A stretch of 51,215 nucleotides of DNA from Planctomycetia bacterium (GTDB taxonomy: Bacteria > Planctomycetota > Planctomycetia > Pirellulales > PALSA-1355). The translations under genes were made by a program, and so were the position numbers. The stretch is from positions 1 through 51,215 of the forward strand of contig JACQFF010000245.1 in assembly GCA_016200205.1 (NCBI GenBank), given 5' to 3'. Shown piece after piece: positions 1 through 51,215 of the stretch. Numbering within the stretch: position 1 is the stretch's first letter; each line of letters begins with the position of its first letter. The notes under the pieces are model-generated. The model worked only from the letters and a program-made list of their open reading frames with translations, did no database searches and was not told the DNA's origin.

Positions 1-37
1 GCGTCGACGTTGTTTAGGGTCTTCACTCATGAGGCCA

Positions 38-678
38 TTATAGCGAGTCCTCATCGCCGAACGTGATGTTGCCGGGTTTTGCATCGTGGTAGTAGATCCC
101 GTACCCCTCAAGCGTCCGCAGCAAATCTTTGACTTGATCCCAGCGGCGACCAAATTCTTCGACCCCTTTCACGTCCCAATTCCTCAAAACTTCGGGGGAA
201 AAATCTGGCGGCCGGTCGATTTGCACCTTGGCGAAGTCTAAGGACGTGTCTTCAAATTACGGAACTGGGAGGGCGAGGCTCCTGCCGAGCCTCTCTGTCC
301 TGCGCAAAGTCGGCTCAGCGGGAGCTTCGCCCTCCCAAATTCAGTCGTTCAAAGCATTTTGAAGACGCGTTCTAAGATGAAAGGGGGAGCAACGATCGTC
401 ATTTCGATAACAAAAAGTTCGTCGTCGCTGCCAATCAATTGCGGCACGTCAAAGCCATTGATTTCCGAGACTGCAAATTCGGCAAACCGTTCATAACAGC
501 CGTATTCAAGCTGATAACCCTTTTCCCACTCGAATGCTTTGATGGCCGTTTTCCGGTTGGACTCCCAAACCTTTCCATCGGTGCCGTTCCCAAGTGGGAT
601 TTCCAGGTTAAGCTCAATAAGTGATAACTCGGCGTAGCGAAGCGCTCTGTCCTCTAGAGATTGGTCGGTCATGGGCAC
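38..678 (-). pseudogene. Small kinase-like protein split by a MITE-like insertion
   Basis: Two minus-strand fragments belong to one gene. The upstream part (678 to about 373) encodes a kinase N-lobe: a glycine-rich loop LGNGTDGKVW and a TAIKAF lysine strand, ending MTIVAPPFIL. The downstream part (about 238 to 38) resumes at DFAKVQIDRPPDF and contains YYHDAKPGNITFGDED, which resembles a degenerate kinase catalytic loop. Between them lies a 131-bp palindromic insertion that adds an in-frame stop. Joining TTA to GAC across it restores I-L-D-F and a protein of about 170 residues. The start is GTG at 678 or ATG at 672; neither has a clear ribosome-binding site. No DFG motif is visible, so it may be a pseudokinase or belong to a small kinase-like family. 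Substrate unknown. The intact allele is inferred from this reconstruction. Confidence 0.7.
242..372. mobile_element. 131-bp MITE-like palindromic element with 3-bp target duplication
   Basis: The ends are imperfect terminal inverted repeats: GGACGTGTCTTCAAA at 242 and, read from the other side, GAACGCGTCTTCAAA ending at 372. A second inverted repeat lies inside: 267-291 pairs with 312-336 (GGGAGGGCGAGGCTC against GGGAGGGCGAAGCTC when reversed). A 3-bp direct repeat TAA flanks the element at 239-241 and 373-375. The element carries no gene, so it would need a transposase supplied elsewhere. Removing it with one TAA restores the host reading frame, which supports a recent insertion. The transposase family cannot be named from this copy; a 5-6-bp duplication (shared CTTAGA on the minus strand) is an alternative reading of the same ends. 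Confidence 0.72.
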
Positions 679-910
679 AAGCTGGGCTAATGGCTATTCG
701 GCGGATGTCGAAATCTATTTGCTGGTCGACGGCGAACCATTGCGTGTTGCGCAGGTCGGGCCAAGCTCATTGATCCTGCGCGACTTGCGCGAGATTCCTC
801 CAGGCGCCGATGCGAAACTCGTTATTAAAATTGACGATCATAACGAGGAACACGACGTCATACTGTTTGAGGGCGCGTCCGGCAGCCGTCAGCCCGTAAA
901 GTTTTTCTAA
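671..910 (+). CDS. Small hypothetical protein, 79 aa
   Basis: This short protein starts at ATG 671 and runs divergently from the disrupted kinase-like gene, overlapping its GTG start by eight bases. It has no signal peptide or membrane segment. The composition looks like a small beta-rich domain (VEIYLLVDGEPLRVAQVG, then a second LVIKIDDHNEEHDVILF strand pair) and resembles small proteins I associate with planctomycetes, although that resemblance is from memory. The head-to-head arrangement suggests a shared promoter region or that one of the two starts is downstream of the one listed. Function unknown. Confidence 0.6.
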   Translation: MGTSWANGYSADVEIYLLVDGEPLRVAQVGPSSLILRDLREIPPGADAKLVIKIDDHNEEHDVILFEGASGSRQPVKFF

Positions 911-965
911 TCGGCCAACCGATCGCCCGCCAGGGCGAGGCCGAAACAATTTCTTCGTTCCGCGG

Positions 966-1160
966 CTAATTTCCACTCCGCCCATTCTCGCGCCAGATCA
1001 TGACGGCGAGGATCGCGGCGATTGGAGCCACGATCGCACTGACCCAGACGGGAATCGTCGTTCCGTTGACGACGATCTCCCAGCCTTGGATGAAGCGAAC
1101 GGATTGCACGACGGCGCCCAACGCCAACAGAACGACCGCGATGGTGGTAAATGGTTTCAT
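966..1160 (-). CDS. Small two-helix membrane protein, 64 aa
   Basis: A 64-residue protein with two hydrophobic segments: residues about 5-22 (TTIAVVLLALGAVVQSVR) and about 38-56 (VWVSAIVAPIAAILAVMIW), joined by a short loop with GWEIVVNGTTIP, and a charged tail WRENGRSGN. The layout matches small inner-membrane hypotheticals of the DUF6463 kind, but that assignment is tentative. It lies 50 bases downstream of the convergent 79-aa gene and on the same strand as the DUF1501 gene that follows. Function unknown. Confidence 0.6.
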   Translation of the reverse strand: MKPFTTIAVVLLALGAVVQSVRFIQGWEIVVNGTTIPVWVSAIVAPIAAILAVMIWRENGRSGN

Positions 1161-1225
1161 TGTCGCCCTCGCTGTCTCTCGTCGACGATACGGCGCGATT
1201 GCTGGATTTATCGGTGGCAGTTACG

Positions 1226-2674
1226 TCACACCAACAGCTTTTGCACCACGTTGCCGCTGATGTCCGTCAACCGGAAATCGCGGCCTTGGAAGCGGAAGGT
1301 TAGACGTTTGTGATCGACGCCCAACAGGTGCAAAACGGTGGCTTGAAAATCGTGGGCGTGCACGCCGTCTTCGACGAGGTTGTAGCCAAAATCGTCGGTC
1401 TTGCCCAAGGTGATGCCGGGCTTGATGCCACCGCCGGCCATCCAGATGCTGAAGCAGCGCGGATGATGGTCGCGGCCAAAACTGTTCTTGCTGATCGCGC
1501 CTTGGCTGTAGGCGGTGCGGCCGAACTCGCCCCCCCAGATCACCAGCGTTTCGTCGATCAGCCCGCGCTGCTTGAGATCTTTCACTAGCGCTGCCGCCGG
1601 TTGATCGCACAAACCGCACTGGCGCTTCAACTCGTTGGGCAGATTGCCGTGATGGTCCCAATCGCGGTGATAAAGCTGCACGAACCGCACGTCGCGTTCC
1701 GCCAGCCGTCGAGCCAATAGACAGTTGTTGGCGAACGAGGCTTTGCCCGGCTGGGCGCCGTACATGTCGAGCACGGCCTTTGGTTCCTGCGAAATGTCCA
1801 TCAATTCCGGCACGCTGGTCTGCATGCGGTAGGCCATTTCATAGGCGTCGATGCGGGTCGAAATCTCCGGATCGCCGACCGCTTCGAGTTGCAGGCGATT
1901 GAGCTGCTGCACGCCGTCGAGCAGTTCGCGGCGGGTGGTCGGATCGATGCCCTCGGGATTGGATACATAGAGCACCGGATCGCCGGTCGAGCGGAACTGC
2001 ACGCCTTGATACTTGCTGGGCAAGAAGCCGTTGCCCCAATAGCGCGCCAACAGGGGTTGCCCGCCGCCGCCAGAGAGCAGCACGACGTACTCAGGCAGGT
2101 TTTTGTTCACGCTGCCCAGGCCGTAAGCCATCCACGAGCCGATCGTCGGCCGGCCGGGCTGTTGATTGCCGGTGAGCAAATACGTCACGGCTGGATCGTG
2201 GTTGATCGGGTCGGTGTGCATCGAGCGGACGATCGCGATGTCGTCGGCGATGCTGCCGATGTGGGGCATCATTTCGGTGATTTCCGCGCCGCAATTGCCG
2301 TAGCGCTTGAAGTCGTAGGCCGGTCCGACCATCAACAGCTTGGCCTGCCCGCTGGTCATGCCGGTGATGCGTTGATCGCCGCGCACCGAGGCCGGCAGTT
2401 CCTGGCCGGTGAGCTCTTTGAGCTTGGGCTTGTTGTCGAACAAGTCGATGTGCGAGGGGGCGCCCGACATGAACATGTAGATGACGCGCTTGGCCTTGGG
2501 GGCGAAGTGCAGCTCGGCTAGTGCGCCATGGGTGCCCAGGCCCGGAACATTCGTCGCGGCCTCGAGGCCGCTGTTGAGGAGCGAGGCCAGCGCGATGCTG
2601 CCCAGTCCGCGGCACGATTGGCCCAACAAGGTTCGCCGGGTGATGGCACGGCTGAGTTGTTGTTCGAAATCCAT
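1226..2674 (-). CDS. DUF1501 family exported protein
   Basis: A 482-residue member of DUF1501, a branch of the alkaline-phosphatase/sulfatase superfamily that is abundant in planctomycetes. The N-terminus has a twin-arginine-like signal (TRRTLLGQ at 12-19, then a hydrophobic stretch SIALASLL), pointing to export. Family landmarks are FMSGAPSHIDLFDNKP near residue 68, HTDPINHDPAVTYLLTG, VIWGGEFGRTAYSQG, and GRDHHPRCFSIWMAGGG near the C-terminus. It starts three bases after the PSCyt1-DUF1549 gene; a Shine-Dalgarno-like AAGGGA overlaps the end of that gene, so the two are probably translationally coupled. The biochemical activity is not established. A role with its partner in degrading or processing exported polymers is a common inference, not something shown here. 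Confidence 0.92.
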   Translation of the reverse strand: MDFEQQLSRAITRRTLLGQSCRGLGSIALASLLNSGLEAATNVPGLGTHGALAELHFAPKAKRVIYMFMSGAPSHIDLFDNKPKLKELTGQELPASVRGDQRITGMTSGQAKLLMVGPAYDFKRYGNCGAEITEMMPHIGSIADDIAIVRSMHTDPINHDPAVTYLLTGNQQPGRPTIGSWMAYGLGSVNKNLPEYVVLLSGGGGQPLLARYWGNGFLPSKYQGVQFRSTGDPVLYVSNPEGIDPTTRRELLDGVQQLNRLQLEAVGDPEISTRIDAYEMAYRMQTSVPELMDISQEPKAVLDMYGAQPGKASFANNCLLARRLAERDVRFVQLYHRDWDHHGNLPNELKRQCGLCDQPAAALVKDLKQRGLIDETLVIWGGEFGRTAYSQGAISKNSFGRDHHPRCFSIWMAGGGIKPGITLGKTDDFGYNLVEDGVHAHDFQATVLHLLGVDHKRLTFRFQGRDFRLTDISGNVVQKLLV

Positions 2675-2677
2675 GGC

Positions 2678-5600
2678 TTATCCCTTCGTGATCGTTTCGT
2701 CGAGATTCAGCAGTACATTGCCCAGTGCCGTCCAGGCGGCCAATTCGCTCACATCCATTTCCGCGGGTCGAGGCGACTCGCCGGCGCCGATCAGTTTAGT
2801 CGCCGCCGCGGGGTTTTGCTTGTATTTCGCCGATTGCGTGTCGAATATCCACGTTAGAATCTCCAGTTCTTTCGGTTGCGGCGCGCGGGCCGTGCAGAGT
2901 CTGAAGGCAAAGGCCAGCCGCTCGGGGGTCGTGGCGCCGCCTTCCTTCAAAATCCGCTGGCCGAGCACTCGGGCGGCCTCGACATAGGACGGATCGTTCA
3001 GCAGCACCAGCGCCTGTAGCGGCGTGTTGGTGCGAGCGCGGGCGTCGGTGCAGACCTCGCGATTGGGCGCGTCGAACGTCACCAGCGGCGGATAGGGCAG
3101 GGCCCGTTTCCAGTAGGTGTAAATCCCGCGGCGATAGAGATCGACGCCGTGGCTTTGCACGTAACTTTGGGCCGTGAAGCTGGGGCCGAAGCCGACCTCT
3201 TCCCACAAGCCGGCCGGCTGATAGGGCGAAACGCTCGGTCCGCCCAGCCGGTCGTCGAGCAACCCGCTGACTGACAGCGCATTGTCGCGAATCATTTCGG
3301 CGTCGAGCCGGAATCGCGGTCCGCGCGCCATCAGGCGGTTATAAGGATCGTGCTTGAGCGATTCTGGAGTGACGTGCGACGATTGCCGGTAGGTGGCCGA
3401 CATCACGATCTGTTTTTGCAGGCCCTTGATATTCCAACCGCTGGCCACGAATTCGCAAGCCAGCCAATCGAGCAATTCCGGATGGCTTGGCCACTCACCT
3501 TGCGAGCCGAAATCCTCGCTCGTTTTGACCAGGCCGGTGCCGAAATACTGCTGCCAATAGCGATTGACAGTCACGCGGCTGACCAGCGGATTGTTCGGAT
3601 CCACCAGCCATTGGGCCAACCCCAGGCGATTGGCCGGAGCGCCGGCCGGCAGCGGCGACAAACTGGCCGGGACGCCCGGCGCCACCTTGTCTCCCTTGCT
3701 GCGGAAATCGCCGCGCACCAGCACGAACGTATCGCGCGGCTGCGGCAATTCTTGCATGACCATCGTGGCGGAGAAAGTTTTTTCCAAATCCGCTTCGGCC
3801 TTCGCGATCTTGTTGGCTTCACGATTGAGCGGATCGAAAACCGCCCGGGTCTTGTTATAGATATAGCGCACGAAATAATCGCGCGCCGCTCGCCGCTGCT
3901 CGTCGCCGCGTTTGGCGGGTTCGATCTTGACGGCCGCTTGCACGGCTTCGGGCACTGGTGATTTCGATCGCGATCGTTCGGCCAATTCCCAAGTCTCTTG
4001 GCGGTCGTACAGCGACGAAGCTTGCGGCGTTCGCGTCATGATGCCGAGCTTGTCCCAAAACACGTGGCCGCCGAACTGAGTGCAAGCCCAGCCCCCGACC
4101 ACCGTTCCCGGCGAAAGACCCACTCGAGCGGCATCGACTTCCAGCCGCACCCAGCGTCCAGCCTCCGGCAGCGGGCCCAGCGACAAGCGGCTGGCCGTGT
4201 TGTCCATGCCCCAGTCGATTTTGCTGGCGCCCCAGTACGCCCGATGTTCCCACGTGCCGTCGTTGAACTGCACCATGATCTGGTCGGGCAAGTTGTTGGG
4301 GTCGAGATAAACATGCGCAAAGAGCTTGTCGCCATCGCCGATCACCAGCGGCAGCCTGGCGCCGGTGAAGACACTTTGGCCCAAACCGGTGGCGGTCCGT
4401 TCACTGGCGCGTTTGCCATTGAGCACAGGCCGCGGCGACTCGACCCAGTGCCACGAATCGGTTTTATCGGGTCCGCTCTCCGTGGTTCCCTCGGGAATGA
4501 CATCGTCGACCCAAACATATTCCCGTGGTTCGGTCGACAGCGTCGGTGGTATTGCGGGCGGTTCGACGGTAACTTTGGCCAATTCGCTGTTCACGCGATC
4601 TTCCACGCCCGTGAGTTTTCGCCGGAGATCTTCCAACTGCGCCGTTTGCTCGGGCGAGGGGACGCGAATGCTGGGCACCGGATTTTCTTTTTGGCCATCC
4701 AGACCCTGCTCCGGAACATTGTTGAAGTACGCGTAGAGCTGATAAAACTCGCGCTGCGTGAAGGGATCGTATTTATGGTCGTGGCATTCGGTGCATGCCA
4801 ACGTCGTGCCCAGCCAGACCGTCGCGGTCGTGGTCACGCGATCGACAATATACTTGGTCAAATACTCGGCCGGGTCGGCGCCGCCTTCGAAATTGACCAT
4901 CACGTTGCGATGAAATCCGCTGGCGATTTTTTGATCGAGCGTCGAGCCCGGCAGCAGGTCGCCGGCGATCTGCTCCGTCGTGAATTGATCGAACGGCAAA
5001 TTGCGGTTGAAGGCATTGATGACCCATTCGCGATAGCGCCACATGTCGCGATGATTGTCGATGTGATAGCCGTTCGTGTCGGCGTAACGGGCCAGGTCGA
5101 GCCATTTTTGCGCCATTCGCTCGCCGTAGCGCGGCGACGAAAGCAGCCGGTCGACCAGCTTTTCATATGCCGTGGGACTTTGGTCGGCCACAAACGCGTC
5201 GACTTCGGCAATTGCGGGGGGCAAGCCGGTCAAGTCGAAGTTGAGCCGCCGAATGAGCTCGGCTCGATCGGCTTCGGGCGACGGCCGCAGCCCCTCTTGG
5301 TCGAGTCGATGCAAGATAAAATGGTCAATCGGGGTCTTCGGCCACCCGGGATTGCTTACCGCCGGCAGTGCGGGGCGCTCGACTTTGAGATACGACCAAT
5401 GGCCTTTCCATTTCGCGCCCTGGTCGATCCAGCGGCGGAGTTTTTCGATCTCCTCGGGCTTGAGGCTTTTGCCGGCCGCTTTGGGGGGCATGACTTCGTC
5501 TTCGTCGCTCGACGTGATGCGGACGATCAGCTGGCTTTGACTGCTGTCGCCCGGCACGATCGCGCGGCCTCCGGATTCAAGTTCGGCCAGAGCCGTTTCT

Positions 5601-5800
5601 TGATGATCGAGCCGCAGTCCCGCTTCCAGCTTGGCCTTATCGGGGCCATGACACGCGTAGCAGTTGTTGGATAGGATTTGGCGAATGTCACGGTTGTAGT
5701 CGAGCGCGTCGGGCCCAGCTTCGACGGTTTGCTCTGAGGCCAAAGAACCCCAGCCGGCGGCGTACAACAAAGCCAAGGCAAAGAGCAATTTGCGTATCAT
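2678..5800 (-). CDS. PSCyt1-DUF1549-DUF1553 exported cytochrome-like protein
   Basis: A 1,040-residue exported protein with the planctomycete PSCyt1 / DUF1549 (PSCyt2) / DUF1553 (PSD1) layout. A signal peptide covers residues 1-22. The cytochrome-c-like domain has CYACH (Cys47, Cys50, His51) and a likely axial methionine in VMPP (Met104). DUF1549 spans about 155-370 and holds the second CxxCH (Cys336, Cys339, His340; [11 protein letters not shown]). An inserted beta-rich, LamG-like region lies at about 415-590 (e.g. [16 protein letters not shown]). DUF1553 fills the C-terminus ([19 protein letters not shown]). Haem at the first site is likely; binding at the second is unproven. The next gene, three bases downstream, is its usual partner DUF1501. 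Substrate and redox partner unknown. Confidence 0.93.
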
Positions 5801-6011
5801 GGTCGGAAGCGTACAGCGTCTGAGGCGGGATTAGTCAGGCTGGATTTTCGCAGGACGCGCAAGTGCCATTTATTACAACACATTGCCCAGGCATTGTCCA
5901 ACTCTGCGCGGGAGAATTCACACGTGCGCGTGGGCGAAATGAATGGGCGGTCGTAGGGTTTTTAGCCGATCAGCTCAGTCCGTCCGGTCAACAAGCGGCC
6001 CGAAGAGCGGC

Positions 6012-6098
6012 CGGACAAAACCTATCGGTCGGCGGGACACCAAGCCGCGAGCGGCGGTGAAAGGGTGCTTGCAAGAGCCGCGGTTGGGGTTTTGTCCG
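6012..6098. repeat. Inverted repeat with 11-bp perfect arms
   Basis: The arms CGGACAAAACC (6012-6022) and GGTTTTGTCCG (6088-6098) are exact reverse complements, separated by 65 bases. Inside, CCAAGCCGCG and CGCGGTTGG form a second, imperfect pair. The spacing and nested arms are reminiscent of a small non-coding palindromic element rather than an operator. No flanking target duplication was identified. Confidence 0.5.
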
Positions 6099-6164
6099 TT
6101 TGTTCTCAGCTTCCGCAACGAAGTACGGTCGGTGGAGTTTGCGCGTACTTGCGGCCAAGTCATG

Positions 6165-6194
6165 TTGACACATTTTCGGGCGTCAGGCTAGATT
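6165..6194 (+). promoter_or_regulatory. Predicted sigma-70-type promoter for the 6,253 gene
   Basis: TTGACA at 6165-6170 matches the -35 consensus exactly. TAGATT at 6189-6194 is a reasonable -10 at an 18-base spacer. It lies about 60 bases before the start codon of the methyltransferase gene. Planctomycete promoters are poorly characterised, so this is a sequence match only. Confidence 0.4.
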
Positions 6195-6252
6195 CGTCTG
6201 CTCACGTCCCAGTTTCGAAGCTCTTCAAGTTGTCGGAAAAACGGGTAGTGCA

Positions 6253-7155
6253 ATGGCTAGTACATTTACTCGTCGATACAAGGCCGCGCGTTGCTGGATC
6301 CGGAGCCTGGGCAAGCTGCATCTGCTTCTCGACCCGCCTGGCCATTTTTATTCGCCGATTCCCTCACCCGATGATAGTCGCCGCGCCGACGCCATCTGGG
6401 ATAGTCCGTTGCCACGCGAGATTCCCGGCATCGATTTGCGTGTGGCAGCTCAACTCGAGTTGTTCGGCTCGCTGCAAGCGTTTTTTGCCGAAGCGCCGTT
6501 TCGCAATCAGCCTCAGACAGGCTTGCGGTATTACTACCACAATCCCGGCTACTTCCAGACCGATGGTCTTATTTTATACGCCATGATTCGCCATTTGCGG
6601 CCTCGGCGAGTCATCGAGATTGGCTCCGGGTTTTCTTCCTGCGTGTTCCTCGATGCCAGCGATCGGTTTTTCTCTGGCAAGATCGACTGCACGTTCATCG
6701 ATCCCTTTCCTCGCAATCTCTTGCGGCGGATCAGCGGTGCCGACGTGAGGCGCGTGAAGATCGTGCCCAAGAAGGTGCAAGATGTGCCGCTGTCAACGTT
6801 TGCCGATCTAGCAACGGGGGACATGCTGTTTATCGATTCCACGCACACTTGCAAAGCTGGCAGCGACGTGAATTATTTGTTGTTTCACGTTTTGCCTTCT
6901 CTTGCGGCCGGCGTGGTGGTGCATGTGCATGACGTCTTCTATCCCTTCGAGTATCCTCGCAAATGGCTGCGATCGCACAATCCTTGGAACGAGATCCACG
7001 CGCTGCGGGCCTTTCTGCAATTCAACCAGACTTATCAAATCGAGCTGCTGTCCACCTACCTGGAATACTTCTACCCAGACAACTTCTACCGCAACTGGCC
7101 GCTGTCGGTGCGCGATGGCGGCGGGAGTATCTGGCTCCGCAAACTTGCAGCCTAA
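6253..7155 (+). CDS. Class I SAM-dependent methyltransferase
   Basis: A 300-residue soluble protein with a Rossmann methyltransferase core. Motif I is VIEIGSGFSS at 120-129; TFIDPFP near 147 fits the next strand, and FIDSTHTCKAGSDVN near 193 the following acidic loop. The C-terminal part includes VVVHVHDVFYPFEYPRKWL. The pattern fits the Methyltransf_24-like group often found among polysaccharide genes. It sits at one edge of the glycan locus and converges on the GT39-like gene with a four-base gap, so it is transcribed separately, probably from the promoter at 6165. A sugar or glycan O-methyl transfer role is inferred from neighbours; the acceptor is unknown. Confidence 0.82.
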   Translation: MASTFTRRYKAARCWIRSLGKLHLLLDPPGHFYSPIPSPDDSRRADAIWDSPLPREIPGIDLRVAAQLELFGSLQAFFAEAPFRNQPQTGLRYYYHNPGYFQTDGLILYAMIRHLRPRRVIEIGSGFSSCVFLDASDRFFSGKIDCTFIDPFPRNLLRRISGADVRRVKIVPKKVQDVPLSTFADLATGDMLFIDSTHTCKAGSDVNYLLFHVLPSLAAGVVVHVHDVFYPFEYPRKWLRSHNPWNEIHALRAFLQFNQTYQIELLSTYLEYFYPDNFYRNWPLSVRDGGGSIWLRKLAA

Positions 7156-7159
7156 CGGA

Positions 7160-8821
7160 TCAGGAGGGCGAAGCGGGCTGGGCACGGCGGGCTTGGCGAT
7201 CGTTGGCCTCGAAGACCAAAACTTTTTTGGGCCGGGCACCGCTGAGCGGATCGGGAAACTCTTGCACCTGATGATAGAACCGCTGGACTTCCGCGAGCCA
7301 CGCCGGCTGGTAGGCGAAAGCACCGACGTGCAGCACGACGAAATCATACCGCGCGCCGCCGGCGGCCTTGGCTACGGCCGCTTCGAGCGTCGGGGCGTCG
7401 GAGCCCAGGACCATCGTGGGCAAGGTTCCGTAAAACCCCACGTAGGGCGAGTTGCAAATGATCCCCGAGCCGGGCTCGGCATGCGCCTGTACCCACCGCG
7501 TGGCTTTGATCACCGGCACGAATTCGTCACAGAACGGTCGCAACGTGTACGGCAACACAACCGCGGAACACAGGCCCAGCGTAGCCAGTGCGCCATGAAA
7601 GGGAGAGAGTTTTGTGAGGGCTGCCAACTTCTCTCCGGAATAGACGATCCCCAGTGCCGTAAAGGGCATCGCCAAACTCACCAGCGGCAGCACGTGCCGG
7701 TGCGCGATATAACCGGAGCCCATGAAAAGGCCCAAGAGCGCAAGAACATGCAGGGCGCCCAACAAAGCCACAAAAGCGATCGGTAACCACCGGGGTTTGC
7801 GACGCACCAATTCCACATGGCCAACGAGGTAGAGCGGGAGAAAGACCCATTTGAAACCCTGGCAAATGCTATTGACGAATGACACGAGGGCTCGGCCGAC
7901 CAGCCTCGACACCAGCGCCACCTTTTCTCGCCTCGTCGCCGTGCCACCCGGCGCGCGTATCGTCTGCGGACCACTTGGCGGCGCGCTTCGGACACTTTCG
8001 ATTAGCGGGGTTGTTGCCGTGATTGGGGAATTCTCCGTGGCGGGAGCCGCCTTGGCCAGTTGAGCGATAAACGTGGTCGCTAGCTGCGCTTTGGCCAACG
8101 GATGTTGCTTGCTGGTGACTTTACCGGCCAGGACAAAATACGGCGCGGCTACGATCAAGGTTGTGCCGGCCAACGCGGCACTTGCCAAACCCAAGCGTCG
8201 AAAACCCCACCGCGCGTGAAAACTCTGCCAGACAAGGCACGCGAGGGCGACCAACATGACTTCCAAGCCCTCGGGGCGAATCCAATAGGCAATTCCGCTG
8301 GCCAAGCCCGCACCCGACAGCAGCCAAATGCGTCCGCTCACGATGGCCGAGGAGGCCAACCAGGCAGCCAGCAAATAGAACAGAAGGTGCGGCGTATCGC
8401 TCATCGCGTCCGAAGCGCTGTCACGCGGCTGCGGCAAGATGGCAAAGACAAAGGCGGCCAGATTCGCCACTTGCACGCCGAACAAATCGCGGGCAAACAA
8501 CCATACCACCGACACGCTCAACACCCCGAAAATGAAGGCCACGATCTGGCCGCCGATCATCCACGACTCCGGCTCGGCGCGATATCCCATCGCTTGAACT
8601 GCTCGGGTGCCGGCCAATAGCATGGCCGGAAAACCCGGATGCTGATCGTGATTGCGAAAGGTCTCGATCGGCGCCCGCGACAAGTCCTTCGCGACGGAAA
8701 CGAAGATAATCCCGTCAGCAGTGACCGTGGGAGAGCGGACGATGATGGCCGCCTGCAGAGCGGCGGCCACGGCAACGGCCAGGAACAGTCCCCTGTACGA
8801 AGCGAACCGGTGGCCGTCCAT
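7160..8821 (-). CDS. GT39-like integral membrane glycosyltransferase
   Basis: A 553-residue polytopic membrane protein of the ArnT / dolichyl-phosphate-mannose mannosyltransferase-like (PMT_2) fold. The first helix is at about 12-28. It is followed by an extracytoplasmic loop with the acidic site region (TADGIIFVSVAKDL, then HDQHPGFPAML), as in polyprenyl-phosphate-sugar-dependent enzymes. About ten further hydrophobic segments follow, and a soluble C-terminal part (from about residue 440) contains IICNSPYVGFYGTLPTMVLG. It begins three bases after the phosphoglycosyl transferase stop codon and is the last gene of the minus-strand glycan run. It probably adds a sugar from a lipid-linked donor on the outer face of the cytoplasmic membrane. 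Donor and acceptor are not known. Confidence 0.82.
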   Translation of the reverse strand: MDGHRFASYRGLFLAVAVAAALQAAIIVRSPTVTADGIIFVSVAKDLSRAPIETFRNHDQHPGFPAMLLAGTRAVQAMGYRAEPESWMIGGQIVAFIFGVLSVSVVWLFARDLFGVQVANLAAFVFAILPQPRDSASDAMSDTPHLLFYLLAAWLASSAIVSGRIWLLSGAGLASGIAYWIRPEGLEVMLVALACLVWQSFHARWGFRRLGLASAALAGTTLIVAAPYFVLAGKVTSKQHPLAKAQLATTFIAQLAKAAPATENSPITATTPLIESVRSAPPSGPQTIRAPGGTATRREKVALVSRLVGRALVSFVNSICQGFKWVFLPLYLVGHVELVRRKPRWLPIAFVALLGALHVLALLGLFMGSGYIAHRHVLPLVSLAMPFTALGIVYSGEKLAALTKLSPFHGALATLGLCSAVVLPYTLRPFCDEFVPVIKATRWVQAHAEPGSGIICNSPYVGFYGTLPTMVLGSDAPTLEAAVAKAAGGARYDFVVLHVGAFAYQPAWLAEVQRFYHQVQEFPDPLSGARPKKVLVFEANDRQARRAQPASPS

Positions 8822-8824
8822 TTG

Positions 8825-9511
8825 TCAGCACCCGTTCTTCTCAACGAGGACCCTGAAGGGGGTCAACAGCAGAACCCGTAAATCGAACAACACCGACCAA
8901 TTGCGGATATAGAACAGGTCGAATTCAAGTCGCTCCTCGATCGACGAATCGCCGCGCAATCCATTGATTTGAGCCCAGCCCGTAATGCCGGGCAATACTT
9001 GATGGCGCTGGCAGTACGTGGGGATTTTTTGGGCGAATGTCTGCACAAAGCAAGGACGTTCGGGGCGCGGGCCGACCAGCCTCATCTCGCCGCGCAGCAC
9101 GTTGAACAGTTGCGGCAGTTCATCGAGACAGAAACGACGCAACACGATGCCGACGGCGGTGCGGCGCGGATCACCGCGCTTGGCCCATACCGGCCCCGTT
9201 TCTGCCTCGGCGTCGACCCGCATGGTGCGAAACTTGAACATCACAAATGGCTTGCCACCCAATCCAGCGCGGTGCTGCTCATACACGGCCGGCCCGCGGC
9301 TAGTGAGCTTCACCAACAAGGCAATCAACAGCATCGGCACGGCGAACACGCACAGCAGCAAGACGGACAAAATCACGTCGAGTGTGCGGCTGATCACGAC
9401 GGCCGTACGGTCCGGCCGCGCGGGTGCAAGCTCCAGGGTGCGAGAAGCCTCACGTGTGTGTGTGTCGCGGCGTGTCCGCAGAGAGCCTGCGGAAAGTTGC
9501 TCGGTATTCAT
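8825..9511 (-). CDS. Undecaprenyl-phosphate sugar phosphotransferase (bacterial sugar transferase family)
   Basis: A 228-residue monotopic phosphoglycosyl transferase of the PF02397 family. A single membrane-inserted helix lies at 44-66, followed by FRTMRVDAEAETG (94 onward), the catalytic Asp-Glu pair in LDELPQLFNVLRGEM (Asp130, Glu131), and LVGPRPERP at 145-153. The length and single helix place it with the small PglC/WcaJ-C-terminal type without the extra N-terminal membrane domain. It would transfer a sugar phosphate from a nucleotide sugar to undecaprenyl phosphate, the first membrane step of glycan assembly. It lies between the two-part glycosyltransferase and the GT39-like gene, tightly linked to the latter. 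Specific sugar not predictable here. Confidence 0.93.
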   Translation of the reverse strand: MNTEQLSAGSLRTRRDTHTREASRTLELAPARPDRTAVVISRTLDVILSVLLLCVFAVPMLLIALLVKLTSRGPAVYEQHRAGLGGKPFVMFKFRTMRVDAEAETGPVWAKRGDPRRTAVGIVLRRFCLDELPQLFNVLRGEMRLVGPRPERPCFVQTFAQKIPTYCQRHQVLPGITGWAQINGLRGDSSIEERLEFDLFYIRNWSVLFDLRVLLLTPFRVLVEKNGC

Positions 9512-9671
9512 TGCTGGCTCTATCTTCCGCGCGGGACAATCTCATCGGGGAATCGACGTTTGTGGGTCGGGAGTTTATCAGAGCGGGAATTTGTGGCCTA
9601 GATCATTTTGCCAGCCGCAATGCCGCGGTTCGCACCGTGGAAACCGACATTGACACAGACCGAGGCGCGAA

Positions 9672-11780
9672 TTAACTTTTGTCGCCCGCACCCACGGCGA
9701 GGTCGGCGTGCGGCTCGAGATCTGGATCGGCCACTCGTTTCGTTTCAGTTGGGCCAGGCGGGACGGCGTGACGCCGGCATGAGTCGGTGGGAAGCCTCGC
9801 GGCAAACAGGTGAAATCGTGAAATCTCGGAACTGGCAACGATCGTCGCCGCCTTCTCGGCCAGGCACCGGCTGATGATGCCGTGGAGCCTCCCGCGCAGA
9901 CCATCGCATCGCGCCGCGGCAACCGAAGGCGTCTCGTCAGGCAAGCAGATGACTATCGGTTTACTGACGAGCAGGGCCTCGGGAAAAAGGCAGCCGTGCG
10001 GCACAATCACCACAATATCGCCGCACTCAGCGTTCACGCGGTTGACGCAGTCGCAACGGCTCATCCATGGATCTTGTGAGTGGATCGCTCGCCAGCGACG
10101 CCCCAGCCATGCCCGCGCTCGCGACTTTTGCGCGCCGAGCCATGCCCGCGCGCGGCGCGCCACCCGGATCGATCGAATCGCGGCCCGAGCCGTGATCAGC
10201 AACATGCCGAGCAAGACGCGACTTTTCGCGACAAGTGCCAGCGACCCGATCCCGGCCCGCCATAAGCCGCGCGCTATGAACAATCGCATGCTTGTGGTGC
10301 GTGCAAGGGACGCCGCGGCTTGCGTCGAGTTGGCGACGTGTTGGACCATTTGTTTCTGACCATCGAGCAACTGCGACCGGACGTCGCGCACGACGGCTTT
10401 CAACGCTTCGAGGCCGTCCGGAGCGAGTCGCTTGGGATCGAGCACGAGGAACCGTAGTCGCCCGGGAAACTTGTCAGCGCCAAGGTATCCGAAGGCACAC
10501 TGCAACTGGTCCGCAAAACAGGTGACGACGACTTCGTGATTGGTGTCTTCGAGCAGCGTGCAAACGGCCTTCCCCACCGTCCGAGCAATCTCGTCGGACG
10601 CCTTGTAGACCCCGTCTTGAAACGTGACGTGCTGTCCGGGAGTATGGAAGAAGACATAGACTCGCTGTCGCGGACTTGGTGATCCTCCGACATGCAGAAT
10701 GGCTGGCTCTTGGCGCGGTACATCGGACCGCTGGATCAGTTGACGAAACGTTCGATCGAAAATCGGATGGACGTAATCGGGATGATAGCGGCGAACGATC
10801 TGCCGCTGGGCAACGCCCAATTCGTTCAGAAACCCGCGATCTTCGGCCAGCAGAAGTTGAATCTTCCGCTTGGCATCCTCAACGCTCGAAACCTCCCCCG
10901 GTCCAGGCGATTGAAAGCTACGGGCCAGCAGTGAACCCCGCATGTAGACAACCGGCCCACCCACCGCCATCATCTCAATGGGCGGCAGATAGCAACAGTT
11001 CGGAATATCGTAGTGGTACCAAAATCCCGAAGCACGTCGATACCGACGTAGTTGCTCCTCGCGGGGAAGCGTGCCGGCCACGCGAGGGTCGACAAACCGG
11101 CGTGGTTGAACGCCGTAGAGCTTGAGGTACGGCTCGGGAAAGTGCGTGTTCAAATAATGGTAATGGTGCGCGTAGTGCGGATTATCGATATTCGGACAGC
11201 AGGCCATAATCTCCGCCGCGTGAGGCTCGTCCGCGGACCAGGTGCCCGCGTGTTCGAACACGTCGAGAGGAATCGTGTAGGGGACGACCGTCATGCGAGC
11301 CTTCAGCCAGGCGTGCTCGTCGCGGATGGCCTCTTCGGCGTGTGGGACAAAATAGAAGTTTTCACGTTCCTGGATCGGACGAAACAGACGCATGCTCCAC
11401 AAGGTGTCGGACAGCGTACCCACCTGGCCATACACGCGATAGATGATTCGGCCCTGGTACGCCTCGAGCATCGACTGGAGCCAGGTGGGCGAAATCGTGA
11501 CGATGACGGTGCCGAAGTATTCGTTGAGCAGTTCCGCGATGCGCGGCGAAATCCGATTGTAGAAGAAGCTATACTGCGATAGTTCCTCGAACACTTCCGC
11601 TGGCAGCGTCGTGGGCTGGCTTCGATCCCACTCGGTCACGGCGGACTGGTCGTAGATGTCTGTCAGATAGGGCGGATTGAAAACTTCATAGCCTAGCGCA
11701 CGCAGACGAGGTAGCTCCGTCTTCGTCAGAACGACGTGCATGCCGAGCCAAAAGACGCGGTTCCGTTTGTCGTTGGTCAT
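9672..11780 (-). CDS. Large glycosyltransferase-like protein with a truncated second GT domain
   Basis: About 702 residues from ATG 11780 (MTNDKRNRVFWLGMH); the frame stays open to 11,831 but the extra residues look non-coding. The first part (about 1-370) has glycosyltransferase-like features: RIIYRVYGQVG, a region around YHYDIPNCCYLPPIEMMAVG that resembles the donor-site segment of GT-B enzymes, and GPVVYMRGS. The second part starts near residue 385 (RVYVFFHTPGQ) and resembles only the N-terminal half of a GT4 enzyme: VIVPHGCLFPEALL, then TIVASSEISRFHLFAARL, then VPPGP, at which point similarity to the family stops. The expected C-terminal donor-binding domain is missing. It could be a decayed fusion or a domain with another role. 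It belongs to the glycan operon. Confidence 0.7.
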   Translation of the reverse strand: MTNDKRNRVFWLGMHVVLTKTELPRLRALGYEVFNPPYLTDIYDQSAVTEWDRSQPTTLPAEVFEELSQYSFFYNRISPRIAELLNEYFGTVIVTISPTWLQSMLEAYQGRIIYRVYGQVGTLSDTLWSMRLFRPIQERENFYFVPHAEEAIRDEHAWLKARMTVVPYTIPLDVFEHAGTWSADEPHAAEIMACCPNIDNPHYAHHYHYLNTHFPEPYLKLYGVQPRRFVDPRVAGTLPREEQLRRYRRASGFWYHYDIPNCCYLPPIEMMAVGGPVVYMRGSLLARSFQSPGPGEVSSVEDAKRKIQLLLAEDRGFLNELGVAQRQIVRRYHPDYVHPIFDRTFRQLIQRSDVPRQEPAILHVGGSPSPRQRVYVFFHTPGQHVTFQDGVYKASDEIARTVGKAVCTLLEDTNHEVVVTCFADQLQCAFGYLGADKFPGRLRFLVLDPKRLAPDGLEALKAVVRDVRSQLLDGQKQMVQHVANSTQAAASLARTTSMRLFIARGLWRAGIGSLALVAKSRVLLGMLLITARAAIRSIRVARRARAWLGAQKSRARAWLGRRWRAIHSQDPWMSRCDCVNRVNAECGDIVVIVPHGCLFPEALLVSKPIVICLPDETPSVAAARCDGLRGRLHGIISRCLAEKAATIVASSEISRFHLFAARLPTDSCRRHAVPPGPTETKRVADPDLEPHADLAVGAGDKS

Positions 11781-11886
11781 GGCGTTCGAATCAACCTGGC
11801 ATCGTGCGGCAGTGTTCCCCTCGCGATCCAAGTTTGGTGAGGTTCGTCGTCAACTTCGTTTGCGGTGCTGCCAACGTGCGGGTGGC

Positions 11887-13173
11887 TTATGCCGCGCGCT
11901 TGGCGGCTTGCGGGCGCGTCACGATCTCGATCTGCGGCAAGGGAAAAATAAATCCCACGCCGGCGTCGAGCATGGCGCGTTCTCGATCGAGAAACTCTTC
12001 CTTGAAATGCCAGGGCAGAACCAGGTAATAGTCCGGCTGGCGGCTGCGCGATTCTTCCTCGCTCACGATCGGAATGTTGGTGCCGAGCGTGCGGCCTCCG
12101 AACTTCTTGGGATTGCGCTCCGCCGCGCACTCCACCAGGGTGTTGTTAATGCCGCACGTCTGCAAAATCGTATTGCCTTTCGTCGAGGCGCCGTAGATGT
12201 GCACTTTCTTGCCCGCATTTTTCAGCCGGCGCAGCAGCGACGATAATTCGGTCTTGTGCCTCTCAATGGCATCTTGAAAGTTACGATAGGGCTCATCCGT
12301 GTCGAGTTGCAGGTCGAACTCTTGTTGCCGCAATTCTCGAATGGCTGCTTGGGCTCGCGCATCGCCGTCGAAGATGAAGTTGTCGGAGTGCGTGGCGTGC
12401 ACGCGTATGCTGGCGCCGTTGCAGTCGTTGAGCGACACGCGGACCACCTTCATCGACGCCTGACGCAGGATATATTCGAGCACGGCCAGGCTATAGTACT
12501 CGAGGTGCTCGTGGCAGATGGTGTCATAAGAGTTGCACCGCAGCATGGCGGGCATGTAGGACATCTCGAAACACCACACGCCGTCCTGGGCAAGATGCTG
12601 TTTGACGGACCGGGCGAACGCCGTCGGATCCTCGAGATCATAGAACATGGCAATTGAGGTGATCACCTCGAACGCCTTGCCCCGCGTCAGGCTGGTCAGT
12701 TGCTCCGATGGAAACAGATCGTTGACTACTTGCACGTCGCTGGAAGCCGACTTCGCCGCGTCCGACGGATCGATGCCGTACCGCACGTAGGTCGCCGGAT
12801 AGTGCCGCAACATCGTGCCGTCGTTGCAACCGATATCCAGCACGCGGGCCGTCGGCTTGCCGACCATCTCGACCAGTTCGCTCACGATGCCGCCCAGATG
12901 CTCGGTCATCGTTCGGTTGGTCCCGGATCGATACCAGTAGTCGGTGTACAGTATGGCCGGCGGCACGGATACGGTCATTTGCAACAGCCCGCAGGCCCGC
13001 TCATCACGCATTGGATCGCAACGCACCAGGGCGGTATCGATCTTGCGCAAGGGCGGCATCTTGCCGTCGGCTCCAATGAAGGATCCCTGCAGGTATTGCT
13101 CGCCCAGATCGATGACTTTTGTCAACGCCGCCGAGCCACAGACGCGGCAGGTTTGTCGGTAGATCAGGTGCAT
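11887..13173 (-). CDS. SAM-dependent methyltransferase, sugar C-methyltransferase-like
   Basis: About 428 residues from ATG 13173 (MHLIYRQTCRVCG), with GGAAGA seven bases upstream. The three-part layout is that of NDP-hexose C-methyltransferase-like proteins: an N-terminal zinc-binding domain (Cys9, Cys12 in CRVCG), a central SAM-binding domain with VLDIGCNDGT, and a C-terminal domain with KVHIYGASTKGNT. ICHEHLEYYS in the centre is also typical. These enzymes methylate carbon of 4-keto-deoxysugar nucleotides, which fits the dehydratase encoded two genes upstream. Activity on GDP-4-keto-6-deoxymannose is an inference from that linkage. Some relatives are annotated only as methyltransferases, so C- against O-specificity is open. 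Confidence 0.85.
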   Translation of the reverse strand: MHLIYRQTCRVCGSAALTKVIDLGEQYLQGSFIGADGKMPPLRKIDTALVRCDPMRDERACGLLQMTVSVPPAILYTDYWYRSGTNRTMTEHLGGIVSELVEMVGKPTARVLDIGCNDGTMLRHYPATYVRYGIDPSDAAKSASSDVQVVNDLFPSEQLTSLTRGKAFEVITSIAMFYDLEDPTAFARSVKQHLAQDGVWCFEMSYMPAMLRCNSYDTICHEHLEYYSLAVLEYILRQASMKVVRVSLNDCNGASIRVHATHSDNFIFDGDARAQAAIRELRQQEFDLQLDTDEPYRNFQDAIERHKTELSSLLRRLKNAGKKVHIYGASTKGNTILQTCGINNTLVECAAERNPKKFGGRTLGTNIPIVSEEESRSRQPDYYLVLPWHFKEEFLDRERAMLDAGVGFIFPLPQIEIVTRPQAAKRAA

Positions 13174-13271
13174 GCTTGTTCTTCCATGGGTTCTGCGGGA
13201 ATGCGAAATTGTCTGGTATGCAAAGCGAGGAAAATTCAAGCGGACGCAAAGTTGGTGAGAATCGGGCGGCC

Positions 13272-14768
13272 TTAGACTTTAGCAACACGCGCGTGGGGAT
13301 AGAATTCGACAATGCGCTCGATCAGTTCGCGACTGCTCTCGAGCCAGTTCGGCCAACGAAAGCTGTCGAGGCGCCCCAGCGACTGTCGCAGTTCGCCTCT
13401 GTGATAGCGCAGCACCAGATCGGCTAGCGCGTCGGCCGCGCGCGGACGAAAGTACGCCGCATGCGCGCCGGCCACTTCGCGGTGGACCGGGATATCGGAG
13501 GCCAGCACCGGGCGCCCTCGGCTTAAGGACTCCACAATCGGAAGATTGAATCCTTCGGCGTAGGAGGCCGTGATCAGGGCCGCTGAATTGCGGTAGCAAA
13601 AATCCAGTTCGGCATCTTCCACGTCATGGAAGCAAAACAGTTTTCCGCCGTGTTGGGAGTGCCGCATGACCAACTGCTCCAAGGGCGTCGGCTGGCCCGG
13701 GCAGCCCCTGCCGATGGTTACCAAGCGCGCCGGCGAGCCGCCCGCCCAAAGTCGGTCGAATGCTTCGATGACCGTCGCCTGGTCCTTTCGCGGGTCGAAC
13801 GACCCGACGACCAGGTAGGGATTGTCGAGATGGTTTTTCCCGAACAGGCGAGCCAGCTCCGGGCGAACATCACCGCCCGCGGCGCGCGTGTCGAGCCCTT
13901 CGCCCAGGCGAAACCATCCGCCGGCCAAAGGAGCACGTCGATGGGCAATGGCGTCATGCATGGCCAGATAGCCTTGGACGTCTTCCCATACGGATTGTGA
14001 AATGCAGACCACGAAATCAGCCAGCTCGGTGACGTTGTCAAACCACTCTTCGAAAACCTTGGGAAAGTAAGGTCCATACAGTTCGGCGAAATGTAGCGGG
14101 ATCAGATCGTAGACGACAGCGCCGAGGACGGCGCCGCGAGATACCGCCAGACGTATTCCATCCCAAACTTCGGGCGTGTTCCAAATCGTGTCGGTCAGCA
14201 GCAGGACATCGCCGGCCCCGGGACGGACGCCTGACAAGGAATACCATTGTCGCGCAACGGCATGCTGCACCGAGGCCAGAGTAGGACGCATTGCCCGATT
14301 GACGCGGCGAGCCGGATCGAGAAGGCCGGTCGCGGACAATGTCCGCTTGACGGCGCCTTTGAGCATGGGGATTGGACTCCCTGATGCTGGTCGAACGGGT
14401 CCCGCGGTGCCGGCTTGCGTGCCGTTGGCAGGCGGCGTGGCGTGGGACGCCGCCCCCAGAGCGTCGACGGCTTGAAACCCACGAGTCGCGTCATACGCGA
14501 CGCCTTGACATTCGACCTGCATCTGGCGGCCCGCGCTTGCGGACCAATTGACGAGGTTGCGGACAACCCGTTGTACGCCCGTGCCGCAGTCATGGCGGAA
14601 GGTGTGAGTGCAGTCCATCAGGATGCGACGCGGGCGGCTCGGCTTCGTCCGTGGCGGGTTGATGGCCGGCGCGGATCCTTGTTGGCTCGCTCGAAGAAAC
14701 GTGGCCCCCGGCATGTTTCTCGCTCCAGATTCGTGTGTTGCGCCGCTGACGCTCGCCGCATCCGCCAC
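13272..14768 (-). CDS. GT4-family glycosyltransferase
   Basis: A retaining GT-B glycosyltransferase of up to 498 residues. The N-terminal domain begins clearly at RRILMDCTHTFRHDCGTGVQR (about residue 47), and VYDLIPLHF and VVCISQSVWEDV follow. The C-terminal donor domain has YLVVGSFDPRKDQATVIEAF and the EGFNLPIVESLSRGRPVLAS segment with the two-glutamate pattern of GT4. The frame opens at GTG 14768; residues 1-45 are low in similarity, and ATG 14714 or 14621 is possible. Neither candidate has a decisive ribosome-binding site. It is 33 bases downstream of the Gmd gene and in the same operon. Sugar specificity unknown; mannose or a Gmd-derived sugar is plausible. Confidence 0.88.
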   Translation of the reverse strand: MADAASVSGATHESGARNMPGATFLRASQQGSAPAINPPRTKPSRPRRILMDCTHTFRHDCGTGVQRVVRNLVNWSASAGRQMQVECQGVAYDATRGFQAVDALGAASHATPPANGTQAGTAGPVRPASGSPIPMLKGAVKRTLSATGLLDPARRVNRAMRPTLASVQHAVARQWYSLSGVRPGAGDVLLLTDTIWNTPEVWDGIRLAVSRGAVLGAVVYDLIPLHFAELYGPYFPKVFEEWFDNVTELADFVVCISQSVWEDVQGYLAMHDAIAHRRAPLAGGWFRLGEGLDTRAAGGDVRPELARLFGKNHLDNPYLVVGSFDPRKDQATVIEAFDRLWAGGSPARLVTIGRGCPGQPTPLEQLVMRHSQHGGKLFCFHDVEDAELDFCYRNSAALITASYAEGFNLPIVESLSRGRPVLASDIPVHREVAGAHAAYFRPRAADALADLVLRYHRGELRQSLGRLDSFRWPNWLESSRELIERIVEFYPHARVAKV

Positions 14769-14801
14769 GCACGGCCGCGGATCGGCTGACCGTTGCGCTC
14801 T

Positions 14802-15797
14802 TTAGGCAGTTTTTAGTTTCAAGCCGACGGGCTTCTTGCTCGATAGGATCGCCCGATCCTTGTCGACCATCTCGCGCACGAGTTCCTCGAAGGTCACTCG
14901 TGGCTCCCAGCCAAGCTTTTCTCGCGCCTTGGTCGGGTCCGAGAGCAACTGGTCGACCTCGGCTGGACGGTAGAACTTGGGGTCCACGACCACATATTTT
15001 TGCCAATCCAGGCCCACCTGATCGAAGGCGATTTCGACGAACTCTCGCACGCTGTGCATTTCGCCGGTTCCCACCACGTAGTCGTCCGGCTTGTCTTGCT
15101 GCAGCATCATCCACATCGCCCGAACGTAGTCGCGCGCGTGTCCCCAGTCCCGTTTCGCATCCAGATTCCCCAGGCACAGTTCCGTGTCCAGGCCAGCGTG
15201 GATGCGTGCGACACCGTTGGAGATCTTGCGTGTGACAAACTCCAGGCCGCGTCGAGGCGATTCGTGGTTGAAGAGGATGCCCGAGCAGGCGAACATGTCG
15301 TAACTCTCACGGTAGTTCACCGTGATGTGATGCCCGTAGGCCTTCGCCGCTCCGTAGGGGCTGCGGGGATGAAACGGCGTTGTTTCGCGCTGCGGGGTTT
15401 CTCGCACTTTTCCGAACATCTCGCTGGAGCTGGCCTGGTAGAAGCGGATGTTTCGGTCGACGTGCAGCGCCGCATCGAGCATCCGCGCTACGCCCACGCC
15501 GGTCGCCTCGGTGGTGAATATCGGTTGCTCCCAACTTAGCGGAACGAAGCTTTGGGCGGCGAGGTTGTAGACCTCGTCGGGCCTGGTTTGCTCGAACACC
15601 CGGATCAAAGAGCTCGAGTCGAGCAAGTCGCCGTCGTGGAGCGTAATCTGGTCCTTGAGGTGCTCGATGCAGGCGGAGTATTTGGTGCTCGTGCGCCGCT
15701 TCATGCCGTGGACTTCATACCCCTTGGACAAAAGAAATTCGGCCAGGTAGGAACCATCCTGACCTGAAATCCCCGTGATGAGCGCGGTCTTCGGCAT
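14802..15797 (-). CDS. gmd: GDP-mannose 4,6-dehydratase
   Basis: A 331-residue short-chain dehydrogenase that converts GDP-D-mannose to GDP-4-keto-6-deoxy-D-mannose in the cytoplasm. It starts at ATG 15797 behind a strong AAGGAAGG. The NAD(P) loop is [11 protein letters not shown]; the active site has SSSEMFG and the Tyr-x-x-x-Lys pair in [21 protein letters not shown] and the following VTRKI are signatures of Gmd. The length is slightly below E. coli Gmd (about 373). No GDP-fucose synthase or GDP-rhamnose reductase gene is present in the window, so the keto sugar must be finished by another enzyme, possibly the C-methyltransferase-like protein nearby or one encoded elsewhere. Confidence 0.95.
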
Positions 15798-16023
15798 GAC
15801 CTTCCTTTCCATTCCAATTCGAGAGAGCAGCGAAACCGGCCCCGCTTGGTTTTGGGGCTGCCCGCTCGGGGTGTCTTGGTCGGCGCGGGAAGATACCAGC
15901 GTTCGGACGATGATGTCAAGGCGGGTTTTCGACGAGTTGTCGGACTGCCGGATGGCTGTGCGTCTGACGATGCGCGAGGTCTTTGTCGCTTGCAAACAAC
16001 ATGGTTCCGTTGCGGTAGTTCAC

Positions 16024-16782
16024 TCAGGCTGCTTGCTGCTGTGCGGCCTGCGCTCGTTGCTCGTAGGCCGCGACGATCTGCGCCGCGGGACCGGCCTCAC
16101 GGATTCGGCCATGGTCGAGCCAGATCGCGCGATCGCAGAGGGTTGAAATGGCATTCAAATCGTGGCTCACCATCACGACCAGCCGCGCATGGTCCAAGAG
16201 CCCTTCGATGCGAGCTCGAGCCTTGCCCTGAAATGCCAGGTCGCCCGCGCTGAGCACTTCGTCGACGATGAGGATCTCTGGTTCGATCGTGGTGGCGATC
16301 GAAAATGCCAGGCGGACCATCATGCCGCTGGAATAGTAGCGCAAGGGCATGTTCAAGAAGTCGCCCAGCTCGCTGAATTCGGCGATTTGGGCCACCTTGT
16401 CGCGCAAGGTGCGCGGCGTCTCGCCCTGAAAATAGCTGCGAAACGCGATATTCTCCCAACCGTTTGCGTCCAGCTCGAAACCCAAGGTGATCTCGAACAG
16501 CGAGGCGATCTTGCCCACCACGACGCGTCGTCCCGCGGTGGGTTGATACACTCCCGCCAGCACGCGCAACAAGGTGCTCTTGCCAGCTCCGTTATGGCCA
16601 ATGATGCCGACGCGCTCGCCCTCTCCCATCCGCAGATTAATGTCCTCCAGTGCCCGCACCTCCATTATCGACGAGGCCCGCCGACGAAACATCCCCTTGA
16701 TCAAGTACTCCTTGAAGGTGATCCGGCCATGGGTGCGCACCCGAAAGGTCAGGCCGACGTGATTGAGTTCGATCAGGGCCAT
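16024..16782 (-). CDS. wzt: ABC transporter ATP-binding protein, polysaccharide export (Wzt-like)
   Basis: A 252-residue ABC ATPase from ATG 16782. Walker A is GHNGAGKST (62-70), the signature is YYSSGMMVRL (149-158), Walker B is ILIVDEVLSAGD (170-181), and the switch histidine is in MVSHD (204-208). It fits the O-antigen/teichoic-acid exporter branch (Wzt/TagH). Unlike Wzt proteins of about 400 residues, it has no C-terminal carbohydrate-binding domain and ends just after the nucleotide-binding fold. It follows the permease gene by 52 bases and would power export of the lipid-linked glycan across the cytoplasmic membrane. Confidence 0.93.
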   Translation of the reverse strand: MALIELNHVGLTFRVRTHGRITFKEYLIKGMFRRRASSIMEVRALEDINLRMGEGERVGIIGHNGAGKSTLLRVLAGVYQPTAGRRVVVGKIASLFEITLGFELDANGWENIAFRSYFQGETPRTLRDKVAQIAEFSELGDFLNMPLRYYSSGMMVRLAFSIATTIEPEILIVDEVLSAGDLAFQGKARARIEGLLDHARLVVMVSHDLNAISTLCDRAIWLDHGRIREAGPAAQIVAAYEQRAQAAQQQAA

Positions 16783-16834
16783 GCCTGCAATACTCCGTTC
16801 CACGGTCGAAATTCGCGACTGCGGGTGCCAAGTT

Positions 16835-17617
16835 CTAGAGATGGAAAATCAATCGTCGTTCGAGGCGGGTCAGAGCGAAAGTCGCCACGGAAAGCAACAC
16901 CGCGACGACGGCCAGGGCCGTGCCGTACGCGCTCCACGGTGGAAGCTGGCCGTCCAGGATCGGCACGCGTACCAAATCGAGAAACGCCGCCAAAGGATTG
17001 TACAACAGGAGCCATGCCGTCCGCCGCTCAGCCAGCAACTTGGCCGGGTACATGATCGGAGTGAGATAAAAGAGAATTTGAAACAGCACTTCGATCAGGT
17101 GCTGCGTGTCCTGAAAAATCACGTTCGTCAATCCGCAGCACATCGCCACCGCCCAGCCGAGCAAAAACATCAAGCCAAGCGTCGGGATCAGGCTGACCAG
17201 TGCCGGGACGTTGCCGAACCCGTGAATGCACCAGGTAAAGGTCAGCACCACGGCCAGGGCCGCCAGGCCATGAATCGCGGTGCCCAACACGGTGCGCAAG
17301 GGGTAGATCGCCAGCGGAGCCGCCTGCTGCCGGATATACGACTCGCCTTGAAAAAAACAATGACAACCCTGGGAGGCCGTGCTGACCAGAAAGTTCCAGA
17401 AGGCCAGCCCTGCCAATAGAAACGGCGCGAATTGGCGATAGTCGGAATGAAACAACGGGCAAAAGACCGCGCAGAGCACCGCAGTCATCAATATCGGATG
17501 CAAAAGCGACCAGCCGATGCCCAACACCGACCGCCGGTAACGGTTACGAAGGTCGTTGCGCACCAGCGATGTCCAGAAGTATCGCAGCCGCCAAATGCGG
17601 GCCAAATAAGCAACCAA
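16835..17617 (-). CDS. wzm: ABC-2 type polysaccharide export permease (Wzm-like)
   Basis: A 260-residue ABC-2 permease with six predicted membrane segments. The N-terminal RYFWTSLVRNDLRNRYRRSVLG motif, with the amphipathic helix before the first membrane span, is typical of Wzm/KpsM/TagG proteins, and LTPIMYPAKLL lies in the usual loop. The start is the rare codon TTG at 17617; it is supported by a strong GGGAGG (17625-17630 on the complement) seven bases upstream. It is first in the minus-strand glycan run and forms the exporter with the downstream ATPase. Confidence 0.93.
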   Translation of the reverse strand: MVAYLARIWRLRYFWTSLVRNDLRNRYRRSVLGIGWSLLHPILMTAVLCAVFCPLFHSDYRQFAPFLLAGLAFWNFLVSTASQGCHCFFQGESYIRQQAAPLAIYPLRTVLGTAIHGLAALAVVLTFTWCIHGFGNVPALVSLIPTLGLMFLLGWAVAMCCGLTNVIFQDTQHLIEVLFQILFYLTPIMYPAKLLAERRTAWLLLYNPLAAFLDLVRVPILDGQLPPWSAYGTALAVVAVLLSVATFALTRLERRLIFHL

Positions 17618-18130
17618 GTCGTGGCCTCCCTACCAACAGCACGATGGTTCGGCGAAGCAACCGCGCGTGGGTCCGTCCAGGGGGATCGATCTCGCGCAGC
17701 GATGCACCGGCGGGTTATTTCTCCAAGCAGCAAATTAGCCGCGGGGCCGGAGTCTATCTGGGACGTATGCCTCGATCAAGATGAATTTCCCGTGCAAAAA
17801 TACCGGGCGCTCGAGAGAAGAATTTTGGTGCCGCGCGGCCCACCCAAAACCAGCGCTGACTTCGCACGGAATCAACAAGGCTGGCAACACGCCTCCTGCT
17901 AGCAGCGCGTCGTGCCTCGCGGTTGGGCCGCTCACGCGGCATCCATGGATCGTGCTCGTGCGGTCGGATTTGGCATTCAACAAATTCGGCGCGTCTGTTA
18001 GTTTCCTCTTGCCGGGAATCGACCCGGGTTTTCGCGAACCCTGGGCGATCCGAGAACGCGTTTTCCGCCATCTGGCGTGGCTGCCACTCTGTCACCGACC
18101 GCCGCCCTCCCTAGTGAAACGAAGACAAAA
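17618..18130. other. Divergent intergenic region, 513 bp
   Basis: This gap separates the exporter permease from a divergent GT4 gene. No gene is convincing here. It includes the GGGAGG ribosome-binding site for wzm at its left edge. On the plus strand, 18012-18045 can form two overlapping hairpins: CCGGG/CCCGG (18012-18027, followed by TTTT) and CCCGGGTT/AACCC-T-GGG (18023-18045). These would be mutually exclusive and lie in the likely leader of the downstream GT4 gene. No clear -35/-10 pair was found for either direction. Confidence 0.5.
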
Positions 18131-19648
18131 ATGGCACAGCCAAAGCTGCGTGTGTTGTTGGACCTTTCAATGGCAGCTCGAGGGTATTGCGGAATCGCGC
18201 AAGACGTGCGGCTGCTCTACAAGACCTTGGCCTCGTGCCCGGATATCGAAGTGACCGGACTCGTTTATCATCCACGCAAGTTTGCGCCGGTGCACAAGTT
18301 TCTTCCACCGGATGCGTCGCGAGGATGCCGCTTGACTAACCAGGCCGTCTTTCTGTGGGCACTTGGCGAGGAGGCCAGCGCCTGGCCGGCTTTCCAACCG
18401 TTCCGAATGGTTCAGAAGCTGCACCGGATGGCAGCGACGATTTGCACTCGGCGCGTGCAATTGGATCGGCTGGACGCGGAGATGCTATGGAACGTCGTTT
18501 GGCGTTTGCTGTTCAACCCCACGCTGTCGCCGGAAGACAGTTCTCTCGTGCAGAACGGCAAGTTCCTCTTGTCAAACCTTTCCGACGGGATGATTTACGC
18601 GCGTGCGCTAACGAACCGGCGGCCGTTCACGCTCGATACCCGCGGGTACGATTTTTTGATCGTGGAGGGACCGCGGCCGTTTCGCATTAGCCCCGAAACT
18701 CGCCAGATCGTGCGTTACCACGACATGATTCCCATGCTGCAGCCGGACACCATGTCGAATCCCCTGGTCATCCAGTGGCATCACAAGGCAATACGGCAGA
18801 GCCCTGAGGGTGCGTTGTTCGTCTGTAGCTCCGAGCCGACCCGCGACGACTTGACCCGCGTCCACCCCGAACTGTCCGCGCGGAGCGCGACGATTCCCTG
18901 CACGATCTCCGACGCGTATCGGCCCGATCCCGATCCGAACCTGATCCGTTCGATTATTAAAACTCGCTGCTCGGGGGCCGCCGGCGTACCCTCGGCAAAG
19001 CCGCTGGAGGAGAGTTTCCGATACCTCATGTGTGTTTCGACGCTGGAACCGCGCAAGAACTTCGTGAATCTGATCCAGGCGTTCAACGCGCTGAGGCTTC
19101 GCCCCTCGATCAAACAAAGAATTTCGGATCTGAAGCTATTGATCGTGGGCAGCCCGGGCTGGAATCACGAGACGATCCTGGCGTCCATGCGGCAGCCGAT
19201 CGGCCGCGGCGAGCTCGTCCATCTGGAAAAGGTTTCGGCCGAGGAGCTGCGTGTGCTGTACACGCACGCTGAGGCTTTCGTGTTTCCGTCGCATAGCGAG
19301 GGCTTCGGAATGCCGCCGCTGGAGGCGATGTTGTGCGATGCCCCGGTGATCGCTTCCGACATCCCCGCGCATCGCTGGGTGATGGGCGAGGCCGCGCTGT
19401 ACTGTAATCCCTATGACGTGACATCGATCGCGGCGGCCCTCGAACGGCTCGTGGCCTCGGACGAGTCGCTCGCTTTGCGGGGCGAATTGATAGCTCGCGG
19501 CCGCGAACGCCTGAAATCGTATCGCCCCGATCGCTGCGCCCGCCAGTGGTCGGACCTGTTGCATCGCTTGAAGCAGGAACTCGCGGTGGCCAACGCGTTC
19601 AGCCCGGTCAGGCTTTCCAAGACCAGGTTGTTGGAACGAGTTGTCTGA
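18131..19648 (+). CDS. GT4-family glycosyltransferase
   Basis: A 505-residue GT-B enzyme, taken from ATG 18131 (MAQPKLRVLLDLSMA); the frame is open to 18,077 but those residues lack family similarity. The N-terminal domain carries VLLDLSMAARGYCGIAQDVR, and VRYHDMIPMLQP and CSSEPTRDDL follow. The donor domain has CVSTLEPRKNFVNLIQAFN and SEGFGMPPLEAMLCDAPVIASD, the usual GT4 pattern. It is transcribed away from the exporter genes and converges with the next GT4 gene, leaving five bases between stop codons. A role in building the exported glycan is inferred from location; linkage and sugar are unknown. Confidence 0.9.
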   Translation: MAQPKLRVLLDLSMAARGYCGIAQDVRLLYKTLASCPDIEVTGLVYHPRKFAPVHKFLPPDASRGCRLTNQAVFLWALGEEASAWPAFQPFRMVQKLHRMAATICTRRVQLDRLDAEMLWNVVWRLLFNPTLSPEDSSLVQNGKFLLSNLSDGMIYARALTNRRPFTLDTRGYDFLIVEGPRPFRISPETRQIVRYHDMIPMLQPDTMSNPLVIQWHHKAIRQSPEGALFVCSSEPTRDDLTRVHPELSARSATIPCTISDAYRPDPDPNLIRSIIKTRCSGAAGVPSAKPLEESFRYLMCVSTLEPRKNFVNLIQAFNALRLRPSIKQRISDLKLLIVGSPGWNHETILASMRQPIGRGELVHLEKVSAEELRVLYTHAEAFVFPSHSEGFGMPPLEAMLCDAPVIASDIPAHRWVMGEAALYCNPYDVTSIAAALERLVASDESLALRGELIARGRERLKSYRPDRCARQWSDLLHRLKQELAVANAFSPVRLSKTRLLERVV

Positions 19649-19653
19649 CCGCG

Positions 19654-20862
19654 TTATGCGGCGCGCAGCGGCCAGTGGGGTCTGACGTCTGCGGGCGATT
19701 CCGGAGAACCTGCCTGCCGCGGCTGCCGCCTGAATTCCAGACTGCGAAACCGATCCCACTGGTCCATCGCGTGCTCAAAAAACTCGCGGTGAAATCGTTC
19801 CACGCTGAAGCGTGTTGCGTTCTCGCGGCAATCGGTCGATTTGATGCATGCGCCTTCGCGCTCGAAGGTTTCGACGGCCTCGACGACCGCCGCCGGGGTT
19901 TGCTCGGCGAAGAAAACGCCCGTCGGCCGTGGCGAGTCGAGCCCGCGAATTGTTTCCAGCGCGCCCCCTTCGCCGAACGCGATCACCGGCGCGCCGGTGG
20001 CTTGTGCTTCGACCGGGACGATGCCAAAATCCTCGCGCGATGCGAACAGAAACGCCCGGGCTCGCTGAATGTAGTCGCGCAACACCGCATCGCTTTGATA
20101 CCCGAGCAGAGTGACATTGGGCCCGGCTTGGGCCCGCAGTTTTTTCAGTTCCGGCCCATCGCCGATCACGACCAGTTGCTTATCCGGCAATTGCCCGAAT
20201 GCTTCCACCAGCACATCGACTCTTTTGTACGGTACCAGCCGCGAGGCGGTGACGTAGAAATCTTCGCGGTCTTCGCACAGCGGGAAGGCCTCGACGTCGA
20301 CCGGTGGATAAATCACCCGCGATTGGCGGCGATAAGCCTTCCAAATGCGGCGGGCAATGAACTGCGAGTTGGCCACGAACGAATCCACTCCATGCGCGGT
20401 TCGCACATCCCACAATCGCAGCTTGTGCAACATCCATCGGGTGAGCCAGCCCTTGATGCCTCGATCCAGCCCAGCGCCAGCCAGATATTCGTGTTGAACA
20501 TCCCAGGCATAACGCATTGGCGTATGCACGTAGCTGATGTGCAGTTGGTCGGGACCGGTCAGCACGCCCTTGGCCACGCAATGACTGCTGGAGATCACCA
20601 GGTCGTAGCGAGAAAGATCGAGTTGTTCGATGGCCAGCGGCATGAGCGGCAGATAATTGCCGTATTTGCGCTCGACGAAGGGAAGCCGCTGCAGAAAGCT
20701 GGTGGTGACTTTTTTGCCTGCCAGAAAATCGCGATCGGCGGCTCCCAGACATTCCAGCAAGCTAAACACGTCGGCGCTGGGAAACATCGCCAGCAGTTGT
20801 TCGACCACGCGCTCCGACCCGGCATAGGTCACAAACCAGTCGTGGACAATCGCGACTCGCAA
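19654..20862 (-). CDS. GT4-family glycosyltransferase, mannosyltransferase-like
   Basis: A GT-B glycosyltransferase. The conserved N-terminus is LRVAIVHDWFVTYAGSERV, so I place the start at TTG 20862, with GGGG a few bases upstream; the frame runs on to 21,036 but the added 58 residues look non-coding. Then come ISSSHCVAKG and YVHTPMRYAWD; the donor domain has TASRLVPYKRVDVLVEAF, VVIGDGPEL and SREDFGIVPVEAQATGAPVIAFGEGG. This combination resembles WbaZ-like mannosyltransferases. Sugar specificity is inferred and fits a mannose-based pathway. About 402 residues. It forms a convergent pair with the preceding GT4 gene. Confidence 0.9.
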   Translation of the reverse strand: MRVAIVHDWFVTYAGSERVVEQLLAMFPSADVFSLLECLGAADRDFLAGKKVTTSFLQRLPFVERKYGNYLPLMPLAIEQLDLSRYDLVISSSHCVAKGVLTGPDQLHISYVHTPMRYAWDVQHEYLAGAGLDRGIKGWLTRWMLHKLRLWDVRTAHGVDSFVANSQFIARRIWKAYRRQSRVIYPPVDVEAFPLCEDREDFYVTASRLVPYKRVDVLVEAFGQLPDKQLVVIGDGPELKKLRAQAGPNVTLLGYQSDAVLRDYIQRARAFLFASREDFGIVPVEAQATGAPVIAFGEGGALETIRGLDSPRPTGVFFAEQTPAAVVEAVETFEREGACIKSTDCRENATRFSVERFHREFFEHAMDQWDRFRSLEFRRQPRQAGSPESPADVRPHWPLRAA

Positions 20863-21145
20863 AACCCCGGCCCCAGTCGATGCGCTGTGAATTATGGTGA
20901 ATTCGCGAGTTCTTCGCGGCCGCGGAAACCGCCTGACATCGTCCAAGCAAGCATTTCGCAGGGCCGGGAGATTAACATAACTGGCCGCTCGTGAGAATGG
21001 TGATTTTGCACGCGCAGAAAAGTCCCAGATCGCCACTAACGACTTCGAAACCTCATCGCCGGCCGGGTACCCGTCGATCGCGCCGGCATGTAAAATTCTT
21101 TGGGACCTATCGACAGGCGTTTTTTACCGCTTCGCAGGTGTCAGC

Positions 21146-22399
21146 ATGAATCACTGCTCGATCGATCCGACCAACGACGGTTATGCAAACGCAATTGTCG
21201 ATCGTCGGGTTTTCCTCCAAGGCGCGACAGCGGCAATTGCCGGCGCGGTGCTAGCACCCTCTGGGCAGTCGTCGGCAGCTCCGGCGGCCGGCGCCGAAAT
21301 GCTCATCGCCGGCAAGGATCCGCGGCTCATTGTTCATATTCCCAAGCCGGCCGTGTTCGAAACCCCTGCTGAACTGCTGGCCGGCGCTCGCGTCACGCCG
21401 ACGCCCCTGTTGTTCGTTCGCAACAACCAAGAACCGTCCGAAGCGATCACGATGAAACCGCTGCCTCTGGCCGGCTGGAAAATCGAACTGGCCGGCCTGA
21501 TCGATGGTCCGCAAGCGATCGACGCGGCGGCGTTGAACGGGATGGAGCAAGTCGAGCGCGAAATGGTGTTGCAATGCTCCGGCAACGGCCGCTCACTGTT
21601 TGCCAACACCAAGGGAACGCAGTGGGGACGCGGCGGCATGGGCAACGTCCGCTTCGGCGGCGTGCGGCTCTCGGCGATTCTGGAGCGGCACGGGATCAAG
21701 ATCAAGCCCGAGGCCAAGTATCTCACCGCCGAAGGCAAAGATGAGCCCGCTCCCGGCGAGCAAGATTTCGAGCACAGCATTCCCGTCGACGAGGCGTTGC
21801 AAAAATCACTGCTCGCATTGCGACTGGGCGGCGAACCGCTGCCGGCGATTCACGGCGGGCCGGTGCGCCTGGTCACTCCCGGGTACTACGGCACGATGCA
21901 CGTGAAATGGGTCACTCGGTTGCGATTCGACAGCAAGGAAAGCGATCACAGCAGCCAGATTCCACATTACCGCACGCCGCGCGTGCCGATCAAGCCGGGC
22001 GAGGCGTTCACGGCCACGTATGAAAACAGCGAGCCCAACTGGCCGATGAAAATCAAATGCGTCGTGCTCTCGCCAGCGTCCGGAGCGGCGCTTCCCGCCG
22101 GCGAAGTTCCCGTGACCGGTGCCGCTTTCAACGACGGCGAAGCGCGGATCGAAACCGTGCTGGTTTCGATCGATCAGGGCCGCACCTGGCGGCGGGCGCA
22201 ATTGGAAGTGCCCGATAGTCCTTACGCCTGGTATCGCTGGACGGCGCGGGTCAGAGTGTCGCCAATGACAAAGCAGATCTGGGCGCGGGCCATCGACGCG
22301 CTGGGCCGCAGCCAGCCGCTGGACGGCGCGATCCACTGGAATCCGTCGGGCTATACCTGGAACGGCGTGGAAAAGATCGACGTGAAAGTTCGGGTCTAA
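21146..22399 (+). CDS. Sulfite-oxidase-like molybdopterin oxidoreductase
   Basis: A 417-residue exported molybdoenzyme of the sulfite oxidase/SoxC family. A Tat signal covers the N-terminus (DRRVFLQG at 19-26, then a hydrophobic stretch). The molybdenum-coordinating cysteine is probably Cys144 in MVLQCSGNGRS. The C-terminal part, from about 290, fits the Mo-cofactor dimerisation domain (immunoglobulin-like). No haem domain is fused, as in SorA/SoxC, so it needs an outside electron acceptor; none is encoded beside it. The start ATG 21146 has AGGTG six bases upstream. Its 3' end overlaps the convergent enolase-like gene by four bases. Sulfite oxidation is the best guess, but the family also contains enzymes with other substrates. 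Confidence 0.9.
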   Translation: MNHCSIDPTNDGYANAIVDRRVFLQGATAAIAGAVLAPSGQSSAAPAAGAEMLIAGKDPRLIVHIPKPAVFETPAELLAGARVTPTPLLFVRNNQEPSEAITMKPLPLAGWKIELAGLIDGPQAIDAAALNGMEQVEREMVLQCSGNGRSLFANTKGTQWGRGGMGNVRFGGVRLSAILERHGIKIKPEAKYLTAEGKDEPAPGEQDFEHSIPVDEALQKSLLALRLGGEPLPAIHGGPVRLVTPGYYGTMHVKWVTRLRFDSKESDHSSQIPHYRTPRVPIKPGEAFTATYENSEPNWPMKIKCVVLSPASGAALPAGEVPVTGAAFNDGEARIETVLVSIDQGRTWRRAQLEVPDSPYAWYRWTARVRVSPMTKQIWARAIDALGRSQPLDGAIHWNPSGYTWNGVEKIDVKVRV

Positions 22400-23664
22400 T
22401 CAAGCTCCTCGGCGATCCGTAACAATTGGTTGTACTTGGCCAGCCGTTCGCTGCGCACGATTGAGCCGATCTTGATCAGATCGGCCGCCGCGGCCACCGC
22501 CAGGTCGGCGATGGTCGTATCTTCCGTTTCGCCGCTGCGGGCGGAAACAACATAACTGTAGCCATGTCTTCGCGCAAGTGAGATCGTTTCGAGCGTTTCG
22601 GTCAACGTGCCGATCTGGTTGACCTTGATGAGCACGCTATTGCCGGCGCCGAGTTGGATGCCACGCTCGAGCCGCGCCGCGTTGGTGGCGAACAGGTCAT
22701 CGCCCACCAGGCGGACCTCTTTGCCTAACCGCGTGGTCAATTGCTGCCAGCCGCTCCAGTCGTCTTCGGCCAGGCCGTCTTCGATGCTCGTGATCGGAAA
22801 CCGCTCGACGAGCGCTTCGAGATGATCGATCATCTCATCGCTCGTGAGCCGCTGTTGGCCGGTTGCAGAGAGCCGGTAATGTGCACCATCGAAAAAATGC
22901 GTGCTGGCCACGTCCACCGCCATCGTCACGTCGCGCCCGGGATCGAGGCCGGCGGCCTCGATCGCGCGGACCACGAATTCGGCGGCCTGGCCATTGCTCT
23001 GCAAACGTGGACCGTAACCCCCTTCGCCTCCCACCAGCCGGCCTTCAAAGCCCGCCGCCGTCAACAGGTCGCCAAGCCGGTGATAAATGCGGACGGCCCA
23101 CTCCAAACCGATCGCGAGATTTTCCGCGCCGACGGGCATGATCAAAAAATCCTGGAAATCGAGATTGCCGCCCGCATGCAATCCGCCGGAAATCATGTTG
23201 ATCATCGGCAACGGCATCCGCGGTTGCGGCGCCCGAGCATCCAATTGCCCGAAAACATCATTCAAGTGGCGGTACAGCGGGACGCTCTTGGCCGCCGCGC
23301 CCGCATGCGCGGCAGCCAACGAAACGGCCAACAGCGCATTGGCGCCCAGCCTGGTCTTCCGAGGCGAATCGTCCAATGCGAGCAATCGCGCATCGAGCGT
23401 TCGTTGATCCGCGGGATCGAGCCCCAATACGGCCGGCGCGATCGTGTCGCGGACATGCGCGACCGCCTGCAACACGCCCCGCCCGTTGTAGCGTGCCGCC
23501 GCCGCGTCGCGCAGCTCGCAAGCTTCCGCCGCGCCGGTGCTGGCGCCGGAAGGCACGATCGCGCGGCCCCAGGCCCCGCCCTTGGTATGCACTTCCGCTT
23601 CGACCGTCGGATTGCCCCGGCTGTCGAGCACCTCGCGAGCAACGACTTTGTTGATCGTCTTCAT
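22396..23664 (-). CDS. Divergent enolase paralogue
   Basis: A 422-residue enolase-superfamily protein with full enolase length and fold. Retained residues include Ser41-Ser42-type loop SGASTG (39-44), His163, Glu214 (GGEGGYGP), metal ligands Asp251, Glu295 and Asp322, and catalytic Lys347 (LIKVNQIGT). Two substrate-site positions differ from classical enolase: the SHRSGETED loop reads SARSGETED (Ala375, codon GCC at 22,540-22,542), and the usual QEF reads QDF (Asp172). NGGxHADN is changed to SGGLHAGGN. It may be a slow enolase, or act on a different acid. It follows the APH-type kinase gene by seven bases and is probably co-transcribed. It should not be assumed to be the housekeeping enolase. 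Confidence 0.85.
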   Translation of the reverse strand: MKTINKVVAREVLDSRGNPTVEAEVHTKGGAWGRAIVPSGASTGAAEACELRDAAAARYNGRGVLQAVAHVRDTIAPAVLGLDPADQRTLDARLLALDDSPRKTRLGANALLAVSLAAAHAGAAAKSVPLYRHLNDVFGQLDARAPQPRMPLPMINMISGGLHAGGNLDFQDFLIMPVGAENLAIGLEWAVRIYHRLGDLLTAAGFEGRLVGGEGGYGPRLQSNGQAAEFVVRAIEAAGLDPGRDVTMAVDVASTHFFDGAHYRLSATGQQRLTSDEMIDHLEALVERFPITSIEDGLAEDDWSGWQQLTTRLGKEVRLVGDDLFATNAARLERGIQLGAGNSVLIKVNQIGTLTETLETISLARRHGYSYVVSARSGETEDTTIADLAVAAAADLIKIGSIVRSERLAKYNQLLRIAEELD

Positions 23665-23671
23665 AACATTG

Positions 23672-24745
23672 TCAGGTTGGCTCGCGGAAACAGTCTTCGC
23701 ACAGCGCGATTACGTCGGGCCAGGTTCGCGGCCGCGAGCTGAAGATCTCACGACATAGGCCGCGCACTAGATCGCGGCGGCGCGGATCGACTAGATAATC
23801 GACAGGACTCTTGCCGTCCAGCCGGGCCCAAGCGCAGCCGGCGAAATGCTGCGCGCCGCGAGCCCACAACCGCGAAAGGTCCCCGATCCCAATCCTGGGT
23901 CCGAGCACGTCGCAATAGATCTTACAGAACACCTTGCTCAAATCCAGGTAGGCGGCGTGCCGCGGAATGTTGTGGCAGGCCTTCAGCACCAAATGACTGA
24001 GAAAAAAGCCCAGATCAAAAGCCGGATCACCGTAATGGCCGGTTTCGAAGTCGACCATCATCAATCCGCCCGAAAACACGAGCAAATTCTTGGGACTGAA
24101 ATCGGCGTGCACTAGCGAACACGGATGTTGGGCCAGTGAGTCGATCAATCGCTGCAATTCTCCACGCATCTCGGGATGCGCTTCGGCCAGCGTGCGATAA
24201 TAGGGATCGATGCGGAGCTGATCGAACAGCGTGCAATCGCCAATTTGCTCGGCGATGACCGGATCGAGCCAGCTCAGAGCGTGCAAAGTGCCCAACAGCC
24301 GCCCGCAAGCCGCCGCGACGCGCGGATCGAGCCGGCCTGCCAGGAGATCTTGTTTCCAGACCGTGTTGGGGCGCGGCGCCGCCGACATCGCGAACAGGTG
24401 ATTCTCGCGATCTTCGAACAAGATTTGCGGCGTTTGGGCGAGGGGAGCATCGGCAGGACATTCCGACCGCTCGGTAGCCGATTTGAGCAAACGCGTGCAG
24501 ATCGCCAGCACTTCGGCTTCGCGCCAAACCCGTTCCACGCTCGCCCACCAGGCGTGCCTGGTGCGCAACTGCGCTCGGGCTTGTTTGAGTACAAATTCCG
24601 CTCCGGGATGCTCGGGCCGGTCGACCAAAAGGACCATGTTCGACACGCCGCCGGAGAGTTCCCGCACGTGCACCGTTTCGCGCGGCCCAATGCGTCCGGT
24701 CTCGCGCAGATAGGCTTCGGCTGATTGCTCGTCGATCGACCGCAT
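23672..24745 (-). CDS. APH-type small-molecule kinase
   Basis: A 357-residue aminoglycoside-phosphotransferase-fold protein from ATG 24745. It shows an N-lobe lysine (Lys54 in FVLKQA), the catalytic loop HADFSPKN (213-220; Asp215, Asn220) and the metal-binding VDFETGHYGDPAFDLG (from 231; Asp232). This family phosphorylates hydroxyls of small molecules such as choline, homoserine, methylthioribose, sugars and aminoglycosides, and substrate cannot be read from sequence alone. A resistance role is not implied. It is paired with an enolase paralogue seven bases downstream, which suggests that the two act on successive metabolites. Residues upstream of ATG 24745 in the same frame lack support. Confidence 0.86.
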   Translation of the reverse strand: MRSIDEQSAEAYLRETGRIGPRETVHVRELSGGVSNMVLLVDRPEHPGAEFVLKQARAQLRTRHAWWASVERVWREAEVLAICTRLLKSATERSECPADAPLAQTPQILFEDRENHLFAMSAAPRPNTVWKQDLLAGRLDPRVAAACGRLLGTLHALSWLDPVIAEQIGDCTLFDQLRIDPYYRTLAEAHPEMRGELQRLIDSLAQHPCSLVHADFSPKNLLVFSGGLMMVDFETGHYGDPAFDLGFFLSHLVLKACHNIPRHAAYLDLSKVFCKIYCDVLGPRIGIGDLSRLWARGAQHFAGCAWARLDGKSPVDYLVDPRRRDLVRGLCREIFSSRPRTWPDVIALCEDCFREPT

Positions 24746-24793
24746 GAGGCCAATATCGCCCCTGGCGCGTGCGGTGGTCAAGCGGCCGGACGA

Positions 24794-26455
24794 CTACTTG
24801 CTGGCCGCTTCGGCCTCGTCCTTGTCGATCAATCCATCGCGATTCGCGTCGAGCTTTTGAAAAGCTTCCAACGGGCCGACGAATTCCTGCGGGCTCAGGT
24901 CGCCGTCGTTGTTGCGATCCATTTTGCGAAACCAGAGGGGACCGCTGGCGTTGGCCTTGGCCGTGGAACGCACCGCCCGGTTCGGCATCACGCTGGCGTC
25001 GGTCTCGACTCGGCCCACGCCGCGCACGAGCTTGAAATGGATGCGCTGCGGGATCTCGTCTCCATTGAGCGTGCCGTCGGCGTTCTTGTCATAGACGGCC
25101 AGAATATCTTTCGCGCTGCGCAGTTCACGCGCCGAAAGCACGCCGTCGGAATCGGAATCGAGCATCGTGAACAAGTCCTGTCCAAAGTCCCTGACTTCCA
25201 ACAGCAGGCGGACAGCCGCGGCCGCGTTCTGGCGATCGACGTAGGGGGTGAATTCGCCTTTGACCACCTTGCCGTCGCCGTCGACATCCATTGCGGCGAA
25301 CGCGGCGGCGGTGATGTTGTTCTGCTGCGCCTCGTTGAGATCGATGTAGCCGTTGTTGTCGCGGTCCGCCGTGCGGAAATTGCCGGCGTCGGTTTGCCGC
25401 GGATCGTGGTTATCGCGCTCGAAATTGATTTCGACTTCCCCGCCTTTCACCTCGTAACCGTCCAGAAGCGTTTTGCGCACGCGGAATTCGGCGGTGGAGG
25501 AAAGGCGTTGCCGATTGCGGCTTGCGGCGGCCCGCGCCTGGCCAAGCGCGAAGGGCAATTCCAAATCCGCCCTTCGATCGGCGAATTTCAAAAGCTCCTC
25601 GCGTTCCAGTGTCCCGTCTCCGTTGCCGTCGAGCTGGCCCATCACCGCCAGCGGCAAGCTGATCTCGATGCCCGGCGCGCTGCTGGTCAGCCGGCCGTCA
25701 TGATTGTGGTCATAGCGCTTCAAGAGCCCGTCGGCGATATCGGCGGGCGTGGTGAACGAAGTCACGAGCAGGACGGGAATATCGTCCTGGCTGACGGCGC
25801 GTTCGGCGCCATTGGGATCGGCGGCGGCCGCAATCGCATTCGGATCCAGAATCAATTCCCTCGGCGTGATCACCAGGTCGTCGTCGAAATCACGTTGTCG
25901 CAACTGCCGTTCCGCGTCGTTCAGCTCGTTGGCCGAAAGCTGCTGGTCGTGATCGGTGTCCAGGAGCGGAAACAGCGCCAGAGACGAACCCTGCGTAATC
26001 AACGCTCGGCGGCGAACCGAAAATGGCGGCACGGTTTTTTCGGCGTAGGCCAAGAGCGCCTGGCGATCGACCTTGCCGTCCGCACCGGCGGTCAAAGCAG
26101 AATCTTTGGTCCCCGATTTCGGCAGATCGTGCCGCATGTCGCCGTGCATGTCGGCCACGATTCGCTCCGCCTGGGTCAGGCTGATGCGTCCCTGGCGGTC
26201 ACGATCCTCTTGGGCGAACAACTCGTCGAATCGCTGCCGCCAAACCTCGCGAAACGGCTTGCCGTCGACTGTGATCCGCAGCCGCACGAGCAGGGGCCGC
26301 ATCGGACCGAGGAACACGATGTCCTGAACGTCCGTTGGCGGCAGCGAGCTGGGCTTGACGATCTCCGCGGGGTCGCTGGCGCGCGCGAGACGAGCCGCCG
26401 AGCAGTGGAACACCGGGCCGATGACTAGTAGCACCAGCCCAAAGGCCGCCTTCAT
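24794..26455 (-). CDS. Secreted multi-EF-hand calcium-binding protein
   Basis: A 553-residue exported protein made largely of EF-hand-like loops. A signal peptide covers about residues 1-21. Good loops occur near 166 (DTDHDQQLSANE), 249 (DHNHDGRL), 276 (DGNGDGTLEREE), 364 (DRDNNGYIDLNE), 390 (DVDGDGKVVKGE), 433 (DSDSDGVLSARE), 456 (DKNADGTLNGDE), 513 (DRNNDGDLSPQE) and 536 (DANRDGLIDKDE), with weaker ones near 84 and 124. It probably binds several calcium ions outside the cytoplasm. Its ATG overlaps the stop codon of the upstream DUF1501 gene (ATGA, 26452-26455), so it is co-expressed with DUF1501 and DUF1549. Direct role unknown. Confidence 0.92.
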   Translation of the reverse strand: MKAAFGLVLLVIGPVFHCSAARLARASDPAEIVKPSSLPPTDVQDIVFLGPMRPLLVRLRITVDGKPFREVWRQRFDELFAQEDRDRQGRISLTQAERIVADMHGDMRHDLPKSGTKDSALTAGADGKVDRQALLAYAEKTVPPFSVRRRALITQGSSLALFPLLDTDHDQQLSANELNDAERQLRQRDFDDDLVITPRELILDPNAIAAAADPNGAERAVSQDDIPVLLVTSFTTPADIADGLLKRYDHNHDGRLTSSAPGIEISLPLAVMGQLDGNGDGTLEREELLKFADRRADLELPFALGQARAAASRNRQRLSSTAEFRVRKTLLDGYEVKGGEVEINFERDNHDPRQTDAGNFRTADRDNNGYIDLNEAQQNNITAAAFAAMDVDGDGKVVKGEFTPYVDRQNAAAAVRLLLEVRDFGQDLFTMLDSDSDGVLSARELRSAKDILAVYDKNADGTLNGDEIPQRIHFKLVRGVGRVETDASVMPNRAVRSTAKANASGPLWFRKMDRNNDGDLSPQEFVGPLEAFQKLDANRDGLIDKDEAEAASK

Positions 26456-27795
26456 CCAAGGATCTCCGCGATGGGCTTGGCCGCCGGATCGACCACGCGA
26501 ATCGGCCGGCCCACGTTCGAAACGTTTTGCTTCATCGGATCGATACCCAACGCGCGGACGACCGTGGCCAGCAGATCGGGCACGGAAACCGGATGCTCCT
26601 CGACCGTGGTGCCGTCCGGGCTGGTGCGTCCGATGACCTGGCCGCCGCGAATGCCACCGCCGGCCAGGACGGTCGACCAGGCGTTGGGATAATGATCGCG
26701 TCCCTTGTTGTCATTGATCTTGGGCGTGCGGCCGAATTCGCCCATCCAAACGATCGTGGTCGACTCCAGCAGGCCGCGCGATTTCAAATCGCTCATCAGG
26801 CTCGCCCAGGCCGGATCGAGAATGTTCGAGAGCTCGCGCACGACATCGAAATTATCCTGATGCGTGTCCCACGTTTTTCCATCCAGCCCGCCGAGCGTCA
26901 CTTCGACAAATGGCACGCCGCGCTCGACCAGCCGCCGGGCGAGCAGACAGCCTTGCCCAAAACGATTCTTGCCATAGCTCTCGCGGACTTCGGCCGATTC
27001 TTCGTCCAGATCGAAGGCTTTCGCCGCTTTGCTGCGCATCAGCATCACGGCTCGATCGTAGGCCGTCGTATAGCCCACGGCCGGAGCGCCCGAATGAGTG
27101 CCCACAAAGCGGTCGTTGAGTGAATTCAAAATGCCCAAGCGGGCGTTGACCGTGGCTTCGCTCACTTGCTTGGGCGCGTTGAGGTCGGCGACCGTCAGGT
27201 CGTATTCGTCTTCATTTTGATTCCGTCCGCGGGCTTCGCCGACGAACAATGGCGCGAATTGCGATCCCAGGAAGCCGGGGCTGAACGCCGCCGCGCTGAA
27301 GGCCCGAAACGGCGAGATGCTGACAAAGTTGGGCAGCTCGGCGGCCGGGTTGCCCAGCTCTTTGGCCACCAGCGAACCGAGCGTCGGATAGCGAACCGGC
27401 GGCTGGGGCAAATAGCCATTGCGCAGCAAATACGTGGCGCGTCCGTGGTCTCCTTCCTTGGTGCTCATCGAACGGATGATCGCCAGATGCTCCGCCATCT
27501 TGGCAATTCTGGGAAAATGCTCCGAAATGCGAACGCCGCTAACCGAAGTATTGATTTCCTTGAAGGTTCCGCCGTTGGCGTGGCCCGGTTTCAGGTCGAA
27601 GGTGTCCATCTGGCTGGGACCGCCATTCATCCACAGCAAGATGCAAGCGCGCTTGCGGTCGGAGGGGAACACCGTCTGGCTGGCCATGGCCTCGAGCCAG
27701 GGAAATGTCGAGGCGCCTACCAGGCCGGCCCACGACAAACGCATCAGGTCACGCCGCGACAATTCAGCGGACGACCAAGGGGAAGTTCGGCTCAT
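26452..27795 (-). CDS. DUF1501 family exported protein (second copy)
   Basis: About 447 residues from ATG 27795 (MSRTSPWSSAELSRRDLMRL), with GAGGTG upstream; 71 residues ahead of it in the frame are unsupported. A twin-arginine signal (LSRRDLMRLSWAG) directs export. Family motifs are LLWMNGGPSQMDTFDLKPG, STKEGDHGRATYLLRNG, VWMGEFGRTPKINDNKGRDHYPNAWS and LAGGGIRGGQVIG. It is closer to the typical DUF1501 pattern than the copy at 1,226. It lies downstream of a DUF1549/1553 gene and overlaps the EF-hand gene start. Molecular activity unproven; fold class is alkaline-phosphatase-like. Confidence 0.93.
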   Translation of the reverse strand: MSRTSPWSSAELSRRDLMRLSWAGLVGASTFPWLEAMASQTVFPSDRKRACILLWMNGGPSQMDTFDLKPGHANGGTFKEINTSVSGVRISEHFPRIAKMAEHLAIIRSMSTKEGDHGRATYLLRNGYLPQPPVRYPTLGSLVAKELGNPAAELPNFVSISPFRAFSAAAFSPGFLGSQFAPLFVGEARGRNQNEDEYDLTVADLNAPKQVSEATVNARLGILNSLNDRFVGTHSGAPAVGYTTAYDRAVMLMRSKAAKAFDLDEESAEVRESYGKNRFGQGCLLARRLVERGVPFVEVTLGGLDGKTWDTHQDNFDVVRELSNILDPAWASLMSDLKSRGLLESTTIVWMGEFGRTPKINDNKGRDHYPNAWSTVLAGGGIRGGQVIGRTSPDGTTVEEHPVSVPDLLATVVRALGIDPMKQNVSNVGRPIRVVDPAAKPIAEILG

Positions 27796-27857
27796 GGGTT
27801 CACCTCGTCTCGGGAATGCCTGCTCGGTCTGAAAGAATACAATCCCGGGTGGCCGAG

Positions 27858-27888
27858 ACAGCACGGCTGTCTGGGTCGCGAAGCGACA
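27858..27888. repeat. Two adjacent short hairpins
   Basis: Two perfect stem-loops sit three bases apart: GACAGC-ACG-GCTGTC (27858-27872) and GTCGC-GAA-GCGAC (27876-27888). They lie in the 224-bp gap between the DUF1549 and DUF1501 genes of one operon. They may be a fragment of a dispersed palindromic repeat or an mRNA processing/stabilising site. No T-run follows either hairpin, so a terminator is unlikely. Confidence 0.4.
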
Positions 27889-28019
27889 AGAGGTTCTTGA
27901 ATCATTTTCGGTCCCCTCGCGTGCCTGCGGCACCCCGACACCAAGTTGTTGCTCGCCACCCTCGTGCATGAATTCTAAACGGGATAATCTCTCATGCGAT
28001 TGAGACACTACATTCGCTG

Positions 28020-29675
28020 TTAATGGTTGAGAGCAAACTCGGCACTGTTGAGCAGTGCCCAGAACACGTCGGCCAATGCCTTTTTCGGATTACGGTCGAC
28101 GCCGCCGCGTTCGACGTGCTCGACCAATTGGGTCAGTTCTTCCGGCGCTGGCTTGCGCGAAAGTGCCGTCATGAACAGCGCTTCGACCCGTTGGTGGTTC
28201 GACAAAAACGGCGCTTCGGCCACGGCCGCCAAAGTGTCACTCTTCTCCAGATCGGTGGCGTCGCTGACCAGTTTGCCGTTCATCAGCGCCAGGGCCTGCA
28301 AGATCGAAGTCTCGGCTTCGGTGCGAGGCACGCTCTGGTCGGCGAATCGCTGCCGAAATTCGGCCGCCGCGCTGGTCAGATCCGGCAATGCGCCGCGCTG
28401 CGTCGGACGCGGGCCCTCGCGGAAACCGGTCGCCTGGACAATGCTGGCGAACAGTTGGTCTGCGGTCATGCGCCGCAACGGCATGTGGGCGAATTGCGTC
28501 AAATCGCCTTCCCCGGCCGAGGCGGCGCGGCTCGAGAGCTGATAAGCCCGCGTTGCGGTAATCGCGCGGATCAGATAGTTCAGGTCGAAGTGATGCAGGG
28601 CAAATTGCCGCGCCATTTCGTCCAATAGTTCGGGATGCGAAGGGGGATTCGCTTTGTCCAGATCGTCCACCGGGTGTACGAAGCCGCGGCCCAGGAAATG
28701 TTCCCAGAGCCGATTGACCGCAGAGCGGGCAAAGAAAGGATTATCGGTCTGGGTGATCCATCGCGCCAGTAAGTCTCGTTTGGCGCTGCCGCCGGCCCAA
28801 TCGGGCCGCGAGCCGTCGAGAAACGTCGGCTCTACGACAATCTGCGTGCCGGGAATAACGATTGCATTGGAACTTCCACCCTTGGCGGGCTGCGATGCCT
28901 CGACTCCGACGGCCATCATGGCGGGCCGGTCGAAGAACGCCGCCATCGACCAAAACTCGCGCCGCGTCCAGTGCGAGAACGGATGATCGTGGCATTGGGC
29001 GCATTGCACTTGCACGCTTAAGAAGATGCGGGTCGTGCTGGCCGCCAGTTGCTCGGGCTTTTGCTCGTTGGCCTGGAAGAAAGCCGACGGGCTCGGCACC
29101 GCCCGGCCGCGCGCCATCGGCGCGGGCGGTTCGGTGGGTGAGTTCAGCAGTTCCGTGACCATGCGGTCGTAGGGCGTGTTGACCGCGAACCGTAGGCGCA
29201 ACCAGGTCTCGAATTGCGGAATCAAGCTGCTCGTCTCGAAGCTGTCGGCGGCTCCGGCCAGCATCAGTCCGCGCCAGGTATTGGCAAAGTGCTGGGCGTG
29301 GGCGCCCTTGCGCAACAGATCGTCGACTGCGCGGGCTCGTTTGTCCGCCTCGGAGTTTGCCAGAAATTCCTGAAGGGCGGTCACCGAGGGAATCTTGCCG
29401 GCCAGGTCCAAATAGACGCGGCGCAGGAATTCGGCGTCGGCGGCGGGCGCTGCCGGCTGCACGTTCGCTTGTGCCCAAGCGCTAGCCAGGGCTCCATCGA
29501 TGTGGGCCGTCAGTTGTGCGAAGTCGAGAATCGCGTCCTCAGCCGCCGCTGGAGGAGAACATTGGGGCGTTTGGCCTCGCACCGCGGGTGCGCATAGGCA
29601 AACGGCGCTCATAAGCGCGGTCAAAAGCCTACGGCTCCAGGGCGCAAGGAACAGCCAAAACCGCTGAAATTGCAT
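28020..29675 (-). CDS. DUF1549/DUF1553 exported protein without PSCyt1
   Basis: A 551-residue exported protein of the DUF1549/DUF1553 group. A signal peptide with a long n-region ends near residue 35 (CAPAVRGQ). DUF1549 starts near residue 80 (DAEFLRRVYLDLAGKIPS) and holds CAQCHDHPF (Cys225, Cys228, His229). The DUF1553 part includes NPFFARSAVNRLWEHFLGRG and LSRKPAPEELTQLVEHVE. The cytochrome-like PSCyt1 domain and the inserted LamG-like region of the copy at 2,678 are missing, making this about half as long. AGGAG lies seven bases before the ATG. It heads an operon with DUF1501 and EF-hand genes. Haem binding at CxxCH is not established. Confidence 0.92.
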   Translation of the reverse strand: MQFQRFWLFLAPWSRRLLTALMSAVCLCAPAVRGQTPQCSPPAAAEDAILDFAQLTAHIDGALASAWAQANVQPAAPAADAEFLRRVYLDLAGKIPSVTALQEFLANSEADKRARAVDDLLRKGAHAQHFANTWRGLMLAGAADSFETSSLIPQFETWLRLRFAVNTPYDRMVTELLNSPTEPPAPMARGRAVPSPSAFFQANEQKPEQLAASTTRIFLSVQVQCAQCHDHPFSHWTRREFWSMAAFFDRPAMMAVGVEASQPAKGGSSNAIVIPGTQIVVEPTFLDGSRPDWAGGSAKRDLLARWITQTDNPFFARSAVNRLWEHFLGRGFVHPVDDLDKANPPSHPELLDEMARQFALHHFDLNYLIRAITATRAYQLSSRAASAGEGDLTQFAHMPLRRMTADQLFASIVQATGFREGPRPTQRGALPDLTSAAAEFRQRFADQSVPRTEAETSILQALALMNGKLVSDATDLEKSDTLAAVAEAPFLSNHQRVEALFMTALSRKPAPEELTQLVEHVERGGVDRNPKKALADVFWALLNSAEFALNH

Positions 29676-29783
29676 TCCCCTGCTCCTGAGAAATGACGGG
29701 GGTTTCCCGAGGCGCCGCCACGACGGATTGTACCACCAGACTTTCGGAAAGCCAACATTTCTCGGGTGGGGGTCAGTTTTCTT

Positions 29784-29812
29784 TTGCTTTTTACCACGCC
29801 GCGGGTTCTAAT
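29784..29812 (+). promoter_or_regulatory. Candidate promoter for the MoxR supra-operon
   Basis: TTGCTT (29784-29789) and TCTAAT (29807-29812) are separated by 17 bases and lie about 115 bases before the PQQ-propeller start codon. The -10 matches five of six consensus bases; the -35 is weak. It is the best plus-strand match in the 250-bp divergent gap, but the support is sequence only. Confidence 0.3.
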
Positions 29813-29925
29813 CGGCCTAACGGAACAAAAACTGGGCGCGCGATAGCTCAGCTAACGTGCGCGGGGTGGAGGTTTCTGTGCTGGCTCTCGCACTCAACAG
29901 ATCAAGCCGAGGAGGGTGCTGTTCC

Positions 29926-32043
29926 ATGAGTAGCACATCACCGGCTCGCCAGGAAAACGGGTGCCATGCTCACGCTCGCGGGAGGCTACGCGGAAATCCA
30001 GTTAAGGTGCCACTGCTGGCGGCCTGGCTCTCGATTTGTCTCAGTGTGCCGGCACGTGCGGTCGACGTCGTTTTTAGTACCGGTACGCTGATCGCGGAAA
30101 CCTCGACGGCTTCGACGCGCACCAAACCCACCACCTCCTTCAGTCTGCCTACTCAGTCGGCCGAGGTCAAAGATGCCCTGGAGGAATTCCAGCGGCTGGT
30201 CAAGCACCAGGCCTGGGAAAAGGCCTTCAAGGCGCTCGACACGATCACCAGCAAGACGGCCAGCGGCTACATCGATCGCAGCGACGGCGTGTTGGTCCCC
30301 AGCCGAATGCTGGTGCGCAATTTGTTGGGCGCCTTGCCCACCGCGGGCAAGAATGCTTATCGCGTCTTCTACGATTCGCAAGCCACGGCGCTTTGGGAAA
30401 AGGCCGTCGGTAAGACCGAGGTGCCCAACCTGTCGCAAATCGTCAACGATCATTTGATCAGTTCCGTCGGAGATCGGGCGGCCGACCGCTTGGGCGATAT
30501 TTATTTCGAACAAGGCGATCTCGATCAAGCCATCACCGCCTGGCGATCCATCATTACCTACTGCCCAGAAAGCAAGCTTCCCAAAGCTCAGATCTTCATC
30601 AAGCTGGCGACTGGCCTGGCGCGCAGTGGTCGGTGGGCCGAATTCCGTGACATCGAGCGCACGGTACGCGAGCGATACGCCGGCGAGGGTGTTGAATTGG
30701 GGGGACGTCGCATAACGGCCGCCGAAGAAATCGCGCGCTTGGCGGCCACCGGTCAATCCGCTGAAGTGGCGACGGCCCCGGCCTTGCCGGCCGATTTGGA
30801 TCTGCCCAGCGAGGATGACCCGCTCTGGCAGTTTCGGTATCAAAGCAAGGTCGACCCGCTCAATCCGCAACAGGCCTTCGCGCTGGTCGACATTTATGGT
30901 CGCCCGAGAGCCAACAATTTTCCGATTCCCGCGGCCGCCGACGACAAGCGGGTGTGCGTCAATTTATTCGGTTACGAGATGGCCTTCGACATCGTCACCG
31001 GCAAGCTCTTGTGGCGGACCGGCAAGTTGCACCAACTGCAAAATTTGCAGCAAATGCGCCAAAATCAGATTTCTCCCGAGCGCTATAGCATCGCGCTGGT
31101 TGGCGATCGCGTGTGGAGCGTGCTGCGGGATCCGGAGCAATTGAATCAGAATCCAGCGACCTTCGCTTTGACCGTGCGCAACGCGGCCACGGGCAAGGAA
31201 ATCTTCAGCAGCCGCAAATCGCTCTCGACTTGGAGTATCTTGGGTCCGCCTTATCCGGTGGGCAATGTCGTGTATCTGGGCGCCAATCGCAGCAATCAAA
31301 ACCGCGAATTGGCCGTCCTCGTGCTCAATGCCAGCGACGGCAAGCTGCTGCGGACCGTGACGATCGGCACGCACCAGGTCGATCAGAGCCAGGTCTATCA
31401 CGAGCGCACCGCGCTGCCTAGTTTTTTGGCGTATCGAGATCGTTTGTACGTCGATACCCATGCCGGCGCCCTGGTCTCGATGCAGTCGCAGTCGGGCACG
31501 TTCGATTGGGGCGTGCTGTACGATTCGCCTCCGCCACAGACCGGCTACTACTACAACGATTACCAACCGCCGCCGCAAAGCGTGTCCGCGCCGGTTCTGG
31601 CGGCCGGATTGCTGTTCTGCAAGGGAATGCGATCTTCGCGGCTGTTGGGCGTGCAACCCGACGGGCCGAGCCTGGCGTGGGATCGCCCCGTCTCGCAAAC
31701 AGCCATGATTGTCGGCGTGGATCAAGATCACCTGTATATGGGCGGCGAGGAGTTGGCCGCCTACAGCCTCCAAACGCAAGAATTGGTGTGGTCGACCAGG
31801 CTGCCGCAATCGGCCGGCTGGTCCGTGCCGCTGATGACGCGGAACCGGCTGTTCCAATTTACTTCGCGCGGAATCTGCGAGGTCGACAAGGCCACGGGCG
31901 CTTTGGTCCGAGTGTTCCGCGGCATCGATCTCGATTCGTTCGGCGGTTCTTTGTTAATCACTCCCCAGGCCTTGGTGACCGTTTCCAACCTGGCGATCAC
32001 TGCCTATCCTTCGAATTCTCTTTCTCCAAAACAAACTAACTAG
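29926..32043 (+). CDS. Exported PQQ-like beta-propeller protein with N-terminal helical repeats
   Basis: About 705 residues from ATG 29926, which has GGAGGG 11 bases upstream; the frame is open to 29,857. A signal segment (VPLLAAWLSICLSVPARA) follows a long basic n-region. Residues about 60-260 form TPR-like helices (GDIYFEQGDLDQAITAWRSI; LATGLARSGRWAEFRDIE). From about 290 the sequence is a PQQ-type propeller, with repeats such as EMAFDIVTGKLLWRTGK, ELAAYSLQTQELVWSTRL and EVDKATGALVRVFRG. Such proteins often act as scaffolds (BamB-like), and no PQQ-enzyme active-site set is visible. It is first in a long co-directional run that contains the MoxR genes. Precise role unknown. Confidence 0.85.
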   Translation: MSSTSPARQENGCHAHARGRLRGNPVKVPLLAAWLSICLSVPARAVDVVFSTGTLIAETSTASTRTKPTTSFSLPTQSAEVKDALEEFQRLVKHQAWEKAFKALDTITSKTASGYIDRSDGVLVPSRMLVRNLLGALPTAGKNAYRVFYDSQATALWEKAVGKTEVPNLSQIVNDHLISSVGDRAADRLGDIYFEQGDLDQAITAWRSIITYCPESKLPKAQIFIKLATGLARSGRWAEFRDIERTVRERYAGEGVELGGRRITAAEEIARLAATGQSAEVATAPALPADLDLPSEDDPLWQFRYQSKVDPLNPQQAFALVDIYGRPRANNFPIPAAADDKRVCVNLFGYEMAFDIVTGKLLWRTGKLHQLQNLQQMRQNQISPERYSIALVGDRVWSVLRDPEQLNQNPATFALTVRNAATGKEIFSSRKSLSTWSILGPPYPVGNVVYLGANRSNQNRELAVLVLNASDGKLLRTVTIGTHQVDQSQVYHERTALPSFLAYRDRLYVDTHAGALVSMQSQSGTFDWGVLYDSPPPQTGYYYNDYQPPPQSVSAPVLAAGLLFCKGMRSSRLLGVQPDGPSLAWDRPVSQTAMIVGVDQDHLYMGGEELAAYSLQTQELVWSTRLPQSAGWSVPLMTRNRLFQFTSRGICEVDKATGALVRVFRGIDLDSFGGSLLITPQALVTVSNLAITAYPSNSLSPKQTN

Positions 32044-32122
32044 ACGACCAATTGGTGCCATCGAGACGTACCGCGAGCGCTTGTCAGCACTGACGCTTTT
32101 TACGCCAGCGAGGACCCGTGTC

Positions 32123-33016
32123 ATGAAGCGACGATTCGCCTTTCGTTCACTGTGGATCTTGGGATTTGCGTGGCTCGCCTGGTCGGCCGAATGTCAAGCG
32201 CAGCCGGCCGGCTCCAAACCCGCCACCAGCGACGGGATTTCCGTCTATGGGGTCGCGGAACTGACGGCCCGTCCCAATGTGGTCGAAATCGACTTTCGCG
32301 TGACGGGCAAGGCCGAATTGACCGCCGACGCGCTGGTGAAATATCGCGATGCCAAAAAGCGCGTCCTCGAGTCGCTCGACAAGCTGAAGTCGAAAAACAT
32401 CTCGATCGAGGAACACGGTCTGACCATTTCGGCCGGCAGCATGGATTTGCAGCAGCAGCAGCGGATCCTCAACGGGCAGCAGCAGGCGCCGGCTAAACCG
32501 CAGATCGAGGTCTCCAGCACGATGCGAATCAAGCTCAAAGAGGTCCGCGATATTGCTCCCGAAGAGCTGATCAAAACGGTGGGCAAACTGCTGGACGTGG
32601 CCCAAGACTCGGGCATCTTGATCGGACCCAATCAGGCCGATCTGCTGCGCAATATGCGGATGGGTCTGGGTCAGGGGGGGAGTTCGGCGCCGGTCAAGTT
32701 CGTCGTGGCGGATGCCGCGGAAATTCGCGAAAAGGTGTACGAGCAGGCCGTCGCCGACGCCCGCGACCGTGCGAAGCGTTTGGCCAAGCTGCATCAGGTC
32801 AGGCTTGGGCCGGCGGTTTCGATCCAGGAGGTGCCGAGCACCACTTCTCGTCAAGCGGCGTACTCTCCGTATTATCCCTTCGGTTTGCCGCAACAAGACG
32901 ATGGGGATGATGGCGAATCGGGCACCTCCACGATGCTTTCGGAAATCTCCTTGAAGGTGAAGCTGCTGGTGCGATTTGCCATTGAAACACCCCCTCCGGC
33001 CACTGCACAGCAGTAG
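32123..33016 (+). CDS. SIMPL (DUF541) domain exported protein
   Basis: About 297 residues from ATG 32123 (MKRRFAFRSLW). A signal peptide runs to about residue 27. The SIMPL domain follows: ISVYGVAELTARPNVVEIDFRVTGKAELTADALV, later VYEQAVADARDRAKRLAKLHQV, then ISLKVKLLVRFAI at the C-terminus. A glutamine-rich stretch (QQQQRILNGQQQ) interrupts the domain near residue 115. SIMPL proteins are periplasmic or surface proteins of varied or unknown role. It is followed 15 bases later by the prenyltransferase-fold gene, implying co-transcription with the MoxR cluster. Confidence 0.88.
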   Translation: MKRRFAFRSLWILGFAWLAWSAECQAQPAGSKPATSDGISVYGVAELTARPNVVEIDFRVTGKAELTADALVKYRDAKKRVLESLDKLKSKNISIEEHGLTISAGSMDLQQQQRILNGQQQAPAKPQIEVSSTMRIKLKEVRDIAPEELIKTVGKLLDVAQDSGILIGPNQADLLRNMRMGLGQGGSSAPVKFVVADAAEIREKVYEQAVADARDRAKRLAKLHQVRLGPAVSIQEVPSTTSRQAAYSPYYPFGLPQQDDGDDGESGTSTMLSEISLKVKLLVRFAIETPPPATAQQ

Positions 33017-33031
33017 GATAGGGGCGAGGTT

Positions 33032-34129
33032 ATGGGATCGGAGACGATCACGACGAATCCGCCAGCGACTGGGCGCTCGCGTCGCGGACATTGGCCGATG
33101 TTGTTGGCGACTTGCGGCGCGCTCGTTCTCGCCGCGCCCCTGCGCGCGGCCGAAGAGGTGATGCCGAAGCACATTACGCCCAATACGCTCAAAGCCGTTC
33201 GCGCGGGCTTGGATTATCTGGCCCGCACCCAGGCCTCCGATGGCGGCTGGCACGACGAGCAAGCCGGACAAGCTTATCCGGTGGCCGTTGCCGGGTTGGC
33301 CGGCACGGCGCTTTTGGCCAACGGCAGTACGGTCTCGCGCGGCCGTTACGCGCAACAGGTCGAGCGTGCCTTGGACTTTTTGCTCTCCTGCTCGACGTCA
33401 TCCGGGTTGCTGACCGGACCGGGCGAGGACAACGGCCGGCCCATGCACGGGCATGGTTTCGCGCTGATGTTCTTGGCCTCCGCCTACGGCACCGAGACAA
33501 AACCGGCGCTGCGCGACAAAACCAAGATTGCAATCGACAAAGCCGTCAAGCTCACGGCCGAAGGCCAAAGCCGCGACGGGGGCTGGACCTACACGCCAGG
33601 CAGCGGCGACGAAGGCTCCGTCACCGTGACGCAGGTGCAGGCCCTCCGCGCCGCGCACAACGCCGGCCTGGCCGTGCCGCGCGGCACGATTGCCGAAGCC
33701 GTGCAATACATCGAACGTTGCAGCACTTCGGAAGGTGGCATCTGCTACTCGCTGCGAAACGGAGGCGGAGCCCGCCTGGCGATCTCGGCCGCCGCCGTGG
33801 CCACGCTCTATAATGCCGGCCAGTACGACGCACCCGTGGCGAATCGATGTTTGGAGTACGTCTGGCGGCACTTCAAAGCGACCAAGGGCTGGAGTAAGGG
33901 GGCGGGTCACGACTTCTATGCCCATCTGTATGCCGCGCAGGCTTTCTACCTGGCGGGCGACAAATACTGGGACGAATACTTTCCCGCCGTGCGCGATCAG
34001 TTGATTTCGATGCAAGACAAAAGCGACGGATCGTGGTATGGCGACGGGATCGGCAAACCGTATGGCACGGCGATCGCGCTGATCATTTTGCAACTGCCTT
34101 ACAAGTATCTGCCTGTTTATCAACGCTAG
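33032..34129 (+). CDS. Secreted prenyltransferase / squalene-cyclase-fold repeat protein
   Basis: A 365-residue exported protein with the alpha/alpha-barrel repeats shared by squalene-hopene cyclases, prenyltransferases and complement-like proteins. A signal segment (MLLATCGALVLAAPLRA) ends near residue 40. QW-like repeats read QASDGGWHDE, QSRDGGWTYTPGSGDE, CSTSEGGICYSL and QDKSDGSWYGDG. The DxDD motif of class II cyclases is absent, so terpene cyclisation is unlikely. It starts behind GGGGCGAGG and ends 12 bases before moxR. A binding or scaffolding role for a MoxR-dependent complex is inferred only from position. Confidence 0.85.
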   Translation: MGSETITTNPPATGRSRRGHWPMLLATCGALVLAAPLRAAEEVMPKHITPNTLKAVRAGLDYLARTQASDGGWHDEQAGQAYPVAVAGLAGTALLANGSTVSRGRYAQQVERALDFLLSCSTSSGLLTGPGEDNGRPMHGHGFALMFLASAYGTETKPALRDKTKIAIDKAVKLTAEGQSRDGGWTYTPGSGDEGSVTVTQVQALRAAHNAGLAVPRGTIAEAVQYIERCSTSEGGICYSLRNGGGARLAISAAAVATLYNAGQYDAPVANRCLEYVWRHFKATKGWSKGAGHDFYAHLYAAQAFYLAGDKYWDEYFPAVRDQLISMQDKSDGSWYGDGIGKPYGTAIALIILQLPYKYLPVYQR

Positions 34130-34141
34130 CGAGGAACCCAC

Positions 34142-35194
34142 GTGAAAGTCGCCCCCGATCCCGATCTGGCCGGTCTGGCCAAATTAAAACAAGCCCACGG
34201 ACTTCTGCGCGAGCAGATCGCCCACGTCGTGGTCGGTCAAGATGAAGTCATCGACCAATTGATGATCAGCATCTTTGCCCGGGGGCATTGCATTTTGGAA
34301 GGTGTGCCCGGCCTGGCCAAGACGTTGATGGTCAGCACGCTGGCCGACTGCCTCGCTCTGAACTTCACCCGCATCCAGTTCACTCCCGACTTGATGCCCA
34401 GCGACATCACGGGCACCGAGGTGCTGCAAGAAGACCGCGCTACCGGCGCTCGCCAGTTGCGTTATGTTCGTGGCCCGGTGTTCACCAACGTGTTGTTGGC
34501 CGACGAAATCAATCGGACGCCGCCCAAAACGCAAGCCGCGCTGCTCGAGGCGATGCAGGAGCGGCAAGTATCGGCCGGCGGGCACCGCCATCCTTTGCCC
34601 GATCCGTTTTTCGTGCTCGCCACTCAAAACCCCATCGAGCAGGAAGGTACTTATCCGCTGCCCGAAGCGCAATTGGATCGCTTTCTCTTCAAAGTATTCG
34701 TCGGCTATCCGACGGCCGAGGAGGAACGCCAGATTTATCGCGTCACAACGGGAGTCGAGCACAAGGACCTGACGAAAGTGCTCTCCGGCGAAGAAATTCC
34801 CGAGTTGCAAGCGCTGGTGCGGCGGGTACCGGTCTCAAACCATTGTCTCGATTACGCGATGGCGCTCGTGCGCGCTACGCGGACCACCGAAGAAGAAAAC
34901 CGGCCCGCTTACATCGATAAGTGGATCGCCTGGGGCGCTGGCCCCCGCGCGGGTCAGGCACTGATTCTGGCCGCCAAGGCGCGCACCGCGCTCGACGGCC
35001 GCACTTGCGTGACGATCGAAGACATTCGCGCGGTGGTCCATCCCGTGCTGCGCCACCGGTTAGTCACGACCTACGCCGCTCAGGCCGAAGGCCAATCGCC
35101 CGATAGCGTCATCGACGCTTTACTGAAGGATATCCCGGTGCGCTCAGGAGCCGACCACGTCGATGGCCACGTCGCCCAGGTATTCCGATCCTGA
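34142..35194 (+). CDS. MoxR family AAA+ ATPase
   Basis: A 350-residue AAA+ ATPase of the MoxR class. Walker A is GVPGLAKT (54-61), Walker B LLADEIN (118-124), sensor 1 ATQNPIEQEGTYPLPEAQLDRF (160-181), all typical. The start is GTG 34142 behind GAGG. MoxR proteins usually work with VWA-domain partners as chaperones for metal insertion or complex assembly, and the next genes encode several VWA proteins. The 3' end overlaps the DUF58 gene by 32 bases, suggesting translational coupling. Its client is not known. Confidence 0.95.
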   Translation: MKVAPDPDLAGLAKLKQAHGLLREQIAHVVVGQDEVIDQLMISIFARGHCILEGVPGLAKTLMVSTLADCLALNFTRIQFTPDLMPSDITGTEVLQEDRATGARQLRYVRGPVFTNVLLADEINRTPPKTQAALLEAMQERQVSAGGHRHPLPDPFFVLATQNPIEQEGTYPLPEAQLDRFLFKVFVGYPTAEEERQIYRVTTGVEHKDLTKVLSGEEIPELQALVRRVPVSNHCLDYAMALVRATRTTEEENRPAYIDKWIAWGAGPRAGQALILAAKARTALDGRTCVTIEDIRAVVHPVLRHRLVTTYAAQAEGQSPDSVIDALLKDIPVRSGADHVDGHVAQVFRS

Positions 35195-36080
35195 AGTTCT
35201 CGCGCGCATCGCCGGGCTCTCCTTGCGTGCTCGGCAAGTCGTCGAGGGCACGATCTCCGGCTTGCATCGCAGTCCTTTTCATGGGTTCAACGTCGAGTTT
35301 GCCGAGTACCGCGAATATTCTCCCGGCGACGATCTGCGCCGGCTCGATTGGCGCGTGCTGGGCCGCACCGACCGTTTCTACGTCAAGCAATATGAAGAAG
35401 AGAGCAACCTGCGGGCCACGCTGGTATTGGACTGTAGTGCCTCGATGCGCTACGGCTCGGGGCCGCTCAACAAGTTTCAATATGCCGCCACGGCCGCCGC
35501 GTCGTTGGCTACGCTGCTGGTCGAGCAGCAAGACCCGGTCGGCTTGGCGCTTTTCGACAAAGAAGCCCGCGAGATTTTGCGTCCCGCGGCCACGCAGGCC
35601 CAATTGGCGCGGATTATCGGCCTGTTGGAAAGCGCCCAGCCCAATCGCGAGACCGAGCTGGGCAGCGTGCTCGAAACACTCAGCAGCCAAGCTAAACAGC
35701 GCGGAATGACGATTGTCATTTCCGATTTGTTGACTGATTTGGATGCTTTCTACGACGGCTTGCGACGGCTGCAGTATCGAGGGCACGAGATCCTGGTGCT
35801 GCACGTGCTCGATCCGGACGAATTGGAACTACCGTTCAACGACCTGGTCATGTTTCGCGACATCGAGGGACAGGAAGAATTGCTCGCCGAACCCTGGGCG
35901 TTCCGCAAGGCGTATCAGGCCGCCATGGCGCAGTTTTTGGACGAAGTGCGCGGGAGTTGCGGCAAGCGTGGAATCGAATACCTGCTGCTCCGCACCGATC
36001 AGCCGTTGGCCGACGCCCTGAGCCATTATTTGCACTCCCGCGAGCGGCGGCGGCATTTGAATTACAAGGGACGGCGGTAG
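35163..36080 (+). CDS. DUF58 / VWA-like protein
   Basis: A 305-residue cytoplasmic DUF58 protein. The DUF58 signature YSPGDDLRRLDWRVLGRTDRFYVK lies at about 52-75, followed by a VWA-like metal site LDCSASM (Asp90, Ser92, Ser94) and VISDLLTDLDAF. It begins inside moxR (32-base overlap), and its conserved N-terminus (DPEVLARIAGLSLRARQVVEGTIS) confirms this start. DUF58 proteins are standard MoxR partners. It probably links the ATPase to membrane VWA proteins encoded downstream; the mechanism is not established. Confidence 0.95.
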   Translation: MATSPRYSDPEVLARIAGLSLRARQVVEGTISGLHRSPFHGFNVEFAEYREYSPGDDLRRLDWRVLGRTDRFYVKQYEEESNLRATLVLDCSASMRYGSGPLNKFQYAATAAASLATLLVEQQDPVGLALFDKEAREILRPAATQAQLARIIGLLESAQPNRETELGSVLETLSSQAKQRGMTIVISDLLTDLDAFYDGLRRLQYRGHEILVLHVLDPDELELPFNDLVMFRDIEGQEELLAEPWAFRKAYQAAMAQFLDEVRGSCGKRGIEYLLLRTDQPLADALSHYLHSRERRRHLNYKGRR

Positions 36081-36106
36081 TCTTTTAACCTCGACAGCAA
36101 GGGCCG

Positions 36107-38290
36107 ATGGACACTCTCAGTTTTCTCAATTCGCCGCTCTTGTGGGGTTTGGCGGCCGCGTCGATTCCGGTCCTGATCCATTTATTCTACCGGCGTCAGT
36201 ATCGCCGCATCGAATGGGCGCCGATGCGCTATCTCAAACTTTCCGTGCAGCGCAATCGCCAGCGGATCCGCATCGAACAGATCTTGCTACTATTGTTGCG
36301 CACCTTGGCCGTACTGTTGTTGTTTTTTCTCGTCGCCCGGCCGGTGATGCATGCCGAAGGGATTTCGCGCCTGTTGGGCGGCAGCAGCCGCGTGAACCGG
36401 ATCGTCTTGCTCGACGATTCGCTCAGCATGGGTTTTGCCGAAGAGGGCAAAACGGCGCTGACGCGAGGTCAGGAGGTTCTGGTCGAATTGCTTGCCACCT
36501 TCGGGCCCAAAGACCGCTTAACTCTGGTGCTCGCCTCCCAGCCCAAGCAGCCGCTGGTGCGTGAAATCGAGTTGGACGACATCGACCAGACCGTACAAGT
36601 GGTGCGCGACGTGCAGCCTTCTGAAGTCTTCGGGGCCTGGGAGCCGATTGTCGAGGCCATCGACGCGCTGCTCGCCAGCGGGTCGTATCCGCTCCACGAA
36701 GTGACCTTGATTACCGATTTGCGCCGGGCCGGCTGGGCAGCTCAACTGGGCGAGGTGGCTACTCGCTGGGCCGGCGAGCGAGTGCGGCTGCGGGTGTTCG
36801 ACGTCGGAGCTGCGCAAACCGCCAATGTGGCGCTGTTGAGTTTGGAACAAGTGGACCGCCTGGCGCTGGCCGCCACGCCGACGCGGTGCGAAGCGCAGGT
36901 GCGCAATGACACCGGCGGCGAGCTGGCCGGCTTGGAAGCCAATTTCATCGTCGACGGCAAACCGAGTCTCGTGCGTCTGCCGACGCTTGCTGTCGGCGAA
37001 ACCGCCAAAGTGCCCTTGATCGCCACCTTTCAAGAGGCCGGCGCACACTACGTGGGATTCGAACTACCGAACGATGCTCTGCCGGGCGACAACACTCGGT
37101 CTGTCGTGGTCGATGTGCAACAGAGCGTCGACATGCTGTTGGTCGACGGCGAACCTTCAAGCGATCCATTGGGCGGCGAGACTGATTTTCTGGCCCTGGC
37201 CCTCTCGCTCGGCGGCGACGAGGCCGAGGCGTTTCGCGTCGAAGTCATGACCGATTCCGAATGGGCCTCTACGCCGCTCGCGCGGCCCGACTTGCTCGTG
37301 CTGGCCAATGTCGCGCATCTCGGCGCCGATCAGGTCGACGCCTTACAGCGCTTGGTCGAAGCGGGCACGGGCTTGATGGTCTTTGTCGGCGACCAGATCG
37401 ACCCCGACAATTACAACCAACTGCTGTTCAGAGGTGGCAGCGGCTTACTGCCCGCCGCCTTGGAAAGCATTTCCGATAGCGAGTCGGCGGGTGTGCTGGT
37501 CGAACCGGCCGAGGGCTCCCCGCTGGAGGCTTTGGGCCAGTTGAGCCCGGCGGCGCTGCAGCGATTCAAGATCCATAAGACGTACGAACTGCGAATGCCG
37601 GCGGGCGAGGTCGAAGGCGTCCGCGTGTTGGCGCGCTGGAACAACACGGCGGCTGCTCCGGCGGTCGTGCAGAAGATTTTTGGTAGCGGCCAGGTGCTGT
37701 TGTGGACCACGGCTGCCGATCGCAGTTGGAGCGACTGGCCGACCGATTCGAGCTACGTGTTGGCGGTCCGCGAAGCCGCCCGCGCCATCGCCCGATCTAG
37801 CGCGACCCTCCATCGCTTCACCGCCGGGGATGCGCTGCGAGTTGACTTGCCGCAAACGCATCAGATCACCGCGCCGAACATCGAAGTGCCTGGCGGCAAA
37901 GAGCCCAAACCGCTGGTCTTGGCCGGCGCTGAACCTGCTGATGGAAAAGAGGCCGCCGCGAAGGCAGAGTCAGCGAGAGCATTGACCTATGCGGACACGC
38001 GCCGCGCGGGAGTCTACAAGATGTCGTGGCGCGACTCGGTCGCCGGCGCCATGATGGAACTGTTCGCCGTGAATCCCGATCGGCGTGAAAGCGAGCTGGC
38101 AAGGTTTTCGCCGGAAGAGTTCAAGCAGTTGTGGGGAGCGATCGAGCCGGAAGTCATTGCCGTCGGATCGGGCGGGGACACTTCATTGGCGGTTCGCGGC
38201 CAGGAAATCTGGCGCACACTGGCAACGGGTTTATTGGGTTTGTTGATTGTCGAAGCCTGCTTTGCCCGCTGGGCCGGCAGACAACGCTAA
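36107..38290 (+). CDS. BatA-type VWA membrane protein with GAT-like domain
   Basis: A 727-residue membrane protein. The N-terminus is the BatA/aerotolerance-type element LWGLAAASIPVLIHLFYRRQYRRIEW, then a second helix (about 57-78). The VWA domain has a MIDAS start LLDDSLSMG (Asp103, Ser105, Ser107) and VTLITDLRRAG later. A CARDB-like beta region follows (VRNDTGGELAGLEANFIVDGKP), then a Rossmann-like segment (VDMLLVDGEPSSD; PDLLVLANVAHLGADQVDALQRLV) that resembles class I glutamine amidotransferase folds without a visible catalytic cysteine. A last helix sits at the C-terminus (TGLLGLLIVEACFARWAG). It follows DUF58 by 26 bases. Probably a membrane-anchored partner of MoxR. Confidence 0.9.
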   Translation: MDTLSFLNSPLLWGLAAASIPVLIHLFYRRQYRRIEWAPMRYLKLSVQRNRQRIRIEQILLLLLRTLAVLLLFFLVARPVMHAEGISRLLGGSSRVNRIVLLDDSLSMGFAEEGKTALTRGQEVLVELLATFGPKDRLTLVLASQPKQPLVREIELDDIDQTVQVVRDVQPSEVFGAWEPIVEAIDALLASGSYPLHEVTLITDLRRAGWAAQLGEVATRWAGERVRLRVFDVGAAQTANVALLSLEQVDRLALAATPTRCEAQVRNDTGGELAGLEANFIVDGKPSLVRLPTLAVGETAKVPLIATFQEAGAHYVGFELPNDALPGDNTRSVVVDVQQSVDMLLVDGEPSSDPLGGETDFLALALSLGGDEAEAFRVEVMTDSEWASTPLARPDLLVLANVAHLGADQVDALQRLVEAGTGLMVFVGDQIDPDNYNQLLFRGGSGLLPAALESISDSESAGVLVEPAEGSPLEALGQLSPAALQRFKIHKTYELRMPAGEVEGVRVLARWNNTAAAPAVVQKIFGSGQVLLWTTAADRSWSDWPTDSSYVLAVREAARAIARSSATLHRFTAGDALRVDLPQTHQITAPNIEVPGGKEPKPLVLAGAEPADGKEAAAKAESARALTYADTRRAGVYKMSWRDSVAGAMMELFAVNPDRRESELARFSPEEFKQLWGAIEPEVIAVGSGGDTSLAVRGQEIWRTLATGLLGLLIVEACFARWAGRQR

Positions 38291-38371
38291 TCGAGGGAAG
38301 GGCAAGTATTGAGTCTCTGTCTCGACGGGAGAGCGGATTGTGACGACGCAACATAACTTTTGGACTGAACG

Positions 38372-40810
38372 ATGAGCGAGTTTGTGAGCTGGTTATTGGG
38401 TTTGAAGCAAGTCCCCGACTGGGCGTCGGGAGGCTCGTGGCAAATTCAATTCCACTCCTTGCCGCAAGGTTTGTGGGCCGTCGGCTACGTGGCATTGGCG
38501 CTCTTAGGCGTTGTCGGCGTCTGGTACTTGTATCGCACCGAACTAAACAAGGTGCGGCTTAGCATCCGCCTTTTGCTCGTGACCTTGCGCTGCCTGGTGC
38601 TGACCTGCGTCGCGCTCATGCTCTTGGAATTGGTGCTGGTCGTCACGAAACGAGAATCGATTCCTTCGCATTTGCTCGTGCTGATCGACACCTCCGAAAG
38701 CATGGGCCTGAACGATCCCTACGCCGAAAACGACGCGCTGCGACGAACGGCCAGTAGATTGGGCTACGAAAACGTGGCAGAGATGCGCAAGCAAAACCGG
38801 CTCGATGTTGCCCAGCGGGCCCTCTCGGGAGTGCTCGCTGAACTGGCGCGCGACCGGGAAGTGTCGCTCTACGGCTTTGCACATCAGGAAGTCTCGCTTT
38901 CGGAAGAGGAGATAAAGTCCGCCCAGGCCAAGGGCACCCAAACCGCCATCGGCGACGCGCTGACAAGTGCGCTGGCCGAGCATCGAGGGCAACCGCTGGC
39001 GGGCGTTCTGCTGTTGAGCGACGGCCAGTCGAATGCCGGTGAGGACCCGCGTAAAGTGGCCGAGCAGGCCGGCAAGCAAGGCGTGCCGATCGTGGCTTTG
39101 GCGGTCGGCACCGACGAGGGTCCGAGCAACGCGCGGCTGGCCGCGATTGAAGCCGACCCCGTGGTCTTCGTCCGCGATACGACCGAAGTGGCCGTATTGA
39201 TCGAGGCCCACGGCATGCAAGGCCGCACCGGATTGGTCACGCTCGAAAAGCGGCAGGAGGCAGGCTGGAGCGAAGTGGGCCGCGAGGAAGTCACCTTCGG
39301 CGAAGAAACGGCATCCCGACGGCTCTCTTTCAAGCTCACGCCCGAAACGGTCGGCGAAATCGAGCTTCGCGCACACGTTTCCGACCTCGGCGCCGAATTG
39401 ACCGAGGCCGACAACTTTGCCACCCACTCGATGAAAATCGTTCGCCAGCAGATCCGCGTGCTGCTCATCGCCGGAGCGCCGTCGCCCGAAGTCCAATTCC
39501 TTCGTAACGCCCTGGTGCGCGATGCGGGCCTGGAGTTCGCCTGCTGGTTGCAAACGGCCGGCCAAGGTTATGAACAGGTGGGCACTCGCCCCATTCGCCG
39601 CTTGCCGATCAATCGCCAGGAACTCGAGCAATATGACGTTGTGATTCTGTTCGATCCCGACATGCGCGCTTTGGGCACGGCGTGGTCCGATCTGCTCAGC
39701 CAGTTCGTGGGCACGGCCGGCGGAGGATTGGTGTACGTGGCCGGAGAGATGCATACCCGCGGTCTGTTCGACGGCTTGTCGCCGGAGGAAGGCGAATCGA
39801 GCGGCCAATCGATCGACAATAGCTGGCTGCGGGTATTGCCGGTCACGGCCGACCCGGGGCTCTACCGGTCGAATGCCGAAGTGGCGTTGGGAACGCGCGA
39901 GCCGTTCAATTTGGAACTGACGCCCGAGGGCTCCGCCGATCAGATCTTTCAATTCGATCCCGATCCCGCTCGCAATCGCGAAGTTTTGGCCAGCCTGCCG
40001 GGCATGTATTGGCATTTTCCCGTGACGCGGGCCAAGCCCGCCGCGACGGTGCTGGCGCGCCACGGCGATCCGCGGATGCGCAATTCGTTTGGCCGCCACG
40101 TGCTCTTGGCCATACACCGCTACGGACCGGGCCGCACCGTTTTTCTGTCCTTCGACAGCACCTATCGCTGGCGCTATTTGCACGAAGAGTATTTTGACGG
40201 CTTTTGGGCTCGCTTGATCGATCGAGTCGGTCGCGGCAAGGCTTTGGGTGGCCGCTATCCGTTCACGCTCGGCGCCGATAAAAACGTCTATCGCACGGGC
40301 GACCGCGTGATGATTCGCGCCAAAGCCATCGATGCCAGCGAGGGTGTTGGGGCGGTCGCCGATTTGCGGGGTGAAATCGAACTTGCCGGGCAGCCTCCAA
40401 CGCCACTGGAGATGGAGCCGGTGGCCGATCAGCCGGGGAATGCCGAGGCCTCGTTCACCGCCAACGAAGCGGGCACCTACAGCGTGCGGGTTCTGCCCGG
40501 CAACATCAACGCCGGAGGCGATCCGGCCGTGCGGCCCGCCACGTTGAACTTTCGCGTCGAAACGGCCCACAATGAGTTGGACCGCCCCAAGCTCGATCGG
40601 GCCCTGCTCGAAGACGTCGCCCGCTCAAGCGGCGGCAGCGTGGTCGGCATCGAGAATTATCAGCAGATTCCCGCCGCATTCAAAATCAAACAAGTGGCCC
40701 GTTCGTTGGAATATCGTGACGAGTTGTGGGACGCGCCGATCATCTTCGGCAGCCTAATGTGTTTTTTGACGTTGGAGTGGTTGTTGCGAAAGCGCTCGCG
40801 GATGGCATAA
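38372..40810 (+). CDS. Large VWA membrane protein with GAT-like domain
   Basis: An 812-residue membrane protein. Two N-terminal helices lie at about 35-54 and 68-90. The VWA domain has a complete MIDAS: LIDTSESMG (Asp106, Ser108, Ser110), Thr191 in GTQTAIGD and Asp217 in LLSDGQS. A beta region follows, then a Rossmann/glutamine-amidotransferase-like part (IRVLLIAGAPSPEVQFLRNAL; YDVVILFDPDMRALG; GGGLVYVAGEMH) with no obvious catalytic Cys-His pair. A beta-rich stretch and one last helix (FGSLMCFLTLEWLLRKR) end it. It has the same plan as the 36,107 protein but is longer. Such proteins occur in MoxR clusters; function unresolved. Confidence 0.9.
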   Translation: MSEFVSWLLGLKQVPDWASGGSWQIQFHSLPQGLWAVGYVALALLGVVGVWYLYRTELNKVRLSIRLLLVTLRCLVLTCVALMLLELVLVVTKRESIPSHLLVLIDTSESMGLNDPYAENDALRRTASRLGYENVAEMRKQNRLDVAQRALSGVLAELARDREVSLYGFAHQEVSLSEEEIKSAQAKGTQTAIGDALTSALAEHRGQPLAGVLLLSDGQSNAGEDPRKVAEQAGKQGVPIVALAVGTDEGPSNARLAAIEADPVVFVRDTTEVAVLIEAHGMQGRTGLVTLEKRQEAGWSEVGREEVTFGEETASRRLSFKLTPETVGEIELRAHVSDLGAELTEADNFATHSMKIVRQQIRVLLIAGAPSPEVQFLRNALVRDAGLEFACWLQTAGQGYEQVGTRPIRRLPINRQELEQYDVVILFDPDMRALGTAWSDLLSQFVGTAGGGLVYVAGEMHTRGLFDGLSPEEGESSGQSIDNSWLRVLPVTADPGLYRSNAEVALGTREPFNLELTPEGSADQIFQFDPDPARNREVLASLPGMYWHFPVTRAKPAATVLARHGDPRMRNSFGRHVLLAIHRYGPGRTVFLSFDSTYRWRYLHEEYFDGFWARLIDRVGRGKALGGRYPFTLGADKNVYRTGDRVMIRAKAIDASEGVGAVADLRGEIELAGQPPTPLEMEPVADQPGNAEASFTANEAGTYSVRVLPGNINAGGDPAVRPATLNFRVETAHNELDRPKLDRALLEDVARSSGGSVVGIENYQQIPAAFKIKQVARSLEYRDELWDAPIIFGSLMCFLTLEWLLRKRSRMA

Positions 40811-40842
40811 CGGGTGATTGAAAGCATGAATCAACGTAGCAG

Positions 40843-40915
40843 CCGCGTGTCACTGGCTCCGCCAGTGCAAAAACTGGATGAGTTTCCAAGCACTGGCGGA
40901 GCCAGTGGCACACGG
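40843..40915. repeat. Compound palindromic repeat between operon genes
   Basis: The arms at 40843-40868 (CCGCGTGTCACTGGCTCC, then GCCAGTGC) and 40890-40915 are near-perfect reverse complements. Each arm is itself a hairpin, CACTGGC-TCC-GCCAGTG and its counterpart. The 21-base centre (AAAAACTGGATGAGTTTCC) is also partly palindromic. It fills most of the 134-bp gap between the 38,372 and 40,945 genes. It is like dispersed REP/MITE elements in GC-rich genomes. In mRNA it would fold strongly, so it may affect expression of the second half of the operon. Confidence 0.8.
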
Positions 40916-40944
40916 ACAGGACGACTTCGGATCAGCGACAACAT

Positions 40945-43164
40945 ATGAGCACCACGCTGGAACCAGATACGGCAAAGATTCCCGACCCGCTCCGCAACGC
41001 GCGGCGCGAGGTGCTGCGTCGACTGATCGATGTCCGGTGGCGTTTGCGGAGCCATTTGCTGGTCGAGGGGCTGTTTTGGACGACGAGCGGCGTCATGCTG
41101 ACCGCCGGCGCGAGCTTGGCGCTCGACTGGCTGCTCAGGTTTAACTTGCCCACGCGTATGGGGATGTTGGCCATCGCGGTGGCGGCCATTTCGGTGCTGG
41201 CCGTGCGTCGGCTGGTGCGGCCCTTGCTGCTGCCGCTTGCGGATCTCGACTTGGCGGAACTGCTGGACCGCCGCTGTCCGGGCGTGGGCCAACAGATATC
41301 GAACGTGCTGCAATTACCCGATTTGCTGGCATCGGAGCGCTACGCGTCGCCCAGCATGGTGCATGCCGCGGTTATCGAGTGCGCCGAGGCGCTAGAGGGC
41401 GTGGATTTGACCGCGACCTTGAACGCCGAGCGGCGGCGCAAGCTGCTGGCCGTCTGCGGCACATGGGTGCTGCTGGCGATTGGGTTTTACGCGCTCTGGC
41501 CCGCCACGGCCGAGCTCTGGGCCCGCCGCTGGTTTGCCGGCTCCGATTTGCGCTGGCCGCAAACGACTTATCTCAGCGTGGTGGGTCTCGAGAACGAAAC
41601 GAAACTTCTCGTGCCGCGTGGCGAGATGTCGCTGTTGCAGATTAGCGCGCGGCCGGAGTTTGTCGAGGACGCCGATCGTTGGCGACTCGCGGGCCGGGGC
41701 GAGCCGCTGGTGGTCGAAGCGGCCGCGGCGCCCCAAAGCGAACCGCCCGAGAAAGTCAGCATTGCACTGACGCTCGGCGATGGCTCGCAAAAGCGCGGCA
41801 ACGCCACTCAATTTGACGACGCCAATTTCCGCTACGAGCTTCCTCCGCTGGCGGAATCGGCGCAGTTGCGCATTACCGGCGGCGACGATTGGTTTGGCCC
41901 AATCACGATCGAGCCCATCGAACGGCCCACCGTGGCGAGTTTGGAAATCGTCGCCCGCCGGCCGGGAAGCGGCGAAGAGCAAATCGAGAAAGTCGGCGAG
42001 GGGACCGGGCAGTTGCTGTTTTTGCCCGAGACGCAATTGGAACTGCGACTGGCGGCCAAGGACCCGCTCGAATCGGCCGAGGTCTCGGACAAAGGAATGC
42101 CCGTGGCCGGCTGGCAAAGAGCCGATGAGCGCAGGTATATGCTTCGCTGGACCATGAAGGAGTCGCTGGCGCTGGAGTTTCGCCTGCGAAGCCGGCATGG
42201 CGGCTTGAGTTCGAAGCCTTATTTCCTGGCGATCGGTTTGCTCAAGGATCGGGAGCCGCGTGTCACGATCCGCTCTTCGGGAGTCGGGCGGCGAATCACG
42301 CCGGTCGCCCGCATTCCATTGTCGCTCCACGCGACCGACGATTTCGGCGTGGCGGCTCTGGCTCTGGACATGGAGCGAACGGACGTTCGCGACGACAAGC
42401 CGCACGTGGATACCAAACGTGTGGACGTCGAAGATGCCGCGGCAGTTGCGACGCAAGCGCGAACCGACTTGGAACTGGCGTACGACTTGGAGCTGCGCGA
42501 GCGGGGCCTCGCGCCGGGCAATCTGCTCAAATTGCGCGGCGCGGCCATCGACGCCTGCGCCTTGGGGGCCCAGGCGGGCAACTCGCGATGGCTCGCGTTT
42601 CAGATCGTGACCTCGGACGAATTGTTCTACGAAATTCTCACCCGTCAGCGCGAACAGCGGGCCAGGTTCGCCGCCTCCCTGGACAACGTCAAAGCGATCT
42701 CAAAAAGCCTGCTCAGTCTGGAGAAGCCCGAAGAAGCGGTTGGCCTCGCCCGCACGCAACAGGTGGTCAATCGCCAGGTTTGGCAAGTCGCCAATCAGAT
42801 CGATGCCTCGCTTATGGAAATGACGCTCAACGACTTGGGTAATCCGCAAGCCCGCGAAATTCTCCAAATCGCGATCATCACGCCGCTGCGGACGCTACAC
42901 GGCGATCTCTTGGCGCGGTTGCGCGCGGGGCTCGACAATCTGGCCGCACAGCCGACCGTTTCCGAAGAGCGCCGCGGCGAGACCCAAGCGATCGCCGACC
43001 AGGCGATTCAAGTCATGCAAACCATCCTCACGCAAATGGCGCAGTGGGAAAGCTTCGTCGACGTGGTCAACCAACTAAAACGGATCATCCAGCGGCAAGA
43101 CCAGGTATTGAAATCGACTGAAGAAATCGAAAAGACGCGCACCAAGGAACTATTTGACGAGTAA
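40945..43164 (+). CDS. Large membrane-anchored protein of the MoxR cluster, DUF4175-like
   Basis: A 739-residue protein with three hydrophobic segments in the first 200 residues (about 45-67, 72-92 and 173-190), then a large soluble part. The N-terminus with DLAELLDRRCPGVGQQISNVLQL resembles DUF4175-like proteins; this is a tentative match. Beta-rich segments (about 225-480) are followed by a helical end: REQRARFAASLDNVKAISKSLLSLEKPEEA and a C-terminal coiled region ending RQDQVLKSTEEIEKTR. Its start has no strong ribosome-binding site and lies just after a palindromic repeat. Probably part of the membrane complex served by MoxR, by position. No enzymatic motif seen. Confidence 0.8.
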   Translation: MSTTLEPDTAKIPDPLRNARREVLRRLIDVRWRLRSHLLVEGLFWTTSGVMLTAGASLALDWLLRFNLPTRMGMLAIAVAAISVLAVRRLVRPLLLPLADLDLAELLDRRCPGVGQQISNVLQLPDLLASERYASPSMVHAAVIECAEALEGVDLTATLNAERRRKLLAVCGTWVLLAIGFYALWPATAELWARRWFAGSDLRWPQTTYLSVVGLENETKLLVPRGEMSLLQISARPEFVEDADRWRLAGRGEPLVVEAAAAPQSEPPEKVSIALTLGDGSQKRGNATQFDDANFRYELPPLAESAQLRITGGDDWFGPITIEPIERPTVASLEIVARRPGSGEEQIEKVGEGTGQLLFLPETQLELRLAAKDPLESAEVSDKGMPVAGWQRADERRYMLRWTMKESLALEFRLRSRHGGLSSKPYFLAIGLLKDREPRVTIRSSGVGRRITPVARIPLSLHATDDFGVAALALDMERTDVRDDKPHVDTKRVDVEDAAAVATQARTDLELAYDLELRERGLAPGNLLKLRGAAIDACALGAQAGNSRWLAFQIVTSDELFYEILTRQREQRARFAASLDNVKAISKSLLSLEKPEEAVGLARTQQVVNRQVWQVANQIDASLMEMTLNDLGNPQAREILQIAIITPLRTLHGDLLARLRAGLDNLAAQPTVSEERRGETQAIADQAIQVMQTILTQMAQWESFVDVVNQLKRIIQRQDQVLKSTEEIEKTRTKELFDE

Positions 43165-43211
43165 CTTCCAGGCGTCGGGCGAGCTTGGCTGGCGCGGGTG
43201 CCAGTGTTTTC

Positions 43212-43240
43212 TTGACTCTCGCCCCAACTTGACCTACAAA
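43212..43240 (+). promoter_or_regulatory. Candidate internal promoter
   Basis: TTGACT (43212-43217) and TACAAA (43235-43240) are separated by 17 bases in the 140-bp gap before the coiled-coil gene. The -35 matches five of six consensus bases, the -10 four. Immediately upstream of the ribosome-binding site is a perfect hairpin, ATTCCT-TTT-AGGAAT (43278-43292). This could allow the 43,305 to 48,990 genes to be expressed apart from the MoxR core. Confidence 0.35.
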
Positions 43241-43304
43241 GGGGGTGAACGGGCGCGGGACAGCGGCACGAACATCAATTCCTTTTAGGAATGGAGAAAT
43301 CGCA

Positions 43305-45173
43305 ATGAGAGGCGATGCACGGCGGTTCGGTTGGCGTTCGGTGCTCGTGATCGGAATTCTCTCGTTCCCGCTGGCCGCTACTTTGGCCGACGGTCCCGCG
43401 CCGGCGAAAACCGAAAAATCGGACGCCAAGTCCCCGACTTCGGGCCTGGGGCAGCGCAGCGATCGCGAAGTCGGTCCCGGCGAGCAGTTGAGCTTTCGAC
43501 AGTCGGAAGTCACGGCCGAAATGTCCGAGTTGGAACAGCGCATGTTCCGCCTCTCCGAGTCGCTCAAGTTGCTCGAGCCCGAAAACTCGTCGCGCCTGAT
43601 GCTCGGGCTCAAGTACGCCCGGGAAGAGCTCATCCTGAACCAGATGCGGGAAACGCAAGCGGCGCTGGCGAAGCTCAGCTTGAAGAATGCCGCCGATGAG
43701 CAAAAGCAACTTTTGGCCAAGCTCGAACGCTTGCAACAGTTGCTGCTTTCGACCGACCTGGATTTCGAAATGAAGTTGGAGCGGCTGCGGCAGATCCGCG
43801 AAGTGCTGCGGAAGCTGGACACCGTCATCAAGGAAGAAGCGCGCGAGGAAAAACAGTCCAAAGAAGCCGCTCAACGCGAAAAAGAGCTTGCCGACCTGGC
43901 CAATCGCCGTGCCGCTCTGGAAAAGCTCGTCAAAGAACAAACCGAGCATGTCGAGCGGAACACGCCGTTGGCGAAGCAGAACACTTTGAACGACCAGGAT
44001 CGCGAGGCGGTCTCGAAGTTGAGCGCCGCCCAAGAGACCACGCGCCAGGCCACCGCGTCGTTGGCCGCCGAGTTGCAAAACGGCGAATCCCCCAAAAACC
44101 TCGCTGCGGCCGCCGAAAGCATGCAATCGGCCGTCGACTCGCTCGGCAAGTCGCAGCCGCGCGAAGCCCTGCCGCCGATGCAACAGGCGCTCGACAGCCT
44201 GAAGAAAGAGCTGGAGCAAGTCACCAAAGAGGAGGCGGCTAAAAAGGCGCAACTGACGCCCGAAAAATTCGCCGAGATGCGCAAGGATCAAGAGGCCAAT
44301 CGCCGCACCAACGAGGATGTCAGCGAAATGACCCGCGCCCTGGGCAGCAACGGCGCGGCGGCCCTGGCCGAACTGTTGCGGGCAGGTGGAAACATGGGCG
44401 GTGCCGAAAGTGCTTTCGGCAAGTTGCAAGCAGGCCAGGGCAACGGCGAACAAGGCCGTTCGCTCGCGGCCCTGAAATATGCCCAAGAACTGCTGGCCGA
44501 AGAGGCCGAACGCCTGGCGCGCCAATTGCGCCAGGAAGTAAAAAAGCGAGTCATCGACGGGCTCACCGCCATGCTCGAAGAACAAATCGTCGTTCGTGGG
44601 CGGACCGTCACGCTGGCCAAGGGCGTCAAAGACGGCTCGCGCCAGGCGCTCAACGCGGTGACGGGTTTGGCCAAGCGCGAGGAAAAAATCACCGATCTGG
44701 CCCAAGAGCTCATCAACGTCGTCGAAGAAACCGAGTTCGGCATTGCCTTGCCGGCCGCGCTGGCCGCGGTCCGCGACGCCACCGAAGCGGTGCAAACGTC
44801 GCTGGCCGAAGGCGACGCCTCGGACGAAATCGTCGCGGCGGAAAAACAGATCGAAGCCGATCTGAAAACCATGCTCGACATCGTCAACGAAATGTCGGAT
44901 GCCAACAGCAAATCTGGCAAGCGCCGCCGCGGCGGTATGGAGGATGAACGGAAAGAACAAAACCGCATCATCTCCGAATTGAAAATGATTCGGCTGCTGC
45001 AAACCCGCACGCAGCAAAACACGACCGACGTCGACGCCAAGCGGGCCTCCGCGGCGCTCTCGCCGGCGATTCGCAAACGCATCGAAGAACTGGAAGGCCG
45101 GCAAGAAGATATTCGCGACGCCACCGAGCGGCTGGCCACGGAGCGCGCCGATGACCTGCCCCAACAACCCTAG
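43305..45173 (+). CDS. Exported long coiled-coil protein
   Basis: About 622 residues from ATG 43305, with GGAG eight bases upstream; the frame is open to 43,245. A signal peptide (VLVIGILSFPLAATLADG) ends near residue 29. Nearly all the rest is charged and heptad-rich: long predicted coiled coils from about 65 to 400 (e.g. EEAREEKQSKEAAQREKELA; QTEHVERNTPLAKQN) and again from 500 on. There is no membrane anchor after the signal. It probably forms a rod-like periplasmic or cell-surface structure next to the VWA membrane proteins. No known family assigned. Confidence 0.85.
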   Translation: MRGDARRFGWRSVLVIGILSFPLAATLADGPAPAKTEKSDAKSPTSGLGQRSDREVGPGEQLSFRQSEVTAEMSELEQRMFRLSESLKLLEPENSSRLMLGLKYAREELILNQMRETQAALAKLSLKNAADEQKQLLAKLERLQQLLLSTDLDFEMKLERLRQIREVLRKLDTVIKEEAREEKQSKEAAQREKELADLANRRAALEKLVKEQTEHVERNTPLAKQNTLNDQDREAVSKLSAAQETTRQATASLAAELQNGESPKNLAAAAESMQSAVDSLGKSQPREALPPMQQALDSLKKELEQVTKEEAAKKAQLTPEKFAEMRKDQEANRRTNEDVSEMTRALGSNGAAALAELLRAGGNMGGAESAFGKLQAGQGNGEQGRSLAALKYAQELLAEEAERLARQLRQEVKKRVIDGLTAMLEEQIVVRGRTVTLAKGVKDGSRQALNAVTGLAKREEKITDLAQELINVVEETEFGIALPAALAAVRDATEAVQTSLAEGDASDEIVAAEKQIEADLKTMLDIVNEMSDANSKSGKRRRGGMEDERKEQNRIISELKMIRLLQTRTQQNTTDVDAKRASAALSPAIRKRIEELEGRQEDIRDATERLATERADDLPQQP

Positions 45174-45231
45174 CCCATCACGCTGGCTTAACTTGATTTC
45201 AATGAACTCAGATCCTCGCAGGTGCACAGTC

Positions 45232-45813
45232 ATGAACGCTTTCTGCAAGTCCTTGGCGCTGGCGATGGTGGGGTCGCTGTTGATGACGCCGTTGGCTTGG
45301 GGCCAGGAAGAGGAAGAAATGGATCCGCTGGGCGGAGTGATCGTCGACATGCAAGTGGCCGGCGGACGGCTGGCCAAGTTGCAGACCGATAAAACCACCC
45401 AGCAAAAACAAAAGGACGCCGTCGACAAGCTCACGGCCTTGATCAAGTTGCTGGAAGAGCGGCGAGGCGGCAACGGCAGCGGCGGCGGAAACAACCCGAC
45501 CGATCCGTTGAAAGATTCGATGATTGTCGGCGGCCCCGGCGGTTCCGGCCCGTTGCATGCGGCCCGCCGCAACGGTAATGCCTGGGGCCAGTTGCCGGCG
45601 CACAAGCGCGACCAGATCTTGCAGTCGATGACCGAGGGCTTTCCCGCGCACTACCGGCAAATTCTCGAGCGCTACTACCGCAGACTGGCCGAAGAAAAAC
45701 CCGCCTCGGAACTCCTCAACGATCCTGTGAACCCCCTTGGGCCGGCGGCGCCACGCGTCGGGCCGACCGCCTCCCCGGACAAAAGTCCTCCCGCGGAAAA
45801 GACAAAGTCATGA
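45232..45813 (+). CDS. Exported hypothetical protein with WGxLP motif
   Basis: About 193 residues from ATG 45232, with AGGTG upstream. The signal peptide is MNAFCKSLALAMVGSLLMTPLAWGQ; an acidic patch EEEEMDPLGG follows, then a helical segment and a glycine-rich linker (GGNGSGGGNNP). The C-terminal part, NAWGQLPAHKRDQILQSM then HYRQILERYYRRLAEEK, resembles a short conserved block I associate with exported planctomycete proteins near MoxR genes; that link is from memory. It overlaps the next gene by four bases (ATGA). Function unknown. Confidence 0.8.
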   Translation: MNAFCKSLALAMVGSLLMTPLAWGQEEEEMDPLGGVIVDMQVAGGRLAKLQTDKTTQQKQKDAVDKLTALIKLLEERRGGNGSGGGNNPTDPLKDSMIVGGPGGSGPLHAARRNGNAWGQLPAHKRDQILQSMTEGFPAHYRQILERYYRRLAEEKPASELLNDPVNPLGPAAPRVGPTASPDKSPPAEKTKS

Positions 45814-47552
45814 ACGGGGGCAGTTCACCAATCAAGAACACGAAAATCGTCAGGCTCCCTCTCCCTTTGGGTGACGGGATTGCACAACGCCTTTTGCGTT
45901 TTACCTTGCTTTGGGGAGCGGTTGTGTTGGCGATGGCCCCGGCCGCGGCGAGATCGGACGAGCAAACCAGCCCGGCGCCACTGCAAGCGGTTGTCACCAC
46001 GGCTGACGACGAGCAGATCGGCGGAGCGATCAGCGGCCTCGCAGACGGCAAGTTGTCGCTCTCCAGCGAGCCGCCGCGCTCGATCGACTTGAGCGACGTG
46101 CAGCGGATCGAATTCGGAAAGCAGATCTCGGTGAGTTCAAGTTCAGCGGCCGAACTGGTTTGGATCGGTCAGGACAATCACGACCTGGTGCAAGTCGGCG
46201 GAGCCAGCGGCGGCAATGGCATTCAAGACCTGCATCTGCACGTCAACACCTTGAAGCCGTTGGCCATCAAACAGATTATCGCCGTGTGCCGTTTTCCGAA
46301 CCAGTTGCGCGTCTGGCGGCTCGACACTTCACAGTCGCCCCATTGGCGGTTGGCGATCGCGCGGGCCGACCTGGCCGCGGAGGCGGAGCTCTACCTCGAA
46401 CCCGCGTCCATCGACAGCTTCGGCTTGAAATTCGATCTGACGGCCACCTACGGCGATGGCACGACCAGCAAGTCGAGCACGACGGCGACAACGCATACCA
46501 GCGATCAATTGAAAGTCGACCGAGCGACGCAGCCGGGCCAAACCGTTGCCAAAACCGTCGCGCCCGCCGTCGCCAACGCGGAAGTGTTTTTGGCGGATAG
46601 GGGCCACGTGCGCGGCGAGGTCGTCGAGATTACGCCCGATTTGATCACGCTCCGCACGGCCTGGAAGGCCGCCCTGCGAATCCCCATTTTGCAAGCGCGG
46701 GGCATCTGGTTCGCTGGCGCGGCACCGGCCGAAACGCGAGCCGATTTCGACAAACAGATGTCTGCTCCCACGGGCGAAGACGTCGCCTTTCTGCTCGGTC
46801 GCGACAAGGCTCCCGCCCAGATCGCCGGCAGCGTGACGGGTCTCTCCGGCGGCAAATTGGCGTTTCGCTTCGAAGGCTCCGACCGCTCGGTGAATCAAGA
46901 CCGCTTGCTGGGCCTGGTTTTCGCCGCGCATCCCAAAATCCCGCTCCCCAGCACGCCGTTTCACCTCTTGATGCTTAACTCGGGCGACTCGATTTCCGGC
47001 CGTTGGGTGGCTTTGAACGACGGCACATTGGAAATCGAAACCCTCTGGCAATCGCGTTTCCAAGTGCCCTCGGGCGAGGTGGCCGAGATTCGCAGCCGCA
47101 ACGGTCGGCTCACTTTCCTGGGGGATTTGGATCCGATCTCGGTCGACGAAGTGCCGTACTTCGGCCGCGTGATCCATTGGGCCCGCGACCAAGGCTTCGA
47201 CGACGCTCCGCCGAAGGTCAAAGGAAAGCAGCCGTCTCGTTCGATCGCCATGCACTCGCGCTCGGTGCTAACGTATGCGCTCGACGAGCAATTCGAAAAA
47301 TTCAAGGCCACGCTGGGTTTTGACGACAGTGCCGGCACTCGCGGCCGGGTGCTCTGCCGGGTCACGGTCGATGGCCGTGAGCTGTTCGTGCAAAAGGATT
47401 TCCGCTCCGACCAGGATCCGCTGAACGTCGAGGTGCCCCTGCACGGCGCGAAGCAAATGACGCTGGAAGTCGATTTCGGCGAAGCGGAAGATATCGGCGA
47501 CCGCGTGATTTGGGCGGAGCCGCGTTTATTTCGCGCTGCCATTGCCAAGTAG
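45810..47552 (+). CDS. Exported protein with C-terminal NPCBM-like domain
   Basis: A 580-residue exported protein. The ATG overlaps the stop of the previous gene, with no clear ribosome-binding site, so it is likely to be translated by coupling. A signal segment (LLRFTLLWGAVVLAMAPAAA) follows an unusually long n-region. The middle part has three similar blocks (e.g. TADDEQIGGAISGLADGKLSLSS; GSVTGLSGGKLAFRFEGSDR; MLNSGDSISGRWVALNDGTL) that resemble repeated small beta domains. The C-terminal 110 residues (SVLTYALDEQFEKFKATLG, then GRVLCRVTVDGRELF and LEVDFGEAEDIGDRVIWAEPRLF) fit an NPCBM/NEW2-type carbohydrate-binding domain. Ligand unknown. Confidence 0.85.
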   Translation: MNGGSSPIKNTKIVRLPLPLGDGIAQRLLRFTLLWGAVVLAMAPAAARSDEQTSPAPLQAVVTTADDEQIGGAISGLADGKLSLSSEPPRSIDLSDVQRIEFGKQISVSSSSAAELVWIGQDNHDLVQVGGASGGNGIQDLHLHVNTLKPLAIKQIIAVCRFPNQLRVWRLDTSQSPHWRLAIARADLAAEAELYLEPASIDSFGLKFDLTATYGDGTTSKSSTTATTHTSDQLKVDRATQPGQTVAKTVAPAVANAEVFLADRGHVRGEVVEITPDLITLRTAWKAALRIPILQARGIWFAGAAPAETRADFDKQMSAPTGEDVAFLLGRDKAPAQIAGSVTGLSGGKLAFRFEGSDRSVNQDRLLGLVFAAHPKIPLPSTPFHLLMLNSGDSISGRWVALNDGTLEIETLWQSRFQVPSGEVAEIRSRNGRLTFLGDLDPISVDEVPYFGRVIHWARDQGFDDAPPKVKGKQPSRSIAMHSRSVLTYALDEQFEKFKATLGFDDSAGTRGRVLCRVTVDGRELFVQKDFRSDQDPLNVEVPLHGAKQMTLEVDFGEAEDIGDRVIWAEPRLFRAAIAK

Positions 47553-47583
47553 TTTATAACGGAACACTTCGAGGGCCACGACG

Positions 47584-48990
47584 ATGGGACGCATAGTTTG
47601 GCGAGCGCTCGTGCTGACTTTCGCGCTAAGCGCGGCCGTCTGGGCCGACGAGCGCAAGGGCGACTACGAAGTTCACGACCTTTCGCTGTGGATCGTGGAG
47701 CCCACCCTGCCGATGGCAAATTTGCGGGCGAACTATCCTTCCGCCTTCCCGGCGGTTGTCAGCTCGAGCCGCGGTCCGCAGCCCGCCGATGGCACGCGCC
47801 GCATTGCGCCCTTCGGCATGATCACGTTTTACGGCCAGCCGACGGAGAATTTGGACGTCGACCTGCGGACGATTGCGGGCAACTTTTTGGCGCACTGGCC
47901 CGCTGGCGAGAGCCTGCCGAATCGCTTGCGATGGACCGGCGCGCCGCGCCTGGATTTGGTGAACAAGGTCGAGGACGAATCCGATTTTGCGTTTGTCGAT
48001 GAAGACCATTGGTTTCGAAAGGCGCGCGAAGGCCAGGCGTTGTTTGTGCGCCGGGGGGCGCGTGCCGAGCGATTTTTGGCGTACGACGCCGAGCTGGGTC
48101 TGCAAGTTCCGCTGCAGGTATTGGGCGGGCCGGACAAGTACACGCTGGTTTATACTGCCGGGTATACCTCCGGGGCTCCTTTGCACGACGTGCTGATTGC
48201 CCGCTCGACGCCCCAGGGACGCCGCGTGGCCTGGATTGACGTGCTCTCGAAAACCGACATGACCAAGACGGCCACGCCCTCCAATCCTGGCAAACCCGCC
48301 ACGGGCTTATTCGGCGATCGTGGTACGGCAAAGCCCGGGGCCAATGCGGGCAAGGAAGCGCCGGCTAAGGAAGCGCCCAAGGGCAGCGCTGAAGTCAAAA
48401 GCGCGCCGGCCGCGGTTCCAGCCGCTGGCTTCGAAGTGACGCTTTCGGCGCCCTTGTCGGCTGAGTCGCCGGAAGCGGCGGCGCTGACAACCAAAGCTCT
48501 GTCCGAGCGATTGCAACGCGCTGGCTTGACCGCGCATGAAGCCGAACTGTTCGTGGCCCATTACGAGCATGCGCTGTTTGACGGCGAAGCGCTGGTCGTG
48601 CTCTGCCGTCTCGATCCGGGCGTGATTGAAGAAAAGATCCGGCTTTCGATTTTTCCCGAGCCGGTCAAGACGGTCCGCGTGGCGATGGTGCTGATGCGCA
48701 ATGTCGATCCGCAGTTCGGCAGCGAAATCGAGCGCCTCGTGACCGAGTTGGGCCATGCGAAATACTCGGTTCGGGAACGAGCGCAAAAGCGGCTCATGGA
48801 ACTGGGTCCTTTGGCCTTCGGTCCCTTGTACAAGGCCCTCACGAACTCCGATCTCGAAATTGTGCTGCGGGCCGAACGAATTCTGCTGAACCAAAATCAA
48901 TCGCTAACCGCCCAGCCGCAAGCCGTTCAGGCAGACAACGGGGTGTTCGTTCCCGCGGTGCGCGCCGCACCAGCGGCGGTGGCGCGATGA
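47584..48990 (+). CDS. Exported hypothetical protein of the MoxR run
   Basis: A 468-residue protein with a signal peptide (WRALVLTFALSAAVWADE) and GAGG upstream. The N-terminal 200 residues form an unassigned beta-rich domain (DYEVHDLSLWIVEPTLP). A low-complexity Ala/Lys/Glu/Pro linker (about 240-280) follows, then a mixed domain and a C-terminal helical repeat (IERLVTELGHAKYSVRERAQ, RLMELGPLAFGPLYKAL) resembling a single HEAT-like unit. No enzyme motif seen. Its position 31 bases after the NPCBM gene places it in the same operon. Confidence 0.82.
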   Translation: MGRIVWRALVLTFALSAAVWADERKGDYEVHDLSLWIVEPTLPMANLRANYPSAFPAVVSSSRGPQPADGTRRIAPFGMITFYGQPTENLDVDLRTIAGNFLAHWPAGESLPNRLRWTGAPRLDLVNKVEDESDFAFVDEDHWFRKAREGQALFVRRGARAERFLAYDAELGLQVPLQVLGGPDKYTLVYTAGYTSGAPLHDVLIARSTPQGRRVAWIDVLSKTDMTKTATPSNPGKPATGLFGDRGTAKPGANAGKEAPAKEAPKGSAEVKSAPAAVPAAGFEVTLSAPLSAESPEAAALTTKALSERLQRAGLTAHEAELFVAHYEHALFDGEALVVLCRLDPGVIEEKIRLSIFPEPVKTVRVAMVLMRNVDPQFGSEIERLVTELGHAKYSVRERAQKRLMELGPLAFGPLYKALTNSDLEIVLRAERILLNQNQSLTAQPQAVQADNGVFVPAVRAAPAAVAR

Positions 48991-49013
48991 TGCGCGCCGA
49001 GCGCCCGTTTCAA

Positions 49014-49052
49014 CACCCTCTTTCTCCGTGCGAGAGGCCAGGGTGAGAGGGG
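49014..49052. repeat. Degenerate palindromic repeat providing a ribosome-binding site
   Basis: CACCCT (49014-49019) pairs with AGGGTG (49040-49045), and CTC with GAG inside. This looks like a degraded form of CCCTCTC...GAGAGGG palindromes that are scattered in some GC-rich genomes. Its right end, GAGAGGGG, lies nine bases before ATG 49062 and is the best Shine-Dalgarno match there. Confidence 0.45.
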
Positions 49053-49061
49053 AATATCAGC

Positions 49062-50105
49062 ATGAGCGCTACGTCCTTCCCGCCTTTTGAGCCGCATCCC
49101 CTGCTGCGCTCCGCGCATGCGCAAACTCTGGCGGGAGTCTATTTGCCGGGCCACCGCTTTCCCTACCGGGCCACTCAGCATCGCGTGCCCTTGGACGACG
49201 GCGACCAGATCGTGCTGCACGACGATTGTCCCGCCGACTGGCGCGCAAGCGATCGCTCGGCCCTGTTGATTCACGGTTTGGCCGGCTGCCATGAGAGCGG
49301 CTACATGCAGCGGACCGCGCACAAGTTGAACGCGCGCGGCGTGCGCACTTTTCGCATGGACCTGCGGGGCTGCGGGGTGGGGGCAGGGCTTGCCCGATTG
49401 CCCTATCACAGCGGACGATCGGAGGATACCGCCGCGGCGCTCGCGGCGATCGCGCGCCGAATTCCGCAATCGCCCACCACGCTGATTGGGTTTTCCCTGG
49501 GCGCGAATATCACGCTCAAGCTGCTGGGCGAACTCGAGAGCCGGCCGTGCGGAAATCTGGATAGCGCTGTGGCCGTTTCCCCGCCCGTCGATCTGGCCGC
49601 CTGCTCGCGCCAAATGCAAAAGCGCGCCAATCGCATGTACGATCGCCATTTCGTGGGTCTGCTCGTGCGGCAGATCGAGACGCGCCACCGTCTGCTGAGC
49701 GATGCGGCCAGCGTGACGTTTTCCAGGCGGCCCAAAACCCTGTGGGAATTCGACAACGTGTTTACCGCCGTGGTGTCGGGCTTCGGCACGGCCGAGAATT
49801 ATTATCGCGTCGCCAGCTCGGCCCAATTCATTCCATCCATCCGCACGCCGACCTTGATCGTGGCCTCGCGCGACGATCCAATGATCCCCTGCGACGGCCT
49901 GGAGCGAACGAGAATTCCGCCGGGCGTCGACGTGCGCCTCACCGAGCGAGGCGGTCATTTGGGCTTCGTCGGCCGCGGCGGCGTCGACGCGGATCGACGC
50001 TGGATGGATTGGCGCGTGGTCGATTGGGTGCTGGCCCGAAATGACCTCCGCGCGCACCGCCCGCGCGGTATTGCGGTCGACATGCCCGATCCGGCGCGCG
50101 GTTAG
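49062..50105 (+). CDS. YheT-like alpha/beta hydrolase
   Basis: A 347-residue alpha/beta-hydrolase of the YheT/ABHD1-3 type. The oxyanion region LLIHGLAGCHESGYM lies at 68-82; DLRGCGVGAG at 100-109 is a family hallmark. The nucleophile elbow is GFSLGAN (Ser145), the acid probably Asp271 or Asp272 in VASRDDPMIP, and the histidine His299 in GGHLGF. No signal peptide, so cytoplasmic. These are predicted esterases or lipases with poorly known substrates. It is 71 bases after the preceding gene and may be expressed with it, though it is a common housekeeping type elsewhere. Confidence 0.9.
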   Translation: MSATSFPPFEPHPLLRSAHAQTLAGVYLPGHRFPYRATQHRVPLDDGDQIVLHDDCPADWRASDRSALLIHGLAGCHESGYMQRTAHKLNARGVRTFRMDLRGCGVGAGLARLPYHSGRSEDTAAALAAIARRIPQSPTTLIGFSLGANITLKLLGELESRPCGNLDSAVAVSPPVDLAACSRQMQKRANRMYDRHFVGLLVRQIETRHRLLSDAASVTFSRRPKTLWEFDNVFTAVVSGFGTAENYYRVASSAQFIPSIRTPTLIVASRDDPMIPCDGLERTRIPPGVDVRLTERGGHLGFVGRGGVDADRRWMDWRVVDWVLARNDLRAHRPRGIAVDMPDPARG

Positions 50106-50233
50106 CCCCAGAGGCTCTGCGCCTTTCTTGGCAGCGTCCCACTGTTCTCGGCCGATCCAAAAGCCTATGGTTTAGGGAAGGCCGCGAGCTGCCAAACGAG
50201 TTGTACACGCTCATCCCAATCGGAGTCCGATTC

Positions 50234-50986
50234 ATGCATACGTCGAGTTTTCATTACTTGCCGCTGGCGCCCTTGTTCTTTTTGAGCTTGGTGCTGCTGT
50301 TGGGAGTGTTGATTGTAATTTTGCAGATCGGCATCCTGGGCTATGCGTATGAAAAAATGGGCATCACCCGCCGCGCGGCCTACTCGCTGCTGTTTCTGTC
50401 GCTGTTGGGGGCCTGGGTGAACATCCCCGTGGCTGAATTGCCCGGCGGACGCATGATCGTTACCAAAGAGGTGAACGATGGCTGGTGGCGATACAGAATT
50501 CCGGTGATCGAGGAGTGGCCGGGCACGGAACTGGCGATCAATGTCGGCGGAGCGGTCATTCCCACGCTGCTGTCGATCTACCTGGTCGTGAAGAACCAGA
50601 TCTACGGCGAGGCGATTGTGGGTGTGGCCGGCGTGGCGGCGGTGGTGCACGCATTGGCAACGCCCGTTCCTCAAATGGGGATTGCCGTGCCCATTTTCAT
50701 CCCTCCGATTGTCTCGGCCTTGGTGGCAGTGTTATTGTCGCGCGAGTATGCCGCGCCATTGGCCTACGTTTCGGGGTGCATGGGAACGCTGGTGGGCGCC
50801 GACCTGCTCAACTTGGGGAAGCTTGCCGAGGTAGGAGGTTCGATCCAGTCGATCGGCGGCGCGGGGACGTTCGACGGCGTATTTCTCACCGGCATTTTGG
50901 CCGTGCTGTTGGCAGCCCGTCCGGGCGCGACGCGCCCCACTAGGGCCGAGCCGCCCGCCCCAAGCAACCTATCAGCGATCAGCTAA
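50234..50986 (+). CDS. DUF1614 integral membrane protein
   Basis: About 250 residues, taken from ATG 50234 (MHTSSFHYLPLAPLFF), with GGAG eight bases upstream; an in-frame TTG at 50,201 is less likely. About seven hydrophobic segments are visible, beginning LFFLSLVLLLGVLIVILQIGILG, and followed by SLLFLSLLGAWVNIPV. The middle holds VNVGG-like ELAINVGGAVIPTLLSIYLV and VGVAGVAAVVHALATPVPQMGI, and the end GGAGTFDGVFLTGILAVLLA is typical of DUF1614. Function unknown. The C-terminal tail is proline/alanine-rich. Confidence 0.88.
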   Translation: MHTSSFHYLPLAPLFFLSLVLLLGVLIVILQIGILGYAYEKMGITRRAAYSLLFLSLLGAWVNIPVAELPGGRMIVTKEVNDGWWRYRIPVIEEWPGTELAINVGGAVIPTLLSIYLVVKNQIYGEAIVGVAGVAAVVHALATPVPQMGIAVPIFIPPIVSALVAVLLSREYAAPLAYVSGCMGTLVGADLLNLGKLAEVGGSIQSIGGAGTFDGVFLTGILAVLLAARPGATRPTRAEPPAPSNLSAIS

Positions 50987-51215
50987 CCGGCAAGCGATAG
51001 ACCGGCAAAGCGAGCACGAGTGAGCAGCTCACCGCGGAAACGGAAGATTTGCCAGGGATTCGTACGGCGATTATGCTTAAATGAGCAGATGACCCCCTCT
51101 GATCTTGTCCACTCTTTGGGCGGAACACCCAAGGCGTTTCGATATCAGGGTATCACATATGGGGAGCGACTACGCCGGTAGTGGCTGCCGGATATCAGTG
51201 GTTCATTCGCATACC
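50987..51215. other. Terminal non-coding stretch
   Basis: No supported gene. A small palindrome GTGAGC-A-GCTCAC (51020-51032) lies 33 bases after the DUF1614 stop codon, without a T-run. A 30-codon frame from ATG 51089 to a stop at 51,181 has no recognised family. The window ends too soon to tell what follows. Confidence 0.4.

Follow-up and report, generated by a model that had tools for sequence, protein, structure and literature searches.

An exported alpha/alpha toroid protein with the squalene-cyclase fold is a recurring member of the MoxR-VWA operons of planctomycetes. The example analysed here lies in the window, the whole 51,215-nucleotide stretch of contig JACQFF010000245.1 from a Planctomycetia bacterium. 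The link between toroid and MoxR is real and recurrent, and it is not exclusive; the best evidence points to the VWA module, formed by the membrane proteins BatA and VWA, as the probable partner of the toroid.

The toroid gene (33032-34129, forward strand) starts with ATG and encodes 365 amino acids with no inner stops. Exactly 12 bases separate it from the GTG of moxR, as the initial annotation had stated, and this spacer (CGAGGAACCCAC, 34130-34141, +) contains GAGGAA, which could be the moxR ribosome-binding site. The moxR gene (34142-35194, +) encodes an AAA+ ATPase with AAA_3 (PF07726, 212.6 bits) and AAA_lid_2 domains and no predicted transmembrane (TM) segment. It overlaps by 32 bases the gene for a DUF58 protein (35163-36080, +; PF01882, 172.4 bits), which has the VWA/MIDAS motif DCSAS and likewise no predicted TM segment. 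The BatA-type protein that follows (36107-38290, +; PF07584, 59.9 bits) displays two N-terminal TM segments, a VWA domain with DDSLS, a beta-rich central part that weakly matches ThuA and a C-terminal helix, so that MoxR AAA_3, DUF58 and the BatA N-terminal domain fall on consecutive genes. A second membrane-anchored VWA protein (38372-40810, +; motif DTSES) has relatives whose profile matches solved BatB. The membrane protein behind it (40945-43164, +) has no Pfam match at E 0.001; its tblastn relatives occupy the same post-VWA place, which in the type B operons described below is taken by a gene matching DUF4175. Judging from gene order, the operon may also include a charged-residue-rich protein, coiled-coil-like by eye and with no Pfam match at E 0.01 (43245-45173, +), and an NPCBM/NEW2-domain protein (45810-47552, +). 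On the upstream side a SIMPL (DUF541) protein (32081-33016, +) ends 15 bases before the toroid gene, and for 20 of 80 toroid relatives, too, SIMPL stands immediately upstream. SIMPL is preceded by a beta-propeller (PQQ_2) protein that also matches TPR below threshold (29857-32043, +), and whose gene is kept in the closest toroid relatives. The 15-base gap, the 12-base spacer and the 32-base overlap suggest that these genes are co-transcribed. An anti-phage defence role was considered and rejected, as no PADLOC family matched any of six operon proteins at E 1e-5. Elsewhere in the window, positions 9672-21036 hold a mixed-strand cluster that, by eye from the translations, comprises glycosyltransferase and ABC-2 polysaccharide-export-like genes, while 1226-5800 and 26452-29675 (-) hold two gene pairs that resemble the paired DUF1501 and cytochrome/PSD1-type proteins. 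Such pairs are common in planctomycetes.

Residues 1-40 of the toroid protein are modelled with low confidence and hold the export signal, a hydrophobic 12-mer (MLLATCGALVLA, residues 23-34, mean hydropathy 2.34) behind an N-terminal RSRR; the toroid itself spans approximately residues 45-365. The protein matches the Pfam models SQHop_cyclase_C (33.5 bits, cut-off 26.1) and, barely over threshold, Prenyltrans (27.0 bits, cut-off 26.5). Three stretches, at residues 67, 179 and 328, match Q-x(2,5)-G-x-W, one fewer than the four QW-like repeats counted initially, and the remaining hairpins display decayed versions by eye. The AlphaFold2 model, built from a 61-row alignment, comprises six helical hairpins (pLDDT 88.9, pTM 0.85). 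Its top Foldseek match is the squalene-hopene cyclase (SHC) 8pak (E 9.9e-8), and among the families on the VIA list the closest is SHC 2sqc_A (Z 28.2, rmsd 2.8, 20% identity over 285 aligned residues), followed by drimenyl diphosphate synthase (26.8), single-domain cyclases (26), MmpH (24.9) and AprG (24.2), with GH76 glycosidases and epimerases also near. The Pfam matches, the model and the VIA Z-score together are more than chance would give, and the predicted squalene-cyclase toroid fold, proposed in the initial annotation, is in practice certain. It is a fold that hosts many chemistries, those of terpene cyclases, the transaldolase AprG, the hydrolase MmpH, GH76 and epimerases among them.

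The identity of the protein as a terpene cyclase was rejected on two grounds. No D-x-D-D occurs in the window protein, as had been noted at the outset, or in any of the 61 rows of alignment A2 (the window protein and 60 of the 80 relatives, hand-thinned; the relative L075, with a stop codon in the stretch, was left out), and the hopene-cyclase model TIGR01507 scores 25.8 bits against a cut-off of 431.1. No full terpene-cyclase catalytic set was found in the toroid, and its own genome encodes a separate full SHC (G000:C252) with DVDDT in frame. When the toroid was aligned with true SHCs of these genomes, the two best alignments placed DxDD on different helices; in view of these alternative registers no toroid residue is claimed as a DxDD replacement, although the ranges of the structural alignment suggest that the DxDD position might correspond to a site near His141. 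Two other toroid signatures were also sought. CxEQ is the thioester motif of the alpha-2-macroglobulin and complement thioester domain, and protein prenyltransferase beta subunits have a conserved zinc-binding Cys. The window toroid lacks CxEQ, and in A2 Cys reaches a majority of the 61 rows at a single column, 208, where the window protein has Ala. An alpha-2-macroglobulin chain was present among the Foldseek matches (rank 50, E 3.1e-4), in a listing that does not display the aligned part.

A whole-genome search of 196 planctomycete genomes detected toroid relatives in 174, in most cases several to a genome. In the best-scoring 80 of 562 relatives, which are near relatives by choice and carry titles of planctomycetes or plain 'bacterium', the next gene is MoxR in 57, BatA in 14 and another gene in seven, while two are followed by a contig end. 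The order toroid-MoxR-DUF58-BatA-VWA-X (type A) persists from the closest relative, at 83% identity, down to toroids of ∼45% identity. The culturable planctomycete Singulisphaera acidiphila carries the operon as well (locus L040). The association is also seen from the MoxR side, for which the 30 best loci, one per genome, were taken from 98 genomes searched; these were chosen by likeness to the window MoxR and include the window. DUF58 was present at all 30 and a toroid within 1.5 kb at seven. Of the other 23, 20 were viewed at 15-20 kb, and 12 of these contained a toroid, always behind the VWA gene. A toroid is therefore part of the cluster at 19 of the 27 loci examined (L146, L147 and L149 fall outside these), seven times before MoxR and 12 times behind VWA. 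No toroid was seen at the other eight of the 27, among them L200, which ends at a contig edge ∼3 kb behind MoxR.

Across 12 genomes, 20 of 107 toroid matches lay 15 kb or less from a MoxR, compared with 6.3 expected (binomial p 4e-6), although the matches are not fully independent and include six from the window's own draft genome as well as some that are pieces of a single gene. For matches at E 1e-25 or better the proportion was 15 of 43. The pairing is phylum-wide and not private to the window genome; as no full catalytic set was found either, neither of the two outcomes that the initial annotation named as refuting was observed. The remaining 87 of the 107 matches have no MoxR inside 15 kb, showing that a neighbouring MoxR is not needed by the toroid and that the basic function of the family is broader. 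The surroundings of orphan toroids (ten neighbour proteins from L150, L154, L158 and L164, together with L160) revealed no shared theme. Families f41, f65 and f66 contain nearly complete planctomycete genomes (8, 3 and 3 listed, respectively) that have no toroid match and are natural negatives, although MoxR is present in the five f41 genomes covered by the MoxR search.

The window's own genome illustrates the variety of toroid contexts. A second toroid, on contig C223, is 42% identical to the first, has a Tat-like RRHFL start and is preceded by a DUF4175 gene and the terminal part of a VWA-type gene. Contig C167 carries a MoxR-DUF58-BatA run up to the contig end and is probably the other half of the same type B operon, since the full order MoxR-DUF58-BatA-VWA-DUF4175-toroid is found in the relatives L159 and L162. 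The VWA-type fragment on C223 (L119, 3-764), which is the C-terminal part of its protein, has a sub-threshold MG2 match (20.5 bits, cut-off 32.8). A macroglobulin connection was considered and dropped, as MG2 is sub-threshold in this one type B fragment and unlisted for 12 type A VWA proteins. In a third cluster, on C269, MoxR-DUF58 are divergent from a gene encoding a toroid-DUF4159-DUF4159 fusion (L118, 1661-4240), which has a signal-like N-terminus, an SQHop_cyclase_C match just under the cut-off (25.9 versus 26.1 bits) and two DUF4159 domains (235.8 bits). Several relatives have frames of ∼812-828 amino acids in which DUF4159 likewise appears twice, some of them near MoxR and others not. 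The genome contains seven MoxR matches; four, besides those of the type A, type B and C269 clusters, have no known toroid link, and the surroundings of the one that was read, on C130, contain no toroid. Related toroids also occur in four frames of 555-659 amino acids (L003-L006, on contigs C94, C140, C250 and C3), which form a separate clade and have His141, Tyr187, Tyr296 and Tyr300; in L003 and L004 the toroid comes after a lengthy N-terminal region that contains a single hydrophobic segment.

Export appears to be general among the near relatives. N-termini were tested in 79 of the 80; 65 have a hydrophobic stretch and 13, including Singulisphaera, an RRxFL-type twin-arginine motif, so that 74 have one or both (four of the 65 have both, from the listed misses). 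On a reading of these misses, nine of the 14 N-termini lacking a hydrophobic stretch have the RR motif, and three of the remaining five look unjudgeable, reflecting a contig edge (L055), a run of N (L113) and an apparent tandem copy (L086). These data support the signal segment and the location outside the cytoplasm predicted by the initial annotation. The predicted membrane-spanning segments are residues 6-24 and 59-77 in BatA, 30-48 and 74-92 in VWA, and the VWA domain begins right after the second segment; the BatA model (pLDDT 77.8) has helices at 9-27, 51-81 and 701-722. If the arginine-rich first loop is inside, hydropathy and one homolog indicate that the VWA domains of BatA and VWA would face the periplasm. 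The homolog is BB0173 of Borrelia, a protein with the aerotolerance-regulator domain whose VWA was shown by experiment to be periplasmic (PMC5700661). The MIDAS motif DxSxS is present in almost all complete frames of relatives, 49 of 50 for DUF58, 55 of 57 for BatA and 41 of 44 for VWA.

The loci in which BatA directly follows the toroid are particularly informative. In a tree of the 61 A2 sequences and 22 paralogs, in which the long branches L166 and L005 are placed unsurely, 12 toroids with BatA as the next gene form one supported group (99/96); L081 and L110 are two further such loci outside this clade. Neither MoxR nor DUF58 was matched at any of the 14 loci, in DNA reaching 2.0-10 kb upstream. 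Eight of the 14 genomes were searched, and each has a close MoxR (59-62% identical) with DUF58 beside it. The best MoxR lies on another contig in seven of the eight, all of the clade of 12, and ∼12 kb downstream, on apparently the same contig, in L081. The toroid therefore stays with the membrane VWA genes where MoxR-DUF58 are not adjacent, which makes the VWA module its probable partner. Topology points the same way, as MoxR and DUF58 of the window have no predicted TM segment and the toroid is exported, so that outside the cytoplasm it could meet only BatA and VWA, which are anchored in the membrane. The suggestion that the protein is a client or scaffold of a MoxR-VWA complex thus holds in part: the link to the system is borne out by the genes next to the toroid and by paralogs that come last in further MoxR operons, at their 3' ends, whereas the exported toroid and the MoxR and DUF58 without predicted TM segments argue against a direct MoxR client.

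Conservation within A2 is highest in the inner helices, at 2.74 bits compared with 1.79 in the outer helices. The loops before the inner helices (N-ends, 2.26 bits) are not above those at the other end (2.49 bits), and no single barrel mouth is picked out. Polar or aromatic residues are conserved at 88% or above at 36 positions, of which the inner helices hold 14, the loops leading into these 15, the other loops four and the outer helices three; part of the 15 are QW-motif residues with a structural role. His141, Tyr187, Tyr296, Tyr300, Trp313 and Thr346 are invariant in all 83 family members compared, which include MoxR-linked, BatA-linked, orphan and TM-anchored toroids. Arg206 is found in 80 of the 83 and Tyr239 in 82. 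A GGW-x-[YFW] motif, present in all 83 and followed by an acidic residue at position 194 (Glu in 69, Asp in 14), precedes an inner helix, and both Asp193 and Glu194 are conserved in all 61 A2 sequences. From the helix assignment, His141, Tyr187, Glu194, Arg206, Tyr239, Tyr296 and Tyr300 are predicted to line one pocket. As far as sequence conservation can indicate, this pattern favours a role in ligand binding or catalysis over that of a mere scaffold; the earlier description of the protein as 'non-enzymatic' is not supported, as the invariant inner-helix residues resemble a candidate substrate pocket. Since they are common to orphans, they provide no specific argument for VWA docking.

We propose that the toroid is a periplasmic accessory subunit of the planctomycete MoxR-DUF58-BatA-VWA system, a reading that we consider an even bet. 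The toroid would sit outside the inner membrane, docked on BatA, VWA or both by way of their VWA domains, which are predicted to be periplasmic; an envelope ligand would be bound, and perhaps turned over, in the conserved pocket, while the cytoplasmic MoxR-DUF58 pair would use ATP to remodel or mature the assembly that spans the membrane. NorQ and NorD, the MoxR/VWA maturases of nitric oxide reductase, are a precedent for the MoxR-DUF58 step (PMC9976466). As many paralogs have no nearby MoxR, the toroid module must act in other settings too. The same precedent lends itself to a rival that we regard as rather unlikely, yet the most serious of those considered, namely that the toroid is a periplasmic enzyme, whose substrate could be, for instance, a glycan, a lipid or a sugar, and that MoxR-VWA is its maturation or assembly machinery and not a structural partner. 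The invariant polar and aromatic inner-helix residues shared by MoxR-linked and orphan members, the varied enzymes among the closest structures of the fold and, in some relatives, a Tat-like signal, a route for folded proteins, are all consistent with this possibility. However, no known catalytic set is recognised and DxDD is absent, orphan toroids manage without an adjoining MoxR, and most relatives have a plain hydrophobic segment and not a twin-arginine one, so that maturation by cytoplasmic MoxR before export would not be general. These same N-termini weigh on the idea that the toroid is itself a MoxR client, on which MoxR-DUF58 would act in the cytoplasm before Tat export. The 13 Tat-like motifs and the position directly before moxR in 57 of 80 relatives would suit it, but the ordinary hydrophobic segment of 65 of 79 N-termini and the persistence of the toroid with BatA-VWA where MoxR is not adjacent make it distinctly improbable.

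Two other explanations are less probable still. That the protein is a genuine cyclase of terpenes or lipids, relocated out of the cytoplasm and altered in its acid motif, draws on its closest solved structures being SHCs and on the GGW-x-[YFW] motif and acid 194 before an inner helix, the type of place that DxDD occupies in SHC; the hopene-cyclase score, the lack of DxDD in all 61 sequences, the ambiguous alignment to real SHCs and the separate SHC of the same genome make this very hard to credit. Equally little weight is given to co-location without functional meaning, in which an abundant family would now and then fall beside MoxR genes. Genomes with up to 26 toroid and 19 MoxR matches, and the many toroids far from any MoxR, are what such chance would offer; the excess of close pairs over expectation, with the reservation on independence given above, the gene order retained down to ∼45% identity and the recurrence of the linkage in differently built operons speak against it.

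The accessory-subunit proposal can be given a sharper form, which we consider quite unlikely, by analogy with complement. In it the membrane-anchored VWA domains would grip the exported toroid through contact between their MIDAS metal and a carboxylate of the toroid, for which Asp193 and Glu194 are candidates, the toroid would present or sense the pocket ligand, and MoxR-DUF58 would reset the complex from the cytoplasm. The TED domain is itself a toroid. A VWA domain binds TED through the MIDAS metal and an Asp in the TED-CR3 complex (PMC9005620). Unlike complement C3d/TED, the window toroid contains no CxEQ, and the likeness is one of analogy only. If the MIDAS-grip reading is true, the operon would encode a trans-envelope MoxR machine, with a bacterial counterpart of the way in which CR3 contacts the TED of C3.

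Many bacteria and archaea possess MoxR ATPases, and for many of the VWA partner systems the client and the events outside the membrane are obscure. A recurring, exported, single-domain toroid is a concrete and purifiable candidate partner, through which the periplasmic side of Bat-type MoxR systems becomes testable. The findings also concern a large family that sequence models sort with prenyltransferases and squalene cyclases despite the missing terpene cyclase motif. The MoxR-VWA operon kind is known; the toroid as a standing MoxR-operon member was not found in print, in a literature search that most subscription papers fell outside. Another squalene-cyclase-type gene in a surface-structure locus is arCOG03396, which is found in the type IV pilus loci of most Thermococci; in the accessible text of that study, squalene cyclase and MoxR are in different loci (PMC4858521).

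The window protein resembles squalene-hopene and other class II terpene cyclases in its alpha/alpha6 toroid, and differs from them in being single-domain and exported, in lacking DxDD and in scoring far below the hopene-cyclase cut-off. Its operon shares a MoxR and VWA core with the MoxR-vWA ternary systems of Kaur et al. (2020); the window MoxR passes the Pfam bpMoxR model (48.5 bits, cut-off 27) and a beta-propeller protein is encoded nearby. In contrast to the ternary system (PMC7159879), BatA and VWA of the window carry no beta-propeller family by Pfam, and none is listed for the members of alignments A3 and A4. In subsystem 4 of that study the variant P-loop is often GXXXTAKS (PMC7159879), while the window MoxR has GVPGLAKT (by eye) and fits AAA_3 far better. 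By these two features the window operon is not the beta-propeller ternary system. Alphaproteobacteria possess MoxR-DUF58-DUF4159-DUF4175 clusters, and DUF4159 was matched in a Caulobacter control. DUF4159 and DUF4175 recur in planctomycete clusters of this kind, but there, in L118, DUF4159 forms a fusion with a preceding toroid domain, and toroids are found on their own as well. The MoxR-DUF58-BatA core, which is of the known Bat type, resembles the BatA-BatE/MoxR-DUF58 aerotolerance operons of Bacteroides, Borrelia and Leptospira, with which the window shares MoxR, DUF58, a two-TM BatA with VWA and a BatB-like second VWA (PMC5700661). The accessible text of the Borrelia paper does not mention a toroid (PMC5700661), and the planctomycete operon extends the Bat arrangement by the exported toroid, by SIMPL and, after VWA, by another membrane protein.
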